DNA from: Strigamia acuminata
Taxonomy: Eukaryota > Arthropoda > Chilopoda > Geophilomorpha > Linotaeniidae
NCBI GenBank assembly: GCA_949358305.1
Contig: OX442314.1
Location: 48,678,581 to 48,742,580, forward strand
Direction: 5' to 3'
DNA length: 64,000 nucleotides
Under the pieces are notes generated by a model, which was given only the letters and a program-made list of their open reading frames with translations, did not search any database and was not told where the DNA came from. Below are positions 1-64,000 of the stretch, piece after piece; position 1 is the first letter of the stretch, and the number at the start of each line of letters is the position of its first letter. A program made the translations under genes and the position numbers.

Positions 1-1344
1 TTAGTGCTTTAAAATCGGACAATTGGATTTTTAGTGCTACAAGTATATTTTATTTAAGTGCAATTATGATTTTGATAATTTTTTCAGTTATATTATTCAT
101 ATATCTATTTAAGTTTTAATTATTTTGATATCTTTTTGTGCTATAATCATTCCAGAATTACTTTCATTTAATTATAATAATCTTCCTAAGGATTGGGAAT
201 TTAATTTCATTTAAATTTGAATTTAATTTCGTTTAATTTTTATTTTCATTGTTATTTTTGGCGCAATTATTCTGGAATGATTCAAGTTAGTATTCAATGT
301 TTTCATTTATTTAATGAATGTTTTTTCTATGACTATTTAATATTTAATCAAGATTATTGTGATATTTAACTAATTTCTCATGATTACTTTAATTCTGTGA
401 TATTTTAGATCAACATGTTTAATTCCGTGGCAATACGAGTAAGTATTGTGCACGCGGGTATTTGTTATGTTTCTAATATTTTATATTTTTGTTTTCCATT
501 TCAATCATAGAATTAATAACCTGATTATCTTTGCGCAAAGTTTCGCGCATTCATTTAAAAGTTCCTATATCATAATTAACCTGAAATCATACTTACCTTA
601 TGCAGGTTGCATAATTTTGTACCTTACCTTTATTTTGTGTTTGTTTTGCGCAATTACGCGCATCCTATCGTAACATAAATACCCAATCTGAAATTAATAA
701 ATCCCATCACGATTCCTGATAACTCTCATGTGTCGGCTCTTTATTTTTGTTTAATTTAAAATTGTTGGTCTTTATTCGTTTTGATTTTAAAACGAGAAAA
801 ATGTTTATTTATACAAAAAGTAAAAAGTAAAATGTTTAAAGTTTTTATCGCATAAAATGTTTGGGTAAAATGTATAGATTCTCGTCCGTCCTAGGTATCG
901 TCGGCCCCTTTAGGTTTAGTGTTCGCCCTCCTTGTGTCGTCCCTGTTTCGTCTTGTGATTTCGAGTAAAATGATTCAAATTTTACCATTGTGACTTTACA
1001 AAAGAAATTTAGTTTAAATTTATTTTTAAAAGCCATGGTGATTTATTAATTTGTTAATTTAAATTGATTTTTGATATTTAATCTAGTATTGTTTAACTTT
1101 TGTTTATTATTTTGACAAGGTTGTTAAGTCTTTGCACAACGTGCATTATTTTAGACAAAGTTGTTAAGTCTTTGCGCAGACGCGCATCATTTTGTTTAAT
1201 TTATTTTAGTTTATTTTTGTTTATTTTTTGAGAATTTGTATAGTTTTTGCGCATAAGCGCATTATTATTGTATGACTTCCTTGTCTCTTATCCTTTTATT
1301 CACTTCGATAAATCTCGAATAATAAAAGCCTAAGGGGGGAGGGA
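1..1344. other. AT-rich sequence with no recognised gene; possibly the 3' internal end of an outer LTR element
   Basis: No coding signature is visible; the short open frames look random. A direct repeat containing 'gttgttaagtctttgc' occurs at about 1129 and 1155, each copy followed by GC-rich 'cgcgcat' or 'acgtgcat' motifs. The stretch ends in a purine run, aagggggga followed by ggga (about 1332-1344), directly before TGTCACGGG. That is what a polypurine tract next to a 3' LTR looks like. This reading is an inference, because the rest of such an element would lie outside the window. Confidence 0.35.
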
Positions 1345-1780
1345 TGTCACGGGCAGGTTACCCACCCTTCTTTTTTATTCATTTCTAACTTAGACCAACC
1401 CAATCTTAAGTTTCCTTATTTTTTCCCTAATCTCACTTTTCATCTAACATCGATGAATCATCTCTAAATATATGCGCAGCTTCATTGCGCGCATCTTATT
1501 ATTTCCAACAATTAACCTTATTTTATACCTTTCACCCCCTCACCCAATTCAATCGACCTGGTCACATGACTCATGTTTACCTGGTCACTGTTTTCATCTA
1601 TAATCTACACTTCTCATATTTCTCTCAACGAGTTAACACCTCTTAGATTGAATTGAGTTTGTCAACCTTTAATTTGCGCTTTAATGCGCGCACCTCTTAA
1701 TTTAACACTTAATAGCGCCTCTTTTTGCCCACCTTTTATCCCTTCGCATGCCTGTGACATCCTACGCCCACCCACATATG

Positions 1781-2264
1781 TGTTGGGTCAAAGCAGTTTT
1801 TCATTTCACGTATTAACGGCGCACTTTTTCCGGTTAAGTGCGTTAAAGGCAAAATTCGTGTCGCATTGTTTAATGTCCCGAAATCGAGAGCCAACTGCTT
1901 TAGATTGTTTCAATACATGCTTAGCACTTCAGTTGGCTCATGTTTTGCAGTGGATTTCGAATTGTCGTCTGCTATGATTTAGTTTATCTATTATTTCCCC
2001 CAGTGCATTATCCAGTGTTAATGCTGGTTTTGAGTTATCTTTACTTTGGTTATGTAAAGAACAAATCAACCTTTCCATCAGGATGATTTGTTCTACTTTT
2101 AGATCGAGGGCAAATAGCCTCGACACCTGTACATATTCACTTGCTCACCTGTTCTTGCCTGAATAAAGATGGCCGACGCGTTTAGTGCGGTTTCAGGCAC
2201 AAAATGACTTTTGTTTCGTCTCAAGTTCCTTTCCCGGCGTTGACAACTTCACTTATCATCGTCA
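1781..2264 (+). repeat. 5' LTR of the Copia element
   Basis: Begins TG and ends CA, 484 bp, near-identical to 16181-16664; I see single-base differences near 1825, 1851 and 2157. A polyadenylation-type AATAAA lies at 2162-2167. Confidence 0.95.
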
Positions 2265-2265
2265 G

Positions 2266-2276
2266 TGGTAGCAGAG
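2266..2276 (+). promoter_or_regulatory. Primer-binding site, initiator tRNA-Met
   Basis: TGGTAGCAGAG starts 2 bp after the 5' LTR. It is complementary to the CTCTGCTACCA 3' end of eukaryotic initiator tRNA-Met, the usual minus-strand primer for LTR elements. Confidence 0.85.
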
Positions 2277-3358
2277 GATGGTTGATGGCCGAATCGTGAA
2301 GTTTTCCAGCGGATTTCATAACGAAATCGACGCCGGACACGTCAATTTGGGCGGAACCGTATCCGCGCTTTGACGCGACGAGCGAACGTCGTGTTTACGT
2401 TCACATCGCCGATTCTGTGTTCCAACGGTCGTTTAGACGTTGGAAAGGACAATTAGAAACTGTAAGCAATTTAATTTCGCATATTAACTGTATTTTTGGC
2501 TCATTTCAAGGCGAAAATGGCCACCCGACGAGCTTCACTGCCGACCTTTTCCAAGATGGCGGCCCCCAGTGCGAGGCGAGTGTAAGCCGTGTTTTGGGCT
2601 GTTTCTTCACGTCGTGGGAGTTTCCAGGACAGGAAAACGCAGCGTGGCGACTAGTAACCGTCGTGGGAAACGTTTGGAGCGTCGGGAAATTTATTTCGAG
2701 GCGGAATTTTGCGAGACGGACATTTTTCGAGCGAGTTACGTGTGCGCTGCATCGTACGAGACGAGCACGCGCAAACGACGTTTACTGTCGGGATCAAGAG
2801 CCACTATTCGCACGTACGAGTGCAATAGTGAAGACCAGGAAGTTGGTGGAACCAGAATACACGCTGAATTCGTATTCTGGGCGGGTTAGTGCATACGCGC
2901 ACGCCCGTTTGCTACGTTGGAGCACCGTACGTCGTCGGTGGATCGCCGTTGGAATTTTGGCGACGAATTTGTCCCGCCAACAACGGAAAACAACGTGCCA
3001 CCTTCACAACGTATTATTTATTGCATTTTCGGGGTCGGAATTACTTTGTATAAATTTAAGTTTTTGCTTTTGGGACCTTTTGTATATTCGGCACCCTTTA
3101 GGCATTCGCCTAGTGTCGTCTCATTCTTGGCCAGGCTTGCTCGAAGCAAGGGGGCGATCCCGCGACCCCAGGTGTGTCGGACGGAAGCCCTTGTAGCGAC
3201 TGGTCAAGTTAGTTGTGCTCACTTATTGAGCTGCACCCCGGGAAGAATTGCATATTATTCGCCTTCATTTTGGTGGGAAAGTGTTATTTGTTTGTGTGCA
3301 AAGTGCTACGAATTAGTGAATTTTGTGTTTTGTGCTACATTTTCTCCAAAAATCCGAA
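2277..3358 (+). other. Long Copia leader between primer site and gag
   Basis: About 1.1 kb, GC-richer than the surroundings. Overlapping frames are open here (259 codons from 2417, 106 from 2569, 164 from 2917), but none shows a recognisable domain and they overlap each other. I treat it as untranslated leader, possibly with packaging signals. A coding role cannot be excluded. Confidence 0.5.
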
Positions 3359-6172
3359 ATGGCAGACGATTCGGATGGCGACGTGTACAAATCGTTTGGA
3401 CAATCGATTAAGAAACTGAATGGATTGAATTATGAAACGTGGAGTGTTCAAATTGCCCTAATTCTAAAGCAGCAAGGAGTTTGGGCCCACGTGATGGGCA
3501 CTGAGCCGTGCCTGTCTTCAAGCGCAACGGCGCGTGAAAAACGTGAATACGAGACGAGAGAGGCAAAAGCACACTCTACGCTTTGCCTGAGCTGCAATGA
3601 AGCCCAGCAGTCAGTCGCTGTCGCTAAAGACACCGCGAGCGAGGTGTGGGAAGCGCTAAAAGAGGCTTACCGACCCACGACCCGGGCTAGGAAAGCCAGA
3701 CTGCGTCGGGAGTTTCTGCAGTTGAAACTGAATGCTAACGAAGAGATGGTCGTATTCACATCTCGCGTCGATCGAAAGGCGCTCGAGTTGAAAGAAGTGC
3801 AGATTACACTCACTGATGAGGAGATAGCATTTCAATATCTCGATTTTTTGGATCCCCAATATGAGAACTTAAAACAAAGACTGTATCATTGGGATGATAC
3901 GGATTTCACCGTGGTCAAAGTGCTTGAACGTTTACTCGCGGAGTACAACCGCATGCACGCGTATGATTCAACGTTTGGGGCCAGCGGACAACAGGATACC
4001 AGTGCTTTCACGGCAAAACAACCCTGGAAATTTAACAAACCGGGTTCTACGACAGCACAACAAGGTGTATGTTATAATTGCGGAGGATTGGGTCACTTCT
4101 CGAGAGAATGCCCCTCGCAAAAGAAAATTGGACAGAATCCTCAGTCGTCCAACGCTGGACCAACATCTCAATTTAGAGGACAGCCACGTGGGAAAAATCG
4201 TGGAAAAGGAGGACGTGGTGGGCGCAAAGCCAATTTAGTCGACAATTGGATTGACGACCCGGACTCTCTCTACATGGAAGTGGAGGAACCACCGCCTCCT
4301 GTATCGTCATTTTTGTCAAATGGACCAGTAGACACCGCTTGGTACGTCGATACCGGTGCTACTGACCATTTTGCCTTTTGCAAAGAGTGGTTTGCAAATT
4401 TCAAGCCTCTCAATTACACAGTGCAGTTAGGGGAAGGGACCTCTAAAATAGAAGGGATTGGATCTGTGGAGTTAATTTCCACATATGGCAACAGGAGTAG
4501 AGTTGTTACTTTGAACAACGTCTATTATGCTCCGAATTTTCGAAAAAATCTTATCTCTCTCGGGCGCACTGATGAGGCTGGCTTACGCACTTACGTTGCA
4601 GACGGCAAAATGACTTTATTTCGGAAAAAGATTGAAGACCCATCGTTAACAGCTGTTCGACTCAGCAATCGCTTATATAAAGTTAACGGACATGTGTCTG
4701 TCACCTCTGTAAATGCAACTGCCATCCCTGCGCAGAAGGAGGCAGTTGGCATAACTAATTGTGTAAAACAAACTGTATTAACCATGCCTAGAGTTAAGTG
4801 TGAACTAACCACTTCTAATATGCAGTCGAATGGGAAAACGATTGTTGCAACAAATGGTGCAGTGAATAATGCGAGCAATGCGAACAATGCGCGCATGTTT
4901 AGTAATGTGGTACAGGGGGTTAATCAGATTGGAGTGAAACAGACTAAACCTACAGTAGGGGGACCAATTAAGACAGCTTTAACGGCAAATAATGAAGACA
5001 ATGGGAAGAAATTAGACAACGAAAAAGCGATACCGATGGATTTTTGGCACGGCAGAATGGGACACCTGAACGCAAAGGGAATTGTTCAAATGCAAAAATC
5101 CACAGAAATTTTTGGCGTTAAATTGAGCAATGAATTGGCTTCTCCTTGTGACGCGTGTAATAGGGCCAAGCGGGTTAGAGCAACCTTTTCTCCAATAGCT
5201 GAGATCAAGTGCAAGGGAATTTTAGATTTAATTCATATGGATCTTTGGGGGGCCGCATCATGCAAATCCTTAGGGGGGGCTGAGTATTATCTCATTATTG
5301 TGGACGACCACTCCAGATATATGTGGATCAGTTTTCTAAAGCATAAAAGTGAAGCTTTTGCCCATTTTAAAGTATGGCAAGCAGAAGTCGAGCGTGCGAC
5401 TTCTAGAAAAGTTAAAACGATCCGCACAGATAGGGGGGGTGAGTTTGTGTCCAAAGAATGGGATAATTATACTAAATCTTGCGGAATCAAGTGTGAACGG
5501 ACCAACGCCTACAGCCCCGAGATGAATTCGGTCGCGGAGCGATCGAATCGCACCATCGTAGAGGGGGTGCGAGCTATGGAATTGGAAAATGGGTTACCAC
5601 ACTTTTTATGGGCTGAGTTGGCAAATACCATTGTGTATTTGAAAAATAGATACCCTCACTCGAGTTTACAGGGACGGACTCCCTATAATGTATTTTTCGG
5701 ACGTCGTATGTCAGTGCGACATTTGCGCTGTATTGGGTCGAAAGTGTATGTGCACATCCCAGCGCAAACTCGGAAAAGCAAACTAGACAGCAGAGCTTGG
5801 TCGGGGGCCCTAATTGGTTATGCAATAACCACAGCTGGATACAGAATTTGGGACCCACACAAGAACAAAGTCTTTGCATCGAAACATGTAAAAATTGATG
5901 AGAATCAATATTGGTACGAGGGAACACAAACAGTTTCAAAAGGATTGGGAGGTGTTAAGGCTAAGAGGGGGTTTGGATCTGATGAGTACATTCATCTAAT
6001 TAGCGAGTCCGAAGCAGAAGAGGAGGAAATTCCTCAAAGTCCCCCTGTGTCGACAACACAACAAACTGTTAAACCTCCCACGCAGCAGATTATTCCTGCA
6101 GCCACGGTGGAGCCAGTGGATGAGGCCTCTACGTCTCAACCTGCTCCATATGACGGTTTACAATGGCTATAA
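3359..6172 (+). CDS. Copia Gag-protease-integrase polyprotein, interrupted at 6148 by a nested LTR element
   Basis: The start is ATG 3359 (MADDSDGD); a frame-open ATG lies 12 codons upstream. Domains by residue: Gag of the copia/UBN2 type (about 10-200), CCHC zinc knuckle starting at Cys238 (CYNCGGLGHFSREC), aspartic protease DTGATDHF (about 331), the HHCC pre-integrase zinc region (HGRMGHLN), and a retroviral-type integrase core with Asp628, Asp691 and Glu727 (D-35-E spacing). The integrase C-terminal region and an acidic, proline-rich linker follow. There are no stops or frameshifts over 930 codons. The last eight codons and the stop (6149-6172) belong to the inserted LTR. The native frame resumes at 15578. 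Expected role: capsid formation, polyprotein cleavage and cDNA integration. RT and RNase H, which normally follow integrase in Copia, are absent. Confidence 0.93.
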   Translation: MADDSDGDVYKSFGQSIKKLNGLNYETWSVQIALILKQQGVWAHVMGTEPCLSSSATAREKREYETREAKAHSTLCLSCNEAQQSVAVAKDTASEVWEALKEAYRPTTRARKARLRREFLQLKLNANEEMVVFTSRVDRKALELKEVQITLTDEEIAFQYLDFLDPQYENLKQRLYHWDDTDFTVVKVLERLLAEYNRMHAYDSTFGASGQQDTSAFTAKQPWKFNKPGSTTAQQGVCYNCGGLGHFSRECPSQKKIGQNPQSSNAGPTSQFRGQPRGKNRGKGGRGGRKANLVDNWIDDPDSLYMEVEEPPPPVSSFLSNGPVDTAWYVDTGATDHFAFCKEWFANFKPLNYTVQLGEGTSKIEGIGSVELISTYGNRSRVVTLNNVYYAPNFRKNLISLGRTDEAGLRTYVADGKMTLFRKKIEDPSLTAVRLSNRLYKVNGHVSVTSVNATAIPAQKEAVGITNCVKQTVLTMPRVKCELTTSNMQSNGKTIVATNGAVNNASNANNARMFSNVVQGVNQIGVKQTKPTVGGPIKTALTANNEDNGKKLDNEKAIPMDFWHGRMGHLNAKGIVQMQKSTEIFGVKLSNELASPCDACNRAKRVRATFSPIAEIKCKGILDLIHMDLWGAASCKSLGGAEYYLIIVDDHSRYMWISFLKHKSEAFAHFKVWQAEVERATSRKVKTIRTDRGGEFVSKEWDNYTKSCGIKCERTNAYSPEMNSVAERSNRTIVEGVRAMELENGLPHFLWAELANTIVYLKNRYPHSSLQGRTPYNVFFGRRMSVRHLRCIGSKVYVHIPAQTRKSKLDSRAWSGALIGYAITTAGYRIWDPHKNKVFASKHVKIDENQYWYEGTQTVSKGLGGVKAKRGFGSDEYIHLISESEAEEEEIPQSPPVSTTQQTVKPPTQQIIPAATVEPVDEASTSQPAPYDGLQWL

Positions 6173-8060
6173 ATGCCTATTTTCTATCAAGAAAGCGCTG
6201 TTGCGCCAATATGATGGTATTTTTACAATATTCTGTGTAAAACTGATAAATGTCTAGAATAAAGTCATTTATGATGTTTCAAATACAAAGATGTTCGTTT
6301 ATTAAGAATAAACACTAATTTCCACATGATACTAAAGTATCACGGCATAATTACGAAGATTCGTCTGCTAAAACCCGCATTTGTCAATGCTCCATATTGC
6401 CACTAGATGGCGCGATCGCAATTAGCGATAAATTCGAATACGAACTTGAAAACCTCATGATTAAATATAAACGTATATTTAATCAAGTGAATAAATTGTG
6501 TTAAATATTAATATAAATATATATTAAGTATCTGACATTGTTAAATACAATGTAACTTCCATTTCTGCGGGACAGAATGTTTAGCGATCAATCGGTCAAC
6601 CGATCAATCTGATTGGTGGAACCCATTTCCGGTCCTGGGTATCCAGTTCCGGTTGTAACAAGGATTAGCATAATTTGCATAAATGCTCCTCCGTATCCAC
6701 TTCCGGTGATACGGGATTGGAGGGATTCGTGGAACCCATGTTCCAATTGGATGACTGGATTAATCCTTAAATCCAGTCAGGTTATATAAACCCAAACAAT
6801 CGGCCATTCCGCAGCTCTGTTTGATTATTTCTGTTTGGTATTGTTACTTAAGAAGTATGATTCGTTGTTCACGTAAAAAACCTTTTGGTTCTTTGTTGAT
6901 TTATTCGCAAAGAACCGTTGCATGATTCTACAGAATCATGCCACCGCCGGCAATTGAAGTCGAAGTGCTGGGATTATTATGTTGCATAAATGTTACAGTC
7001 TACGGTTGCGACGCCGAAGGAGAACCCGCCGTTGTGCAATTCAGTATCCTCCGGACAGGACCAAGTTGTCTTTTTCGGTATGAACGTATTCCGTTACCAC
7101 GAGTAGCATCGGTATTGTTGAGAATCGGTTCCTTCACCTGATGGTGCCAAAGCAGTCTGTTTTACAGTAACCACGAGTAGCACCAAGTGTTTGGCAAGCT
7201 GATTCTCATGGTATTCGATGCCAAAGCAGTCGGTCTATTATTAGTACCGCGAGAGATAAAACTGCTGTGCGGAGCCGCGAGCTATCGACCCCTGTGTACG
7301 TGGTACCGTCAACCACTCGATGGACGACCGTGCTGCGACGCCGGGGACGCTTGATACCGTTCTGCATGGCAAGGCGTATATTCTAATCGATGGCAATTGT
7401 GTGTTGCGACGGGAAGCTTAATCTTCATTTTATTTATAACAGCAAAACTTAAACTCGACAACCAGTTGGACCAAAATCAAGTCAGAAGACTTAATCTCAT
7501 ATTGAACTCAATATAACCGATAAGTTGACGACAACTTATTCCCGAAATATCTAAATAAGAATTCACAACGATATGAATTAAATATAATTCATAAGTGGAA
7601 TATTGATAAGTAAATGAATACATTTACTTACACCAATATCCTCCCAAAGTTGTGGCGGTGCAGACAAAGTCAACCGCAATGCTCAGATCATTCGATTTAT
7701 CGACGTGCGATAGTTTACACAGCGAACCAAGGAAACCAGCGAAGCCGTATCGGACTCCAGGACACAGCCATCCGGCTTAAGATGACATCTATAATCAGGT
7801 CGAGCGATGGGGAAACCGCTCCCATATTCCAGACCCGTAGTGATATTATTCTAGGGCCAGTTGGCCAATTCTTTGTATAGTTTAATAGCTGATTTAACTT
7901 GCCAAATGTCGGCATTAGTCCTATGTATAATTTAGCTCATCCATATTGTTTGCCAACAATAAACTGTCTTGTATTTATCTCGTATTGTATTCACTGTTTA
8001 TTTATTGCGATCTCTTCCCGGTACCATTGTTAAATGGGAGTTGTGGTCGTCACCGTCACA
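6149..8060 (+). repeat. 5' LTR of the nested element
   Basis: 1912 bp, matching 13662-15573. A TATA box TATATAAA lies at 6783-6790, with the presumed transcription start about 25-30 bp downstream. AATAAA is at 7958-7963, so R and U5 are long. Short frames inside (67 codons at 6938, 88 at 7614) have no known domain and are probably not genes. Confidence 0.93.
6783..6790 (+). promoter_or_regulatory. TATA box in the nested element's LTR
   Basis: TATATAAA sits about 630 bp into the LTR, at the expected U3/R boundary. It is repeated in the 3' LTR at 14296-14303. Confidence 0.6.
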
Positions 8061-8690
8061 CGTGGAGGTCCCACCGAGATTAGGTTGCAATTAAATTCGA
8101 TTGAATTGCAACAGTGAATATTGGAGATAAATATTTAACTAAAAGATTTAAGTTAAAAATAGACAGATTAAATTTTCAGTTTATATTTCCATGTGAAGAA
8201 GTTAAACTGATGAAATAGAAATACGTAGTAGATTTTCCTTCATTATTTTCGTTTGAAGATTTTAGGGATTTCAAAGACTACCACCTAATCTCACACGTGG
8301 AGGTTCCACCGAGATTAGGTTGCAATTAAATTCGATAGAATTGTAAAAGTGAATTTTGAGATAAATATTTAACTAAAAGATTTAGTTAAAAAACAGACAA
8401 GTTTCAAACCATGTTTATTTTCTTGAGAAACACCAAAACAGTCCTTTAACTAGGAATTTCGGAAGTTATAGACCTATCACACGATCACTGAAATAGGTTG
8501 CAAATTAATTCGATCGAATTGCAAAAGCGAATCTTGAATCCGATATTAACTAAAAAATTTTAGTTAAAACAGACAAATAGATTTTCAGTTTATATTTTCA
8601 TGTGAAAAGTTAAACTGACGAAATGGAAACGTTTAGTGAACTCTCTTTACTATTTTCGTTCGACAATTTAAGGAATACGAAGTATTTTAA
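8051..8690 (+). repeat. Three tandem leader repeats, the second with a second primer-binding site
   Basis: Units begin near 8051, 8287 and 8474. Each has 'taggttgcaa', then an AATTCGAT-AATTG palindromic patch, 'aactaaaa', and a 'cagacaa' segment; units 1 and 3 continue to a 'gttaaactga' block. Unit 2 keeps a full primer-site copy (about 8295-8313) with one base change (TGGAGGTTCCACC). In unit 3 that part has decayed. Confidence 0.75.
8063..8081 (+). promoter_or_regulatory. Primer-binding site, tRNA-Gln
   Basis: TGGAGGTCCCACCGAGATT, 2 bp after the LTR, is complementary to the 3' end of animal tRNA-Gln (AATCTCGGTGGGACCTCCA) over all 19 positions as I recall that tRNA. Confidence 0.82.
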
Positions 8691-11586
8691 ATAAGAAATC
8701 AAAAAAGTTTCGAGTGAAATAAGAATACAGATATTTTTTTTCGAAGTTTGTTTTATTTCGAAAAGCTAAAAACATACAAGTTTAGAAGGCGGACTTCTTA
8801 CGAATTTATCTTTCCACCTGAAAAGTTAAAACGAAGAAAACACCGCAACTATTTGGAAATATTTACAAGAAATTAAGTTTCTTGTAACTGTACGTCGACA
8901 CCGATAGCCAGCGACCACGCGCCATAGCAATACGCGTCGATCTCCGTATCAAACGCAGCAGGGAAGCTACTCAAACCTTCAACGCAAGGTGCGAACGAAT
9001 GCTTGGAAATTATGGCGGACAACAGATAAAAGACAGCGGAGAAATGTTACAGAAGGTTCGTAGAGATTTATTTAAGTGTCGCGAACTAATTTTTCCACTG
9101 CCATCGGTACCAAAGATAATTTAGTTGTTGGAGAAAAACAACACACTCCATTTCGCAGAAAAGATTTGCAAATCGAAATGAATATTACCTTTATTTGAAG
9201 GAATTAACTATTTTCACAAAAAGTACATTTTTTCCTTCGGGACAATGGAAATTAAGAAAATATAAAATGGCGGCGAATGAAGTTGCCGACCACGTAGAAT
9301 AGTATTTTTTACATTGAAAGTTACGAATCACGATAAACGCTTTCCCTCGGAAAAGTAAAAGGATTTCATTCAATCTTTCCTTTCGGAAATTTAACAGTGT
9401 TTTAAGTTTCCAACGATATTTGGGTCTCCCAAATTTTGAGAATTTCTAAATGAAATTTAGCTGTTTGAAAAACAACGAATATTTTTAGTAATCTAATCGG
9501 ACATTTTCCCACATGATTTCTTAAAACCGGAATAACAAATCCATTTGTGGCTATGAACTTTGCCACATGAAATATTTACGGAGCGAATATTTTTTGATTG
9601 GATTGAAGCTTTAAAATCAGATAGCTGATTTAAACGAAGAAAATAAGTTTCAAAGTAATTATTTTTCTTTCGGAAAAATCAAATAAATCACCGCTGATGA
9701 AAAGTTGTATTTTTCCATTCGAAAAAACTAAGAATTGCACAAGATTTATCTTCTATTTTGAACATAGATTTTATTCGGAAAAGGAAAGATTCTAGATACA
9801 TTATTTTTCTCTAAAAATTAAGAATTTAGTCAATTTTCCTAAAGGTTAATGGAATGTCATCATATATTTCGTTCGTAATTTACGTGTTAAAGTTTAATCA
9901 GAAAAACGATTGAATATGTTTTATTTGCGATAAGTAAAAGAAAGGTTCTTTAAAAATGGAATTTCGATGCAAATCCCACAGTAAAGGGAATGTTATGTGT
10001 GAGCAATTAACGAAAAGTTGGAATAACTTCATTTTATTTCATTCAAAAGTAGTTGTGAAAAATCAATTTCAAATATTTTTCAAAGAAAAATTATTTTTAT
10101 CGGAAAAAAGTAATTTACATGTCCTCGCGCGGACCGAGTAGTAAACTGCTTAATTGTGACATCGATACTGTTATTGTGTCACGTGTTATACGGAATTCCA
10201 AACCAGTGAATTACGAATTTTGGCGCGATAGGAATAGAAGTTTGACAGTGAAAGTTCTCCAGATTTGTCTTTTCATTTGAAAAGTTCAAATTGAGGAAAT
10301 GCTGCAGCAGATGAAGGTATTTACGACAATTGAGATTTAAATATTCTTTCATTCAAAAGATAAAAGATCTCTGCAAAAACATCTCGTTATTAGAGATAAG
10401 GGGGACGAAAATTATTAAAACGAATAATCAAAGACACGTCCTTCGTAAATATCGCAAAGGAATAACTAATTGTGAAAACAATTGTCCGCTCAGGAAAAGT
10501 GGAATTTAGCTAGATATTTTCTTTCGAAAAAATCAAAGCAATTGTCATCAAAAAAGAAAGATTTGATGAATAATTTTTACCCAAAAGTCTAAAGGATTGT
10601 CGAATAGTTTTCTCCCGAAAAACAAGTACACATTTGTACCAATAACTTTATCGTTTAAAGTAAAATTTCGAATATTTTCTTTTGGAAGATTAGAGAATTA
10701 GATAATTTTTCTCGCAAAACAAATTTAAAGAATTTTAACGAATTTTTATTTGTTAAAAAAAATTTGTTAAAAAAGGGGGAGATGGATGGTGAAAATTTAT
10801 TTTTTCACACTCGAAAAATGGAATTTAAACCCGAAAAAGTAAAGACTTGGTCAAATTATTCTTCCTATTGGAAATGAATACACAATGTTGGGAATCGAAA
10901 ATAGATTTCAATTACAAAGGAATGATTATTTGAACGATAATTGAATAAGAATAAGAAAAATTGAGAGTTTGAGAAAACTTTATTAAAGTTGTGGTTGTAA
11001 CGATATCACACACTAACGGAATAATTAAAAGAAAAATATTTTTTGAAGAAAAGTTATTTAATTATTTGGATTGGTAAAAATCCCAAAGTTCAAGAAGATT
11101 GAAGTAAGTTTATTTTATTTTCATTTGAAAAATACAATATTTTACGAATGTCTTCCCGAAGGAATTTTATTTTATCGGTAAAATTGAATCTCGAAGGGAA
11201 CGGACTTAGTAGAGAACTACTAAATAGATGTAACGTCCTTTATACCATTGGCCGACACTAACATCCGCCAATCAGAAGTTGGGAGATCTAGGGATCCCCA
11301 GCCCCCTGCTATTAAAGGAGGACCAGATCAGATACTGATCATTCGCATCCAGACCAGACCAGAAGACGTGTTCCAGAGTCATCTTGACCACGCCGTCCCG
11401 ATTTCAGTCACGATTCGAATTTTGTGTGCCGTGTAACCTGCAAAAGCTAACACGTGTCAAACAAACGCGAAGTTTAATTTTATTTTGTCAAAAGTAAAGT
11501 TTAGAAGTGTTTCTTGTTGAAAAGTGTATTATATTCGTCTTCTTTATAAATTAAAGAATTAAAATCGTCAGATTTTGAATTTTTTT
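8691..11586 (+). other. 2.9-kb AT-rich leader of the nested element with a degenerate short motif array
   Basis: No gene is seen. A degenerate motif close to TTTTCNTTYGAAAARTNAAR recurs twenty or more times. Examples are near 8751, 8810, 9225, 9350, 9375, 9650, 9710, 9770, 10270, 10345, 10525, 10600, 10670, 10800 and 11115. Many copies form short hairpins. Runs resembling a polypurine tract (aagggggac or aaggggga) also occur near 10398 and 10770. Confidence 0.6.
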
Positions 11587-13068
11587 ATGGCTCAAAAACC
11601 ATTGAATATGATCGATCCAAAAGGAAATAATAAGCAGACAAACTTAAATTTAAGTTCTATACCACTTGGCGATCAAACAGAAAAGATTCCCGATCATTTT
11701 ACTCTGTATTGTAATCGTCATGGACTGGATAAAACCAAGTTTAAAAATATAATCGAAGCTTCAGACTATGTAAAAGCTAGGAACTGGCGAGATCGTACCC
11801 AATCTCAATCTTCACATCAAGATCCAGTACGGAATCCACAAACATACAGCCGAAACTTAGTGAATCAAGATTCTCATACTATGTTTCAAACATCCAGTAG
11901 GGGATCTAAGTTAGAAAAGTTTAAACCACCTAATTCGGTAGATAAGGGGGAAGAGAATTATAAACCTAATAATTCTCGTCCAGAGAGTTCGTTAACTAAC
12001 CAGTCGGTTGTTCAGAACAAATTAAAACTCGTTTACAATCGAGATCAGCTAATTTCAGTTCGATATGCTAATCCAGCTGAAGCACAACAATATGTGGCTA
12101 GCCTTAATCTGTCGATTAACCTACCGCTATCAAAAGAATTGGGAACCGTAAACAAAAGTTTTGGGCCACCAATATCAACGCAAAGGAAAGATATTCGGAC
12201 TCCAAACAAACATTTACAGTCAAATAACGTACAACAACGTGCCCGATCGCCGATCACAAACTCATGTTTGCGGACGTATGATTTGTCTACCAAGAAGAGT
12301 CCCCAGCCAAGACAATTCTACCTAACGCCCATTTCAAATCGAAAAAAGGTCAAGCAAACTTTTCCCTTGAAAAAGTATTACCAACACGATAATGAGAATG
12401 ATTTTAAACCTAAAAAAGAAAGTTTTTTGACTAACCCACGGGAGATCCGGTATCAATTCGAACAGTATTGTAAACAATACCAGTTAAATTCAGCTGAATT
12501 TAAAAATATAAACGAAGCGCAACAATTCGTATTTCGAAATCAATACCGTAACCAACGACTAAAACCCGTCCCAGTCGTCAATCTGACGGAGATACAACAA
12601 TTTGCGTCTGGAAAGCAACCCTGCAATATCCAGAATAATTCATCTCAACGAGAGGAATTAAGAACTTCAAAAAAGCGTTTTCGGTCACCAAGTCCAGCTG
12701 GTGATGAAGAAACTTCAAGTACAAACCAACATGTTCAAAAACTGACTGAAAACCCAGGTTTCCAATCATCAGTTCCACGACTTAGAGTCAAATATAGATC
12801 CCCTCGTTTGTTGCGGGATTTCACAATTCCAAATATGGGTCCTTTCCACGTATGGTTTTCCAATGAGGGTCCCATTCATGTATGGTTTTCCAGAGATGAC
12901 CTAAAACAAAAAGTTGGGTCGTCACGGTCATTTACACTGCCAAGTGAGTACACTGTGTGTAACTGCCCAAAGAAAAAACGTCGAAAGAAATCAGTACAGC
13001 AGGCTGAGAGATCTCGGAAATTTGCAAATATGCGAGCTCAATATTTAGCAAAGAATCATGTTGATTAA
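11587..13068 (+). CDS. Unrecognised 493-residue basic protein of the nested LTR element
   Basis: The first ATG in the frame is 11587. I recognise no family. The protein is hydrophilic, rich in Asn, Gln, Ser, Lys and Arg, with no membrane segment. A motif of the form F-x2-YC-x(5)-L-x3-FKNI-EA-x2-(Y/F)V appears twice: FTLYCNRHGLDKTKFKNI near residue 40 and FEQYCKQYQLNSAEFKNI near residue 300. A weaker third version containing NPAEAQQYV lies near residue 160. A short tandem repeat (GPFHVWFS / GPIHVWFS) lies near residue 420. The C-terminus has CNCPKKKRRKK, a likely nuclear localisation signal. It is the only long ORF of the element, in the place of gag. It could be a diverged Gag-like nucleic-acid binder or a captured sequence. 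The frame is intact and codes through AT-rich DNA, which argues for function. Confidence 0.6.
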   Translation: MAQKPLNMIDPKGNNKQTNLNLSSIPLGDQTEKIPDHFTLYCNRHGLDKTKFKNIIEASDYVKARNWRDRTQSQSSHQDPVRNPQTYSRNLVNQDSHTMFQTSSRGSKLEKFKPPNSVDKGEENYKPNNSRPESSLTNQSVVQNKLKLVYNRDQLISVRYANPAEAQQYVASLNLSINLPLSKELGTVNKSFGPPISTQRKDIRTPNKHLQSNNVQQRARSPITNSCLRTYDLSTKKSPQPRQFYLTPISNRKKVKQTFPLKKYYQHDNENDFKPKKESFLTNPREIRYQFEQYCKQYQLNSAEFKNINEAQQFVFRNQYRNQRLKPVPVVNLTEIQQFASGKQPCNIQNNSSQREELRTSKKRFRSPSPAGDEETSSTNQHVQKLTENPGFQSSVPRLRVKYRSPRLLRDFTIPNMGPFHVWFSNEGPIHVWFSRDDLKQKVGSSRSFTLPSEYTVCNCPKKKRRKKSVQQAERSRKFANMRAQYLAKNHVD

Positions 13069-13661
13069 CATGATATGATACACAAAGATTCCCCGATTAT
13101 AGTGTAAACAGAAAATCCTCTTCTAAAAATCATGACCTCTCTTCTAAAGAAAAGGGGGACAAAATATAAAAGTTAGAATTAACAAAATTTTGAAAAGTAA
13201 TGCTACATTATTAAGACAACTAGTTTAATTAAATTAGTCAATTGTACAAAGAATACCAAGTGACTCCGGTCATGACAATTAAGGGGGACATTTTGATTCT
13301 TAAATTGTCAACTCTTATCATCTAAAAGCTATTTATTGTATATTTATAGCGATACATCTGACTAGGCATATGAAATAAATATTTTGTGATAACACAAATG
13401 ATGATTTTATGTATGACGAAAGTTTCTTCAAAAAGAAGACTTGGAAATAAATTCTGGACTTGAATTTAGGCTATTAGAAAAGATTATTTCGGCAGAAAAT
13501 CAGAACTTAGATAATTCAAGTTAGTTTATGTAAACTCAAATTCGAAATTGGAAGTCACGGTATCTCCAAGATACATCAAGTCCGAAAATAGCATTTATGC
13601 TAATTAGGAGAATAACGAAAACTCTATAAAATATTATATAGTTGTGTTATTAAGGGGGATG
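13069..13661 (+). other. 3' non-coding part of the nested element with polypurine tract
   Basis: No ORF. The tract ttaagggggatg (13650-13661) abuts the 3' LTR and is the likely plus-strand primer. Similar aagggggac tracts occur near 13154 and 13282. Confidence 0.65.
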
Positions 13662-15573
13662 TATGACGGTTTACAATGGCTATAAATGCCTATTTTCTAT
13701 CAAGAAAGCGCTGTTGCGCCAATATGATGGTATTTTTACAATATTCTGTGTAAAACTGATAAATGTCTAGAATAAAGTCATTTATGATGTTTCAAATACA
13801 AAGATGTTCGTTTATTAAGAATAAACACTAATTTCCACATGATACTAAAGTATCACGGCATAATTACGAAGATTCGTCTGCTAAAACCCGCATTTGTCAA
13901 TGCTCCATATTGCCACTAGATGGCGCGATCGCAATTAGCGATAAATTCGAATACGAACTTGAAAACCTCATGATTAAATATAAACGTATATTTAATCAAG
14001 TGAATAAATTGTGTTAAATATTAATATAAATATATATTAAGTATCTGACATTGTTAAATACAATGTAACTTCCATTTCTGCGGGACAGAATGTTTAGCGA
14101 TCAATCGGTCAACCGATCAATCTGATTGGTGGAACCCATTTCCGGTCCTGGGTATCCAGTTCCGGTTGTAACAAGGATTAGCATAATTTGCATAAATGCT
14201 CCTCCGTATCCACTTCCGGTGATACGGGATTGGAGGGATTCGTGGAACCCATGTTCCAATTGGATGACTGGATTAATCCTTAAATCCAGTCAGGTTATAT
14301 AAACCCAAACAATCGGCCATTCCGCAGCTCTGTTTGATTATTTCTGTTTGGTATTGTTACTTAAGAAGTATGATTCGTTGTTCACGTAAAAAACCTTTTG
14401 GTTCTTTGTTGATTTATTCGCAAAGAACCGTTGCATGATTCTACAGAATCATGCCACCGCCGGCAATTGAAGTCGAAGTGCTGGGATTATTATGTTGCAT
14501 AAATGTTACAGTCTACGGTTGCGACGCCGAAGGAGAACCCGCCGTTGTGCAATTCAGTATCCTCCGGACAGGACCAAGTTGTCTTTTTCGGTATGAACGT
14601 ATTCCGTTACCACGAGTAGCATCGGTATTGTTGAGAATCGGTTCCTTCACCTGATGGTGCCAAAGCAGTCTGTTTTACAGTAACCACGAGTAGCACCAAG
14701 TGTTTGGCAAGCTGATTCTCATGGTATTCGATGCCAAAGCAGTCGGTCTATTATTAGTACCGCGAGAGATAAAACTGCTGTGCGGAGCCGCGAGCTATCG
14801 ACCCCTGTGTACGTGGTACCGTCAACCACTCGATGGACGACCGTGCTGCGACGCCGGGGACGCTTGATACCGTTCTGCATGGCAAGGCGTATATTCTAAT
14901 CGATGGCAATTGTGTGTTGCGACGGGAAGCTTAATCTTCATTTTATTTATAACAGCAAAACTTAAACTCGACAACCAGTTGGACCAAAATCAAGTCAGAA
15001 GACTTAATCTCATATTGAACTCAATATAACCGATAAGTTGACGACAACTTATTCCCGAAATATCTAAATAAGAATTCACAACGATATGAATTAAATATAA
15101 TTCATAAGTGGAATATTGATAAGTAAATGAATACATTTACTTACACCAATATCCTCCCAAAGTTGTGGCGGTGCAGACAAAGTCAACCGCAATGCTCAGA
15201 TCATTCGATTTATCGACGTGCGATAGTTTACACAGCGAACCAAGGAAACCAGCGAAGCCGTATCGGACTCCAGGACACAGCCATCCGGCTTAAGATGACA
15301 TCTATAATCAGGTCGAGCGATGGGGAAACCGCTCCCATATTCCAGACCCGTAGTGATATTATTCTAGGGCCAGTTGGCCAATTCTTTGTATAGTTTAATA
15401 GCTGATTTAACTTGCCAAATGTCGGCATTAGTCCTATGTATAATTTAGCTCATCCATATTGTTTGCCAACAATAAACTGTCTTGTATTTATCTCGTATTG
15501 TATTCACTGTTTATTTATTGCGATCTCTTCCCGGTACCATTGTTAAATGGGAGTTGTGGTCGTCACCGTCACA
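13662..15573 (+). repeat. 3' LTR of the nested element
   Basis: 1912 bp, matching 6149-8060, followed by the TSD TCCA at 15574-15577. It contains the same TATA box and AATAAA. Confidence 0.93.
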
Positions 15574-15577
15574 TCCA

Positions 15578-16126
15578 TTACCCCAATTAGACCCTGAGTT
15601 ACCAGTGGATGTTGCTCACACTGCAGGAGATGCTACTCCAAGTGAAGGCAGTGACGATGATGCCAGATATGAAGAGGTAGTGGCACAGTCTCCTAATGTA
15701 AGGGGCAGGCATACTGGGGCGGTTGGGGGAGTTGAATTACAACAAATTGATATCACGAAATGGAAACGAGTAGAATATATTAGGAAATCCGGAGCACAAG
15801 CCGGACATGTTTTCATTCACTACATTGCACCGACGGGCACTCGATTTAGAAGTCGCATCGATGTAGTGAGGTGGTGTGAGGAAGAAGACTACGAATATGA
15901 TGCAGGGTTATTCGACTTTAAAGCGAAACCGCGGGCACAAGTTCCTCTACCATTCGCTAGTTTTTGTTACTTAAAACAAGGTACCTTAGGAGAAACCATG
16001 ACTGGTCTCAGCAATGAGGATTGGGGCAAGGAAATGGTTAAGGGGATTTACATCTTCGATCGGAATGAAGTCCGCGCTGAACATCGCAGACATTTTGACC
16101 AAGTGGGTTTCTCGCCCACGTCTTGA
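15578..16126 (+). CDS. C-terminal part of the Copia polyprotein with a methyl-CpG-binding (MBD) domain
   Basis: This is the continuation of the ORF at 3359. Without the nested element and one TCCA the frame is unbroken, adding 182 residues. After an acidic linker, an MBD-type domain spans about 15758-15919. Visible MBD hallmarks in order are KWKR, IRKSG, AQAG, YIAPTGTRFRS and a final FDF. In the MBD family this fold binds DNA, often methylated CpG, and recruits chromatin repressors. The 65 residues after it are unrecognised and end at TGA 16124-16126, shortly before the polypurine tract and 3' LTR. RT and RNase H would normally occupy this position. The link to methylated DNA is inferred from the family. 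Whether the methyl-contacting residues are kept needs a structural alignment. Confidence 0.85.
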   Translation, partial: LPQLDPELPVDVAHTAGDATPSEGSDDDARYEEVVAQSPNVRGRHTGAVGGVELQQIDITKWKRVEYIRKSGAQAGHVFIHYIAPTGTRFRSRIDVVRWCEEEDYEYDAGLFDFKAKPRAQVPLPFASFCYLKQGTLGETMTGLSNEDWGKEMVKGIYIFDRNEVRAEHRRHFDQVGFSPTS

Positions 16127-16164
16127 CGCATTATGCGATCATATATTTGATTGAAATGGATAAC

Positions 16165-16180
16165 TGTTTAGAGGGGGTTC
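16165..16180 (+). promoter_or_regulatory. Polypurine tract of the Copia element
   Basis: An AGAGGGGG run ends next to the TG of the 3' LTR, the usual site of plus-strand priming. Confidence 0.7.
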
Positions 16181-16664
16181 TGTTGGGTCAAAGCAGTTTT
16201 TCATTTCACGTATTAACGGCGCACCTTTTCCGGTTAAGTGCGTTAAAGGCGAAATTCGTGTCGCATTGTTTAATGTCCCGAAATCGAGAGCCAACTGCTT
16301 TAGATTGTTTCAATACATGCTTAGCACTTCAGTTGGCTCATGTTTTGCAGTGGATTTCGAATTGTCGTCTGCTATGATTTAGTTTATCTATTATTTCCCC
16401 CAGTGCATTATCCAGTGTTAATGCTGGTTTTGAGTTATCTTTACTTTGGTTATGTAAAGAACAAATCAACCTTTCCATCAGGATGATTTGTTCTACTTTT
16501 AGATCGAGGGCAAATAGCCTCGACACCTGTACATATTCACTTGCTCACCTGTTCTTACCTGAATAAAGATGGCCGACGCGTTTAGTGCGGTTTCAGGCAC
16601 AAAATGACTTTTGTTTCGTCTCAAGTTCCTTTCCCGGCGTTGACAACTTCACTTATCATCGTCA
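16181..16664 (+). repeat. 3' LTR of the Copia element
   Basis: 484 bp, begins TGTTGGGTC, ends CGTCA, and is followed by the TSD ATATG (16665-16669). Confidence 0.95.
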
Positions 16665-16669
16665 ATATG

Positions 16670-18441
16670 AATATCACTGCGCATACTCATTCTTTTTAAA
16701 CGTAAAGACCCACAACGTGAGATTGAGCCCGTCGAATATAAATAATGTGTGTTACAGCGAGTTAGATTTATTTACCGTCCGATATCCGTATTTGACGATG
16801 GAACAAACAGAGTAAATCTACGATCTTTGCCCACTGGTTTGCGCTAACATCACCTTGCGCGTAAATTCAGATCAAATCAATTAAACATCTAAGTTGATTC
16901 GTAACAAAGTTTTATTAAGCAATCAGCTGACTGTTCCTTTAGCAAATTATAAATGGCATATAAATAGGACTCGTCCTATGGCCATGGTGCCTCCCCCGGA
17001 GTATTAATATCTGCTTACTAGTAATAGGTGATGATGTTCGCCCCAGTCAAGGACAGTCGCCATCTTGACCGAGAGAGAGAGAGAGGGGGGAGGGGGAGAC
17101 TCCTTCGCCGTTCCTCTCCCCTGTGACGTCATGCGTCAGGAAGGAAGGAGTTCCCCCGCCTGCGTTGCCCAGACACCCCTCCCTAAAGGAAAGTTTGTTT
17201 TGATCACTTCTCCATTTAAAGGGCGAGTTAGAGACGGTTACCCCGTTTGGTACAGCTGTTATGACTGGTTGCATAACAGCTGGAACCTCCTAGTGCTGTT
17301 TAGTCGCCTGCCCCGAGGGCATTTAAAGGCGCGCACAATCTTTTTCTTGGCAGTTTTGCGTACCCTGATTATTGACACTATACACTCTGTTGCTTGATAC
17401 CTTTTGGCTGATTCAATTAATATTGTGCGTCAATGTTATTGGCGCACAGTCATGCATTTGCTGGTTGTCCTGCGTGCAGCGACACAAAAGGTAGATGGTA
17501 TTAGATTACTGCCTTTAATCGCAAAGACTCTCGCGCCTGGTTAAGGTCCACAGAGAGTCAGAGTGGCAATGGAGGTGAAGACAGGTTTTGTTACCTCCAT
17601 CGAGACGTTTCCACCCTGGAGATGTTGCAAGAAACTTCCCGCCCAAGATAAAACCCATTCCTTTTATTACTTGTTATTGACGTGGTGTCTAGAATACTGG
17701 CCATGTTTCTAACCATTCTTTTCACCCTTTCATCACTCACTCACGGTGTCTAAGTATACCGGCCGTGTTTGTACTTTGCTAATATTTATGGTTGTCAAGT
17801 GATATTACTCATGATGTCTAGTTCGCTGGTTGTGAGTCTGCCAATGTTCAGTGAAAGGTGGTTAACCAGTGTTCTGGCCTTTCGCGCGGCGGCTAATACA
17901 CTTTTCCTGTCTTATACTCATTTTTCAGCGTTTGCTGTCTATTCACAATGCAAGGTTGTTTAAGTATACTGGCCCTTGCATACCTCCTTCGCTCCATGGT
18001 TTAATATACACACCTTGTTGTGTTCCATGTATTGCTGTTATTCTTCCCCTAATTGCTTTATACCTAGCTTTCGCTTTTAATCAATCACGGACCTAGATTG
18101 GAGGTAGTTATTTGTGACGGGACCTTGAGTCACAAAGAACCATAATTGCAAAACCCCAACCCGTTAACGTCTAGGAATGGAGAGACGACTTTCGCCTAGG
18201 ATTTTAGTGTGCACGTTGATCTTCCCGGTATAATTTGGTGCACATTAGCTTGTATAGCATGCACACATATTTAGATGTGTGGGTTATGATATCTTGTCAG
18301 CGTAAAGCATGCGATAATATTACATAGCTGGTTTAGTGCGAGTAGGATTAGTTGTGTTTATTTAGTCATGTTGTTTATTTAGTCAAATCCTGTTGTGCGC
18401 TTTGAATACGTAATTACCCTGTTGTTATGCATTATTCACCA
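16670..18441 (+). other. Non-coding stretch, probably U3/R of the outer LTR
   Basis: No protein signature. A (GA)n tract lies near 17072, TGACGTCA (CRE-type) at 17124-17131, and an ATTTAAAGG box near 17320 with a possible start just downstream. TGTGACGGG at 18113 may start a separate LTR. Confidence 0.35.
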
Positions 18442-19261
18442 TGTGGTGACCCAGTTGGATGAGTGTCCCCCCAGGGCGGATACTTGTCCTCTGAGTCACT
18501 ATGATTGAAGAGTCGTTCCCCCCCGAGTTGGCTCCACCTCCCCATGGCAGGTGTGTGCCCCGAGGGGGAGGAAGCGGCTGGTGGTCAGCCCCCATTGGTT
18601 GATCGCCGGCCCTTCACCCCACTGCATAAAAGGCTGTGTTTCCCGCCAAAGGACAGAATTTACACAAACGACACCAAGAACACAGCAACTACCTCACCGT
18701 CAGGCCAACTTCAACTACAAGTTAGGATTGATCGAGGATCGCTGAGTAAAGTGCAAACTGTAACTCTCACGAAGTCACTTGCGAGCTATTTCTGCGAAAG
18801 CACGAGAATAGCCCTTGTGAAATCACCCAGAATAATCGCCCAGACGATTATTCGCCGAAGTAAGTGTCCGAGTGCTTTGTAGGGAACCCCAAAGTTCCTA
18901 GACGAGGCCTCTGCGACGCTAAACCAAAACCTAGACAACAGGCACGGATAGAAGACTCGAAAGAGCATTCCACCGCGTCCGTGACGACGAATCCGTGACG
19001 AATTAACGACAACTCGAGACGCCGCCTTTGTTCCGCCGACCACGCGGAACCGACGACGCCATCTTGAGAAATCCTTTGTTCGACTCTGACCAAGTCGACT
19101 TTAGTTGTATACTGAGTGTATTTTAAAGGCATAAAGCCTGGTGAATAAATTACCTGTTTATTTACATACATTTGGTATTCATTTGGGTATTTGCATAATT
19201 GATCACAGGTAAAGTATTACACGTTAGCGCTATTTAAACCTATACCAAGTAGGACGCGACA
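18442..19261 (+). mobile_element. Solo LTR related to the Gypsy element at 29884
   Basis: Starts TGTGGTGACCC and ends GACGCGACA, like the 996-bp Gypsy LTRs (TGTGGTGACCC...GCGCGACA), but is diverged and shorter (820 bp). The TSD ACCA is present on both sides (18438-18441 and 19262-19265). It has a promoter-like CATAAAAGG near 18626 and AATAAA near 19144. No internal region is attached, which is the expected product of LTR-LTR recombination. Confidence 0.8.
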
Positions 19262-19943
19262 ACCATTAAGCCTTTGTCATGAATAAATGGTAGTGTTATG
19301 ATTTGATAATCCAATGTGTATTATTGACACGCTGCTCCATTCCTACCTATTTAATCGATTGCTCAATCTATTAATTACTTAATGTTGTTATTTAATTTGT
19401 ATTGTTTTGTTTTAATTAATGTATGTGTCGCCTCAGATCCAATATTTGTTGTGGGTCTGTTGGCACACCTGTCCGCCAGTTGGCGATTTTGTAGCCTAAG
19501 GGCACTCGACCCCGTTGTCGTCACTTCCTGTTAAGGTCAAGCTGACCACGCGACTCAGGGTTTTTACCTCTCTATTAAATTCACTTTTATCGTTACCAAT
19601 CGACTCCATCATTTCCATCAATTTACACTTATGTTGTTACGAAGTCAGATTCCTTTTTGTTGTTATTTAATTGTTATGGTTTTAGTTAGGCCAACAAGAA
19701 CAAAGACCTTCTTGGTCCTCCCCTCTTGTTGTGACGCAGACACATTCCTTTCAAGGTTGTTATTGTAGAGCTTTAGTCTATGTGTAAAAGCTGCTTCCCT
19801 TGGTTTCCCATACCAAGGAGGAGAAGAATGATAGAATGATATGTTCAGTTGAACTAGCATTCTCCGCTCTTATCTCTTGATTCTATTGTCGTGGTCTTGT
19901 TGTGCATTGGTTGATACCTAGGTGATTAGGTTTTCCCGTCACA

Positions 19944-20146
19944 ATCTAAGAGATGAAATTCTTAAAAAGCTTGAAAGTGACGGTTTAGATATTATGATGT
20001 GTCGTTCTCAAAGCTTGTGGCTCGAAGAAGATAACCGGCCCAGTTGTAGTGAACACCAGCCCAAGTCTGCCTTAAATCCTCCCGTACCCGTGAACCTCGC
20101 ATCTAGTGACGACAGTGAAAGCGACGATAGTTTGCAGCTGTCATGA
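19944..20146 (+). other. Short open frame of unknown origin next to the LTR end
   Basis: Open for about 67 codons after the LTR terminus, with an acidic serine-rich tail (SSDDSESDDSLQLS) and a stop at 20144. It could be the tail of a transposase or a host exon. No family is recognised, and an ATG is available only within the LTR end (19922). Confidence 0.25.
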
Positions 20147-20505
20147 GCGGCGTAAATGGAGGAGTATAAGCCATTATTAAAGCAAAAAAACAAAAAAGCA
20201 GTTTTTGTTGGATGTATTTGATCAATTGATCATTCAATTAATTTGTGGCCAACACTCATTTGCACAAACTGTATCTTTGTCTTTGATGCGTTCTGTCTCT
20301 TCTCAAGAACAAACATTGGTTTCATAGGAGAAAACTCATGCACGACTCTCGTTTATTCATCATATTCACATTCTGAGTTCTAGAACTTAAGTTGCTATGG
20401 TTACAAAAGCATTGTCTGATAAATCCATTATTACTAATTACAATTGATTGCATCTTAATATCATCGGATTGTTACACACTAATTTAGGCTAAACACTGCA
20501 ATCTT

Positions 20506-20696
20506 GTGTATCATTTTTTTCTGCTTCCACTAGCCGCTGGCAAGTGCTTATTAAACACAGCAAAGCATCTGTTAAAAGACTCTCAACAACGCGTTGGAGT
20601 GCTCATTATGCTGCAGTAAAAATACTAGCAGAAAATTTTGATGAGGTTGTGGCTGCAATTTGGAAACACCGCCGCCATGTTGTCTGGCGTGATTAA
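20506..20696 (+). pseudogene. Fragment of an hAT-type transposase (ZMYM1-like)
   Basis: The translated stretch has FFSASTSRWQVL followed by KRLSTTRWSAHYAAVK and a stop. The pair S-x-x-RW ... LS-TRWS-x-AVK is characteristic of hAT transposases in the ZMYM1/DUF4371 group. Only about 60 residues remain, with no start, so it is a dead fragment. Confidence 0.6.
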
Positions 20697-22199
20697 CAAC
20701 GGTTTAGGCGGGCGCGCATCACTTGGCCCTTTCGGCTGGTTTGGATCTGGAGCGACCATCACACTGTTTCGGACAAACTTTGAATATGGTGCCAACCACT
20801 TGTTAAAATGTTACCAACTCTAGTTGTTTTGCAAACACTTGTGTCCGTATTAAAAACAACAAACCGCATGCCCGCCATGCCGTCTTGGATGTTAAACACC
20901 CCAGTTGTTGTGAGCTTTTTCATAAGATTTATCATTGGGTGAAGCTGTTCAAGGCGTAATGTAAGTAATTTAGTTAATTTTTCTAAGTTATATTTAAAAA
21001 TTATTTTATTGCTAACAGGATAATTTTTGAGGAGGAACCAACATTCACAACATAACAATAGCTGTACCGTACGCAACCAACGGTGAAGAAGGCAAACGCG
21101 AGCACCAAGACGTATTCTTCACCTATACGCTGCTCATGCTGTCGTTCCTGAATGTGAAAACGATAAGAGATTGATAGATGAAAGCAAGCCAGATGAACAA
21201 CTTTAGGCCTCGTTTTTTTCCTATCTAAGATTGTTTAAAAAAATCTAGATTTATTATAAATAAAAACAACTTCTAATAATTACCCCGACAAAAGACTTTC
21301 GTTTATTATATTTTGTGAAATTTTTATGGAGATTCGCTTGTCCGAAATGACCTCGTGGGGCCAAATATTGCCACTAGAAGACGCGCGAAACCAACGGACA
21401 GTTCTGGGTACAGCCAAATAGCATTGGAACTAGTACCAGTGTCACTTCCCTTTCTCATTTGTCCAAGAGAGAATGTTGTCTTTTAAGATGTACTAGGGTT
21501 TATACGGGTGACACCCGGAGCGAATTTCGATGGTGTCACCCCTCAAAAACAGTTAAAATCAACATTACCGTACTGCCTCAAATTAACGCCGGGGGCTAGG
21601 CGGCGTGTAGTGCACTAAACACCGCCGCAAACCCGGAAGAATGAATAAACGCCCCGGCGTGTTACAGTATGTTACAGTATTATTATGGTATTGAATTATT
21701 AATTAAACAACAAGCAATAGCCCATTTTTCCAAAAGAAAAATTCGTAAGCTGATCAAAGTAGATGTTGTAATTCCGCCTAAACTGCACTACCTTATGAAT
21801 TATCCAGATTTAATTGTTTTATTTAGTCCTTTATTGTCGTTTGATTGTATGAGACAAAACACCAATATTTTAAAAATCTTGCTGCTAAATTAAAAAACTT
21901 TAAAAGCATTTGTAAAACATTAACATGTAGGCATCAGTATTTGCAATGCCCCATCCACCCATGCACGCACATTCTCCTCCTTTCTTTCTGTACGCCCACC
22001 CCATCTTTTAATTACCCCCGCTATCATTGCAGCGTTTCTCCCTGTCAAGATGTTTATTTTAATTAGTCATCGTTGGCATCAGTCGTGGGCTCACATTTAA
22101 GGTCTAATGACAGTGATGAGGCAAATGTGCTATTTGCAAGGCATCCAATGCTCATAAGGGCTTGGCTTTCGCCTCTTGCACGCAATGCTTTAAATTCTC
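20697..22199. other. No recognised gene
   Basis: AT-rich with scattered short frames. A small hairpin GGGTGACACC / GGTGTCACCC lies near 21508-21541, followed by a GC-richer patch with gccgggggc and ccccggcg (about 21590-21660). Nothing is assignable. Confidence 0.4.
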
Positions 22200-22269
22200 C
22201 GCTCCAGTACGTATATATATATTTTTCTATGATTACATTTTATATATCTTTATTTTTATTTTTATTTTT

Positions 22270-22640
22270 ATTTTTAGTATATTTTGTATCTCGATCATCA
22301 CCATTATTGCCTAGACCGCGGGCGGAATCGTCAGGAGTTGTGTTTCCCCATTATGAGGGGTATGACAGTGCTGCTTCGAACTCATCAGGTTTTTCATCAT
22401 CGTTTGGCCGGTTCGCATTCCTCCACAGACAACGACAAGACCATTCCAAGACCATGCCATGGATCCTAAACAAGGAGCAACCCGAACCTTTTCCTGTCCT
22501 GGAAAACATTTGGACCTACATCCTGAGCCACATCAAAACTTATCGGGACGAATCAATTCGTCAGGATTTGAAAGATACATTGCCAGCACCCCGAGTGATT
22601 TCTGATGCACCACTTATTGTAGAACAGACCGAATTCCGGC
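22270..22640 (+). other. Coding-like block of the dispersed repeat
   Basis: Lies in an open frame of 238 codons (22073-22789), but the AT-rich flanks read as low-complexity Phe/Ile/Tyr and look intronic. The central 110 residues are of normal composition, for example PFPVLENIWTYILSHIKTYR. Related translations with changes recur near 26205 and 27220, where the frame is broken. This suggests an exon of a repeat-encoded or captured gene. Family unknown. Confidence 0.35.
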
Positions 22641-22910
22641 ATTATTATATTATTTTCATTTTTATATTTTTTTATAGTTGTTATGTATATATTTTTCTAC
22701 GGTTAAATTTTTGTATCTTTAATTTTAACTTTCGTCTATTTTGTTTTTTATCTTTATATTTTTTATTTAGTTTGATCATTTCCTTGTAACATCGCATCCG
22801 ATTCGGATTAATTATTGGTTTATAAAAAATTCCGCGAAGGTTTGTTCCGATTTCCATAGAAGTGCCATGTCCTTTTTGTGCAGCCGTGGGCTGGATGGCT
22901 GGATCTGGTA

Positions 22911-23224
22911 CCGGGGGGCATATTGGCAGAACATACCCGATTTCGGCAACAACGGTGGCCAGGAGTGACTAATGACTCAATAACTTGAAAGTCAACATCC
23001 AACCTAACCTGACCTGACCTGAGCTGACCTAACCTAACCTAACCTAACCTAACATAGTCACACAAAGCAAAACACATCAAAACAAATCAAACTAGCAAGC
23101 AAACAGATGATAAATTCAAAATGTTAAAGCAGAATTATGATTTTTAAGTTATTGAAATATTAGTCACTCCTGGTGCATTGTTGTAGCCGAAATCGGGTAT
23201 GTTCCGCCAATAAGCTACCGGGGA
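22911..23224. repeat. Inverted repeats flanking a telomere-type CCTAA array
   Basis: Arms of about 60 bp (22911-22970 and 23163-23224) are reverse complements at roughly 85% identity, sharing 'aacatacccgatttcgg' and 'aggagtgact'. Between them lies an array of CCTAA units (23001-23053), mixed at its left with CCTGA variants. Confidence 0.75.
23001..23053 (-). repeat. Interstitial (TTAGG)n telomere-type repeat
   Basis: About ten 5-bp units reading CCTAA or CCTGA on the + strand. TTAGG is the arthropod telomere unit. Confidence 0.85.
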
Positions 23225-23704
23225 CCACTTAGCTTGTTTTAATTGTTCCGGTACCAAGAAGAGGCTGAAACAACAGCCATGGCACCCCGAATTCTTACCC
23301 TACGTGGTAAAAGGTGTGTACATCGCACCACCGCAGTGAACTTGTCCAAAATGCAAGATCGTCCTTTCGAATAACGGCAAGTCTCCACATATCACCCCTG
23401 AATTTCTAAATAAACACTATTTCCCAGTAATGAATCGTATTGCAATGGAAATCTCCACTCGATTACCCACGGGAATTGTTGATCCACAATCGCACATCAG
23501 TAAAAATTATGAGATTTATTTTCAATGCGAAAAGAGCAGAGTCATCCGTAATCCTAGAACATATGTGGAATATACTTAGTTATTACGGAAGTTATCACGA
23601 AAGTTATCACGGAAGAAAATAAGGATATTAATCATTCATGGTATTTGGGATTACCTTGCATCGTGATTATTCTTGATGACCCTAAAAACACCGAGCTAAT
23701 TGTT

Positions 23705-24109
23705 TCACCAAGCCAAGACATAGCAACAGTCAAGGGAGTTGAACAAGGTTTTGTTGCCACTACGAGTTTTTTCATTGACAAAAACCTGAATTAATGAAAC
23801 CCCATACTGTTTTGTTGGCATTTGAAGTTTTCCTAAAATTATATAATTTGCAGCATTTGTTTCATTATCATTACTAATTACTTTCAAGTTGGTTAAGATA
23901 ACCTTGGCATTGATTTGGCATTGATTTCCGAGCGTGGACAACCATGGATGTCCACGCTCGATGTCCATTTGCTTCTGCACATCTTCTAGCTGTTTATCCA
24001 CGTCGTTGAGATGCTTTTTCCGGACTTTGGCGTCGCGCGTCGGCTTTACAACTCTTTTACTCGTCTTCTCGCTGCTCTGACTGCTTCTAATAACTTTTCC
24101 TTCATCCAT
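23705..24109 (-). CDS. Hypothetical 134-residue ORF within repeat sequence
   Basis: A lysine-rich N-terminus is followed by a coiled-coil-like segment (KKHLNDVDKQLEDVQKQM), then an uncharged stretch with several Ile and Asn. Part of its sequence (near 23835-23905) recurs in the dispersed repeat at 25455-25530 and 44215-44290. It may be a repeat-derived relic. No family is recognised. Confidence 0.25.
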   Translation of the reverse strand: MDEGKVIRSSQSSEKTSKRVVKPTRDAKVRKKHLNDVDKQLEDVQKQMDIERGHPWLSTLGNQCQINAKVILTNLKVISNDNETNAANYIILGKLQMPTKQYGVSLIQVFVNEKTRSGNKTLFNSLDCCYVLAW

Positions 24110-25485
24110 TTGTCATAAGCTTTACTGTCTTTTGACTTCACACTACTCGCTCCCGAATGTGTCTGGCCAGAGTGCGTACCACGTCAGGTTCCGTGTACTC
24201 AGCTGAAACCACGGAAATCACCGCAATCTGTAGAACTCAAACAATCCCATACAACTTGTTAAGAACATGCACTTTGATTAGAAAAGAAAACTCCAAATCA
24301 AACGCTATACACCGCGCGAATGATGGTATTGCAAGAAGAGCCACTTTTCAACAATCTGACTTTATGGTTATTCAACATGAATCTCGATTTAATTCGACGA
24401 TCACTCGTTGCTGGAATTTTTGAAATTCCATTCAATATAATGTAACAATTTATTTCATAATTTTTTGTTAAAATTTCAGTTCGTTTTTCGTTTTTTAGAT
24501 GTAAGAATCAACAGTGCAAGAATCATCAATCAAGACGTGAATCTCGAGATTGTTCGTATTTGAAATCATTTCATGGTTCCAACGACCCATTGCCCGAGAT
24601 GTAACAATTCCCCATCCGCTATGTATTTATTTGACTCTAATTTAATTTGTAAATACAATTAATATTTTTTTCTTTTAGAGTCACTGTGGCATTCATTTTT
24701 ATATTTTTATATAGTAGTTATGTTTTTTTATTTATATATTTTCCTATTGTTACATTTTATATATCTTTATTTTTATTTTTAGTATTTGTTTTTTATATTT
24801 ATATTTTTTATGGAGTTTGATCATTTCCTTGTCTCATCGCATCTCGCAATTTTCATTCTATTTGACTCTATCAGCAAACAGACAAATTCCACCAGTCCAA
24901 CTTCAAAGTTCAAAATATTTTATTTTAGCGTTTTTTTTTCCTTTTTCTCATCAGCTATCATGAGTGTCATATATTGTCTGGTCCAAGACTATTCTCTCTA
25001 TGTAGGAGCTTTTCTGTTATTGTAATATGAAATAAAAAGTAAATTACACCAAGACGATTAACTACAGCCAAATTGCCAATTTCAATCCAAAGAAGAAGAC
25101 CAATTCTTTTTGTAGCTCGCCACCAGCAAGTTCACTGCCAAGTTTTCTGGTGGATCGCAAATGGTGTGGAGACACGTTGTGAGTTTTCATGGTGGTGTAG
25201 TTACAGGAACAATTATAGGAACATTTATAGAACTAGTAATTTATTTGATTTAATTTTAGGTTTAGTCGCTACTGCCATGTGCAGCTATTTACATCCCACA
25301 GCGTTAGTATAAAGTGAATTTGCTGGTGTTACTATTTTTTTATCTGCTACAAGCCATGATTTAGCTTAGACACTGTGAGATGTATAATTTTCTAATACTG
25401 TACTGTTAGAAATCCTGAGAAATGGATTTGGCTACTGATATGGTTTGCTAAAATTGCATGTATATAATTTGCAGCATTTGTTTAA

Positions 25486-25602
<117 letters not shown>

Positions 25603-28266
25603 TGATGCGAGAACGTTGGAATAAAAACTTTAAAATGTAGTTTTAGATTTTTGTATCGCCGGAAACGAAGAAGTCTTGAAATTCCACTGCTCAGTGCAAC
25701 AACGAAAATGACATTATTATTATTTGGCATTGATTTCTGAACGTGGACAACCAGAGTGTGTACAACAGCACTCTCGAATACTTAGCTGAAACCACGGAAA
25801 TCACGACAATCTGTAAAACTCAAACAATCCCATACAACTTGTTAAAAACATTCACTTAGATTAGAAAAGAAAACTCCAAATCAAACGTGTTAAAAATCCA
25901 TAATTCGTTATGAAAACAACGTTGCCACAGAACGAGAGAGAGACAGCAAAGAAGAAGACGAAAATAATGACAATGAAATCAAGGAAACGAAAAAGCCAAA
26001 AACTAAATAAGTAGACATTCCGCGGGACGTAGAAAACGTTACGGCACAGTAAAATAAAGTGTAATTTCCCGTCATGAGACATTCACCCAACAGAAACAAC
26101 AAACTTCATCCACGAATTTTCTCATGTAAATTTTGCATCTGGCAAAAAATGAGATTGGCAGTACTCTTTACAAAATGATCAAAATAAATAAGACTATCAT
26201 CCTGTCCTGGAAAATATTTGGACCTATGTCCTGAACCACATCAAAACTTACCGGGACGAATCAATTCGCCAGGATTTGGCAGATGCATTGCCCTCACCCC
26301 GAGTGATTTATGATGCACCACTTACTGTAGAGCAGACCGAATTCCGGCATTATTATATTATTTTCATTTTTATATTTTTCTATAGTAGTTATGTTCTTTA
26401 TGTATATATTTTTCTATGCTTACATTTTATATATCTTTATTTTTAGTATTTGTTTTATATATTTATATTTTTATTGGGGTTGATCAATCTCGTAATTTCT
26501 ATTCTATTGACTCTGACGCAAACAGTATGTTCAGAGTAAATTAAGTTTTTAAAGTTTATTTTGTTTTGGAATGTCCAACTTGGTGGCCCAACACACAGCA
26601 CACATGATAGAATGCCAATGCCGATGGTAATGCCAATGCCAATGCCACCAGTTTCCTGGTGGACCGCAAATGGTGTGAAGACACATTGTGAGTTTTCATG
26701 ATGGTGTAGTTACAGAAACATTTATATGAACATTTATAGAACTAGTAATTTATTTGATTTAATTTTAGGTTTAGTCGCTACTGCCACGTGCTGCTATTTA
26801 CATTCCACAATATTAGTATAAAGTGAATTTTCTGGTGTTACTATTTTTTTTTATCTGCTACAAGCCATGATTTAGCGTAGACATTGTGAGATTTGTAATT
26901 TTCTAATACTGTACCGTTATAACGCACACAACACTGCCCGGGATGTAACAATTCCATTCACTATGTAAGTATTTTACTCTAATTTAATTTGTAAATACAA
27001 TTAATTTTTTTTTCAGATTCACTGTGGCGTATTAATTGGTGCATGGATTATTTAAAAAAAAATCATATTGCTGCTATAATAGTATTATAGTAACAATATA
27101 ATTTATTTTTTTATTTATCAATTAAGCTATGAATCGAGGGCACAACCAGATCCCCATGTTAGTCAATAGTCATGCAACGGATCCTAAACAAATAGCAACC
27201 CGAACCATTTCCTGTTCTGGAAAACATTTGGACCAACATCCTGAGTGACATCAAAACATACCGGCACGAATCAATAACCAGAATTTGGCAGATACGACAT
27301 TGCTTTCATCGACGTGAGTGATTTATGATGCACCACTTACTGTAGAGCAAACCAAATTCCGGCATTATTACATTATTTTCATTTTTATATTTTTATATAG
27401 TAGTTATGTTTTTTATTTATATATTTTTCTATGGTTACATATCTTTATTTTTATTTTTAGTATTTGTTTTTTATATTTATATTTTTTATTGAGTTTGATC
27501 ATTTCCTTGTAACATCGCATCGGATTCGGATTAATTATTGGTTTATAAAAAATTTCGCAAAGGTTTGTTCCGATGTCCACCGAATCCGAACTGAATGCTG
27601 CGCTGAAGGCTGAACGTCGAATCGCCATGATTTAGGCTGAACGTCGAATCGTAGCACGGAAAAAACGGGAATTAAAACGTTCTGAATGGTCGCAGCAGCA
27701 TCCTCGAGGAAGTCCGATAGCGCGAGATCAACGACACAAACCTTAATTAATGAAACCCCCTATTGTTTTGTTGGCATTTGATGGTTTTTCTGTTTATATT
27801 AAAGTATTTGAAATAAAATTTGCGTGCTATACCTTTCATCATTAAGACCATTCTATTCTATTTGACTCTGAGCAAACAGACAAATCCCACCAGTCCAACG
27901 GACAATGGGTGTCTACATTACGTTCAGACAGGAAAGTAAAGTAAGTTTTTAAAGTTTATTTTGTTTTGGGCTGTCCAACTTGCGGCCCAACACACACACA
28001 CTTCAAAAGATTTTTTTTTAGAGTTTAGTGTTTGTTTTTCTTTTTCTCATCAGCTATCATTGGTGTCCTGTATTGTGTGTCCTAAAACTATTCTCTCAAT
28101 GTAGGAAGGAATGTAATAAGAAACTTTTCTGTTATAGTAACATGAAATAAAAAGTAATTTACACAAGGTCGATTAACTACAAGAGCCAAGGAAATTGCCA
28201 ACTTTGATCCAAAACCAATTGTTTTTTTCTAGAATCACTAATTTATTTGATTTAATTTTAGGCTTA

Positions 28267-29238
28267 CAAGGAGAGGGCAGGAGTGTGTCCCCCACAATTA
28301 TTTAATTTTTGTCAAAATAAAGTATTGTTATTATCTAAACAGTCAATACTTTCATTATTTAAATGCAACGCTCTTTCACATTGTTACAAACAGTCAAAAC
28401 ACACAGGATTCTTTACTGTGTGTAGAATCATCCTTCTTTCACTTTTTTGAGTAAAAAGGTCAAGTGTAGCACTACACTTGGTGATTAGCCTGTTCAAACC
28501 TTACTCTGGAACCCAGGTAAGTTGATATCACATGACATATGACATCACAACTTTGTTCACCAACATGACTGCCTGCATGAAGCAACAATAGTGTGTTGTG
28601 GTGGCTCAGTGGTTAAGACAATGAATTAGGAATCTTTCCATGCAGGTTCAAACCCTGTTGTCTGTGAAAATTTTTACTTTTATTTTTTATTTATTTTTAG
28701 CAGTAAAGTTAATGTTTGTTATTTTATATTTGTTTTTAAAAAATTTTAATATAATTAATTTTAATTTTTTAACATATATAAAATAACAAACATTAACTTT
28801 ACTGCTAAAAATAAATAAAAAAAAAAAGTAAAAATTTTCACAGACAACAGGGTTTGAACCTGCATGGAAAGATTCCTAATTCATTGTCTTAACCACTGAG
28901 CCACCACAACACACTATTGTTGCTTCATGCAGGCAGTCATGTTGGTGAACAAAGTTGTGATGTCATATGTCATGTGATATCAACTTACCTGGGTTCCAGA
29001 GTAAGGTTTGAACAGGCTAATCACCAAGTGTAGTGCTACACTTGACCTTTTTACTCAAAAAAGTGAAAGAAGGATGATTCTACACACAGTAAAGAATCCT
29101 GTGTGTTTTGACTGTTTGTAACAATGTGAAAGAGCGTTGCATTTAAATAATGAAAGTATTGACTGTTTAGATAATAACAATACTTTATTTTGACAAAAAT
29201 TAAATAATTGTGGGGGACACACTCCTGCCCTCTCCTTG
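28267..29238. mobile_element. Near-perfect 972-bp palindromic (foldback) element with TSD TTA
   Basis: Starts CAAGGAGAGGG and ends CCCTCTCCTTG. The halves are reverse complements around about 28752, with almost no indels across about 480 bp per arm. The TSD TTA is at 28264-28266 and 29239-29241. Related uninterrupted repeat copies at 25255 and 26761 read 'ggtttagtcgct' at this site, which confirms the insertion point. A 3-bp TTA target fits PIF/Harbinger-type integration. There is no protein. Each arm carries a tRNA-like Pol III promoter. Confidence 0.88.
28595..28660 (+). promoter_or_regulatory. tRNA-like Pol III promoter (A and B boxes); mirrored in the other arm at about 28845-28910
   Basis: TGGCTCAGTGG (about 28602) fits the A-box consensus TRGYNNANNNG. 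GGTTCAAACCC (28645-28655) fits the B-box GGTTCRANNCC. Spacing is about 43 bp. The B-box lies in a plausible T-arm, but the acceptor stem does not pair, so this is a tRNA-derived promoter and not a functional tRNA. Confidence 0.6.
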
Positions 29239-29290
29239 TTAGTCGCTAATGCCATGTGCTGCTATTTACATCCCACAATATTAGTATTAA

Positions 29291-29429
29291 CCCTTCCAAC
29301 CCTGAGATGGGTCATTTTGTGACCCTTTGGATTTCCCTAAGACCCGGATCTTGCCCATGCACAGAATCTGGGTCATATAATGCCCATCTTAGGGAGAGAT
29401 GGGAGGCCAATTCTTTCGGGTTGGAAGGG
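29291..29429. mobile_element. piggyBac-type MITE
   Basis: 139 bp with inverted ends CCCTTCCAACCC / GGGTTGGAAGGG, flanked by TTAA (29287-29290 and 29430-29433). Insertion at TTAA with CCC termini is typical of piggyBac non-autonomous elements. Related sequence at 26813 lacks the insertion. Confidence 0.82.
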
Positions 29430-29883
29430 TTAAGTGAATTTTCTGGTGTTAGTATTTTTTTTTATTCAACATCTCAATCTCAATTTAATTTGACGATCAC
29501 TGGTTGCAGGAACATTAGAAATGCCGTTTAATATAATGTAACAATTTTTTTCATAATTCTTTGTTAAAATTTCAGTTCGTTTTTTCGTTTTTTAGATGTA
29601 GGAATCAACAGTGCGAAAGAATTATCAATCAAGACGAGAATCTCGCAGGACGATAAATCATTTCATAGTACCAACCGCCCACTGTCCGAGATGCAACAAT
29701 TCCATCCGCTATGTAAGAATTTTACTCTAATGTAATTTGTAAATAAAATTAATTCTTTTTTCTTTTAGAGTCACTGGCGTATTAATTGGTGCATGGATTA
29801 TTTAAGAAAATAAAATAAACAAATAATCATATTTGGCAGATACGACATTGCCTTCATCCTGAGTGATTTATGATGCACCACTT

Positions 29884-30879
29884 TGTGGTGACCCGACTGG
29901 GGTGGGGCACGAAGAGTTTCTCTCGTGGCCTACATACGGGTAAAGAAGGGGAGTCGCACGCGCGCCTCCCTTCCCTCAGAGCATTGACATCCAGTCAATG
30001 GACGGGCGTCTGCCCTGGGGGAGTGGGGGAGATTCGTCTTCTCCACTATTGGGTGGCTTTAGTCACCTGTCACCCCCCGCTTTGTGCAAAGGAATTCGCC
30101 TTGCACTGAGCGGGCAGAACCAACACAAAAATCAACCAAGATACACGTAAAAGCCAAACGTCCTAAAACGATCAAGCCTAAGTACAAAGACTTCAGGAGT
30201 GACCTAGGACAAGGGACTTTCAACGTGAGTACGATTGATTTGTGTTAACCTCCGCAGAGTAACCTGCGAAACAAGATTACCACACTATTTTAGCAAGCCA
30301 GCTAGAAATAGTAAACCTACTCCAATTTAGCGAGTTGTGCAGACAAACGGTCGCACAAGCCTAAATTGCAGTAACCACGACGAGCGTTCCCGCCGCTGTG
30401 TGTATCGCCGGGAACCACCAAGCGTCCGCCGCTGTGTGATCGCCGGACACCTACAAAAAACCCTAAACCTAGACAACAGACCAGAAGTAAGACCTTTCAG
30501 GCATTCACTCGCGCCCGACCAGCGTGAGCCCGAAGGACCGAACGAGAAACGTGAGACGAGGACGCCATTCATTGCCACGCCGGCCCAAGACGACACCACG
30601 TTGCCACGCGGACGCCATCTTGGATCCACAGCGACAAAGGACGACCTCGACCAGTTTCCCGCCAACTTCACACCCCTTTCCTTTTACCTTTTTATTCCCT
30701 TACATATTTTATTCCCTTTTAACTGTATATTCCCGTATAATAAATACATTTATTATATTTACCTTTTACATTGTCTTGCCGTGTTACATTATTTGGGTAA
30801 CCGCTTGAGTAAAGCGGTATTGCGAGATCAGAGAGTGACTCATACCACGTATCAGCGACAGACCGAGTTGAGCGCGACA
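29884..30879 (+). repeat. 5' LTR of the Gypsy element
   Basis: 996 bp, matching 42404-43399. It contains AATAAA near 30740 and candidate splice donors (AAC|GTGAGT near 30221; AGAA|GTAAGA near 30485). No clear TATA box was found. Confidence 0.95.
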
Positions 30880-30881
30880 CG

Positions 30882-30899
30882 TGGGGGCCTGTCCGGGAT
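30882..30899 (+). promoter_or_regulatory. Primer-binding site, tRNA-Pro-like
   Basis: TGGGGGCCTGTCCGGGAT starts 2 bp after the LTR. It differs at two positions from the usual tRNA-Pro primer site TGGGGGCTCGTCCGGGAT. Confidence 0.65.
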
Positions 30900-30947
30900 C
30901 GATTTAAACGACTCGAATAGAACTTGAGATCATTTTCATACCCAAAA

Positions 30948-33900
30948 ATGGCAGACAATATCCGAGTAACGGATTCCGACTCCGACGCGAACAAGAGAGC
31001 CGGCAGTCGTAAAGGCGCCGACTATCACTTGCGATCTGGAGGTCCCTTACCCAAAGCCTCAGCGCACGAAGCGAGGCAAAAACGGCGCAAGCCTAAACCC
31101 GATCGCAGAAGCGCATCAGAGGCATCGCACCCGTCTCGTTCCGAGACGAGGCAGCGATTGGACGAGACAGAGCGGGGTGAAGAGCAATCTCACTCCAAAC
31201 TGCCGCGTTCTAACCGTGACGGCGAGACGAGCGGAAACGAGGTTTTATCCCGTAACCCATCGCCTCGTCTAACGCACGACACCGAGGTGGGCAGTCCGAA
31301 AGCGGCGTCTCCGATACAAAAGACGGCCTCAAACACGACAGCTAATTCGGCACTAAACACGCCAATTACGCGAAGCCGCCCAGCTTCGGTCAGGTCCGAA
31401 GGACACAAGTCCAATGCGTCAAAAACTGAGCGTGTTCCGAGCCAGCCTTACAGCGTCTCGGCCACATTGGTTGACACGATGCAGTTGGCACAGGCAGAAG
31501 GTGTACGATACACTCTGCCAACGGGAAAAATAACTGTGTACGAAACATTACAAATCGTACGTGCAGCTTTAAGAGCGCACAGGTTATCCCCGGAAATCAC
31601 CGTTGTTGAAGGCGCATACGCTCAACAAATGGTAGACTCCGCTCAATTCGAAGCGGATGCCGAGAATGAGGCCCGACAAGCCATCCGCGAGAGAAAGCGG
31701 AAGCTGGCGGAAAGAGAAGCGCGAGCTCTCGAGTACGGCAAATCCCAGCGCGTTCCGACTACTCCAGAAGAAGTCGAAATAGTTGATCGAGCCTTACATG
31801 CACATCGTTATGCATTCCGTTCTCAACAAGAAGCTGAACAAGCTTTCATGACTAGGCTGCAACGAGACAAACCAAAATCCGTTCGCAAGCCAGAAGTTAG
31901 CTCGTCCGAATTGTCCGACGAGAGCGTAGAAGGCGACCCGAAGCGCACGCCGAAGGTCAGCCCCAAACCCGAGCGAAAAAAGGAAGTGCCAGTCACTCCA
32001 CGCAAACGGGAAGTCTCGACCGAACAACGCGTTCGACCTCGCATGATGGCGTTAGACGATAACACTAACAACGCTATCAACCGATTAATAAATGCGAACA
32101 ACGCGCGTCGTAACGAAGAACAGACTCACACGAGCCGACAACGCGACGACCCGCGGGGTAACGACTGGCAACAGCCGGTACCCATCCTCAAAGACGACGG
32201 ACCTTCGAGAAAACCTTCCGAAGACCGCACATCGTCACGAGAGGAACGTCAACGCGAAAGAGGACAGCAACAGTATCACTACGGAAACAGTGATTCGTCG
32301 TCGGATGAACTGGAGTCGAATGCACCCAGTCATCACGATTCGGAGAGAGGTTCCGGAGAAAGACGAAGGGAAAGAGAACGCGATGAACGCAGGGAAAGGG
32401 AACGTGACGACCGTCGTAGGGGCCGGAAAGAGTCAAACTCTTCACGGCGCAACCCGCCACGCCGCTCACCGTCTCCCGACCCCAGCTCCGACCCCTCGTC
32501 CAACGACGACAGACGAAATGATAAGTCAAGTAATCGCCGGAAGAGATCCAACTCTCCGCGCGATAGAGAGAAACGACGTCGATCGGAAAATAGCGACCAC
32601 CGACGGGAGGAGTTTCAGGACCTTCCCCGACAAAGCGCGTTTACCGATTCGACGGGTCGGCAGTATACGATGGGAGAGCTTGGGAGAGCCCTGCTTGGCT
32701 CGTTAAAAGCCGAAGGAATCGATCTGAGCAAACGAAATGATCGTAATCGTAACACTGGTGACCGCGTAAAGAAAAAATACGCTGTCTCCCGACGTGACAC
32801 CATGAGTGTTACCGGGAATATTAGGTGGCAATTTTATATTCAGAACCGTTTCGACGGGTCATGGAAAGCGGGAGATCGCTTCCTTGACGAAGTAATTCGG
32901 ATTAAGACTGCCACTAAAGCCACCGTAGGAGACATGCTCACCCACGGTATTGTCGAGCTAATGACAGGCTCGGCACGTGAGTGGTACCAAGGATTGAAAG
33001 GCGTCAATTGGGACGACTTTTTAATGAGATTCGACCTGCGCTACGGCGAGACACCCGAAGAGGTGAGCCGAAAGATGCGAGGTCTTCGCCAGATGCCTGG
33101 TGAAACCATAATGGATTACGACATTCGCGCCAGATTGTTGTTCGAAAAGGCCCCGATGGAATTTCATGCCACGGGATTCAACCTTTTCTTTCTCGGCGGT
33201 TTGTCGGAATACTCGCAACGGGTGCTACTTGAAGAAAGGGCACCGACAGGAGGCAGCTACGAAGAAATGAGCGCCTTCCTGTTCGAGAACACGATAGATA
33301 TCGAGAAGAGATATTATTCCGCTTTACCAGAAGCGGAGAAAGCAGCAACCGCTAAACGTCTCAAGTTGAGTGCGGAAAGATATGGGGCGACAGACAAAAT
33401 CATGCGCCCTACTGAATATCTTAGCGGTATAATGGAGCTGGCAGAAGCTAGCGTTGGTTTACAAATAAAAAATAAACTGACATCCACGCTGCCTTCCAAC
33501 CCATTGGCCGCCCCTAAAAAGGCACCGACAGCGTCAGCCATGCAAGCGACACTGGAGGAGGTCAAGGAGGGGGAGGAAGCCGAACAAAATGTCGGAAAAT
33601 CAGACGAAAAAGAAGAAAAAGACGATTATTCGACGGACGAAGAAATACGAAGCTATCGCGATACCTTATCAACGGGTTGCGATGAGGAAGGACCGCTAGT
33701 ACATCTCATCCATCGAGATAGAGCGGTAGAAGAATTTCGCGCCAGGTTAAAACCAAATGCCGGCCGAATTCCGAAGTATTTTCGAAAAAATTACACGCCA
33801 CCGTCGAAAGTAGACCCTGAAAAAAAGAAATCGATTGAAGCCCCAAGAGACAAATCAAATATTCGTTGTTTTAAGTGTAACCAACCGGGTCACTATTCCA

Positions 33901-34028
33901 ATGAGTGCCCAAGAACAGCGAAAGAAGACGCTAAGTTTGACGCGATAATGAAGCAGATGGCAGAGATTAAACTCGCCATGGCAAAAAACGAGTCAAAAAA
34001 CGAGTCAGCGCAGGCGGCGAAGAAATAA
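30948..34028 (+). CDS. gag: Gypsy Gag polyprotein
   Basis: The start ATG 30948 (MADNIRVTD) has an AAAAATGG context; an in-frame ATG eight codons upstream is less likely. Length is 1026 residues, long for a Gypsy Gag. The first 600 residues are charged and low in complexity, with long Arg/Glu/Asp runs (RERERDERRERERDD) and RS/SPSP stretches. A Retrotrans_gag-type capsid domain follows (about 625-790: MTGSAREWYQGL, MPGETIMDYDIRARLL), then an acidic segment and one CCHC zinc knuckle at about Cys974 (CFKCNQPGHYSNEC). Role: capsid assembly and RNA packaging. The ORF ends in the loop of the frameshift hairpin that leads to pol. Confidence 0.92.
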   Translation: MADNIRVTDSDSDANKRAGSRKGADYHLRSGGPLPKASAHEARQKRRKPKPDRRSASEASHPSRSETRQRLDETERGEEQSHSKLPRSNRDGETSGNEVLSRNPSPRLTHDTEVGSPKAASPIQKTASNTTANSALNTPITRSRPASVRSEGHKSNASKTERVPSQPYSVSATLVDTMQLAQAEGVRYTLPTGKITVYETLQIVRAALRAHRLSPEITVVEGAYAQQMVDSAQFEADAENEARQAIRERKRKLAEREARALEYGKSQRVPTTPEEVEIVDRALHAHRYAFRSQQEAEQAFMTRLQRDKPKSVRKPEVSSSELSDESVEGDPKRTPKVSPKPERKKEVPVTPRKREVSTEQRVRPRMMALDDNTNNAINRLINANNARRNEEQTHTSRQRDDPRGNDWQQPVPILKDDGPSRKPSEDRTSSREERQRERGQQQYHYGNSDSSSDELESNAPSHHDSERGSGERRRERERDERRERERDDRRRGRKESNSSRRNPPRRSPSPDPSSDPSSNDDRRNDKSSNRRKRSNSPRDREKRRRSENSDHRREEFQDLPRQSAFTDSTGRQYTMGELGRALLGSLKAEGIDLSKRNDRNRNTGDRVKKKYAVSRRDTMSVTGNIRWQFYIQNRFDGSWKAGDRFLDEVIRIKTATKATVGDMLTHGIVELMTGSAREWYQGLKGVNWDDFLMRFDLRYGETPEEVSRKMRGLRQMPGETIMDYDIRARLLFEKAPMEFHATGFNLFFLGGLSEYSQRVLLEERAPTGGSYEEMSAFLFENTIDIEKRYYSALPEAEKAATAKRLKLSAERYGATDKIMRPTEYLSGIMELAEASVGLQIKNKLTSTLPSNPLAAPKKAPTASAMQATLEEVKEGEEAEQNVGKSDEKEEKDDYSTDEEIRSYRDTLSTGCDEEGPLVHLIHRDRAVEEFRARLKPNAGRIPKYFRKNYTPPSKVDPEKKKSIEAPRDKSNIRCFKCNQPGHYSNECPRTAKEDAKFDAIMKQMAEIKLAMAKNESKNESAQAAKK

Positions 34029-34046
34029 CTTCTCGACCGTCTGCGC
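33983..34046 (+). promoter_or_regulatory. Programmed -1 ribosomal frameshift signal between gag and pol
   Basis: Two slippery heptamers A_AAA_AAC (33983-33989 and 33995-34001) are in the correct gag phase. Six bases after the second begins a 10-bp stem, GCGCAGGCGG (34008-34017) with CCGTCTGCGC (34037-34046), all paired with one G-U. The gag stop (34026-34028) lies in the loop. After a -1 slip the frame is open into pol with no stop. Confidence 0.85.
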
Positions 34047-34051
34047 CATTC

Positions 34052-37000
34052 ATGAAGAAGAAGGGGTTTAACAAAGGGTTCGATAAACCGCCACCAGTCA
34101 AAGAAATGGGTAGTGACATAGCTAACGCCCAGATCCAAGACAGGGCCAACAACGCTTTGCAGGTAATTACCGCAAACGCTGAGGCTGAGGCGGAAGAACC
34201 AAACCTACTGCTTGAAGAATTACCTCAAGTAGTCGAAGACACAGAAGAATTTCGTGTTTTCATGTGCAACGTGGCGGTCGAATATACCAGCCGCCTATGT
34301 ATGCTGCCCATGACAATAGAACGCGAAAAAATTATGGGACTGCTAGACTCGGGAGCAGATCGCTCGTTCGTTTCCGAAGACATAGTAGCATCATTGGGTC
34401 TCACCGATAAGATAAAAGGCGTTAATAAAAATGTACGTCTAAAAACCGCCAACGGAATGGCGCGTCCAAAAGGAGTTATATTATTGACCATGGAGTGGCT
34501 CGGAGGGGTAGAACAGCACCCTTTCCTGGTCCTGCCCACGTGCGACAGAATTTTTCTGTTGGGCTTAGACCTCATGGCGTCAATGGAAATACAACCAAAT
34601 CCAATAACGAAATCTTGGAATTATATCAGAAATGATAGAGAAAGACCCGCAATTGTCGTGCCACCAGCTCTTATCAAAGAAGCGGCCGACAAGACACAGT
34701 GGGAGAAAGGCCTAAAGAAATTCGTTCAAGACTACGATTTTAAAGCATTCGTAACAGAATTGCAACGGGACAATGTAGTGGAAACGCTTGTCGCCGACGC
34801 CGCTTTAGAATTAAACGAAGCGGCAGCCCTACGAAGGGTCCTACTTAAATATGAGGGGATCCTGTCGAAAAAACCGGGCCGAACGAATAGGGCTATTCAC
34901 GAAATTAAATTGACGGATAATAAACCTATACGAGTTGCGTATAAGGGAATGAACCCGCAAAAACGTGAAATAGTACAAAAAATGTGCCAAGAAATGCTAG
35001 ACAGTGGCATTGTCTCCGAGGCCCAGGGAGAATACGCGACGCGAGTTGTGCTCGTGATGCGCCCGGGCTCGGACCCACGCCTATGCATTGATTACCGCCC
35101 ATTAAACGCGGTGACAGAGATAGATCCCATACAGATGCCGTCTATCGAATCCATTTTGAGAGAGCTTAGCCCCTTTTCTTGGGTTACGACGATGGATCTG
35201 TCGAAGGGATACTGGCAAGTTGAGATGAGGCCAGAGGATAAGCTAAAAACAGCATTTTACTCGCCAATTGGACGGTTGATGTTCAACGTCATGCCGTTTG
35301 GTTTAGTGAATGCTCCCAGTACCTTTCAGAGACTAATCGAAAGCGTATTGGGTGATATCCTGCATCAGTTCGTGTGGGCATACCTAGATGACATAGTTAT
35401 TGCCTCTAAAACATTCGAAGAGCACATTGAGCACATCGACCAAGTGCTCACCCGGCTGGCGAAAGCTGGGTTACACGTTCATCCGGGCAAGAGCAAGTTC
35501 TGCCGAAAGGAGCTTGCCTTCCTGGGTTATCGCATTGGAGTCAACGGTTTAGCTATTGGCCCCGAAAAAATCGATGCGATTAATCGTTTCCCACCACCCG
35601 AGGACGTTAAAGGTGTCCAACGGTTTATGGGAATGATAAACTTCTTCGGCAGGTTGCTACCGGGTCTAGCTGAAGTGGCAGCCCCAGTTACCGACCTCCT
35701 GAAGAATGAAAACGAATTTGTATGGTCAAATGAGTGCAACATCGCATTTAATGCGATAAAGAGGATGCTGACGGAAGTCGGCGTAATGCCTCTACCCGAC
35801 TTAAACCGGCCGTTCATATTACATACGGACGCCAGCAGAGTTGGGTTAGGAGCGGCGTTGCTCCAAACACACGTGCGCGACGGAGTCGAACAAGACCTGC
35901 CGTGCATGTTTATAAGTCGCAAACTCCAAGGCGCTGAAAAAAATTACAACGCCACAGAGTTGGAGTGTTTGGCAGTTGTGTGGGCTATAAGGAAATTCAG
36001 AGATTATCTCGAATATACCAAATTTGTAGTCCACACAGATCATCAAGCGTTACAATGGCTGATGAAATTAAAGGAGCCAGCCGGTCGACTAGCCAGATGG
36101 CAGTTAGAACTGATGGCATGTGACTTGACCATTCAATACAAGCCCGGCAAATATAACGTCGTGGCTGACGCTCTATCAAGGGCACCAGTGTCAGATCCTA
36201 TCGACGCTGACGATGATGGCGAGGATGATTCCCGCATCATTTACTGCCCGACGAGTTGTCACCGTTGGGATTTAAGGAAGATAAATGAAATTCCCACCGC
36301 GTCTCCAGCAGATGTAAAATTCTGTGGATTCTGGACGCGGTTATACCAACCAGCTGCTGACAATCACCCAAATGCAAAGAAGGAATTTAAGCTAGAGCGG
36401 AGAATAAATGACCCGCTTCTAAGCGCCTTCCACGCTCATGTCGGCAGGCAAATGCGAAGCAATCCCCCGACAAGGGAGGAAATAATTGTGCAACAAAAAT
36501 TAGACAAAAAATGTCAGGACAGAGCTAGATTCGTACTGACAGGAAAATATCCGCCCAACTTAACCAGAAGGCAGAAGCGTCGTTATGCACACGAATCCAT
36601 AGATTACCTATTGGATGACGGCCTTTTGGTGAAACATCACCCAAATCACCAAGATGACTTGAGTGAATCGGACACCGCAGTAAAGGTAGTAATACCTGCT
36701 TCCTTAATCGGTCGCGTGCTGTGGTTGTTACACGGGCACCCGCTTGCGAGCCATGCGGGAGTAAGCAGAACACTCTATCGTGCTACACAGCTTTTTCACT
36801 GGACAGGGATGAAAAAAGATATTGCTCTTTTTGTCCACCAATGTCAGCGATGTCAAGCGTGCAAGCCGAGGAGTAAATCACCATTCGAAACTATTTTCTT
36901 AGGGCCTTACGCGCCTTTTGATTGTTTAAGTGTCGATGTGATGGGCCCAAAACCCGTTACGGGAAATAAAAATGCGTACATTATCGTTATAATGGACGTG

Positions 37001-38122
37001 GCGACTCGTTGGCCCGAGTTGTACGCCGTCGCTAGACCTTCAGCAGAAAAAATCGTTGAATGTATCTACGACGTGGCGTTACGTTACGGATTTCCACGTA
37101 AAATAATATCCGATAACGGACCCCAATTTATCTCGAAAATTTGGGGTAAGTTTTGTGAGAAATTCGGGATTGTGGCGTCACATACTTCGACCTACAATCC
37201 CAGAACAAATCCCGTTGAGCGACTCAACAGGGACATTAAATATGCACTAAGCATATTCACTGACATCCACAATAGGTGGGATGAATACTTGAGGGAGATC
37301 GCGTTCAGCATACGAACAACAGTCTCGAGGACGAGAGATTTTTCTCCGGCCTACCTCAACTTCGCCCGGGAGCTACGAGTGCCTTGGGACCCACGAGTGG
37401 CAGAGTCAGTAAATGTAGTGGACCCCGAGAAACCACATGAGTACGTGTATAAATTGGAGCAAACCATCTCCAACACGTACAAGCACATGATGGCGCACAT
37501 TTTTAACATGCGCGACCGCATTTTACAAGATAAAAGCGGTGGAAAATTCGTGAATTTCGAGATTAATGATTTAGTGTGGAAGGACACACACATCCTCTCA
37601 AATGCAGCGAGAGGAATCACCGCCAGCTTGGCCGACAAAAGAGACGGTCCGTATGTGATCATCGGCAAGCATGGCGGTAACGCGTATAAATTACGTAAGC
37701 TCGAGGACAATACCGAGCACAAATCGATCCAGGTACGAGAGTTAACTCCGTACATTCCGGAATTCCCGCAAGAAATGTGGGCCAAGGGCCAAGTCAAGTC
37801 AAAAACTGACGGCCAAATCGTCGGTATGTTCGCTGGCGAGTCGGAAAAAGCACCGCCAAGTGACAACGAGGAGTATTTCGACGCCCCTTCACCACCGGTA
37901 AACGAGATAGTTGAATCCGTTCCGGATCCAATTTTGGTCGGGGGGGAAACAGGAGAAACTCCTGAAACAAACACAAAAAACACGGATAAAAAAGAAAACA
38001 GTAATGAGGAGGTACAGACACAAAAAACAACAAAAAATATCGTACCTGTCTCGACTCATCACCTGCGGCCCCGTGGAAGTAATCCGTTTATAAAAGACGG
38101 AAAGGTCGTAGGAAAGGAGTAG
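34052..38122 (+). CDS. pol: Gypsy Pol polyprotein: protease, reverse transcriptase, RNase H, integrase
   Basis: The frame is -1 relative to gag and is probably entered by frameshifting, so ATG 34052 need not be used. In order: aspartic protease DSGADRSFV (about residue 99); RT with LCIDYRPLN, the TMDLSKGYWQ block and the YLDD active site (444-447); RNase H starting HTDASRVGLGAAL; an HHCC zinc domain (HASHAGVSRT-type region, then CQRCQACK); and an integrase core with Asp962, Asp1021 (SDNGPQF) and Glu1056 (NPVERLNR). A C-terminal GPY/F-like segment (DKRDGPYVI) follows. No chromodomain is seen. All catalytic residues appear present and 1356 codons are open, so the enzyme set looks functional. 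Confidence 0.95.
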   Translation: MKKKGFNKGFDKPPPVKEMGSDIANAQIQDRANNALQVITANAEAEAEEPNLLLEELPQVVEDTEEFRVFMCNVAVEYTSRLCMLPMTIEREKIMGLLDSGADRSFVSEDIVASLGLTDKIKGVNKNVRLKTANGMARPKGVILLTMEWLGGVEQHPFLVLPTCDRIFLLGLDLMASMEIQPNPITKSWNYIRNDRERPAIVVPPALIKEAADKTQWEKGLKKFVQDYDFKAFVTELQRDNVVETLVADAALELNEAAALRRVLLKYEGILSKKPGRTNRAIHEIKLTDNKPIRVAYKGMNPQKREIVQKMCQEMLDSGIVSEAQGEYATRVVLVMRPGSDPRLCIDYRPLNAVTEIDPIQMPSIESILRELSPFSWVTTMDLSKGYWQVEMRPEDKLKTAFYSPIGRLMFNVMPFGLVNAPSTFQRLIESVLGDILHQFVWAYLDDIVIASKTFEEHIEHIDQVLTRLAKAGLHVHPGKSKFCRKELAFLGYRIGVNGLAIGPEKIDAINRFPPPEDVKGVQRFMGMINFFGRLLPGLAEVAAPVTDLLKNENEFVWSNECNIAFNAIKRMLTEVGVMPLPDLNRPFILHTDASRVGLGAALLQTHVRDGVEQDLPCMFISRKLQGAEKNYNATELECLAVVWAIRKFRDYLEYTKFVVHTDHQALQWLMKLKEPAGRLARWQLELMACDLTIQYKPGKYNVVADALSRAPVSDPIDADDDGEDDSRIIYCPTSCHRWDLRKINEIPTASPADVKFCGFWTRLYQPAADNHPNAKKEFKLERRINDPLLSAFHAHVGRQMRSNPPTREEIIVQQKLDKKCQDRARFVLTGKYPPNLTRRQKRRYAHESIDYLLDDGLLVKHHPNHQDDLSESDTAVKVVIPASLIGRVLWLLHGHPLASHAGVSRTLYRATQLFHWTGMKKDIALFVHQCQRCQACKPRSKSPFETIFLGPYAPFDCLSVDVMGPKPVTGNKNAYIIVIMDVATRWPELYAVARPSAEKIVECIYDVALRYGFPRKIISDNGPQFISKIWGKFCEKFGIVASHTSTYNPRTNPVERLNRDIKYALSIFTDIHNRWDEYLREIAFSIRTTVSRTRDFSPAYLNFARELRVPWDPRVAESVNVVDPEKPHEYVYKLEQTISNTYKHMMAHIFNMRDRILQDKSGGKFVNFEINDLVWKDTHILSNAARGITASLADKRDGPYVIIGKHGGNAYKLRKLEDNTEHKSIQVRELTPYIPEFPQEMWAKGQVKSKTDGQIVGMFAGESEKAPPSDNEEYFDAPSPPVNEIVESVPDPILVGGETGETPETNTKNTDKKENSNEEVQTQKTTKNIVPVSTHHLRPRGSNPFIKDGKVVGKE

Positions 38123-38138
38123 AAAACGTTACGAGTCG

Positions 38139-38330
38139 ATGGCGACGCTGAAAAACAAAAAAATTGACCGATCGACAGCGCTAGCCATCAAAATCCAAGA
38201 CTCTGAAAATTTCGCTAAGTCCAACAAAGCGGATATCGGTCGAATTCGCGTCACGAGATGGCGTGGAAACGCGGGACCCGTAGCAAAATTATCGGCACGG
38301 GTCGGATACCGCGTGCAAAAGACCCCGTAG
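38139..38330 (+). CDS. Small basic ORF between pol and ORF3
   Basis: 63 codons, starting 16 bp after the pol stop, Lys/Arg-rich. No known family. It may be chance or an exon of a spliced message. Confidence 0.25.
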   Translation: MATLKNKKIDRSTALAIKIQDSENFAKSNKADIGRIRVTRWRGNAGPVAKLSARVGYRVQKTP

Positions 38331-38602
38331 CAGCGATCGCGCACGGGCGTAGAAACAAAGGAGCCCCGTAGCGTAACATGCGCACGGGCTGTTGCGCACA
38401 GTCATAAACACCTGGTTCTGGAGTAAAATTACCCAGAACCCACCACGATTGCCTCGTTTTCACCCGGACTTCCGCTAAAATCAGCTGATCGTCGTCCGCA
38501 CGTGATACACAGCGAGTGCATTTTTAACCAAGTTTTTGATCCATTTTACGAGAAGTTTTCAAGTTTTTTAATCGTGGTCTGACTGAACGCGCAATCCTCA
38601 CG

Positions 38603-38761
38603 ATGGATGAGGAAGGAGGGGACGAGGAAATGCTTGAAATACAGCATCATGACGAGAATTGGGACCCGGACATAAACGTAGTTCCACCCGATCAGGTAGT
38701 AGTCGGCATCGCCGCACGAGATTTAGCTCCGTGCGGTCGAATTAAAGATACACTTGACTAA
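38603..38761 (+). CDS. Small acidic ORF between pol and ORF3
   Basis: 52 codons beginning MDEEGGDEEML, strongly acidic at the N-terminus, ending at TAA 38759-38761. It lies in otherwise non-coding sequence upstream of the ORF3 splice acceptor. No homologue is recognised. Confidence 0.3.
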   Translation: MDEEGGDEEMLEIQHHDENWDPDINVVPPDQVVVGIAARDLAPCGRIKDTLD

Positions 38762-39496
38762 TACTTGACATGAACGCTCTGCGTTCGAAATAGTGTATAA
38801 TTATTATACTAATATCCACGATCGCGAGAGCGATTGTATTTTCTCCTATTATTTGTCTTCAAGGACGCGATAGCAGACAAACTGTCGCCTCGCTCCTTGA
38901 AGATGACTCACGACAATTGACACGAACGAGACAAAGGAAACGAGCTTTCTTTTTATATTCCAGAAATGGGAATAATTTATTGGATGGATTTTGAAAGAAT
39001 TTATAGAACGTTGTTTCTATTTTTATTTGCTATTTTATTTGCGAATTTTTTCCCGATGACACTAATTTATTATAGATTCGTTTTTTAACTCGACTTTAAC
39101 TCCGAATTTTTGGAGTTATTATTAGACAAATTTATTTCTTTACAAGTTAATTCACGACAAGAACATTTGTTTACATGTTCTAAAATTGTTATTGGAGATT
39201 TTCACGAACGATTTCGCGAATTTATTGGTTTAAATACAAATTTACAGTTTAATTTTAAATTAAGCAATCCGAAGAAAAATTTCCGGATTAATACGCTCGA
39301 TTCCGTCTCGTGGTTATCATTGGACGTGAACCAGATGTGCCAAGAAGACTCTTTTCTTCCTGACAAGGACGAATCAATGAACAGGAATAGGACTCGACGA
39401 GCGGTCGCACGTTTCAGCGACGTTCCTCGAGCCCACCCCCTATTTATCTCCGTGTTATTGGCGATTTCATTAATTATTTTGTTTCCATCATTGCAG

Positions 39497-42364
39497 ATGG
39501 AGCTCCGAGACACATGGGGAGCGCTCAGCCCCGCATGCATAGTGCGAGCGGGCATATATCGAGGCGTACTGCCCGATTTTCTGCGCCGCTGCTTTGGCGA
39601 AGATGCGAAGCCATACCGCCTGCGCGTATTATTTTCGCGCGCCCTCGCCAAGCGTTGGGTTAACGATTGTACACTCCTGGACGCGTTCCCGGAGTCGGTG
39701 CGAAACGTCGTCGCTGCAGAGCTCGCTCGCATCGATGACCCGAAGTCACCAATCTTCCACCCGGCCCTGTCGAGCCAATACTCCGGCAGGCCGGCGGAGG
39801 AGCATGTGTTGTTCGCGTGGCAAGCGGCCGAGACCGAGGAGGCCCGCGAAGAAGTGTATCAACACTACCGCCAGCAGCTAATCGACACTGCGCCGGCGGT
39901 TGCAGAGCGGATTTTGCAAGACGACGGAATGAGCACCGCCGATATACATCTGTGGTGCGAGCAGATTCGGCAGGGAGAAGTTACGCCACAGTGGCGACCG
40001 AGAATGGGGATTCTCACGTCACAAGCTGAAATGTGGCAACTCCACTATTTGGGAATTCTCGGCCCCAAATATAATTTCCCAAGGAAGCGCAAGCGCTCCA
40101 AGGGAACCGGGGGCAGCGAATCGCGCTCCCCGGGACGGTCGAAGAAACAGTGCGTCGAACAGCACTCGACCGTCAACGATGGAGCGGGAACGTCAGCGCA
40201 GCCACCGCGCGACCCCGCGAATTACACCAGACCAAGGGTGTTCGTCAACCGTCAGATGAAAGACGGTAAAGAGACTCGAGAAGTCTGGATTTCGGGTGAC
40301 GAAGAGCGAGTCTCTCGTCCCCGTGTCGGCAGACATCCGCTAACTCATCGTGAGCAGCGGAAACGAGACCGCAAAGAGCGGTATTTCGCTCGCTGCGAGG
40401 CGCGAGGAATTCCCCTTCCCGAACACGCTCTCAAAGCAATCGAAGCGAAGGAAGCGAGAGAGGCACGATCGAAGTCGAGTGGCCGATCTTCCGGGGAGCG
40501 TCGCGTCCTAGCGCCAGACACGCGGGACCTTCGCGAGATCATCACCCAGATGAAACGCAAGAAATTGTCTCGTTTCGACCCCGCGATGCAGTTCGCTCGC
40601 AAGATGGGCGTCGTCGAGCATGGTACCGTGATTCCACACGAAGTGGCACGGTGGTTAAGCGAATATGTCAATTCGCGACCGCGTGTAGAAAACGCGCCTA
40701 CGGCCGTCGTTCCACCGACGAGTACTGTAAGCCAGCTCCCGGCACTCCAAGTCACGCCGACTGGAGTGCAAGCGACGCTGCCACCGCCAACACAACAGTC
40801 TTTGACGTTGCTGTTGCCGACGCAGTCATCAACGTCGCAACCGTTGCCAGCACAGCAGTCCCTGACGCTGCCGCCGCCGACACAGCCGCTGCCGCCGCCG
40901 ACGCAGCCCCCGCCGCCGCCGCCGCCGATGCCGGGTTCGAGCACTACGCCGAACTTGGCCGTCGACGACTCGGTGATGTTGCCCGTTCACCAGAGCATTG
41001 CGCGGGAATGCCATAACGCCCGATTCGGAGAATATTACCCGAGCAAGGCAAGACACGACCGCACCGCGATGTGGTATGAACAGCGTGACGAAAACGCACG
41101 GCTGGCTCGAGAAGCAGCCAATCCATCGATCGAAGAGCTCTTGGCCTTCGCATTTGTGATGGAGGACCCGAGAGCCGCCGCCGCTGCTCTGCAGGGCGCC
41201 GACGTCACTCAGCGCCATTTCATCGAGTGGGGGATTTCGATGATGCGGCACCACTCGCGCGCGTTCGCTGCAGATCCTGATCGCAGCAACCCTGTAAATC
41301 GGCGCAGTCTACAGCTGGCTTTGACGAAAATCATGGTCCAGTTATTGACCCCCTCGCTCTTTGGGGTCGGACGACAGGCGATGGCCTGTTGGTCCGTAGT
41401 CGACAGAGAGGGTGTGCAGATACCTCGCGCACTCGTTGGAGAATGGAGCGCCATTCTCCCCAACCCGGCGATGACTCGCTTCGAGCTGACCCGGGACGTG
41501 GTGAACCCCGAATGGGAGGGGTATAAGTTGCGGAGCATGGCCTTCCGCCACGCCGTTACCACGTGGGAGCCAACACCGTCAGCGCAGTCACACGCAATGA
41601 TGGTCACGAGTGAAGAGCCGATGGAGAGCGACGCCGCCTCTTCGACTGCTTCACGTGGAGCCCCAACTCCACCTCCGCCGCCGCCACCGATGCCACCAGC
41701 GGCGACACCACAGACACCCGTCCTATCAAATGCGGCGGGTAAACCCAGACGCTTGTTATGTCGGACGCCACCAACGATGTCCGCCGCTCGCCAGAGCCTG
41801 ACGCCTCCCGCAGCCCAACAAGCGCGGGAAGAGACTGTCCAACAAGCGGTAGTTCCGAAGAGCGCCAAGCCAGCGAAAGCGGCGAAGCTTCAGACGAACT
41901 ATTATGAGAAGTTGTGTGACGAGTTCTCTCAGCTGTCGATGACGACGGCGACGCGCAAATTCATCCTCGCGCAGAGAGACAAGGGGAAATCGGTATTCGT
42001 TTGGCTACACAACCAGGTGCGCCAGACCACCGATTTGATCCTCCATCAGCGTTTGCTGAGGGCCCACCGTGCGCCTCGAACGGCCGCGGAGGCGAACGCG
42101 ATCCGGCACACCAATTCCGGGTTTTCGGCGTTCATTCCGCGGGTTTGGCTGCATGAGAGGAGACGTGCCCCGTACGAGCCAGCCGGCGGCCACGCATTGT
42201 GCTTCATTTCCGAGCACGAGGACCCCCGCGACCAGTCTTCAGCCTTGGTTGGAGATCTGGTTTTGCCGCCCGGCGTTGTGCCGCCCGGCGCTGAGCCGCC
42301 CGTCCCTGGAGTGAGTTTCGCCCAGGCGATGGATCCAGCGTCGGGTCCCAGCAAGAAGGATTGA
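39497..42364 (+). CDS. Gypsy ORF3, 955-residue protein of unknown function
   Basis: I place the start at ATG 39497 because it directly follows a good splice acceptor (ttccatcattgcag|ATGGAG); the open frame extends upstream to about 39110. An envelope gene often occupies this site, expressed from a spliced message. This protein has no signal peptide, no cysteine-rich ectodomain, and no C-terminal membrane anchor. It is Arg/Ala/Pro-rich, with a basic stretch near residue 200 (PRKRKRSK), a second basic region near 290-350, polyproline tracts near 470 and 735, and an Ala/Lys-rich patch near 790 (SAKPAKAAK). Two compact, non-repetitive regions (about 1-190 and 500-700) may be folded. A GC-rich codon bias sets it apart from the AT-rich flanks. 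It may be a nuclear or RNA-binding accessory protein. Family unknown. Confidence 0.7.
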   Translation: MELRDTWGALSPACIVRAGIYRGVLPDFLRRCFGEDAKPYRLRVLFSRALAKRWVNDCTLLDAFPESVRNVVAAELARIDDPKSPIFHPALSSQYSGRPAEEHVLFAWQAAETEEAREEVYQHYRQQLIDTAPAVAERILQDDGMSTADIHLWCEQIRQGEVTPQWRPRMGILTSQAEMWQLHYLGILGPKYNFPRKRKRSKGTGGSESRSPGRSKKQCVEQHSTVNDGAGTSAQPPRDPANYTRPRVFVNRQMKDGKETREVWISGDEERVSRPRVGRHPLTHREQRKRDRKERYFARCEARGIPLPEHALKAIEAKEAREARSKSSGRSSGERRVLAPDTRDLREIITQMKRKKLSRFDPAMQFARKMGVVEHGTVIPHEVARWLSEYVNSRPRVENAPTAVVPPTSTVSQLPALQVTPTGVQATLPPPTQQSLTLLLPTQSSTSQPLPAQQSLTLPPPTQPLPPPTQPPPPPPPMPGSSTTPNLAVDDSVMLPVHQSIARECHNARFGEYYPSKARHDRTAMWYEQRDENARLAREAANPSIEELLAFAFVMEDPRAAAAALQGADVTQRHFIEWGISMMRHHSRAFAADPDRSNPVNRRSLQLALTKIMVQLLTPSLFGVGRQAMACWSVVDREGVQIPRALVGEWSAILPNPAMTRFELTRDVVNPEWEGYKLRSMAFRHAVTTWEPTPSAQSHAMMVTSEEPMESDAASSTASRGAPTPPPPPPPMPPAATPQTPVLSNAAGKPRRLLCRTPPTMSAARQSLTPPAAQQAREETVQQAVVPKSAKPAKAAKLQTNYYEKLCDEFSQLSMTTATRKFILAQRDKGKSVFVWLHNQVRQTTDLILHQRLLRAHRAPRTAAEANAIRHTNSGFSAFIPRVWLHERRRAPYEPAGGHALCFISEHEDPRDQSSALVGDLVLPPGVVPPGAEPPVPGVSFAQAMDPASGPSKKD

Positions 42365-42390
42365 TCGCTCCGAACACCGGCGGTCAGAGC

Positions 42391-42403
42391 TGGGAGGGGG
42401 ACG
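42391..42403 (+). promoter_or_regulatory. Polypurine tract of the Gypsy element
   Basis: TGGGAGGGGGACG lies immediately before the 3' LTR. Confidence 0.7.
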
Positions 42404-43399
42404 TGTGGTGACCCGACTGGGGTGGGGCACGAAGAGTTTCTCTCGTGGCCTACATACGGGTAAAGAAGGGGAGTCGCACGCGCGCCTCCCTTCCCTCAGA
42501 GCATTGACATCCAGTCAATGGACGGGCGTCTGCCCTGGGGGAGTGGGGGAGATTCGTCTTCTCCACTATTGGGTGGCTTTAGTCACCTGTCACCCCCCGC
42601 TTTGTGCAAAGGAATTCGCCTTGCACTGAGCGGGCAGAACCAACACAAAAATCAACCAAGATACACGTAAAAGCCAAACGTCCTAAAACGATCAAGCCTA
42701 AGTACAAAGACTTCAGGAGTGACCTAGGACAAGGGACTTTCAACGTGAGTACGATTGATTTGTGTTAACCTCCGCAGAGTAACCTGCGAAACAAGATTAC
42801 CACACTATTTTAGCAAGCCAGCTAGAAATAGTAAACCTACTCCAATTTAGCGAGTTGTGCAGACAAACGGTCGCACAAGCCTAAATTGCAGTAACCACGA
42901 CGAGCGTTCCCGCCGCTGTGTGTATCGCCGGGAACCACCAAGCGTCCGCCGCTGTGTGATCGCCGGACACCTACAAAAAACCCTAAACCTAGACAACAGA
43001 CCAGAAGTAAGACCTTTCAGGCATTCACTCGCGCCCGACCAGCGTGAGCCCGAAGGACCGAACGAGAAACGTGAGACGAGGACGCCATTCATTGCCACGC
43101 CGGCCCAAGACGACACCACGTTGCCACGCGGACGCCATCTTGGATCCACAGCGACAAAGGACGACCTCGACCAGTTTCCCGCCAACTTCACACCCCTTTC
43201 CTTTTACCTTTTTATTCCCTTACATATTTTATTCCCTTTTAACTGTATATTCCCGTATAATAAATACATTTATTATATTTACCTTTTACATTGTCTTGCC
43301 GTGTTACATTATTTGGGTAACCGCTTGAGTAAAGCGGTATTGCGAGATCAGAGAGTGACTCATACCACGTATCAGCGACAGACCGAGTTGAGCGCGACA
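42404..43399 (+). repeat. 3' LTR of the Gypsy element
   Basis: 996 bp, matching 29884-30879, followed by the TSD ACTT. Confidence 0.95.
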
Positions 43400-44430
43400 A
43401 CTTACTGTAGAGCAGACCGAATTCCGGCATTATTATATTATTTTCATTTTTATATTTTTATATAGTAGTTATGTTTTTTATTTATATATTTTTCTATGGT
43501 TACATTTTATACAGTATGTCTTTATTTTTATTTTTAGTATTTGTTTTTTATATTTATATTTTTTATTGAGTTTGATAATTTCCTTGTAACATCGCTCTCG
43601 AAATTTTCATTCTATTTGACTCTAGAGCAAAAAGACAAATTCCACCAGTCCAACTGACGATGGGTGTCTACATTACGTTCAGATAAAGTAAAGTAAGTTT
43701 TTAAAGTTTATTTTGTTTTGGGATGTCCAACTTCAAATTATCATTAGTGTCATCATAATAGTATTATGGTGTCATATATTGTGTGGTCCAAAACTATTCT
43801 TTCAATGTAGGAACTTTTCTGTTATTGGAATATGAAATAAAAAGTAAATTACACAAGGTCGATTAACTGCAGCCAAATTGCCAATTTCAAACCAACGAGA
43901 AAGATCAATTATTTTTGTAGCTTGCCACCAGCAAGTTCACTGCCAAGTTTCCTGGTGGATCGCAAATGGTGTGGAGACACGTTGTGAGTTTTCATGGTGG
44001 TGTAGTTATAGGAACATTTATAGAACTAGTTAATTTATTTGATTTAATTTTAGGTTTAGTCGCTACTGCCATGTGCAGCTATTTACATCCCACAGCGTTA
44101 GTATAAAGTGAATTTTCTGGTGTTAGTATTTTTTTTTTATCTGCTACAAGCCGTGATTTAGCTTACAAGTTAGACATTGTCTAACCCCATACTGTTTTGT
44201 TGGCATTTGATGGTTTGCTAAAATTATATAATTTGCAGCATTTGTTTCATTATCATTACTAATTACTTTTAAGTTGGTTAAGATAACCACTTCCCGTCAT
44301 GAGACATCCACCCAACAACAGCAACAAACTTCACCCACGAAATTTCTCATGTAAATTTTGCGTCTGGCAAAAAAATGAGATTGGCAGTACTCTTTTTAAG
44401 TAAATCATCAAAATAAATAAGACAAAAAAG
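43400..44430. repeat. Dispersed repeat, right half of the copy split by the Gypsy element
   Basis: Continues the block broken at 29883 ('acttactgtagagcagacc') and carries the same order of AT-rich, 'tcgcaaatggtgtg', 'gttggttaagataacc' and 'cgtcatgagacat' blocks as 26310-26900 and 26068-26175. Confidence 0.7.
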
Positions 44431-45764
44431 ACAAATATCCATTTTTGATCAAAAGGTAAATGCTACACTCATAAATTGGAGTGCAGTCTTACAGAACCAA
44501 TTCTGTCCACATAATGTGGAGTTTGGTAAATGCTACACTCACTTAATGATAGTCAAATGCAGTCTTACGACACCAAATCACTAACAATTTGCCGCCATCT
44601 TTCAAGTGCCAATGCAACTACGAAACATGTTCAGGACAAGAAATATTAACTTGACCAAACCATCCACTCAAAATCCTATCTTAATCCGTTTCCTTGGCTA
44701 TTCATAGACAAAATTATTAATAAATACGATCGAAAAAGCATAAAAATTGTGAAAAATATCAACCTAAAGGGCACGAATCCGAGAACAATGGATGTAAACG
44801 ACGTACGGAACGAGATTTTCGAATGTAAAAACTATTACTCAAATCACACCATCGATTCACAATCCAACCTTAATCCAGTTCGTTTGTAACCCATCGATCA
44901 AATTCCGGATGAATACAGTGGAAAAACGACTTATAATTGTGAAAAATATCGAACCGAGAGGAATCAACGGCGGACAACAACAACGACGACGACACGCTTA
45001 ATGGCAGGTAGGACACGTGACTGTGCTAGAGTGCATCACGATTGGTTGGAATCAACGTGAAGGCATTGCGTCATGCTCTTCAGATAAGAAAGGACAGTTC
45101 TTCCCACCAGATCAGCGCTGCAATGCATTGTCAAGGAAATTTAAATTAAGAATTCTTTTTGTGATGTAATTCTTTTAACCGAAATTTAATTTTTTTCATA
45201 TTTAATTGATGTTTAATTCATGTTTTGGTTAAAATTTGAAACCGTAAATTCATTTTGTGAACTGAAAATTCATTTTGTGAACGAAAAATTCATTTTTCTT
45301 TCATGGGCATGGGGTTTTATTTTTGTGGTCAAGGACAATTGGTAAAATTAAAGCGGGAAGTTTAAAAATCGTGTGGAAAAAAAATTTCATTTTTATTTAA
45401 AATAAAAAGAAAATTTCTAAACTGCAGGGGACAAATCAAAGCAATAAATTAATCGTAGAAGTGTCATCTATCAAAAAAACCTATTCCTGTTGTTTGTAAC
45501 GCGACTTAAGGTCACCCGAGCCTTGGCATGCAAAGTGAGTCAGTTTACACCGTTCTAGGTCACAAGTTGAGGGTTGGGCTATTTAATTCTCTTTCGCTGG
45601 AATTTCTTGAATCATTTGTTTCACATCCTGCGCTGTCTCGTTTGAATATTGTTTACACGTTATCCACACTGGAGTGCAACCGTTTCCTCTTACTGTTGAT
45701 GGCTTGGCTGACCTGCAGATTAGATAGAACAAATCTTACTCGCGTATCGCACAAACCAGTCTTG
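44431..45764. other. Intergenic; short tandem repeats only
   Basis: 'ggtaaatgctacactca' is repeated at about 44455 and 44526. A unit of about 22 bp ('aaaattcattttgtgaac') is repeated near 45247-45300. No gene is recognised; an 84-codon frame at 45528 has no known domain. Confidence 0.45.
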
Positions 45765-46109
45765 GTTCGAACCACAGTATAGAGAAGAGACAGTAGGGCA
45801 ATGTGTGTTAATCCCTGGCCTGTAGTTGCATCTGCGCATGCGTCTAACGCCACCTGGCGGCCATCTAGTATCAACCTCGAGTTTTGTATTGTGCACATGT
45901 AGTATTTTTATTTCGTGTTTCCAAAAAACATAATAAAAACATTATTTGCAACTTATAATGAAACTAAACGGTGGGAGATATTGTGGGGCACTTCATTGCA
46001 ATAATAATGCAATAAGAAATCCAACGTTATCATTTTTTAGATTTCCTAAAAATCCAGACAGGTAAATATTATCCAAAACTTGTTCAAACACCATTAAATT
46101 TTTAATTTT

Positions 46110-46550
46110 TTATCGTAATTTGTGAAAAAATCGAGATAAATCGTTAAAAATATTGTATTTTCGCACAAAATCATTACTTATCGTTAGAAAATACATTAAT
46201 TTGTCACAAAATTGCAATAAATAGTTAGAATTTATCGTAATTTTTCACAACATATATCGTAATTTGTCAAAATCACATTATTTATCGTTAGAACATACCG
46301 TAATTTGTCAAACAATTGCGATAAATTGTTGACGAATATTGTAATTTGTCAAAATTATCATATATCGTCGAGAAATCGTAATTTCAAACAAAATCGAAGT
46401 AAATTGTGATAAAATGTTGTAATTTCACACAAAATCGCAGTAAATTGTGATAAAATGTTGTAATTTTACAGAAAATCGCAGTAATTTTTGATAAAATGTT
46501 GTAATTTCACTCAAAATCGAAGTAAATTGTGATAAAATGTTGTTATTTCT
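46110..46550 (+). repeat. Degenerate tandem repeat in the transposase intron 1
   Basis: A unit of about 41 bp (gtaatttcacacaaaatcg ... gataaaatgtt) is repeated, clear in the last three or four copies and degenerate upstream. Confidence 0.7.
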
Positions 46551-47220
46551 TTGCATTACATTTTTTAATTACATTTTTAAAATTAAATAGAAGTAAACGA
46601 TGGTTAATAAACACGCGCCGCTCAGATCTGGATGGGGAAACGACAGATTATTTATATAAAAATATATGCTTGTGCAGCCAACATTTCACTGACAGTATGT
46701 TCATGAATGTCACGGAACGAAATTCTCTAGTATGGAATGCTATACCAACAGAATTTAGTGTTCCAAACAAGCCAAAAGCTCTTGAAAATAAAAGGAAAAC
46801 CAAATCTTCACTTGGTTTGAGAACAGGTATATCTTTTGGTTAAATAATTTTGGTTAAATAATAATTCCTTTAAATTTATAAAAACTACAGCTGATAATGA
46901 AAATCAAAGTCAAACCCAAAAAAGAAAAAGAATTGTCAAAACTGACCCAATCAAGAAATTTAAAGAAAACAAGATTCCTTTCATCAACAGTAATTATTTA
47001 AACAAACAATCTGACATTTGCTTAATTAAATATAATGATTTCTCCAGGCCCTCCATTGGAAAGTAGTAATTATTCTGACATCACTGCAAACAATTCCATT
47101 GATTGTTATGTCAGTGATGACAGTGATGACACTACGAATCAGACGAAATCAGCCGCAACAGAAGTTCAAAGTTGCAAACAATACACGCCAAGAAAAAAGA
47201 AACTGCAGATGCAAATAACC

Positions 47221-48896
47221 AATTTACGCCGAAAACTTAAACGCTCTGAAGATTCTAAACAAAGGCTGTCATCTACAACAAAACCAGTGTCAACAAATGA
47301 TGCCTTAAAAGTTCTTGAAAACAAGCTAACTCCTCTGCAGTATGAACTTTTAAGAGCGCAAGTCAAAACAAGCAATGAAACATCAACATCCAGAAAACAT
47401 TGGTGCCCAATAATGAAAAGTTTTTCTTTAGGTTTAAATTATAAGGGTGCAGGTGCTTACAGGTATGTAAAAAATTATATTCGCTTGCCATCTAAAAGAA
47501 GTCTTCATAACTTTTTACCTCAACAAATCCTAGATTGTGGATTGTGTGAGATAGTAATAAACTCTTTGCAAAAACCTAAACCAAACGAATCTATACTCTG
47601 CTCACTGTGTATAGATGAAATGAGTTTAAAAGAACATTTATTCTACTGCAGTAAGAGAGATATAGTAGTAGGCTTTGAGGATAATGGTATTGTAAATGGG
47701 CACAAAAAAGCTAACTCAGCATTAGTTGTAATGTGCCAAGGTTTATTAAAGAAATTTAAGCAGCCTGTTGCATATTCTCTATGCAATGCATGTACTAAAA
47801 CAGAGAATGTTATAGCAATAATTAATAAGTGTGTCCATTCTCTTGACAAGGTTGGGTATTGTGTGGTGGCAGTGATTACGGATCAAGGCCCTAATTTCTT
47901 ATCAATGGCTAATGAATTAGGAGTAACAACAGAAAAACCATATTTCTTTATTAATTCAAAAAAAATATTTTATATGTACGACCCCCCCCATCTCTTGAAA
48001 AGTATTAGAAATAATTTTATGAAATATACAGTGCATTTTGAGGGAAAGACTGCTTCATGGGATATAATTAAATCTGTGTATTTGGAGGACAAAAAAAGAA
48101 ATTTTCGCCTTATGCCTCGAGTCACTGAAAAACACATCAATGTAACAAATTTTGGAAAAATGAAAGTTAAACTGGCTAGTCAAATTTTTAGTCACTCTGT
48201 TGCTGCAGCAATTGAAACGGAAGTGGCTAAAGGTTTTTTACCTGCTAAGGCATTAGAAACAGCTGATTTTGTTGGGAGAATGGACAAATTGTTTGATTGC
48301 TTTAACAGCAGTAACATAAGTTCAAATAAACGTTTCAGACGAGCTATTGGTGGGAAAAATGGGCAAATTGAGGATTTTATAAAACGGGGATTGTTATGGA
48401 TGGGTTCTCTTCAGTTCAGAGACACAAAAACAAATAAAAATGCAAAAAGTATAAAATGTGTACGTGGATGGCTCACAACAATGAATGCTTTGCTTCAGTT
48501 AAAAAAGTATTTAGGAGAAGAACCAAACAATGTTACTTTTTTGTTTACACGAAGGCTTAACCAAGATTCTCTTGAAAATTTTTTCGGCATAATTTACGCC
48601 GAAAACTTAAACGCTCTGAAGATTCTAAACAAAGGCTGTCATCTACAACAAAACCAGTGTCAACAAATGATGCCTTAAAAGTTCTTGAAAACAAGCTAAC
48701 TCCTCTGCAGTATGAACTTTTAAGAGCGCAAGTCAAAACAAGCAATGAAACATCAACATCCAGAAAACATTGGTGCCCAATAATGAAAAGTTTTTCTTTA
48801 GGTTTAAATTATAAGGGTGCAGGTGCTTACAGGTATGTAAAAAATTATATTCGCTTGCCATCTAAAAGAAGTCTTCATAACTTTTTACCTCAACAA
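47221..48896 (+). repeat. 306-bp direct duplication within the transposase (copies 47221-47526 and 48591-48896)
   Basis: Both copies begin aatttacgccgaaaac and end ttacctcaacaa; they appear identical over 306 bp. The second copy interrupts the catalytic domain and is in another reading frame. Confidence 0.92.
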
Positions 48897-49603
48897 TTAA
48901 ATGACAGACCTACACCCATACAATTTCAACGTAGCTTTCGTCAAGTTTGTATGAACAACATGTTACAACCTGGTATTAATGGAAATTGTCTTGATTTTTT
49001 GAGGATTTAGCCACAGATTTAACTACATTAAACAATGTTGACTCGTCTTTGGATTCAGGAAATAAAATTCACTTGCTTTCAATGACATCAAATATGAACA
49101 CATCTGAATATATTTTTCCGGAATTAAAAGTTGAGTCGCCATTTCTTAATGAAAAGGAATCTTTCTTTTATTTTAGTGGATATTGCTTGAAAAAAATTTT
49201 ATTAGAACATGAGTGTAATCAATGTCAAATTGAGCTAAATGGGACTAGGGAATTGGACATGCCAGAAAAGTTATTCTGTTTTTTTAAGGCATATGATAAT
49301 AGTGTTGATACATTTGCTAATTTAAAAATTCCTTCTAATTTATTTGTAGAATTTTTAATGGAATGGGAAAAAATTTTTTCGCTGTTGTTTGGTTTGCATG
49401 GCAACAAACCAAATATTAAAAAGTGTATAACTTATAAACTTAAAGAAGTCCCTTGTACATTCAGTTGCACTGATTTTCCAATATTTAAATTATGTGAATA
49501 TTTTTTGAAAGTGAGAATTTACTACACCATCAAATTTCATAATAATAGCCATAATATTAAAAAACCAACTAATTCAAAATTAAGCAAATTAATTCATGCT
49601 TAA

Positions 49604-50772
49604 ATTATTCACAACAAATTAAATCCTGATTGAATTTTTTAATTTAGCAAATGTAAGATTATTCTAATATTTAATATATTGATTTTTAATAAGTTTTTAA
49701 TCCGTGATTGGAATTAAGTTTGAGTTTTTAATGTTAATTTTTTTAGAAATGGATAAGTCTAGTGAACTTTTTGTTGCGAGACTTGCAGTTTCTGCCTGTT
49801 TATTGCCTGTAGATACAGTGAAGCAGAGGAATTGTGAGTTCTAGTACAAAATGTTGAATCACGCCGCTTCAGCAGTCTAAAAAGAAGTTGCTAAATGATG
49901 GAATCTACCAATTCTTGATCCCAACTTATCTAATTTGTCTGCTAGAAAAAACAAATTTTGGGGATAGCAAATCCAACTCTCTACCTCCTCGTGGTTATCT
50001 CTGGTGAAAACAAAATGAGAGCAATGGTACTTTAAAATGATTTAATAATAAAATGGTGAATTGAAATAATTACAACACATGGTGCTCGTCATTCGTAATT
50101 TGCAAAGATGTGTATTTTTGCAAATTGATTTAAAAGAAGAGAAAAATAAGTAAAATTGAATTTAGAATGTACTTAAAACATTCCTATGAAGCATAAAAAC
50201 AAAGATTTCACATCGTTGAATGATCAACTCGTTGAACTTGTTCGGTGTGTATTTTTCTGGGACGTACAACGGTGTTTTTCCGGTTCGTTTAGCCGGCGAT
50301 CAAACAATCGATTACGATTTTTCTTTGGTTGGGATTCGCACTCACGGTTCATTCAACTCGTACACTTCGTTCGGGAATGTACGGTCGATTCGCAGTGTCA
50401 TCGTCGTCGTTTCCTTCAACTGCATGCGTGCTGTGACGCGGGTGCAACGGTGATCATGACGGGAATTTACGGACGATTCGCAATGAGTCTTCGTCGTCTT
50501 CGTCTTCGTCTTCGTCGCTGCTGTGGCAGGATTTTAAAATTTTAACTATTTTCATCAGTTTTCATTTTTAAATTAAGAAATCAGTGTGCTTTTTTCTTTC
50601 TTTTCATAACTGTTCCATTCTGTGAAAAGAAATGGAATTTTCAAGGAGAAATCCAATGGTGTTCTAATTAACTGTACTCGACCACCACTAGAGGCGCAAC
50701 ACTATTTCTTGACATTTTATGACGTTTCGTGACGTCAGCTACATGCCACCAACATCAAAGGAACCGCGCAAC
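49604..50772 (+). other. 3' non-coding part of the P element
   Basis: AT-rich. A 119-codon frame at 50186 includes a CGTCTT simple repeat (about 50489-50516) and has no known domain. Nothing else is recognised. Confidence 0.45.
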
Positions 50773-50810
50773 GTTGCCCTACTGTCTCTTCTCTATACTG
50801 TGGTTCGAAC

Positions 50811-51363
50811 TCGCTAAGCGGAAAATTTCACTCGTAAGTGTCAGAATAATTCGTCGGAAGTGGCGGAGTGAAACTTGAAGTTGTCCTTGCTGTTTCCGCG
50901 GTTAGAAATTTTAAATCACGTGATTATTTTATTCTTTTTAACTATCAATTGAGGATAAACGCCGGTCGAGGGACATCGAGAGTGGACGAGCGACCATTTG
51001 CTGGTAAAAATGTCTTTAATACGTAGAATTTAAACACTAAAAATGTCTTGGAAACCATAAAAACTGTTTCCTGGTTTGTCAGCCATATTAATTTCACTTT
51101 GCACGTATTAAATCGATAAATTTAATTTTTTTTGAAAAATTTTAAATTCAAAAACGTTAAAATTTTAATTTTAATTTTAATTTTTACCCACAAATCAATT
51201 TTCTTCCGAAAAACAAAAAATATTTCAAAACAAACAAATGACGTCACTTTCAGCCTCGATCGTGATCCAGAGTGTCACAAGTTGCTTTTCGGTTGCCAGA
51301 TCGGTGTCCATCTCACAATCGTCACATTAAATTACCTCATCTCGAGTTTAATCGTTTCCACAG
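50811..51363 (+). other. Sequence between the P element and the first visible ANKS1 exon
   Basis: Its first 200 bp are less AT-rich and contain a possible non-coding exon ending gctg|gtaaaa near 51003. This could be an internal promoter or 5' UTR exon for a short ANKS1 isoform; the evidence is only positional. The acceptor ttccacag|GTC is at 51356-51363. Confidence 0.35.
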
Positions 51364-51804
51364 GTCTATGCAGAGCAAGCACGCGATATTCCACCGGCTC
51401 CGACCATGGCATCGGCCGCCAGCGACTCGCAGGAACCGTCTACGATCACCGACGCGAAACCGCGCCGTTTGAAACCGCCTCGCGACGGCCTCGTGCTCCG
51501 ACGAACCAGGAAGGGCCGATCCGTAAGCAGAGAACGCAAAGCGGAGAGTCTCGCCATCCTGAGTCCCTTCGACGAGAACGAAGAGTGGGCCAAAATCGCC
51601 GACATTATTGCGTCTTGCGGCGTCCCGCAGGGCGAGTGGCCACTGTCGAAGGAAATCGAGGAGAAACTGAACATCCCGATTCCCCGTGCGTCCGACCCGA
51701 GTATGTCGGCCGTCGGCAAGTGGTTGGACCAATTAGGGGTGCCGGAATACGAGGATTTGTTACTGGCCAACGGGTTTGACCATTTGGATTTTGTTGTGAG
51801 TGCA

Positions 51805-51843
<39 letters not shown>

Positions 51844-54800
51844 TTGTTTCAAGGGCGGGCAAATGTTAGAGGAAGAAGAGTTGTTTGCGATCGGTGTTCT
51901 GAATGCGGAACACCGATCCCGTATCGTTGCATCCGCGTGCACTTTACCGCAAGTGGTACCGATCGAGTCTAGCAAGGTTCCTGGCTCGGTGGACGAATGG
52001 TTGGAGTCTCTGTACTTGGGGCAGTACAAGGATACGTTTAAGCGGCATAATTATTGTGATATGGACCGGGTTCGCGGTATCTGGGAAGTGGAACTGACAA
52101 CGGTAAAGGCTCGACTTGCTTTTTGTAATTCTAGATTTAGGGGCTCCATAAATTACGTAACGCTAATTTTGGGCATTTTAGACCCCCTCCCCTCTCTGTA
52201 ACAAGGCCGTAACAAATTCCCAAACCCTCACCCCCCTAATTACGTAATAAAACTGAAATCCGCCCCCCCCCCCCCAAAAAAAAAACCTTTCAAAAATCAG
52301 TCTCAAAACTGCGATATTTTCAATTTTAAAACATTAAAAAAAATTTTTCAAGGACCATAACATTATTGAGAACCCCCCTTCTCTCTTACCAATGACCCGT
52401 AACAAAATCTGAACCCCCCCCCCCCCTTGGAGCGTTACGTAATTTATGGACGGCCCCTTACCGCTGGATTATTTTTGTCTAGATTTTGGAGATCACCTTA
52501 TTGGGACACAAAAAGAGAATCATAGCATCGTTAGGGGAACGACCTCTTCCGGCTAACTCGTACGAAAATATAAACGACTTAAATACGGGCCTCAAACATC
52601 TGGTAAGACCAGTGAGGAATTTCTCGAGTTGACTTATCAATGAAATTCATACGAATCAACACAGAAATCGAAAATTAGTCAGCTGAATATGGCATCTCCT
52701 TACATCCGTAAAACTGGGCCCAACGGGATGCTTAAACGGAGTAGCAAGGTGAATACTCGCAAAGGACCCGCTCCACAACCCCCAAATGGACGCAAGTCCA
52801 CTACGGATAATAACGGGAATAAGGTAATGCTAAGAAAACACATAGGCCTAACTAGGCCGACGAGCCCTAATAAGTCCCAGGCAGTATAGAAAAAGGGTAA
52901 AAGTACCCTTTACGGGCAACTCGAATTCTCATTGTTGTTGTTGTTGTTGTTGTTGTTGCTGACTTAATGACGGGTATTTTGCCAGCGCTACGCACCTAAA
53001 ATCGAAATAAGAAGGATAGAAAACATAACGTGGTCTACCTTCACTCATGGTAACCTAACCTAACCTAACCTAGCCTAACCTAACCTAACCTAACCTAGCC
53101 TAGCCTAGCCTAACCTAACCTAACCTAACCTAACCGGCGGGAAATTCCAGATAATGTGGGTCAGGTCAAGTCGCCCGTAAAGTGTACTGTCAGCGCTCCC
53201 AACAATGAAAATTCGAGTCGGCCGTAAAGTATACTTTAGCCAGAAAAAGAAGACAGAAAAACCAGGAAAAAAAATTGCTATAGATACAGAGTTCACCTTT
53301 TAATCCAGAGTCCTGTCCCTGTTTGGGCGCCACTTTTCCATCTTTGCCCTCTTGATGGAAAGTAAGCAAGGCTATAGGTCTTTGGCCTAAAATACTTCCT
53401 CTACTTCACTAACAGAAGTAGCTACTTTATTGTCTGGTTACCTGGCCAACTGTCACTAGGGGGAAAAGATGGAAGCTGCATGATGTCTTATACATTGTAT
53501 TGTTGTCAATACAATGTAGTTTTTCAATGCACTTAAACCTGCATAATTCCTTGCGGTGTCAATACACCACAAATATTGAACTTGATATCCAATGGTTTGT
53601 CTTGTCGGCAGGAAGTGGGTGGATGCTTGGAAGGCATTTCTATCCGAAGCCCTTCGCAACTCTTCACGGGTATTCCATCGGCTGTTACAACGCAGTGGCG
53701 ACATAAACCGGAAGTATTGATTGCTCAATGTTGTAATTACACGGCACAGGTATATTGGATTGTGATGAATTTTGACCGTAAATAAATTGTTTTCGATGCT
53801 TTTGTGTAGTATTTGGGCTTTACTTTAATTCGCGAACTCAAAGACGTTGAAACCACCCGGAAGACGATCCAGAAGTTGAAGGTATAGGAAAAGATTTAGC
53901 TAATTTTGTTTTTCAGACAAGTATTTTAATTTTTGATTTTGATACCGAAGAAGTCGACAAGTGAGATTGCCAAGGTGCCAAAAATTATTTTATCCATTTC
54001 ACATAAAGGTGTAAAATTTATAGACGCAAAAACCAAAGTGATTAGTTGTAACCAGGACGATTAACTACAGCACTTTACATCTGCCAGTTTTTCATTAAAC
54101 GTGTTCAAAGTTTGAGTTTTTACCGTTTCTTTAAAAGGAATGGACACCGCAAAAACAAGTTTATACCGGGTGTCCCAAAAGTCTGAACCTCCCCAAGTAA
54201 TTTCCAAAATACTTGAGATATCAGAAAACTGAAAAAAAAACTCGTACAGGAAATCATCCATTGCGAATCTGATGGCATCCTCAAATTTGACCTCTGACCT
54301 TGGGAAGGACAGAATTCAATTTGGAACTTTTGAACGGCAAGAGATAGAGCAATAATTCCAATTAGAAAGTGGTAGAGCATGGCCTAATTAGTCTAAAAAC
54401 ATGATTTACTAAAAATATTTCCCTATGAAATTAACCTACTAAAATTAAGTAAACACAGTAAATAAGCTTTACCAAAATTTCAAAAAAGTTATCAAAATAA
54501 TCTGCAAACATTTGATTTTCTTTAATCTAAAAAAAGTAAATCAAAACAAATTAAAGTCTTGTGGTTAATCGTAACTTTCCAATATGCGGTTGAGATTTAT
54601 TGTTGACTCGCTTTTACTCTTCCCACATCAGAATGTTGTTAGCGAGCACGAAATTCGCAACATCCATTGCGCGTGTCAGGATGCCGACGACCTGAGCCAC
54701 TTTGCATACATAACTAAGGAGCTGCAGAGCGATAATCATTATTGCCATGTATTCAGTGTTGTTACTGTGGTAAATTGATTGATTTCCCCCCCCCCCTTTA

Positions 54801-55029
54801 TTATACTTGTCAACATTATTTTGCATTGTTGCATTAGGATATGGCAACAGAGGTGATACTCACATTGGGACAGGCATTCGAAGTGGCTTACCAGCTTGTG
54901 TTGAGGGAAAAGGGTCTCAGCACGCTCTCATCACGTGGTGGGGTGCTGGAGAACGGTGTGGAACGCAGGGACAGACGCAGCACCAAGATGTTGCCGAGTC
55001 CCGATACCAGGCAGCAAGCGGTCACGTGA
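51364..55029 (+). CDS. ANKS1: ANKS1/Odin orthologue, C-terminal half (two SAM domains and PTB domain), eight exons
   Basis: Exons: 51364-51795, 51854-52102, 52483-52602, 53612-53749, 53810-53881, 53954-54037, 54632-54769 and 54838-55029. All joins are phase 0 with GT-AG ends, giving 474 residues. It starts with a basic linker and a conserved [15 protein letters not shown] motif. SAM1 follows ([21 protein letters not shown] ... [18 protein letters not shown]), then SAM2 ([17 protein letters not shown] ... [20 protein letters not shown]), then a PTB domain ([81 protein letters not shown]). In animals ANKS1 proteins are cytosolic adaptors that bind Eph receptors and NPxY motifs. The ankyrin repeats that should precede are not in the window. 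ATG 51406 is available for a short form, but the frame is open upstream to the acceptor. Confidence 0.93.
52140..52457. mobile_element. MITE in an ANKS1 intron
   Basis: 318 bp with inverted ends (GGGGCTCCATAAATTACGTA and its complement at 52427-52457) and the TSD TTA (52137-52139 and 52458-52460). The interior has poly-C/poly-A runs. The 'ccataaattacgt' end type is common in insect MITEs. Confidence 0.78.
52689..52889 (+). other. Short basic ORF in ANKS1 intron 3, probably repeat-derived
   Basis: 66 codons, Lys/Arg/Pro-rich, adjacent to the inverted-repeat and telomere-type array. It may be the start of a degraded retrotransposon ORF1. No family is recognised. Confidence 0.2.
52895..53241. 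repeat. Inverted repeats flanking a second telomere-type CCTAA array
   Basis: Arms at 52895-52937 and 53200-53241 are reverse complements at about 80% identity (sharing 'ctttacgg' and 'actcgaattYtcattgttg'). A TTG microsatellite adjoins the left arm. The array between them (53051-53135) has about 17 units, mainly CCTAA with CCTAG variants. Confidence 0.7.
53051..53135 (-). repeat. Interstitial (TTAGG)n telomere-type repeat
   Basis: About seventeen 5-bp units, CCTAA with some CCTAG on the + strand. Confidence 0.88.
53242..53611 (+). other. Rest of ANKS1 intron 3
   Basis: No gene. Short direct and inverted snippets (cttttccatctttgcc / gatggaaag) suggest further decayed repeats. Confidence 0.4.
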
Positions 55030-55934
55030 AGCGTGAAGCGTGGACAATTCACTGGTCATTTTCAAGCGACTGGTGATTTTTGGAGTGGCCATTGTATTGT
55101 TGTGTGTTAATGAGTGTACGAATGTGTAAAAAAAATAATGAATTTTTGGTTTTGTTGATTGTTTTTTCTTTCATTTAACTTGACATGAATGTTTGTGTGT
55201 TTGTGTGTGGGTGAGACGTGTGTGTGTGTTTCAAATTCAGGTTTATGCAATTTTGAAAAGAATGAATTAAAAAATGAATCGTAAGATTGAAAAGTAGATT
55301 TTTCTGGTGCAGTTTTTGGTCTAATTTCCAATTGATAAGATAAAATTGATATTAAAAGTAGTTAAAATGGAGAAAATGCTGATTTACACTCACAGCGAAA
55401 TGTAATCAAACCAGAGCGCCACCTCGCGGAATCCGTGTCTTTCAATGGATGCCAAAATGTTCGCCCCGATAACAATTTTGATGATTTCGGTACAAAAAAA
55501 GTATTTATAAATTCTGAAACCAAGCTCATTCGATTGGAAATTGCATTCTGCACAAGCCTGTGTACTTCCTTTTTCGATTTGGTTAAAAAAAGGTACGATT
55601 TTTCTGTTTAAATTTGTAGCCAGCTACCGCATGCCAAATTTATCGATGATCAACGTCAACTCATGCTCGATCGTTTGGATCGGGAATTAAAGCAATTATT
55701 ATTAAATTACAGCAATTTAAAAATTAGAATTGTACAGTGTGATGCATGATGGTTGCAGGCTGGATGACCTACATCATCAGTTCTGTATAACCTACGTCAT
55801 TAGTTCTGTATGGGTATTGTTGCGCATGCGCAATAAAAATGTCGTCTGCACATGCGCATCAGGCTTGATGCAGAGTGGATTAAACAAATTGAAGTTAAAA
55901 TTGAGTTAAAAACAAAAACAAAATGTCATTTGAA
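55030..55934. other. ANKS1 downstream region / intergenic
   Basis: Contains a (GT)n tract (about 55190-55230) and a tandem pair 'acctacRtcatYagttctgta' (about 55769 and 55790). No gene is recognised. Confidence 0.45.
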
Positions 55935-56495
55935 AAAAATTAGAAGAAGAAAAAAAACAGCTTTTAATTTTATTTTTTTTACAAGTTTTGGGAGGAAATA
56001 ATAAATTGAAATGAAATCAGAAAAATGTACAGAAACGGCAGATTTAGTTAAATCAAGTTTCAATTTTCTTAAATTTGAGTTGAACACAAAATGCAATTTC
56101 ATATACAGAACTTTCAGTGCATAAATAAATAAATAAATAATACAGAAATAATAACACGTATTCATGGTAAGCAAGATTCCATTCAACCTTATTTTTTTAA
56201 CAGGAAGATATTCTACCGGAAAATTTTCGAACCAGTTGTAAGGAATTCTGATAAAAAATATTTATACACGTATTATAGTTATTTTTATAAATCGAATTGA
56301 AACGCATTAATGCACGAATAAAAACAGAAATGAAACAGTTTTAAATTTAAGAATACATGAATAAAGTAACTTATACACACAAATAGCACTTGAATCGTTT
56401 TCTCTCGTGTGGGTTAATAAATGTTTATTTAAATCCTCACTTCGAGTCGAAGAGAAGACACACAAAGAGCAGCAAAAGGCACAAATTAGACGGTT
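55935..56495 (-). repeat. Duplicated segment A, 3' of the zinc-finger gene
   Basis: Matches 57487-58087 (segment B) in order: 'cagcttttaattttattt', 'aataataaattg', 'gagttgaacacaaaatgcaatttca', (ATAA)n, 'tattcatg', then a degraded finger (LFCC/STRSEDLNKHL on the - strand). Confidence 0.72.
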
Positions 56496-56754
56496 TTTAT
56501 CCGGTATAAATTTTTTAATGAATTTTCATAATTCTCATTTCGATTGCAAGACAAAGCACAAGTTTTTCGTGTGGTGCTCACCATAAAAAATTGGAATGAA
56601 GCGAGAAAAATATACAAACACAGCAAATAGCAGATTTTGATTTGTGGATGAAAGAAAATAAAATAAAATTTTTGAGTTGAATACAAAAACAAAATATGTC
56701 ATTTGAATTAAAATTAGAATTACAGAATTATGAACTTAATGAACAATGTGATTT

Positions 56755-57615
56755 TCACTTTGTATGTTTTGCTAAATGTTTTTTAAAAGTATCATTTTGA
56801 CTACTAGAATAAGCACGCAAATGGCACTTAAATGGTTTTTCTCCAGAATGGATTAATAAATGTGTTTTTAAATTTCCACTTTGACTGCTGGAATAATCAC
56901 ACAAATGGCACTTGAATGGTTTTTCTCCAGTGTGGGTTAATAAATGTTTTTTTAGATTTCCACTTTGACTGCTGGAATAATCACACAAATGGCACTTGAA
57001 TGATTTTTCTCTAGTATGGATTAATAAATGTGTTTTTAGAGTTCCACTTTGATAGCAGGAATAATCACAAAAATGACACTTGAATGATTTTTCTCCAGTA
57101 TGGATTAATAAATGTCTCTTTAAATTTCCACATTCACTGCTAGAATAATCACACAAATGGCACTCGAATGCTTTTTCTCCTGTATGGTTTAAAAGATGTC
57201 TTCTTAAATTCCCACTTTGAATGCTGGAATAAGCACACAAATGACACTTGAATGGTTTTTCTCCACTATGGGTTAATAAATGTTTCTTTAAATTTCCACT
57301 TTCACTGCTGGAATAAGCACACAAATGGCATTTTAAAGGTTTTTCTCCGGTATGAATTCTCATATGGACAATCATGCGTTGTTTAAGCCGAAAGGAAAGT
57401 GAACATGTTTGACATTGGAAAGGCTTCTCACCAGTGTGTTTGAGCATGTGATGTTTCAAAAGATAATAAGATGAACACGAATAGTCGAAGAAAAAAAAAC
57501 AGCTTTTAATTTTATTTCTTACGTGTTTTGGGAAGAAATAATAAATTGGAAATGAAATGAGAAAGATGTACAGAAATGGCAGATTTTGTTTCAAGGATGA
57601 AACAAATTTTAACAT
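56755..57615 (-). CDS. C2H2 zinc-finger protein, eight fingers
   Basis: From about 57440 to 56755 the - strand encodes eight tandem C2H2 fingers with TGEKPF-type linkers. Examples are FQCQTCSLSFRLKQRMIVH and FKCHLCDYSSSQSGNLKKH. A partial finger before them has lost its cysteines (…DYSCSSYYLLKHHMLKH), so the sequence upstream of about 57480 (a hydrophobic leader in the open frame) is probably intron or duplicated flank and the true start is unknown. The last finger has CHLR, an Arg in place of the second zinc Cys, and may not fold. The fingers are very alike (CHLCDYSSSQSGNL), suggesting recent tandem expansion. Role: likely sequence-specific DNA binding in the nucleus; target unknown. Flanking segments A and B are duplicates of each other. 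Confidence 0.82.
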   Translation of the reverse strand: MLKFVSSLKQNLPFLYIFLISFPIYYFFPKHVRNKIKSCFFFFDYSCSSYYLLKHHMLKHTGEKPFQCQTCSLSFRLKQRMIVHMRIHTGEKPLKCHLCAYSSSESGNLKKHLLTHSGEKPFKCHLCAYSSIQSGNLRRHLLNHTGEKAFECHLCDYSSSECGNLKRHLLIHTGEKSFKCHFCDYSCYQSGTLKTHLLIHTREKSFKCHLCDYSSSQSGNLKKHLLTHTGEKPFKCHLCDYSSSQSGNLKTHLLIHSGEKPFKCHLRAYSSSQNDTFKKHLAKHTK

Positions 57616-58087
57616 GTTTCAGTTTACTTAAATTTGAGTTGAACACAAAATGCAATTTCAAATACGGAACTTTCAATGCATAAATAAATAAATAAATGCA
57701 GAAATAAATACATAAATGCAGAAATAAAAAATAAATGCAGAAATAAATAAATAAATGCAGAAATAATAACACATATTCATGACATTCAACCTTATTTTTT
57801 ATTTTTACCAGGAATATTTTTACCAGGAAAATTTTCGACCTGGTTGAAAGGAATTCTGATAAAAAAAATTATATTATAGTTATTTTTAGAAATCAAATTG
57901 AAATGAATTAATGCACAAATAAAAACAGAAATTAAACCGTTTTGAATTTCAGAATACAGGAATGTGCACACAAATAGCACTTGAATTGTTTTCTCTCCTG
58001 TGCTGTGGGTTAATAAATGTTTATTTAAATCCTCACTTCGAGTCGAAGAGAAGACACACAAAGAGCAGCAAAAGGCACAAATTAAAC
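57487..58087 (-). repeat. Duplicated segment B, 5' of the zinc-finger gene
   Basis: Counterpart of 55935-56495, with an expanded (ATAA/ATGCAGAA)n microsatellite (about 57680-57770). The - strand ORF 58061-57792 starts with a degraded finger (SSTRSEDLNKHLLTH) and then loses the pattern. Confidence 0.72.
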
Positions 58088-58762
58088 GGTGTTATTCTAT
58101 GGCCAGCGAAACAAACCGGCCATTTTTAGGTATTCGTTATATCGATAATTCGTTATATCGCGAGTCGTAAAGAGTTTCGACTGTATACAGATTATCAATT
58201 TTTATCTTTTCTAGATAATTATTAATGTTCAGAGATGTGGAACATTCAGTTGTAGAAAATATGAACAATACCGACACCAATGTCATTTTTAATAATCTGT
58301 TTGTCAAATAGAGTAAACACAAAAAAGTGTACGCAAAAGAGATATTTTTACATTTAATTCGGGTTTTACAGGTTTCGTTTGTTGTTTAAAAATTGAGAAA
58401 TTAAGCTAGAAAAAATAATACAATTCAACACATTTAAGTTTTCTAAACTTTTCAGTTAAAAAAAGTAAAAATTTCCAAAATGAAATACTCAAATAAAATT
58501 AGAACTTAATTAACCGTGGTGAATTTAAGAGTAATGAACGTAATAAACAAATGCAGAAGTTTTTAGTTTGTGTGCTTAGTTTAATGTTTTTTCAAGCCAC
58601 GTTTTTTTAGTTGCCCTCTTACTTGTAAATGTAATCTCGGCGGAGTGAGATGAAACGTAGTAAAGCAATCGAGTGGATCATTTGCTTCTTCGGGCCAAAA
58701 TTGGTGATTGGTTGTTCTTGAATTAAATAAATAAAACAATAACCCCAAAAAACTCAACTTAT
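58088..58762. other. Intergenic, AT-rich; nothing recognised
   Basis: Only short frames. It includes the 3' flank of the BTB gene on the - strand. Confidence 0.45.
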
Positions 58763-60727
58763 TTATTTCAAAATAAAATATTTCACAGATTGGAACACAG
58801 TATCCATATTATCCTCGCTCGGCTTCGCCACTTGAAAATGGTTCCTCCAATACATATTATACTGCGCGTCTTTCCGCGCCCACAAATCCGTATTGCTTCG
58901 AAAATTCACCATCGGCACATTCTCGCTCCCGACTCCAGCCGCCGACGACCAAGACACGGCCGAAACCGTCAAACAATTGCATTCCCCCTTCGCATTACAC
59001 AACTTGCCCTTCACGCACTTCACCTTCAGCCCGTAGCACTTCAACGCCTCCATCGCCACACTCAGCTCGACTCCAACCTGCCGGAACTCCTGCGCAACTT
59101 TGCCCTCCGTCTCTCTCTTCACGTGCCACCTATGGACCAAATTCTGCTCCAAATCCCACACCGAACCCCGAATAATGACCGTCTCCGTCCACTTCACATC
59201 CACCACAAACGTCAGCCTCGTCACAACCACGTTCCGCGAAAACGCCACGTACAAAACGTCCTTTTGCCGACACACTTCGAAGGATTTCCCGTCGCTCCCG
59301 AACAGATTCACCCAGTCGCAATTCACCATGAACCGTTCCCGAGTCAGCACTTTGACTATCCACGGATCCTTCAACGTAAACGACTTATCCCGCTTGTATT
59401 TGAGGAAACAATCTCTCTCCTCGTTCGTCAACAAACCGCTCAAACCGTCGAACAACTCTTTGCTGGACATGACGAGGAAGCGAATCTTGTAGAAAAGTCG
59501 ATCCAGAACCTTGCGCACATTGTCGTTTGTTGTCGCTAGCTGGCGCTTGACGCACTCGAAGTGGGCCCACAGCACGACGGCCTTGAACACGTCGATTTCG
59601 TCGATGTTGAGCGAATCCCTGTCGAGGATGTCCTCGATTATCCACGGCGCGGCGTTGACAAATTCCCTCTTCTTCAAAATCGTTTCTACGTTGTCGTCCA
59701 ACAGCAGCAAGCATTTGTGCAGCAGTTTGGTCCTCCCGGCGCCTGTTAGGAGCTTCGTGAATGGATATATGGACAGGAAGGTGTTGGTGTCTAATGACTT
59801 TGTTAGATGGTCGACGCATTTGTCTGCGAGGGAGTTCACTTCGTATTTTTGAGCAAGTTGCAGGAGCTGGCTGGTTTCTTCGTTCGTCTTGATGTCGATT
59901 TCCTCCTCGTAGATGAACCTTTTGAATTAATGTTGTAGATGGAATAAAAGCAAATTATTGTTTGTTTTACGTGTAGTTAACGCTGCTATTTTTGCGGAAA
60001 ATCCGCAATTGGAGTGTCTTGCAAAAATAATATTCATCTTTTGGACCAAAAATTCATCTTTTGGACCAAAAATTCATCTTTTGGACCAAAAATTCATCTT
60101 TTGGACCAAAAATTCATCTTTTGGACCAAAAATTCATCTTTTGGACCAAAAATTCATCTTTTGGACCAAAGATTCATCTTTTGGACCAAAGATTCATCTT
60201 TTGGACCAAAAATTCATCTTTTGGACCAAAGATTCATCTTTTGGACCAAAAATTCATCTTTTGGACCAAAAATTCATCTTTTGGACCAAAAATTCATCTT
60301 TTGGACCAAAAATTCATCTTTTGGACCAAAAATTCATCTTTTGGACCAAAAATTCATCTTTTGGACCAAAAATTCATCTTTTGGACCAAAAATTCATCTT
60401 TTGGACCAAAAATTCATCTTTTGGACCAAAAATTCAATTGGACCAAAAATTCATTTCGCCCGCACCGCAATTTCATTGTTTTTAGTCCGCAAAAATAGCA
60501 CGTGTAGTTTACTTGAGGAAGTCTTTAAAGACGTTTGGTTTCACGTTCTGGACGATTAATTCGTTTTTTTTGTCTTCTTTTGTGAAAAGTTCGTTGAAAA
60601 TGGAACTTGTGAGTCGAAGTATTATTTTGTGCGCGGGAAAGTCTAATTTCTGCTCGTTTTCGTCGATCAAGCGGAAGATTATGTCGCTTTCGGTCTCCTT
60701 TAGTAGTAATTTCTTGATGCTATTCAT
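58763..60727 (-). CDS. BTB-BACK domain protein, two exons
   Basis: Exons on the - strand: 60727-60513 and 59918-58763. The join restores a Lys codon (AA|G) with GT-AG ends, giving 456 residues. I use ATG 60727 (MNSIKKLLLK); an in-frame ATG at 60838 would add 37 residues. The BTB domain covers about 10-110 (SDIIFRLID, DFPAHKIIL, SSIFNELF; then FIYEEEIDI, LLQLAQKYEV, LADKC). A BACK domain covers about 125-230 (NVETILK, DSLNIDEIDVFKAVVLWA). The C-terminal 200 residues (VLTRERFMVNCDWVNLFG onwards) are beta-rich and could be a diverged PHR-type domain as in BTBD6 relatives. BTB-BACK proteins are commonly substrate adaptors for Cullin-3 ubiquitin ligases. Substrate unknown. Confidence 0.88.
60033..60440. 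repeat. 20-bp minisatellite in the BTB gene intron
   Basis: About twenty copies of attcatcttttggaccaaaa, nearly identical; three units have a single A-to-G change (about 60171, 60191 and 60231). The unit has no stop in any + frame, which makes long spurious frames. It fills most of the 594-bp intron (59919-60512). Confidence 0.93.
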
Positions 60728-60839
60728 TTTCGGGGGATTAGGCTTGGGCAGGGCAACAAACAGTTTTGTGTTTTGCTTGTTGCATCGCTTCCGTCTGGAA
60801 CAGGAAGTCGCACAATTGAATTGTTTGTTAATTTTCATT

Positions 60840-61373
60840 AGCTCGATTGTAGACGTTTTCTGTGTCTGATTTTTTTATTTCCAATTTTTCAATTTTTCAA
60901 CCGGCGTGTTAAGAGAGTTTGGTATAAAAAATTGATCGCGCATTTTAACGCGAGTTGTCGCTGCCAACAGTATTTCGCAGTGTACCATGCGGTTGACTTC
61001 CACTTCCGTCTCTAACCAGCTGCATCAACGTGAGACTTCGGTTTTCGAATCCAATTTTGGTTGAATTATCTGTGTTTAATTGTCTGATTTTAGTATTTCG
61101 AAATTTATTTTCTAAATATTTTATTTTTACATTGTATGAGTTGCAGTATGAAAAATACTTTGAGGCGGATATTGGATTGTGTAGCCCCAGCGAAGTAAAA
61201 GTGTGGCATTGTAGGTGTCCTCCAAATATCAAGGATTGCCTCTGCATTTCCCAACTAGTATTCCTATTATCGCTGTACACACTGGTCTCTGGGGTCTTGC
61301 TTCACTAATGCTGTGCTAATTCTGTGGAAATCAGAAAACTGAATTTTATACATTCTGGGTTTTCAACATCCCA
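60840..61373. other. Intergenic; upstream region of the BTB gene
   Basis: No gene or clear promoter motif is recognised. Confidence 0.45.
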
Positions 61374-61691
61374 ACCCCACTGGACGCAAACGCCAAGATG
61401 AGACGATCTGGGATTAAAATCAAAGATCGAGAACCGGAAACACAAAAATTCCCGTATCAGAGTTTAGTCGGATCCCTGATGTATTTGGCCATATCCACCC
61501 GTCCTGACATCGCATATGCAGTGAGTGCATTAAGTCAGTATAACAACGACTTCGATTCACAGCACATTGTCATTGGAATTTTTGTGATACCGTCAAGCCA
61601 CAACCGACTTAGGATTAAAATTCCAGAAAATTGGGAAAAATCTCGTCGCATATGCCGATACCAACTGGGCAGGCGACCCGCATTTTGAGAT
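61374..61691 (+). pseudogene. Decayed Copia fragment (end of RT and start of RNase H)
   Basis: The translation has FPYQSLVGSLMYLAISTRPDIAYAV, a Copia RT C-terminal hallmark (positions from about 61458). After a frameshift near 61565 it continues in a second frame with KNLVAYADTNWAGDPHF, the Copia RNase H motif (AYADxxWAGD). There are no LTRs and no start. It belongs to a different family from the element at 1781, which lacks this region. Confidence 0.88.
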
Positions 61692-62381
61692 ATAAGCACA
61701 ATGGTCGAAAGAATCCACTTGCCGCAAACCATCGTGGACAGGACGAACAATCTGTTCAAAGAGGTCCTGGAAACAAAAAAGGTGAAAGGGACCCACGACG
61801 CCTTAGCTACTTCCTGTCTGTAACTCGAGTGCAAACAGTTCCGAGGTCCCTCAAGGAAATCTGCGCCGTTTCCAAAGTTTCTACGAAAAACATTGGACGG
61901 TGTTTCAAGTTGATCGTGAGGTCGCTTGAGACGACCGTCGAGAATGTTGCGAGGAAAGCGAGTAAGAGCGTGGATTTTGCGGTCAGATTTTGCGGCAAAC
62001 TGGGTTTGGACATCACGGTGCGACGAGCAGCCATCTGCATTGCGAAAAGAGCGGTTAATTTGGACGGTGCAGTTGGGAGAAGTCCGCTTTCAATCGCGGG
62101 GGCAGCCCTTTACTTGGCGTGCCATAGCGGATGAGCGGAATGTGAGGAAATTTGAAATTCATTTGGCCAACATTTTTTTAACTTTAGTTCAAAAGCCAAA
62201 AGAACTTCAAATTGCGCCACATAGCTGGCTTCGAGAGTGAAAAGGAGAGATTGGGGAAGTGGTCAGGGTGAGTGAGGCGACAATTATGAAGCTGCACAAG
62301 CTGATCTACCCCAAATCAGCTCAGATGTTCCCTGATGATTTTGTGTTCGCCGTTCTGATCGCTAAGCTACATGCAAAATAA
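61692..62381 (+). pseudogene. Intronless, broken copy of transcription factor IIB
   Basis: Starts inside the first cyclin repeat ([19 protein letters not shown]) and runs through KEICAVSK, IGRCFKLI, DFAVRFCGKLGL and GRSPLSIAGAALYLAC to KLIYPKSAQMFPDDFVF near the C-terminus, all TFIIB hallmarks. A stop after ATSCL and a frameshift near 61840, another frameshift near 62130, and about 90 bp of inserted sequence before KGEIGEVVRVSEATI show it is non-functional. The zinc ribbon and N-terminal half are missing. It directly abuts the Copia fragment, in the same orientation. No introns are visible, so it is probably a 5'-truncated retrocopy. Confidence 0.85.
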
Positions 62382-64000
62382 TTTATACAATTTCTAATTT
62401 CATTCTTTTTTTTACTTTTTGAATTCCAGGCAGTCTATTTGCCACTAAATCTTTGCTGATGAATTGATTAATTTTCTCCCAATTATAATAATATGTGCCA
62501 ACTCGACTCTTTGAAATTAAAATTAATATTTTGATTTTCTTGATGATAAATTTTGTTGATAAATTTTCTTAAAATGCTTAAGATCGAACATTTGGTTCGT
62601 GTGCTTGTATGCTTGTAAAAATCAAGCCAGTAAATCAGGTTCACCGGTTGACTGGTTGATTGATCTGCATACGGCACGATGCTGCAACTAACCTTCCTAT
62701 AATGTAACATTACATATTTTTGTGTTTGTGGGTTGGAATACTTGATTTATAAACTCCCTTTCAAATTTATACACAGCTATAAGGTCATAACTGTTGAAAA
62801 TCCTCAAGATTTTGAGCAAAAGTGTTCATAAATGGATTTAACACGTGTGTTTCCGCTTCATAGATGGATTTAACACGTGTGTTTCCGCTTTAGCACATAT
62901 GTGCACATTGTACGCATTGTTTACATTGAGGATATACATTCTCCAATCCTTTGTTTTATTAGTGGTTAACATTGAGGTTGACACTGTCTGTATACAACAG
63001 TGTTTGGCAATCTTATGTCAAATAGAGTTGTTCAAATGTAACAGTTCTTATCTAGTTATTTAAGTCAATAACATTGACAATGATTGCTGTTTTCAGTTAA
63101 TGATTTACTGTATTTGTTTTGCATGAACGTTCATACTTTTTTAGTTGATGTGTATGATTTGTAATATAGATTTGTTCAGTTTGTAACATATTTGTGAATA
63201 ATCAATATTGTCACATGCTTGTAGTGTCCACCACTAGTTAAGGCGAACACCCCATAAGAAAAAATGTTCACGAAAACCCCATGCTGGTTTTGGGATTTGT
63301 TCAAATTTGGAATAATACTTCAAATGAGGGGGTCAAATGATTCTCAGCTTGAGGATCTCCGCGAACTATTGGCGTACTTTAACACTTCAATGCAAAATGG
63401 AGTATTCAAGTTCGAGGAATCTATCCAGTAAGCAACTTCAAATTCCAATTCAATTTTAAATTCAAATTGTTCGATTTCAGATGCATTTCAGATCCATTAG
63501 GGATCAGTTGACCAGGACCATCCCTTATACCCTCCAGAGATGAAAAAGACTGTCCAACCATTGAAATTCAGCAAACATCTAAAACATTTTAATCATTAAT
63601 AGTTATTTCAGATCTGAATTATAATTTTAATACTTCGCAAAGTTTTTTCTTTGTCTGAAAATGCCATTTTCAATATCGGTAATCAACCTGTCATTGCGCT
63701 TTGATTTTTCTTATGGTAGCATTCAGTGTGCTACCCTTTAATGTTATATATCCCTTCATTTTTCTTTCATTTCATTTATTTGTAATCAATAGATTCAAGA
63801 ACAAATGGCAGTTGTATATTTAATAAACTTGGTGTAATTTATAATGTATTTAATTCCAGAAGTCAACCATTGGGAGAATTTTTATTGATTCACTCTTGAT
63901 GACGCAATAAAAACAACAACTTTCAAACAAAACTCTGAGAAAACGGCGAATGTCACCCAAGATGAGATTAGTGTGAGAAAAGTTCATGCCAAGTTACAGT
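62382..64000. other. No firm gene
   Basis: AT-rich. A 33-bp tandem duplication 'atggatttaacacgtgtg' occurs at about 62832 and 62865. A 56-codon frame at about 63262-63432 contains a normal-looking stretch (DSQLEDLRELLAYFNTSM) and ends at a possible donor (CA|GTAAGC), with a possible acceptor (gatttcag) near 63480. It could be a terminal exon of an unknown gene; evidence is weak. Confidence 0.35.

What the first reader, a model, noticed from the sequence alone, without database searches (positions are those of the whole stretch)
3359..16126. Copia element with Gag, protease and integrase but an MBD domain in place of RT and RNase H
Seen: one frame of 930 codons ends with integrase, and it continues in phase at 15578 into an MBD-like domain (KWKR, RKSG, YIAPTGTRFRS, FDF), then a stop, polypurine tract and 3' LTR. 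The nested element left an exact 4-bp TSD and keeps phase, so RT was already missing when the Copia moved. Established: Copia order is Gag-PR-IN-RT-RH, and MBDs read methylated CpG. Inference: a parasitic Copia lineage that supplies its own capsid and integrase, borrows RT, and may target or silence methylated chromatin through the MBD. I know of no described element of this design.
Basis: partly seen in the sequence, partly recalled or inferred. Interest (0 to 1): 0.88.

Follow-up and report, generated by a model that had tools for sequence, protein, structure and literature searches.

The report
RT-less jumping element with methyl-DNA reader
This is a copy of a jumping element that lost its own copying enzyme but kept its coat, its insertion enzyme and a methyl-DNA-reading domain; elements carrying that domain are already known from arthropods, but here a copying-enzyme-free form has multiplied to about two dozen copies.

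Summary
At 1776-16669 lies a Ty1/Copia element (484-bp LTRs 99.4% identical, 5-bp TSD). It encodes Gag-PR-IN and then an MBD (PF01429, 2.5e-10; AlphaFold pLDDT 88; 27 of 27 Foldseek matches at E <= 0.001 are MBDs), with no RT. A second LTR element (6149-15573) splits it.

The interpretation needs correcting. The MBD did not replace RT: in RT-bearing relatives of the same genome (5 of 5 frames scanned) it sits between integrase and RT. Relatives occur in public data, including the spider Araneus. Capture of an MBD by an arthropod retrotransposon family was published in 2019 (de Mendoza et al., Genome Res 29:1277; title seen only in reference lists).

What may be new is the RT-less subfamily. 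22 of 32 loci found with a junction-spanning probe share one deletion joining the MBD region to the out-of-frame end of RNase H. Twelve of 20 close copies keep frames of at least 1060 aa; two of four delimited relatives have 100% identical LTRs. They are mosaics with RT-bearing-type relatives, suggesting co-packaging and borrowed RT. MBD-Copia flanks are CpG-dense and copies cluster near scaffold ends. Methylation-guided insertion is inference; this subfamily's MBD lost two of four recalled methyl-contact residues.

The parts
1776..1780 (.). 5' target-site duplication ATATG
1781..2264 (+). 5' LTR, 484 bp, TGTTGG...TCGTCA
2266..2281 (+). primer binding site TGGTAGCAGAGGATGG; complementary to the 3' end of an animal-type initiator tRNA-Met (tRNA identity recalled)
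   Evidence: for the letters
3359..6148 (+). Gag-CCHC-protease-integrase-SH3 frame up to the nested insertion (Gag 3458-3958, CCHC 4067-4117, Pol_BBD 4340-4582, rve 5228-5518, SH3 5696-5914)
6145..6148 (.). TSD TCCA of the nested element, left copy
6149..15573 (+). later nested LTR element (LTRs 6149-8060 and 13662-15573, 100% identical), not part of the Copia
15574..15577 (.). TSD TCCA of the nested element, right copy
15578..16126 (+). rest of the Copia frame: linker, MBD, out-of-frame tail, stop
15761..15931 (+). MBD (PF01429 match)
16076..16077 (.). deletion junction: RT and most of RNase H missing; seven relatives of the RT-bearing type match only from here on (within one base)
16077..16130 (+). 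end of RNase H; reads LNIADILTKWVSRPRLDA in another frame (motif recognised from memory), frame-shifted in the element's own frame
16170..16177 (+). polypurine tract AGAGGGGG
16181..16664 (+). 3' LTR
16665..16669 (.). 3' target-site duplication ATATG

Best explanation
The window holds one copy, later broken by another LTR element, of a non-autonomous subfamily of MBD-carrying Copia elements. Its autonomous-type relatives encode Gag-PR-IN-MBD-RT (and RNase H, by motif). One ancestral deletion of about 1.4 kb removed RT and nearly all of RNase H. It fused the region just after the MBD, out of frame, to the last RNase H codons, leaving a Gag-PR-IN-MBD polyprotein. The RNA keeps LTRs, PBS and PPT and is reverse transcribed by RT from an RT-bearing relative packaged in the same particle; template switching there explains the mosaics. 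Integrase fused to the MBD would then insert the cDNA, with the MBD biasing insertion to, or retention in, CpG-dense chromatin. Shown: anatomy, shared deletion, young copies, mosaics, constraint, CpG-dense flanks and scaffold-end clustering. Inferred: RT in trans, co-packaging, and any targeting by the MBD.
For: Domain order IN-MBD-RT in 5 of 5 RT-bearing frames scanned (the MBD of two, L032 and L034, scores 20.6 and 20.1 bits, just under Pfam's cut-off of 21). 88 of the 150 scored MBD places (1362 candidates) lie in open frames of 1500 aa or more (my count). A junction-spanning probe gives 32 loci: 22 cross the junction, 7 start at it within one base, 3 are shorter. The junction region is shared by divergent copies L022 and L027. 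12 of 20 close copies have stop-to-stop frames of 1060 aa or more. LTR pairs are 100, 100, 99.8 and 99.2% identical in the four delimited RT-less relatives, and 5-bp TSDs flank 5 of 5 delimited copies, the window included. Mosaics: RT-less L043 is 91-100% identical to L023/L024/L025 per 150-bp window up to mid-MBD, then 88-89%, 65% and about 50% to the junction; it is 94% identical to L036 after it. Junction-linked half of the MBD: dN/dS 0.14, 0.156, 0.083 and 0.103 against L019, L020, L018 and L002. CpG per 100 bp of flank: 5.4 (20 RT-less) and 7.1 (8 RT-bearing MBD) against 2.9 (20 non-MBD Copia) and 3.05 (20 control stretches). 110 of 138 MBD places but 50 of 147 other Copia places lie within 5 Mb of a scaffold end. 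Three host loci have both DNMT1-RFD and methylase matches.
Against: Trans-supply of RT is inferred from structure; no expression, particle or mobilisation data exist. Mosaicism could in part reflect gene conversion between genomic copies. CpG-rich flanks and end clustering could be selective retention or a compartment effect rather than targeting; MBD flanks are GC-rich overall (0.466 against 0.330 and 0.372). The window subfamily's MBD lacks the Asp and Tyr of the recalled methyl-contact set (FIHY instead of DVYY), so methyl selectivity may be reduced. Low dN/dS is not special to the RT-less branch: RT-bearing-type L021 gives 0.17, and constraint may be inherited through exchange with RT-bearing elements. 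The close RT-bearing copy L036 has a short Gag and L044 a frame that ends early, so an intact helper within this exact family was not shown; RT-bearing families of 1563-1637 aa exist. Window CpG o/e of 0.85-1.43 shows no broad CpG depletion, so heavy methylation of this compartment is not evident.
Confidence: 0.8

Rival explanations
1. One reading: a Copia that swapped RT/RNase H for an MBD, a separate parasitic design.
For: The window copy has Gag-PR-IN-MBD and no RT, and 21 further loci cross the same junction.
Against: RT-bearing relatives carry the same MBD upstream of RT, and the tail after the junction is the end of RNase H, so this is a deletion and not a replacement.
Confidence: 0.03
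2. A dead deletion relic amplified by duplication; the MBD and the open frames are incidental.
For: The window copy is broken; 8 of 20 close copies have frames under 1060 aa, and some copies lie close together on C13 and C6.
Against: 5-bp TSDs at 5 of 5 delimited copies, two LTR pairs at 100%, 12 of 20 frames open over at least 1060 aa, low dN/dS.
Confidence: 0.08
3. The MBD does not steer integration; it acts elsewhere, for instance on silencing of the provirus or by binding the element's own DNA, and CpG-dense flanks only reflect where copies survive.
For: Flanks differ in GC as a whole, and MBD copies cluster regionally near scaffold ends; the window subfamily lost part of the methyl-contact set.
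Against: In the frames scanned the MBD lies between the integrase SH3 domain and RT, the side of integrase where targeting modules sit in other LTR elements (recalled); both arginine fingers are kept in all 31 distinct core windows of this genome, though the public relative P0006 lacks the second (sequence).
Confidence: 0.35

Closest known systems
MBD-carrying arthropod Copia family ('CopiaMBD', name recalled; de Mendoza, Pflueger and Lister 2019, Genome Res 29:1277-1286)
   Same: [quoted passage not shown] Recalled content: a Copia with a host-derived MBD, binding of methylated CpG, and biased insertion in a centipede and a spider. The public relatives here include a spider protein (P0005).
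   Different: The window subfamily lacks RT and RNase H, and its MBD has lost two of the four recalled methyl-contact residues. I could not read the paper, so I cannot say whether it mentions RT-less forms.
Ty1/Copia LTR retrotransposons with the usual order Gag-PR-IN-RT-RH
   Same: LTRs, 5-bp TSD, PBS, PPT, Gag-PR-IN domains.
   Different: RT-RH deleted, MBD after integrase.
Non-autonomous LTR elements that keep some genes (BARE-2, TR-GAG, LARD, TRIM; recalled)
   Same: Mobilised in trans while keeping LTR, PBS and PPT (recalled).
   Different: Keeps Gag, PR, IN and MBD and lacks only RT-RH; two Gag versions occur on one backbone. Literature searches on this class failed.
Chromodomain Ty3/Gypsy elements (chromoviruses)
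   Same: [quoted passage not shown] its place by the integrase is recalled.
   Different: A different superfamily and a different reader domain.
Retrotransposons that captured DNMTs (PMC5890265)
   Same: Capture of DNA-methylation machinery by retrotransposons (passages).
   Different: Writers, not readers; in LINE and DIRS elements and, as cited by PMC6338049, Ty3/Gypsy. The paper says Copia elements of Symbiodinium lack any DNMT domain.

Membership tests
Ty1/Copia | Copia-type Gag (PF14223) with PR and IN upstream of RT | tested here: met
   for the window (Gag, PR, IN); for RT-bearing relatives
Ty1/Copia | 5-bp TSD, TG..CA LTRs, PBS and PPT | tested here: met
Ty1/Copia | RT (PF07727) and RNase H present | tested here: not met
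   no RT match in the window copy; 21 further loci cross the same junction; RT present in relatives. It is a deletion derivative by descent, not a complete Copia
MBD-carrying Copia clade | MBD between IN and RT | tested here: inconclusive
   MBD follows IN as in the clade, but there is no RT to follow; descent shown by tree
MBD-carrying Copia clade | IN/RT phylogeny inside the MBD-bearing clade | tested here: met
   28 rows, SH-aLRT 100, 24 with MBD; the RT-less rows rest on their IN part. P0004, P0010 and P0019 inside lack a clear MBD, P0008 is weak, and P0016 lies just outside without one. Root at midpoint only
MBD-carrying Copia clade | Methyl-CpG contact residues (two Arg, Asp, Tyr; roles recalled) | tested here: inconclusive
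   both Arg kept in all 31 distinct core windows of this genome; Asp/Tyr kept in the distant families, lost in the window subfamily
MBD-carrying Copia clade | Binding to methylated CpG DNA | not testable with these tools
   needs protein
Non-autonomous LTR retrotransposon | Multi-copy, TSD-flanked, cis-signals kept, enzyme lacking | tested here: met
Non-autonomous LTR retrotransposon | Mobilised by an identified partner | tested here: inconclusive
   mosaics with relatives of the RT-bearing type point to co-packaging; not shown directly

The most novel reading that the evidence does not exclude
A long-lived LTR-retrotransposon lineage that permanently gave up RT and RNase H yet keeps its own capsid and an integrase-MBD fusion under selection. 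It borrows only the polymerase, and its methyl-DNA reader steers its cDNA into CpG-dense chromosome-end regions.
Probability: 0.3. Interest if true: 0.62.

Novelty: new variant of a known kind. Interest (0 to 1): 0.45.

Why it matters
MBD-carrying Copia elements are a natural test of whether a transposon can use the host's DNA-methylation map. Here the MBD-bearing integrase exists in a form without RT, alongside RT-bearing relatives with much the same backbone and many Copia copies without a known MBD, all in one genome with DNMT1-type loci. That allows controlled comparison of insertion sites with and without the MBD, and of MBDs with full and eroded methyl contacts. It also suggests that an LTR lineage can persist and recombine after losing its defining enzyme.

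Tried and rejected
Rejected: 'MBD replaced RT'; 'one-off recombination'; 'not a real MBD'.

Led nowhere: the linker-MBD region alone gave no homologues at E <= 0.001, whereas a longer region did. Single-sequence AlphaFold of the MBD was poor (pLDDT 60) and was not used; with 12 aligned relatives it reached 88. Literature searches for MBD with Copia or retroelements listed no direct paper; the 2019 paper surfaced through a reference list, and one search found papers that cite it. Papers seen only as passages: PMC6338049, PMC5890265, PMC11721087, PMC8616336, PMC9289625, PMC9246332, PMC8226279, PMC12344493, PMC11292947, PMC7343188; PMC3587641 was searched for five terms with no occurrence. The host species was not identified; an arthropod, perhaps an insect, is inference. 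Methylase loci were not read: an ADD_DNMT3 match on C10 has no methylase match beside it, so a DNMT3 gene is not shown, and the methylase match at C3:32.74 Mb contains seven stops.

Caveats on counts: one search left out L020 by a slip; one search includes it, and also repeats the test without four repeat-overlapping flanks. The 20 control positions were picked by hand at round coordinates, not drawn at random. Non-MBD Copia flanks and the 8 RT-bearing MBD flanks were taken at a fixed offset from a domain match, so some may contain element sequence. Only 4 non-MBD loci (one family) were checked for lack of an MBD; the other places are taken as non-MBD from their shorter frames. The tree used 45 of 120 listed public proteins. 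RT was confirmed by Pfam in five relatives, of the closest ones only in L036; L021, L023-L025 and L044 are called RT-bearing type because they lack the junction or share L036's sequence. RNase H was recognised by motif, not by Pfam. In one search, upstream comparisons of L017, L018, L019, L021 and L027 were spoiled by stops or lost frame and are not used; L018 and L019 are themselves decayed upstream. One search stopped on an error after four copies and one search did the rest.
Full report
What is in the window. A Ty1/Copia element runs from 1776 to 16669 including its target duplication ATATG. Its 484-bp LTRs (1781-2264, 16181-16664) are 99.38% identical. After the 5' LTR comes TGGTAGCAGAGGATGG, which I recognise from memory as complementary to an animal-type initiator tRNA-Met; before the 3' LTR comes AGAGGGGG. 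The frame at 3323-6172 carries Copia Gag, a zinc knuckle, Pol_BBD, the integrase core and the integrase SH3 domain. It is cut at 6149 by another LTR element (LTRs of 1912 bp, 100% identical; TSD TCCA). From 15578 the rest follows: a linker and an MBD (PF01429, E 2.5e-10, 40.3 bits against a cut-off of 21). PDB sequences closest to it are MBD1 and MBD2 (best 6.1e-7). AlphaFold with 12 public relatives gives pLDDT 88.4; 27 of 27 Foldseek matches at E <= 0.001 are MBDs, and the first 44 of the 50 listed rows are MBD or TAM domains.

The MBD is not a substitute for RT. The window lies in a 237.5-Mb assembly. A translated search with the MBD part scored 150 of 1362 candidate places, all 150 matching. 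Twenty are close (83-100%); the others are 38-77% identical apart from one fragment, and 88 of the 150 lie in open frames of 1500 aa or more (my count). Five such frames (L031, L033, L036, L032, L034) were scanned and read Gag-PR-IN-MBD-RT; in L032 and L034 the MBD scores 20.6 and 20.1 bits, just under the cut-off of 21. So the MBD sits between integrase and RT in RT-bearing members.

The lineage is wider than this genome. A homology search with residues 560-1620 of one RT-bearing protein found 722 proteins; of the 120 listed, 7 have a precomputed PF01429, one from the spider Araneus ventricosus. A profile built from the Copia MBDs hits 14 of 120 clearly and one (P0008) weakly. On an IN+RT tree with the linker-MBD columns removed, all MBD rows fall in one clade (28 rows, SH-aLRT 100, midpoint root) and a non-MBD Copia of the same genome falls outside. 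Against a perfectly clean picture: P0016, just outside that clade, and P0004, P0010 and P0019 inside it have no clear MBD, and P0008 only a weak trace; the last four form one branch, which suggests loss there.

Prior work. [quoted passage not shown] The paper is not held. From memory, it describes MBD-carrying Copia in a centipede and a spider and proposes that the MBD guides integration.

The RT-less subfamily. A 196-bp probe across the end of the MBD frame found 32 loci. 22 cross position 16076/16077 (19 over the full probe, 3 partly, the most divergent 78% identical); 7 start there within one base, the pattern of RT-bearing relatives; 3 are shorter. After the junction the DNA reads LNIADILTKWVSRPRLDA in another frame, which I recognise as the end of Copia RNase H. 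One deletion of about 1.4 kb (estimated against L021 and L036) thus removed RT and most of RNase H and put the remainder out of frame. Divergent copies L022 (LTR 78%) and L027 share the junction region, so the lineage is not recent as a whole. Some copies are recent: LTR pairs are 100% in L041 and L043, 99.8% in L042, 99.2% in L039. TSDs of 5 bp flank these four and the window copy. Twelve of the 20 close copies have stop-to-stop frames of 1060-1198 aa.

Mosaics. RT-less L043 and L023, L024 and L025 are 91-100% identical per 150-bp window until mid-MBD, then 88-89%, 65% and about 50% up to the junction; L036 (the locus of L023) is 94% identical after it. The window LTR is closer to that of L035/L036 (97%) than to L043 (93%). 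Two Gag versions, long (window, L043, L040) and short (L041, L042, L039), occur on the same RT-less backbone; the short one is also on RT-bearing L036, the long one on L044, whose RT region was not scanned. Exchange between RT-less and RT-bearing elements is most simply explained by co-packaging and template switching, which is also how the RT-less RNA would be copied. This is inference.

Constraint. In the half of the MBD next to the deletion, dN/dS against L043 is 0.14 (L019), 0.156 (L020), 0.083 (L018) and 0.103 (L002), each with a significant excess of synonymous change. Against L022 and L027 synonymous sites are saturated, but the excess is stronger still. RT-bearing-type L021 gives 0.17 and L023 is saturated, so constraint is shared with the RT-bearing side. 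In the upstream IN/linker part L022 gives 0.105 over 392 codons, although exchange with RT-bearing copies could feed that.

Methyl contacts. In 31 distinct core windows from this genome both arginines that line up with the MBD1/MBD2 arginine fingers are kept; the public relative P0006 lacks the second. The Asp-Val-Tyr-Tyr stretch of MBD2 is kept in three distant copies (TDVYY, IDVYY), partly in the 1623-1637-aa families and a few others (DVVY, DVIY), and lost in the window subfamily (FIHY) and the 156x-159x families (YAHY). The roles of these residues are recalled. The window subfamily may therefore bind CpG DNA with less methyl selectivity.

Where the copies lie. 3' flanks of 20 RT-less copies have a median of 5.38 CpG per 100 bp, 8 RT-bearing MBD flanks 7.12, 20 non-MBD Copia flanks 2.90, 20 control stretches 3.05; RT-less against non-MBD p = 1.4e-5, and 2.5e-5 without four repeat-overlapping flanks. 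GC is also higher (0.466 against 0.330 and 0.372). Of MBD places on the large scaffolds 110 of 138 lie within 5 Mb of an end, of other Copia places 50 of 147, expected fraction 0.488. These fit targeting by the MBD but equally fit retention in a GC-rich compartment. The host has 11 DNA-methylase matches (11 of 11 scored); three loci also carry DNMT1-RFD. One ADD_DNMT3 match lies on C10 without a methylase match beside it. Methylation is possible but not shown. Window CpG o/e is 0.85-1.43, so there is no broad CpG depletion.

Verdict. The MBD replaced nothing, and MBD-Copia is a published kind. The RT-less, mosaic subfamily is the part I could not match to anything known, a new variant of a known kind.

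Noticed in passing
window 6149-15573: Young nested LTR element with 1912-bp LTRs 100% identical and TSD TCCA; its longest internal ORF (11575-13068, 497 aa) has no Pfam domain above cut-off.
   Followed up: partly
window 29884-43399: Gypsy-type LTR element with 996-bp LTRs 100% identical, open gag (1034 aa) and pol (1356 aa) frames, and a third frame of 1084 aa (39110-42364) with no Pfam match.
   Followed up: partly
window 47035-48678: P-element-type transposase frame (547 aa; PF21787, PF21788, PF12017) overlapping both copies of an exact 306-bp direct repeat (47221-47526, 48591-48896).
   Followed up: partly
L043 against L041, L042, L039, L036: Two alternative Gag N-terminal parts on otherwise near-identical backbones, one shorter by roughly 90 residues (716 against 447 bp).
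   Followed up: partly
window 60029-60454: Short tandem array with a period of about 20 bp.
   Followed up: no
window 56755-57615 (-) and 58763-59839 (-): C2H2 zinc-finger frame and BACK-domain frame, probably host genes or gene fragments.
   Followed up: partly
G000 C3:35.92 Mb, C1:11.84 Mb, C3:32.74 Mb: Three loci with DNMT1-RFD and methylase matches, suggesting several DNMT1-type genes or pseudogenes in the host.
   Followed up: partly
G000 C3:20309085-20309201: A short MBD match in a 110-aa frame, unlike the long Copia frames; possibly an exon of a host MBD gene.
   Followed up: no
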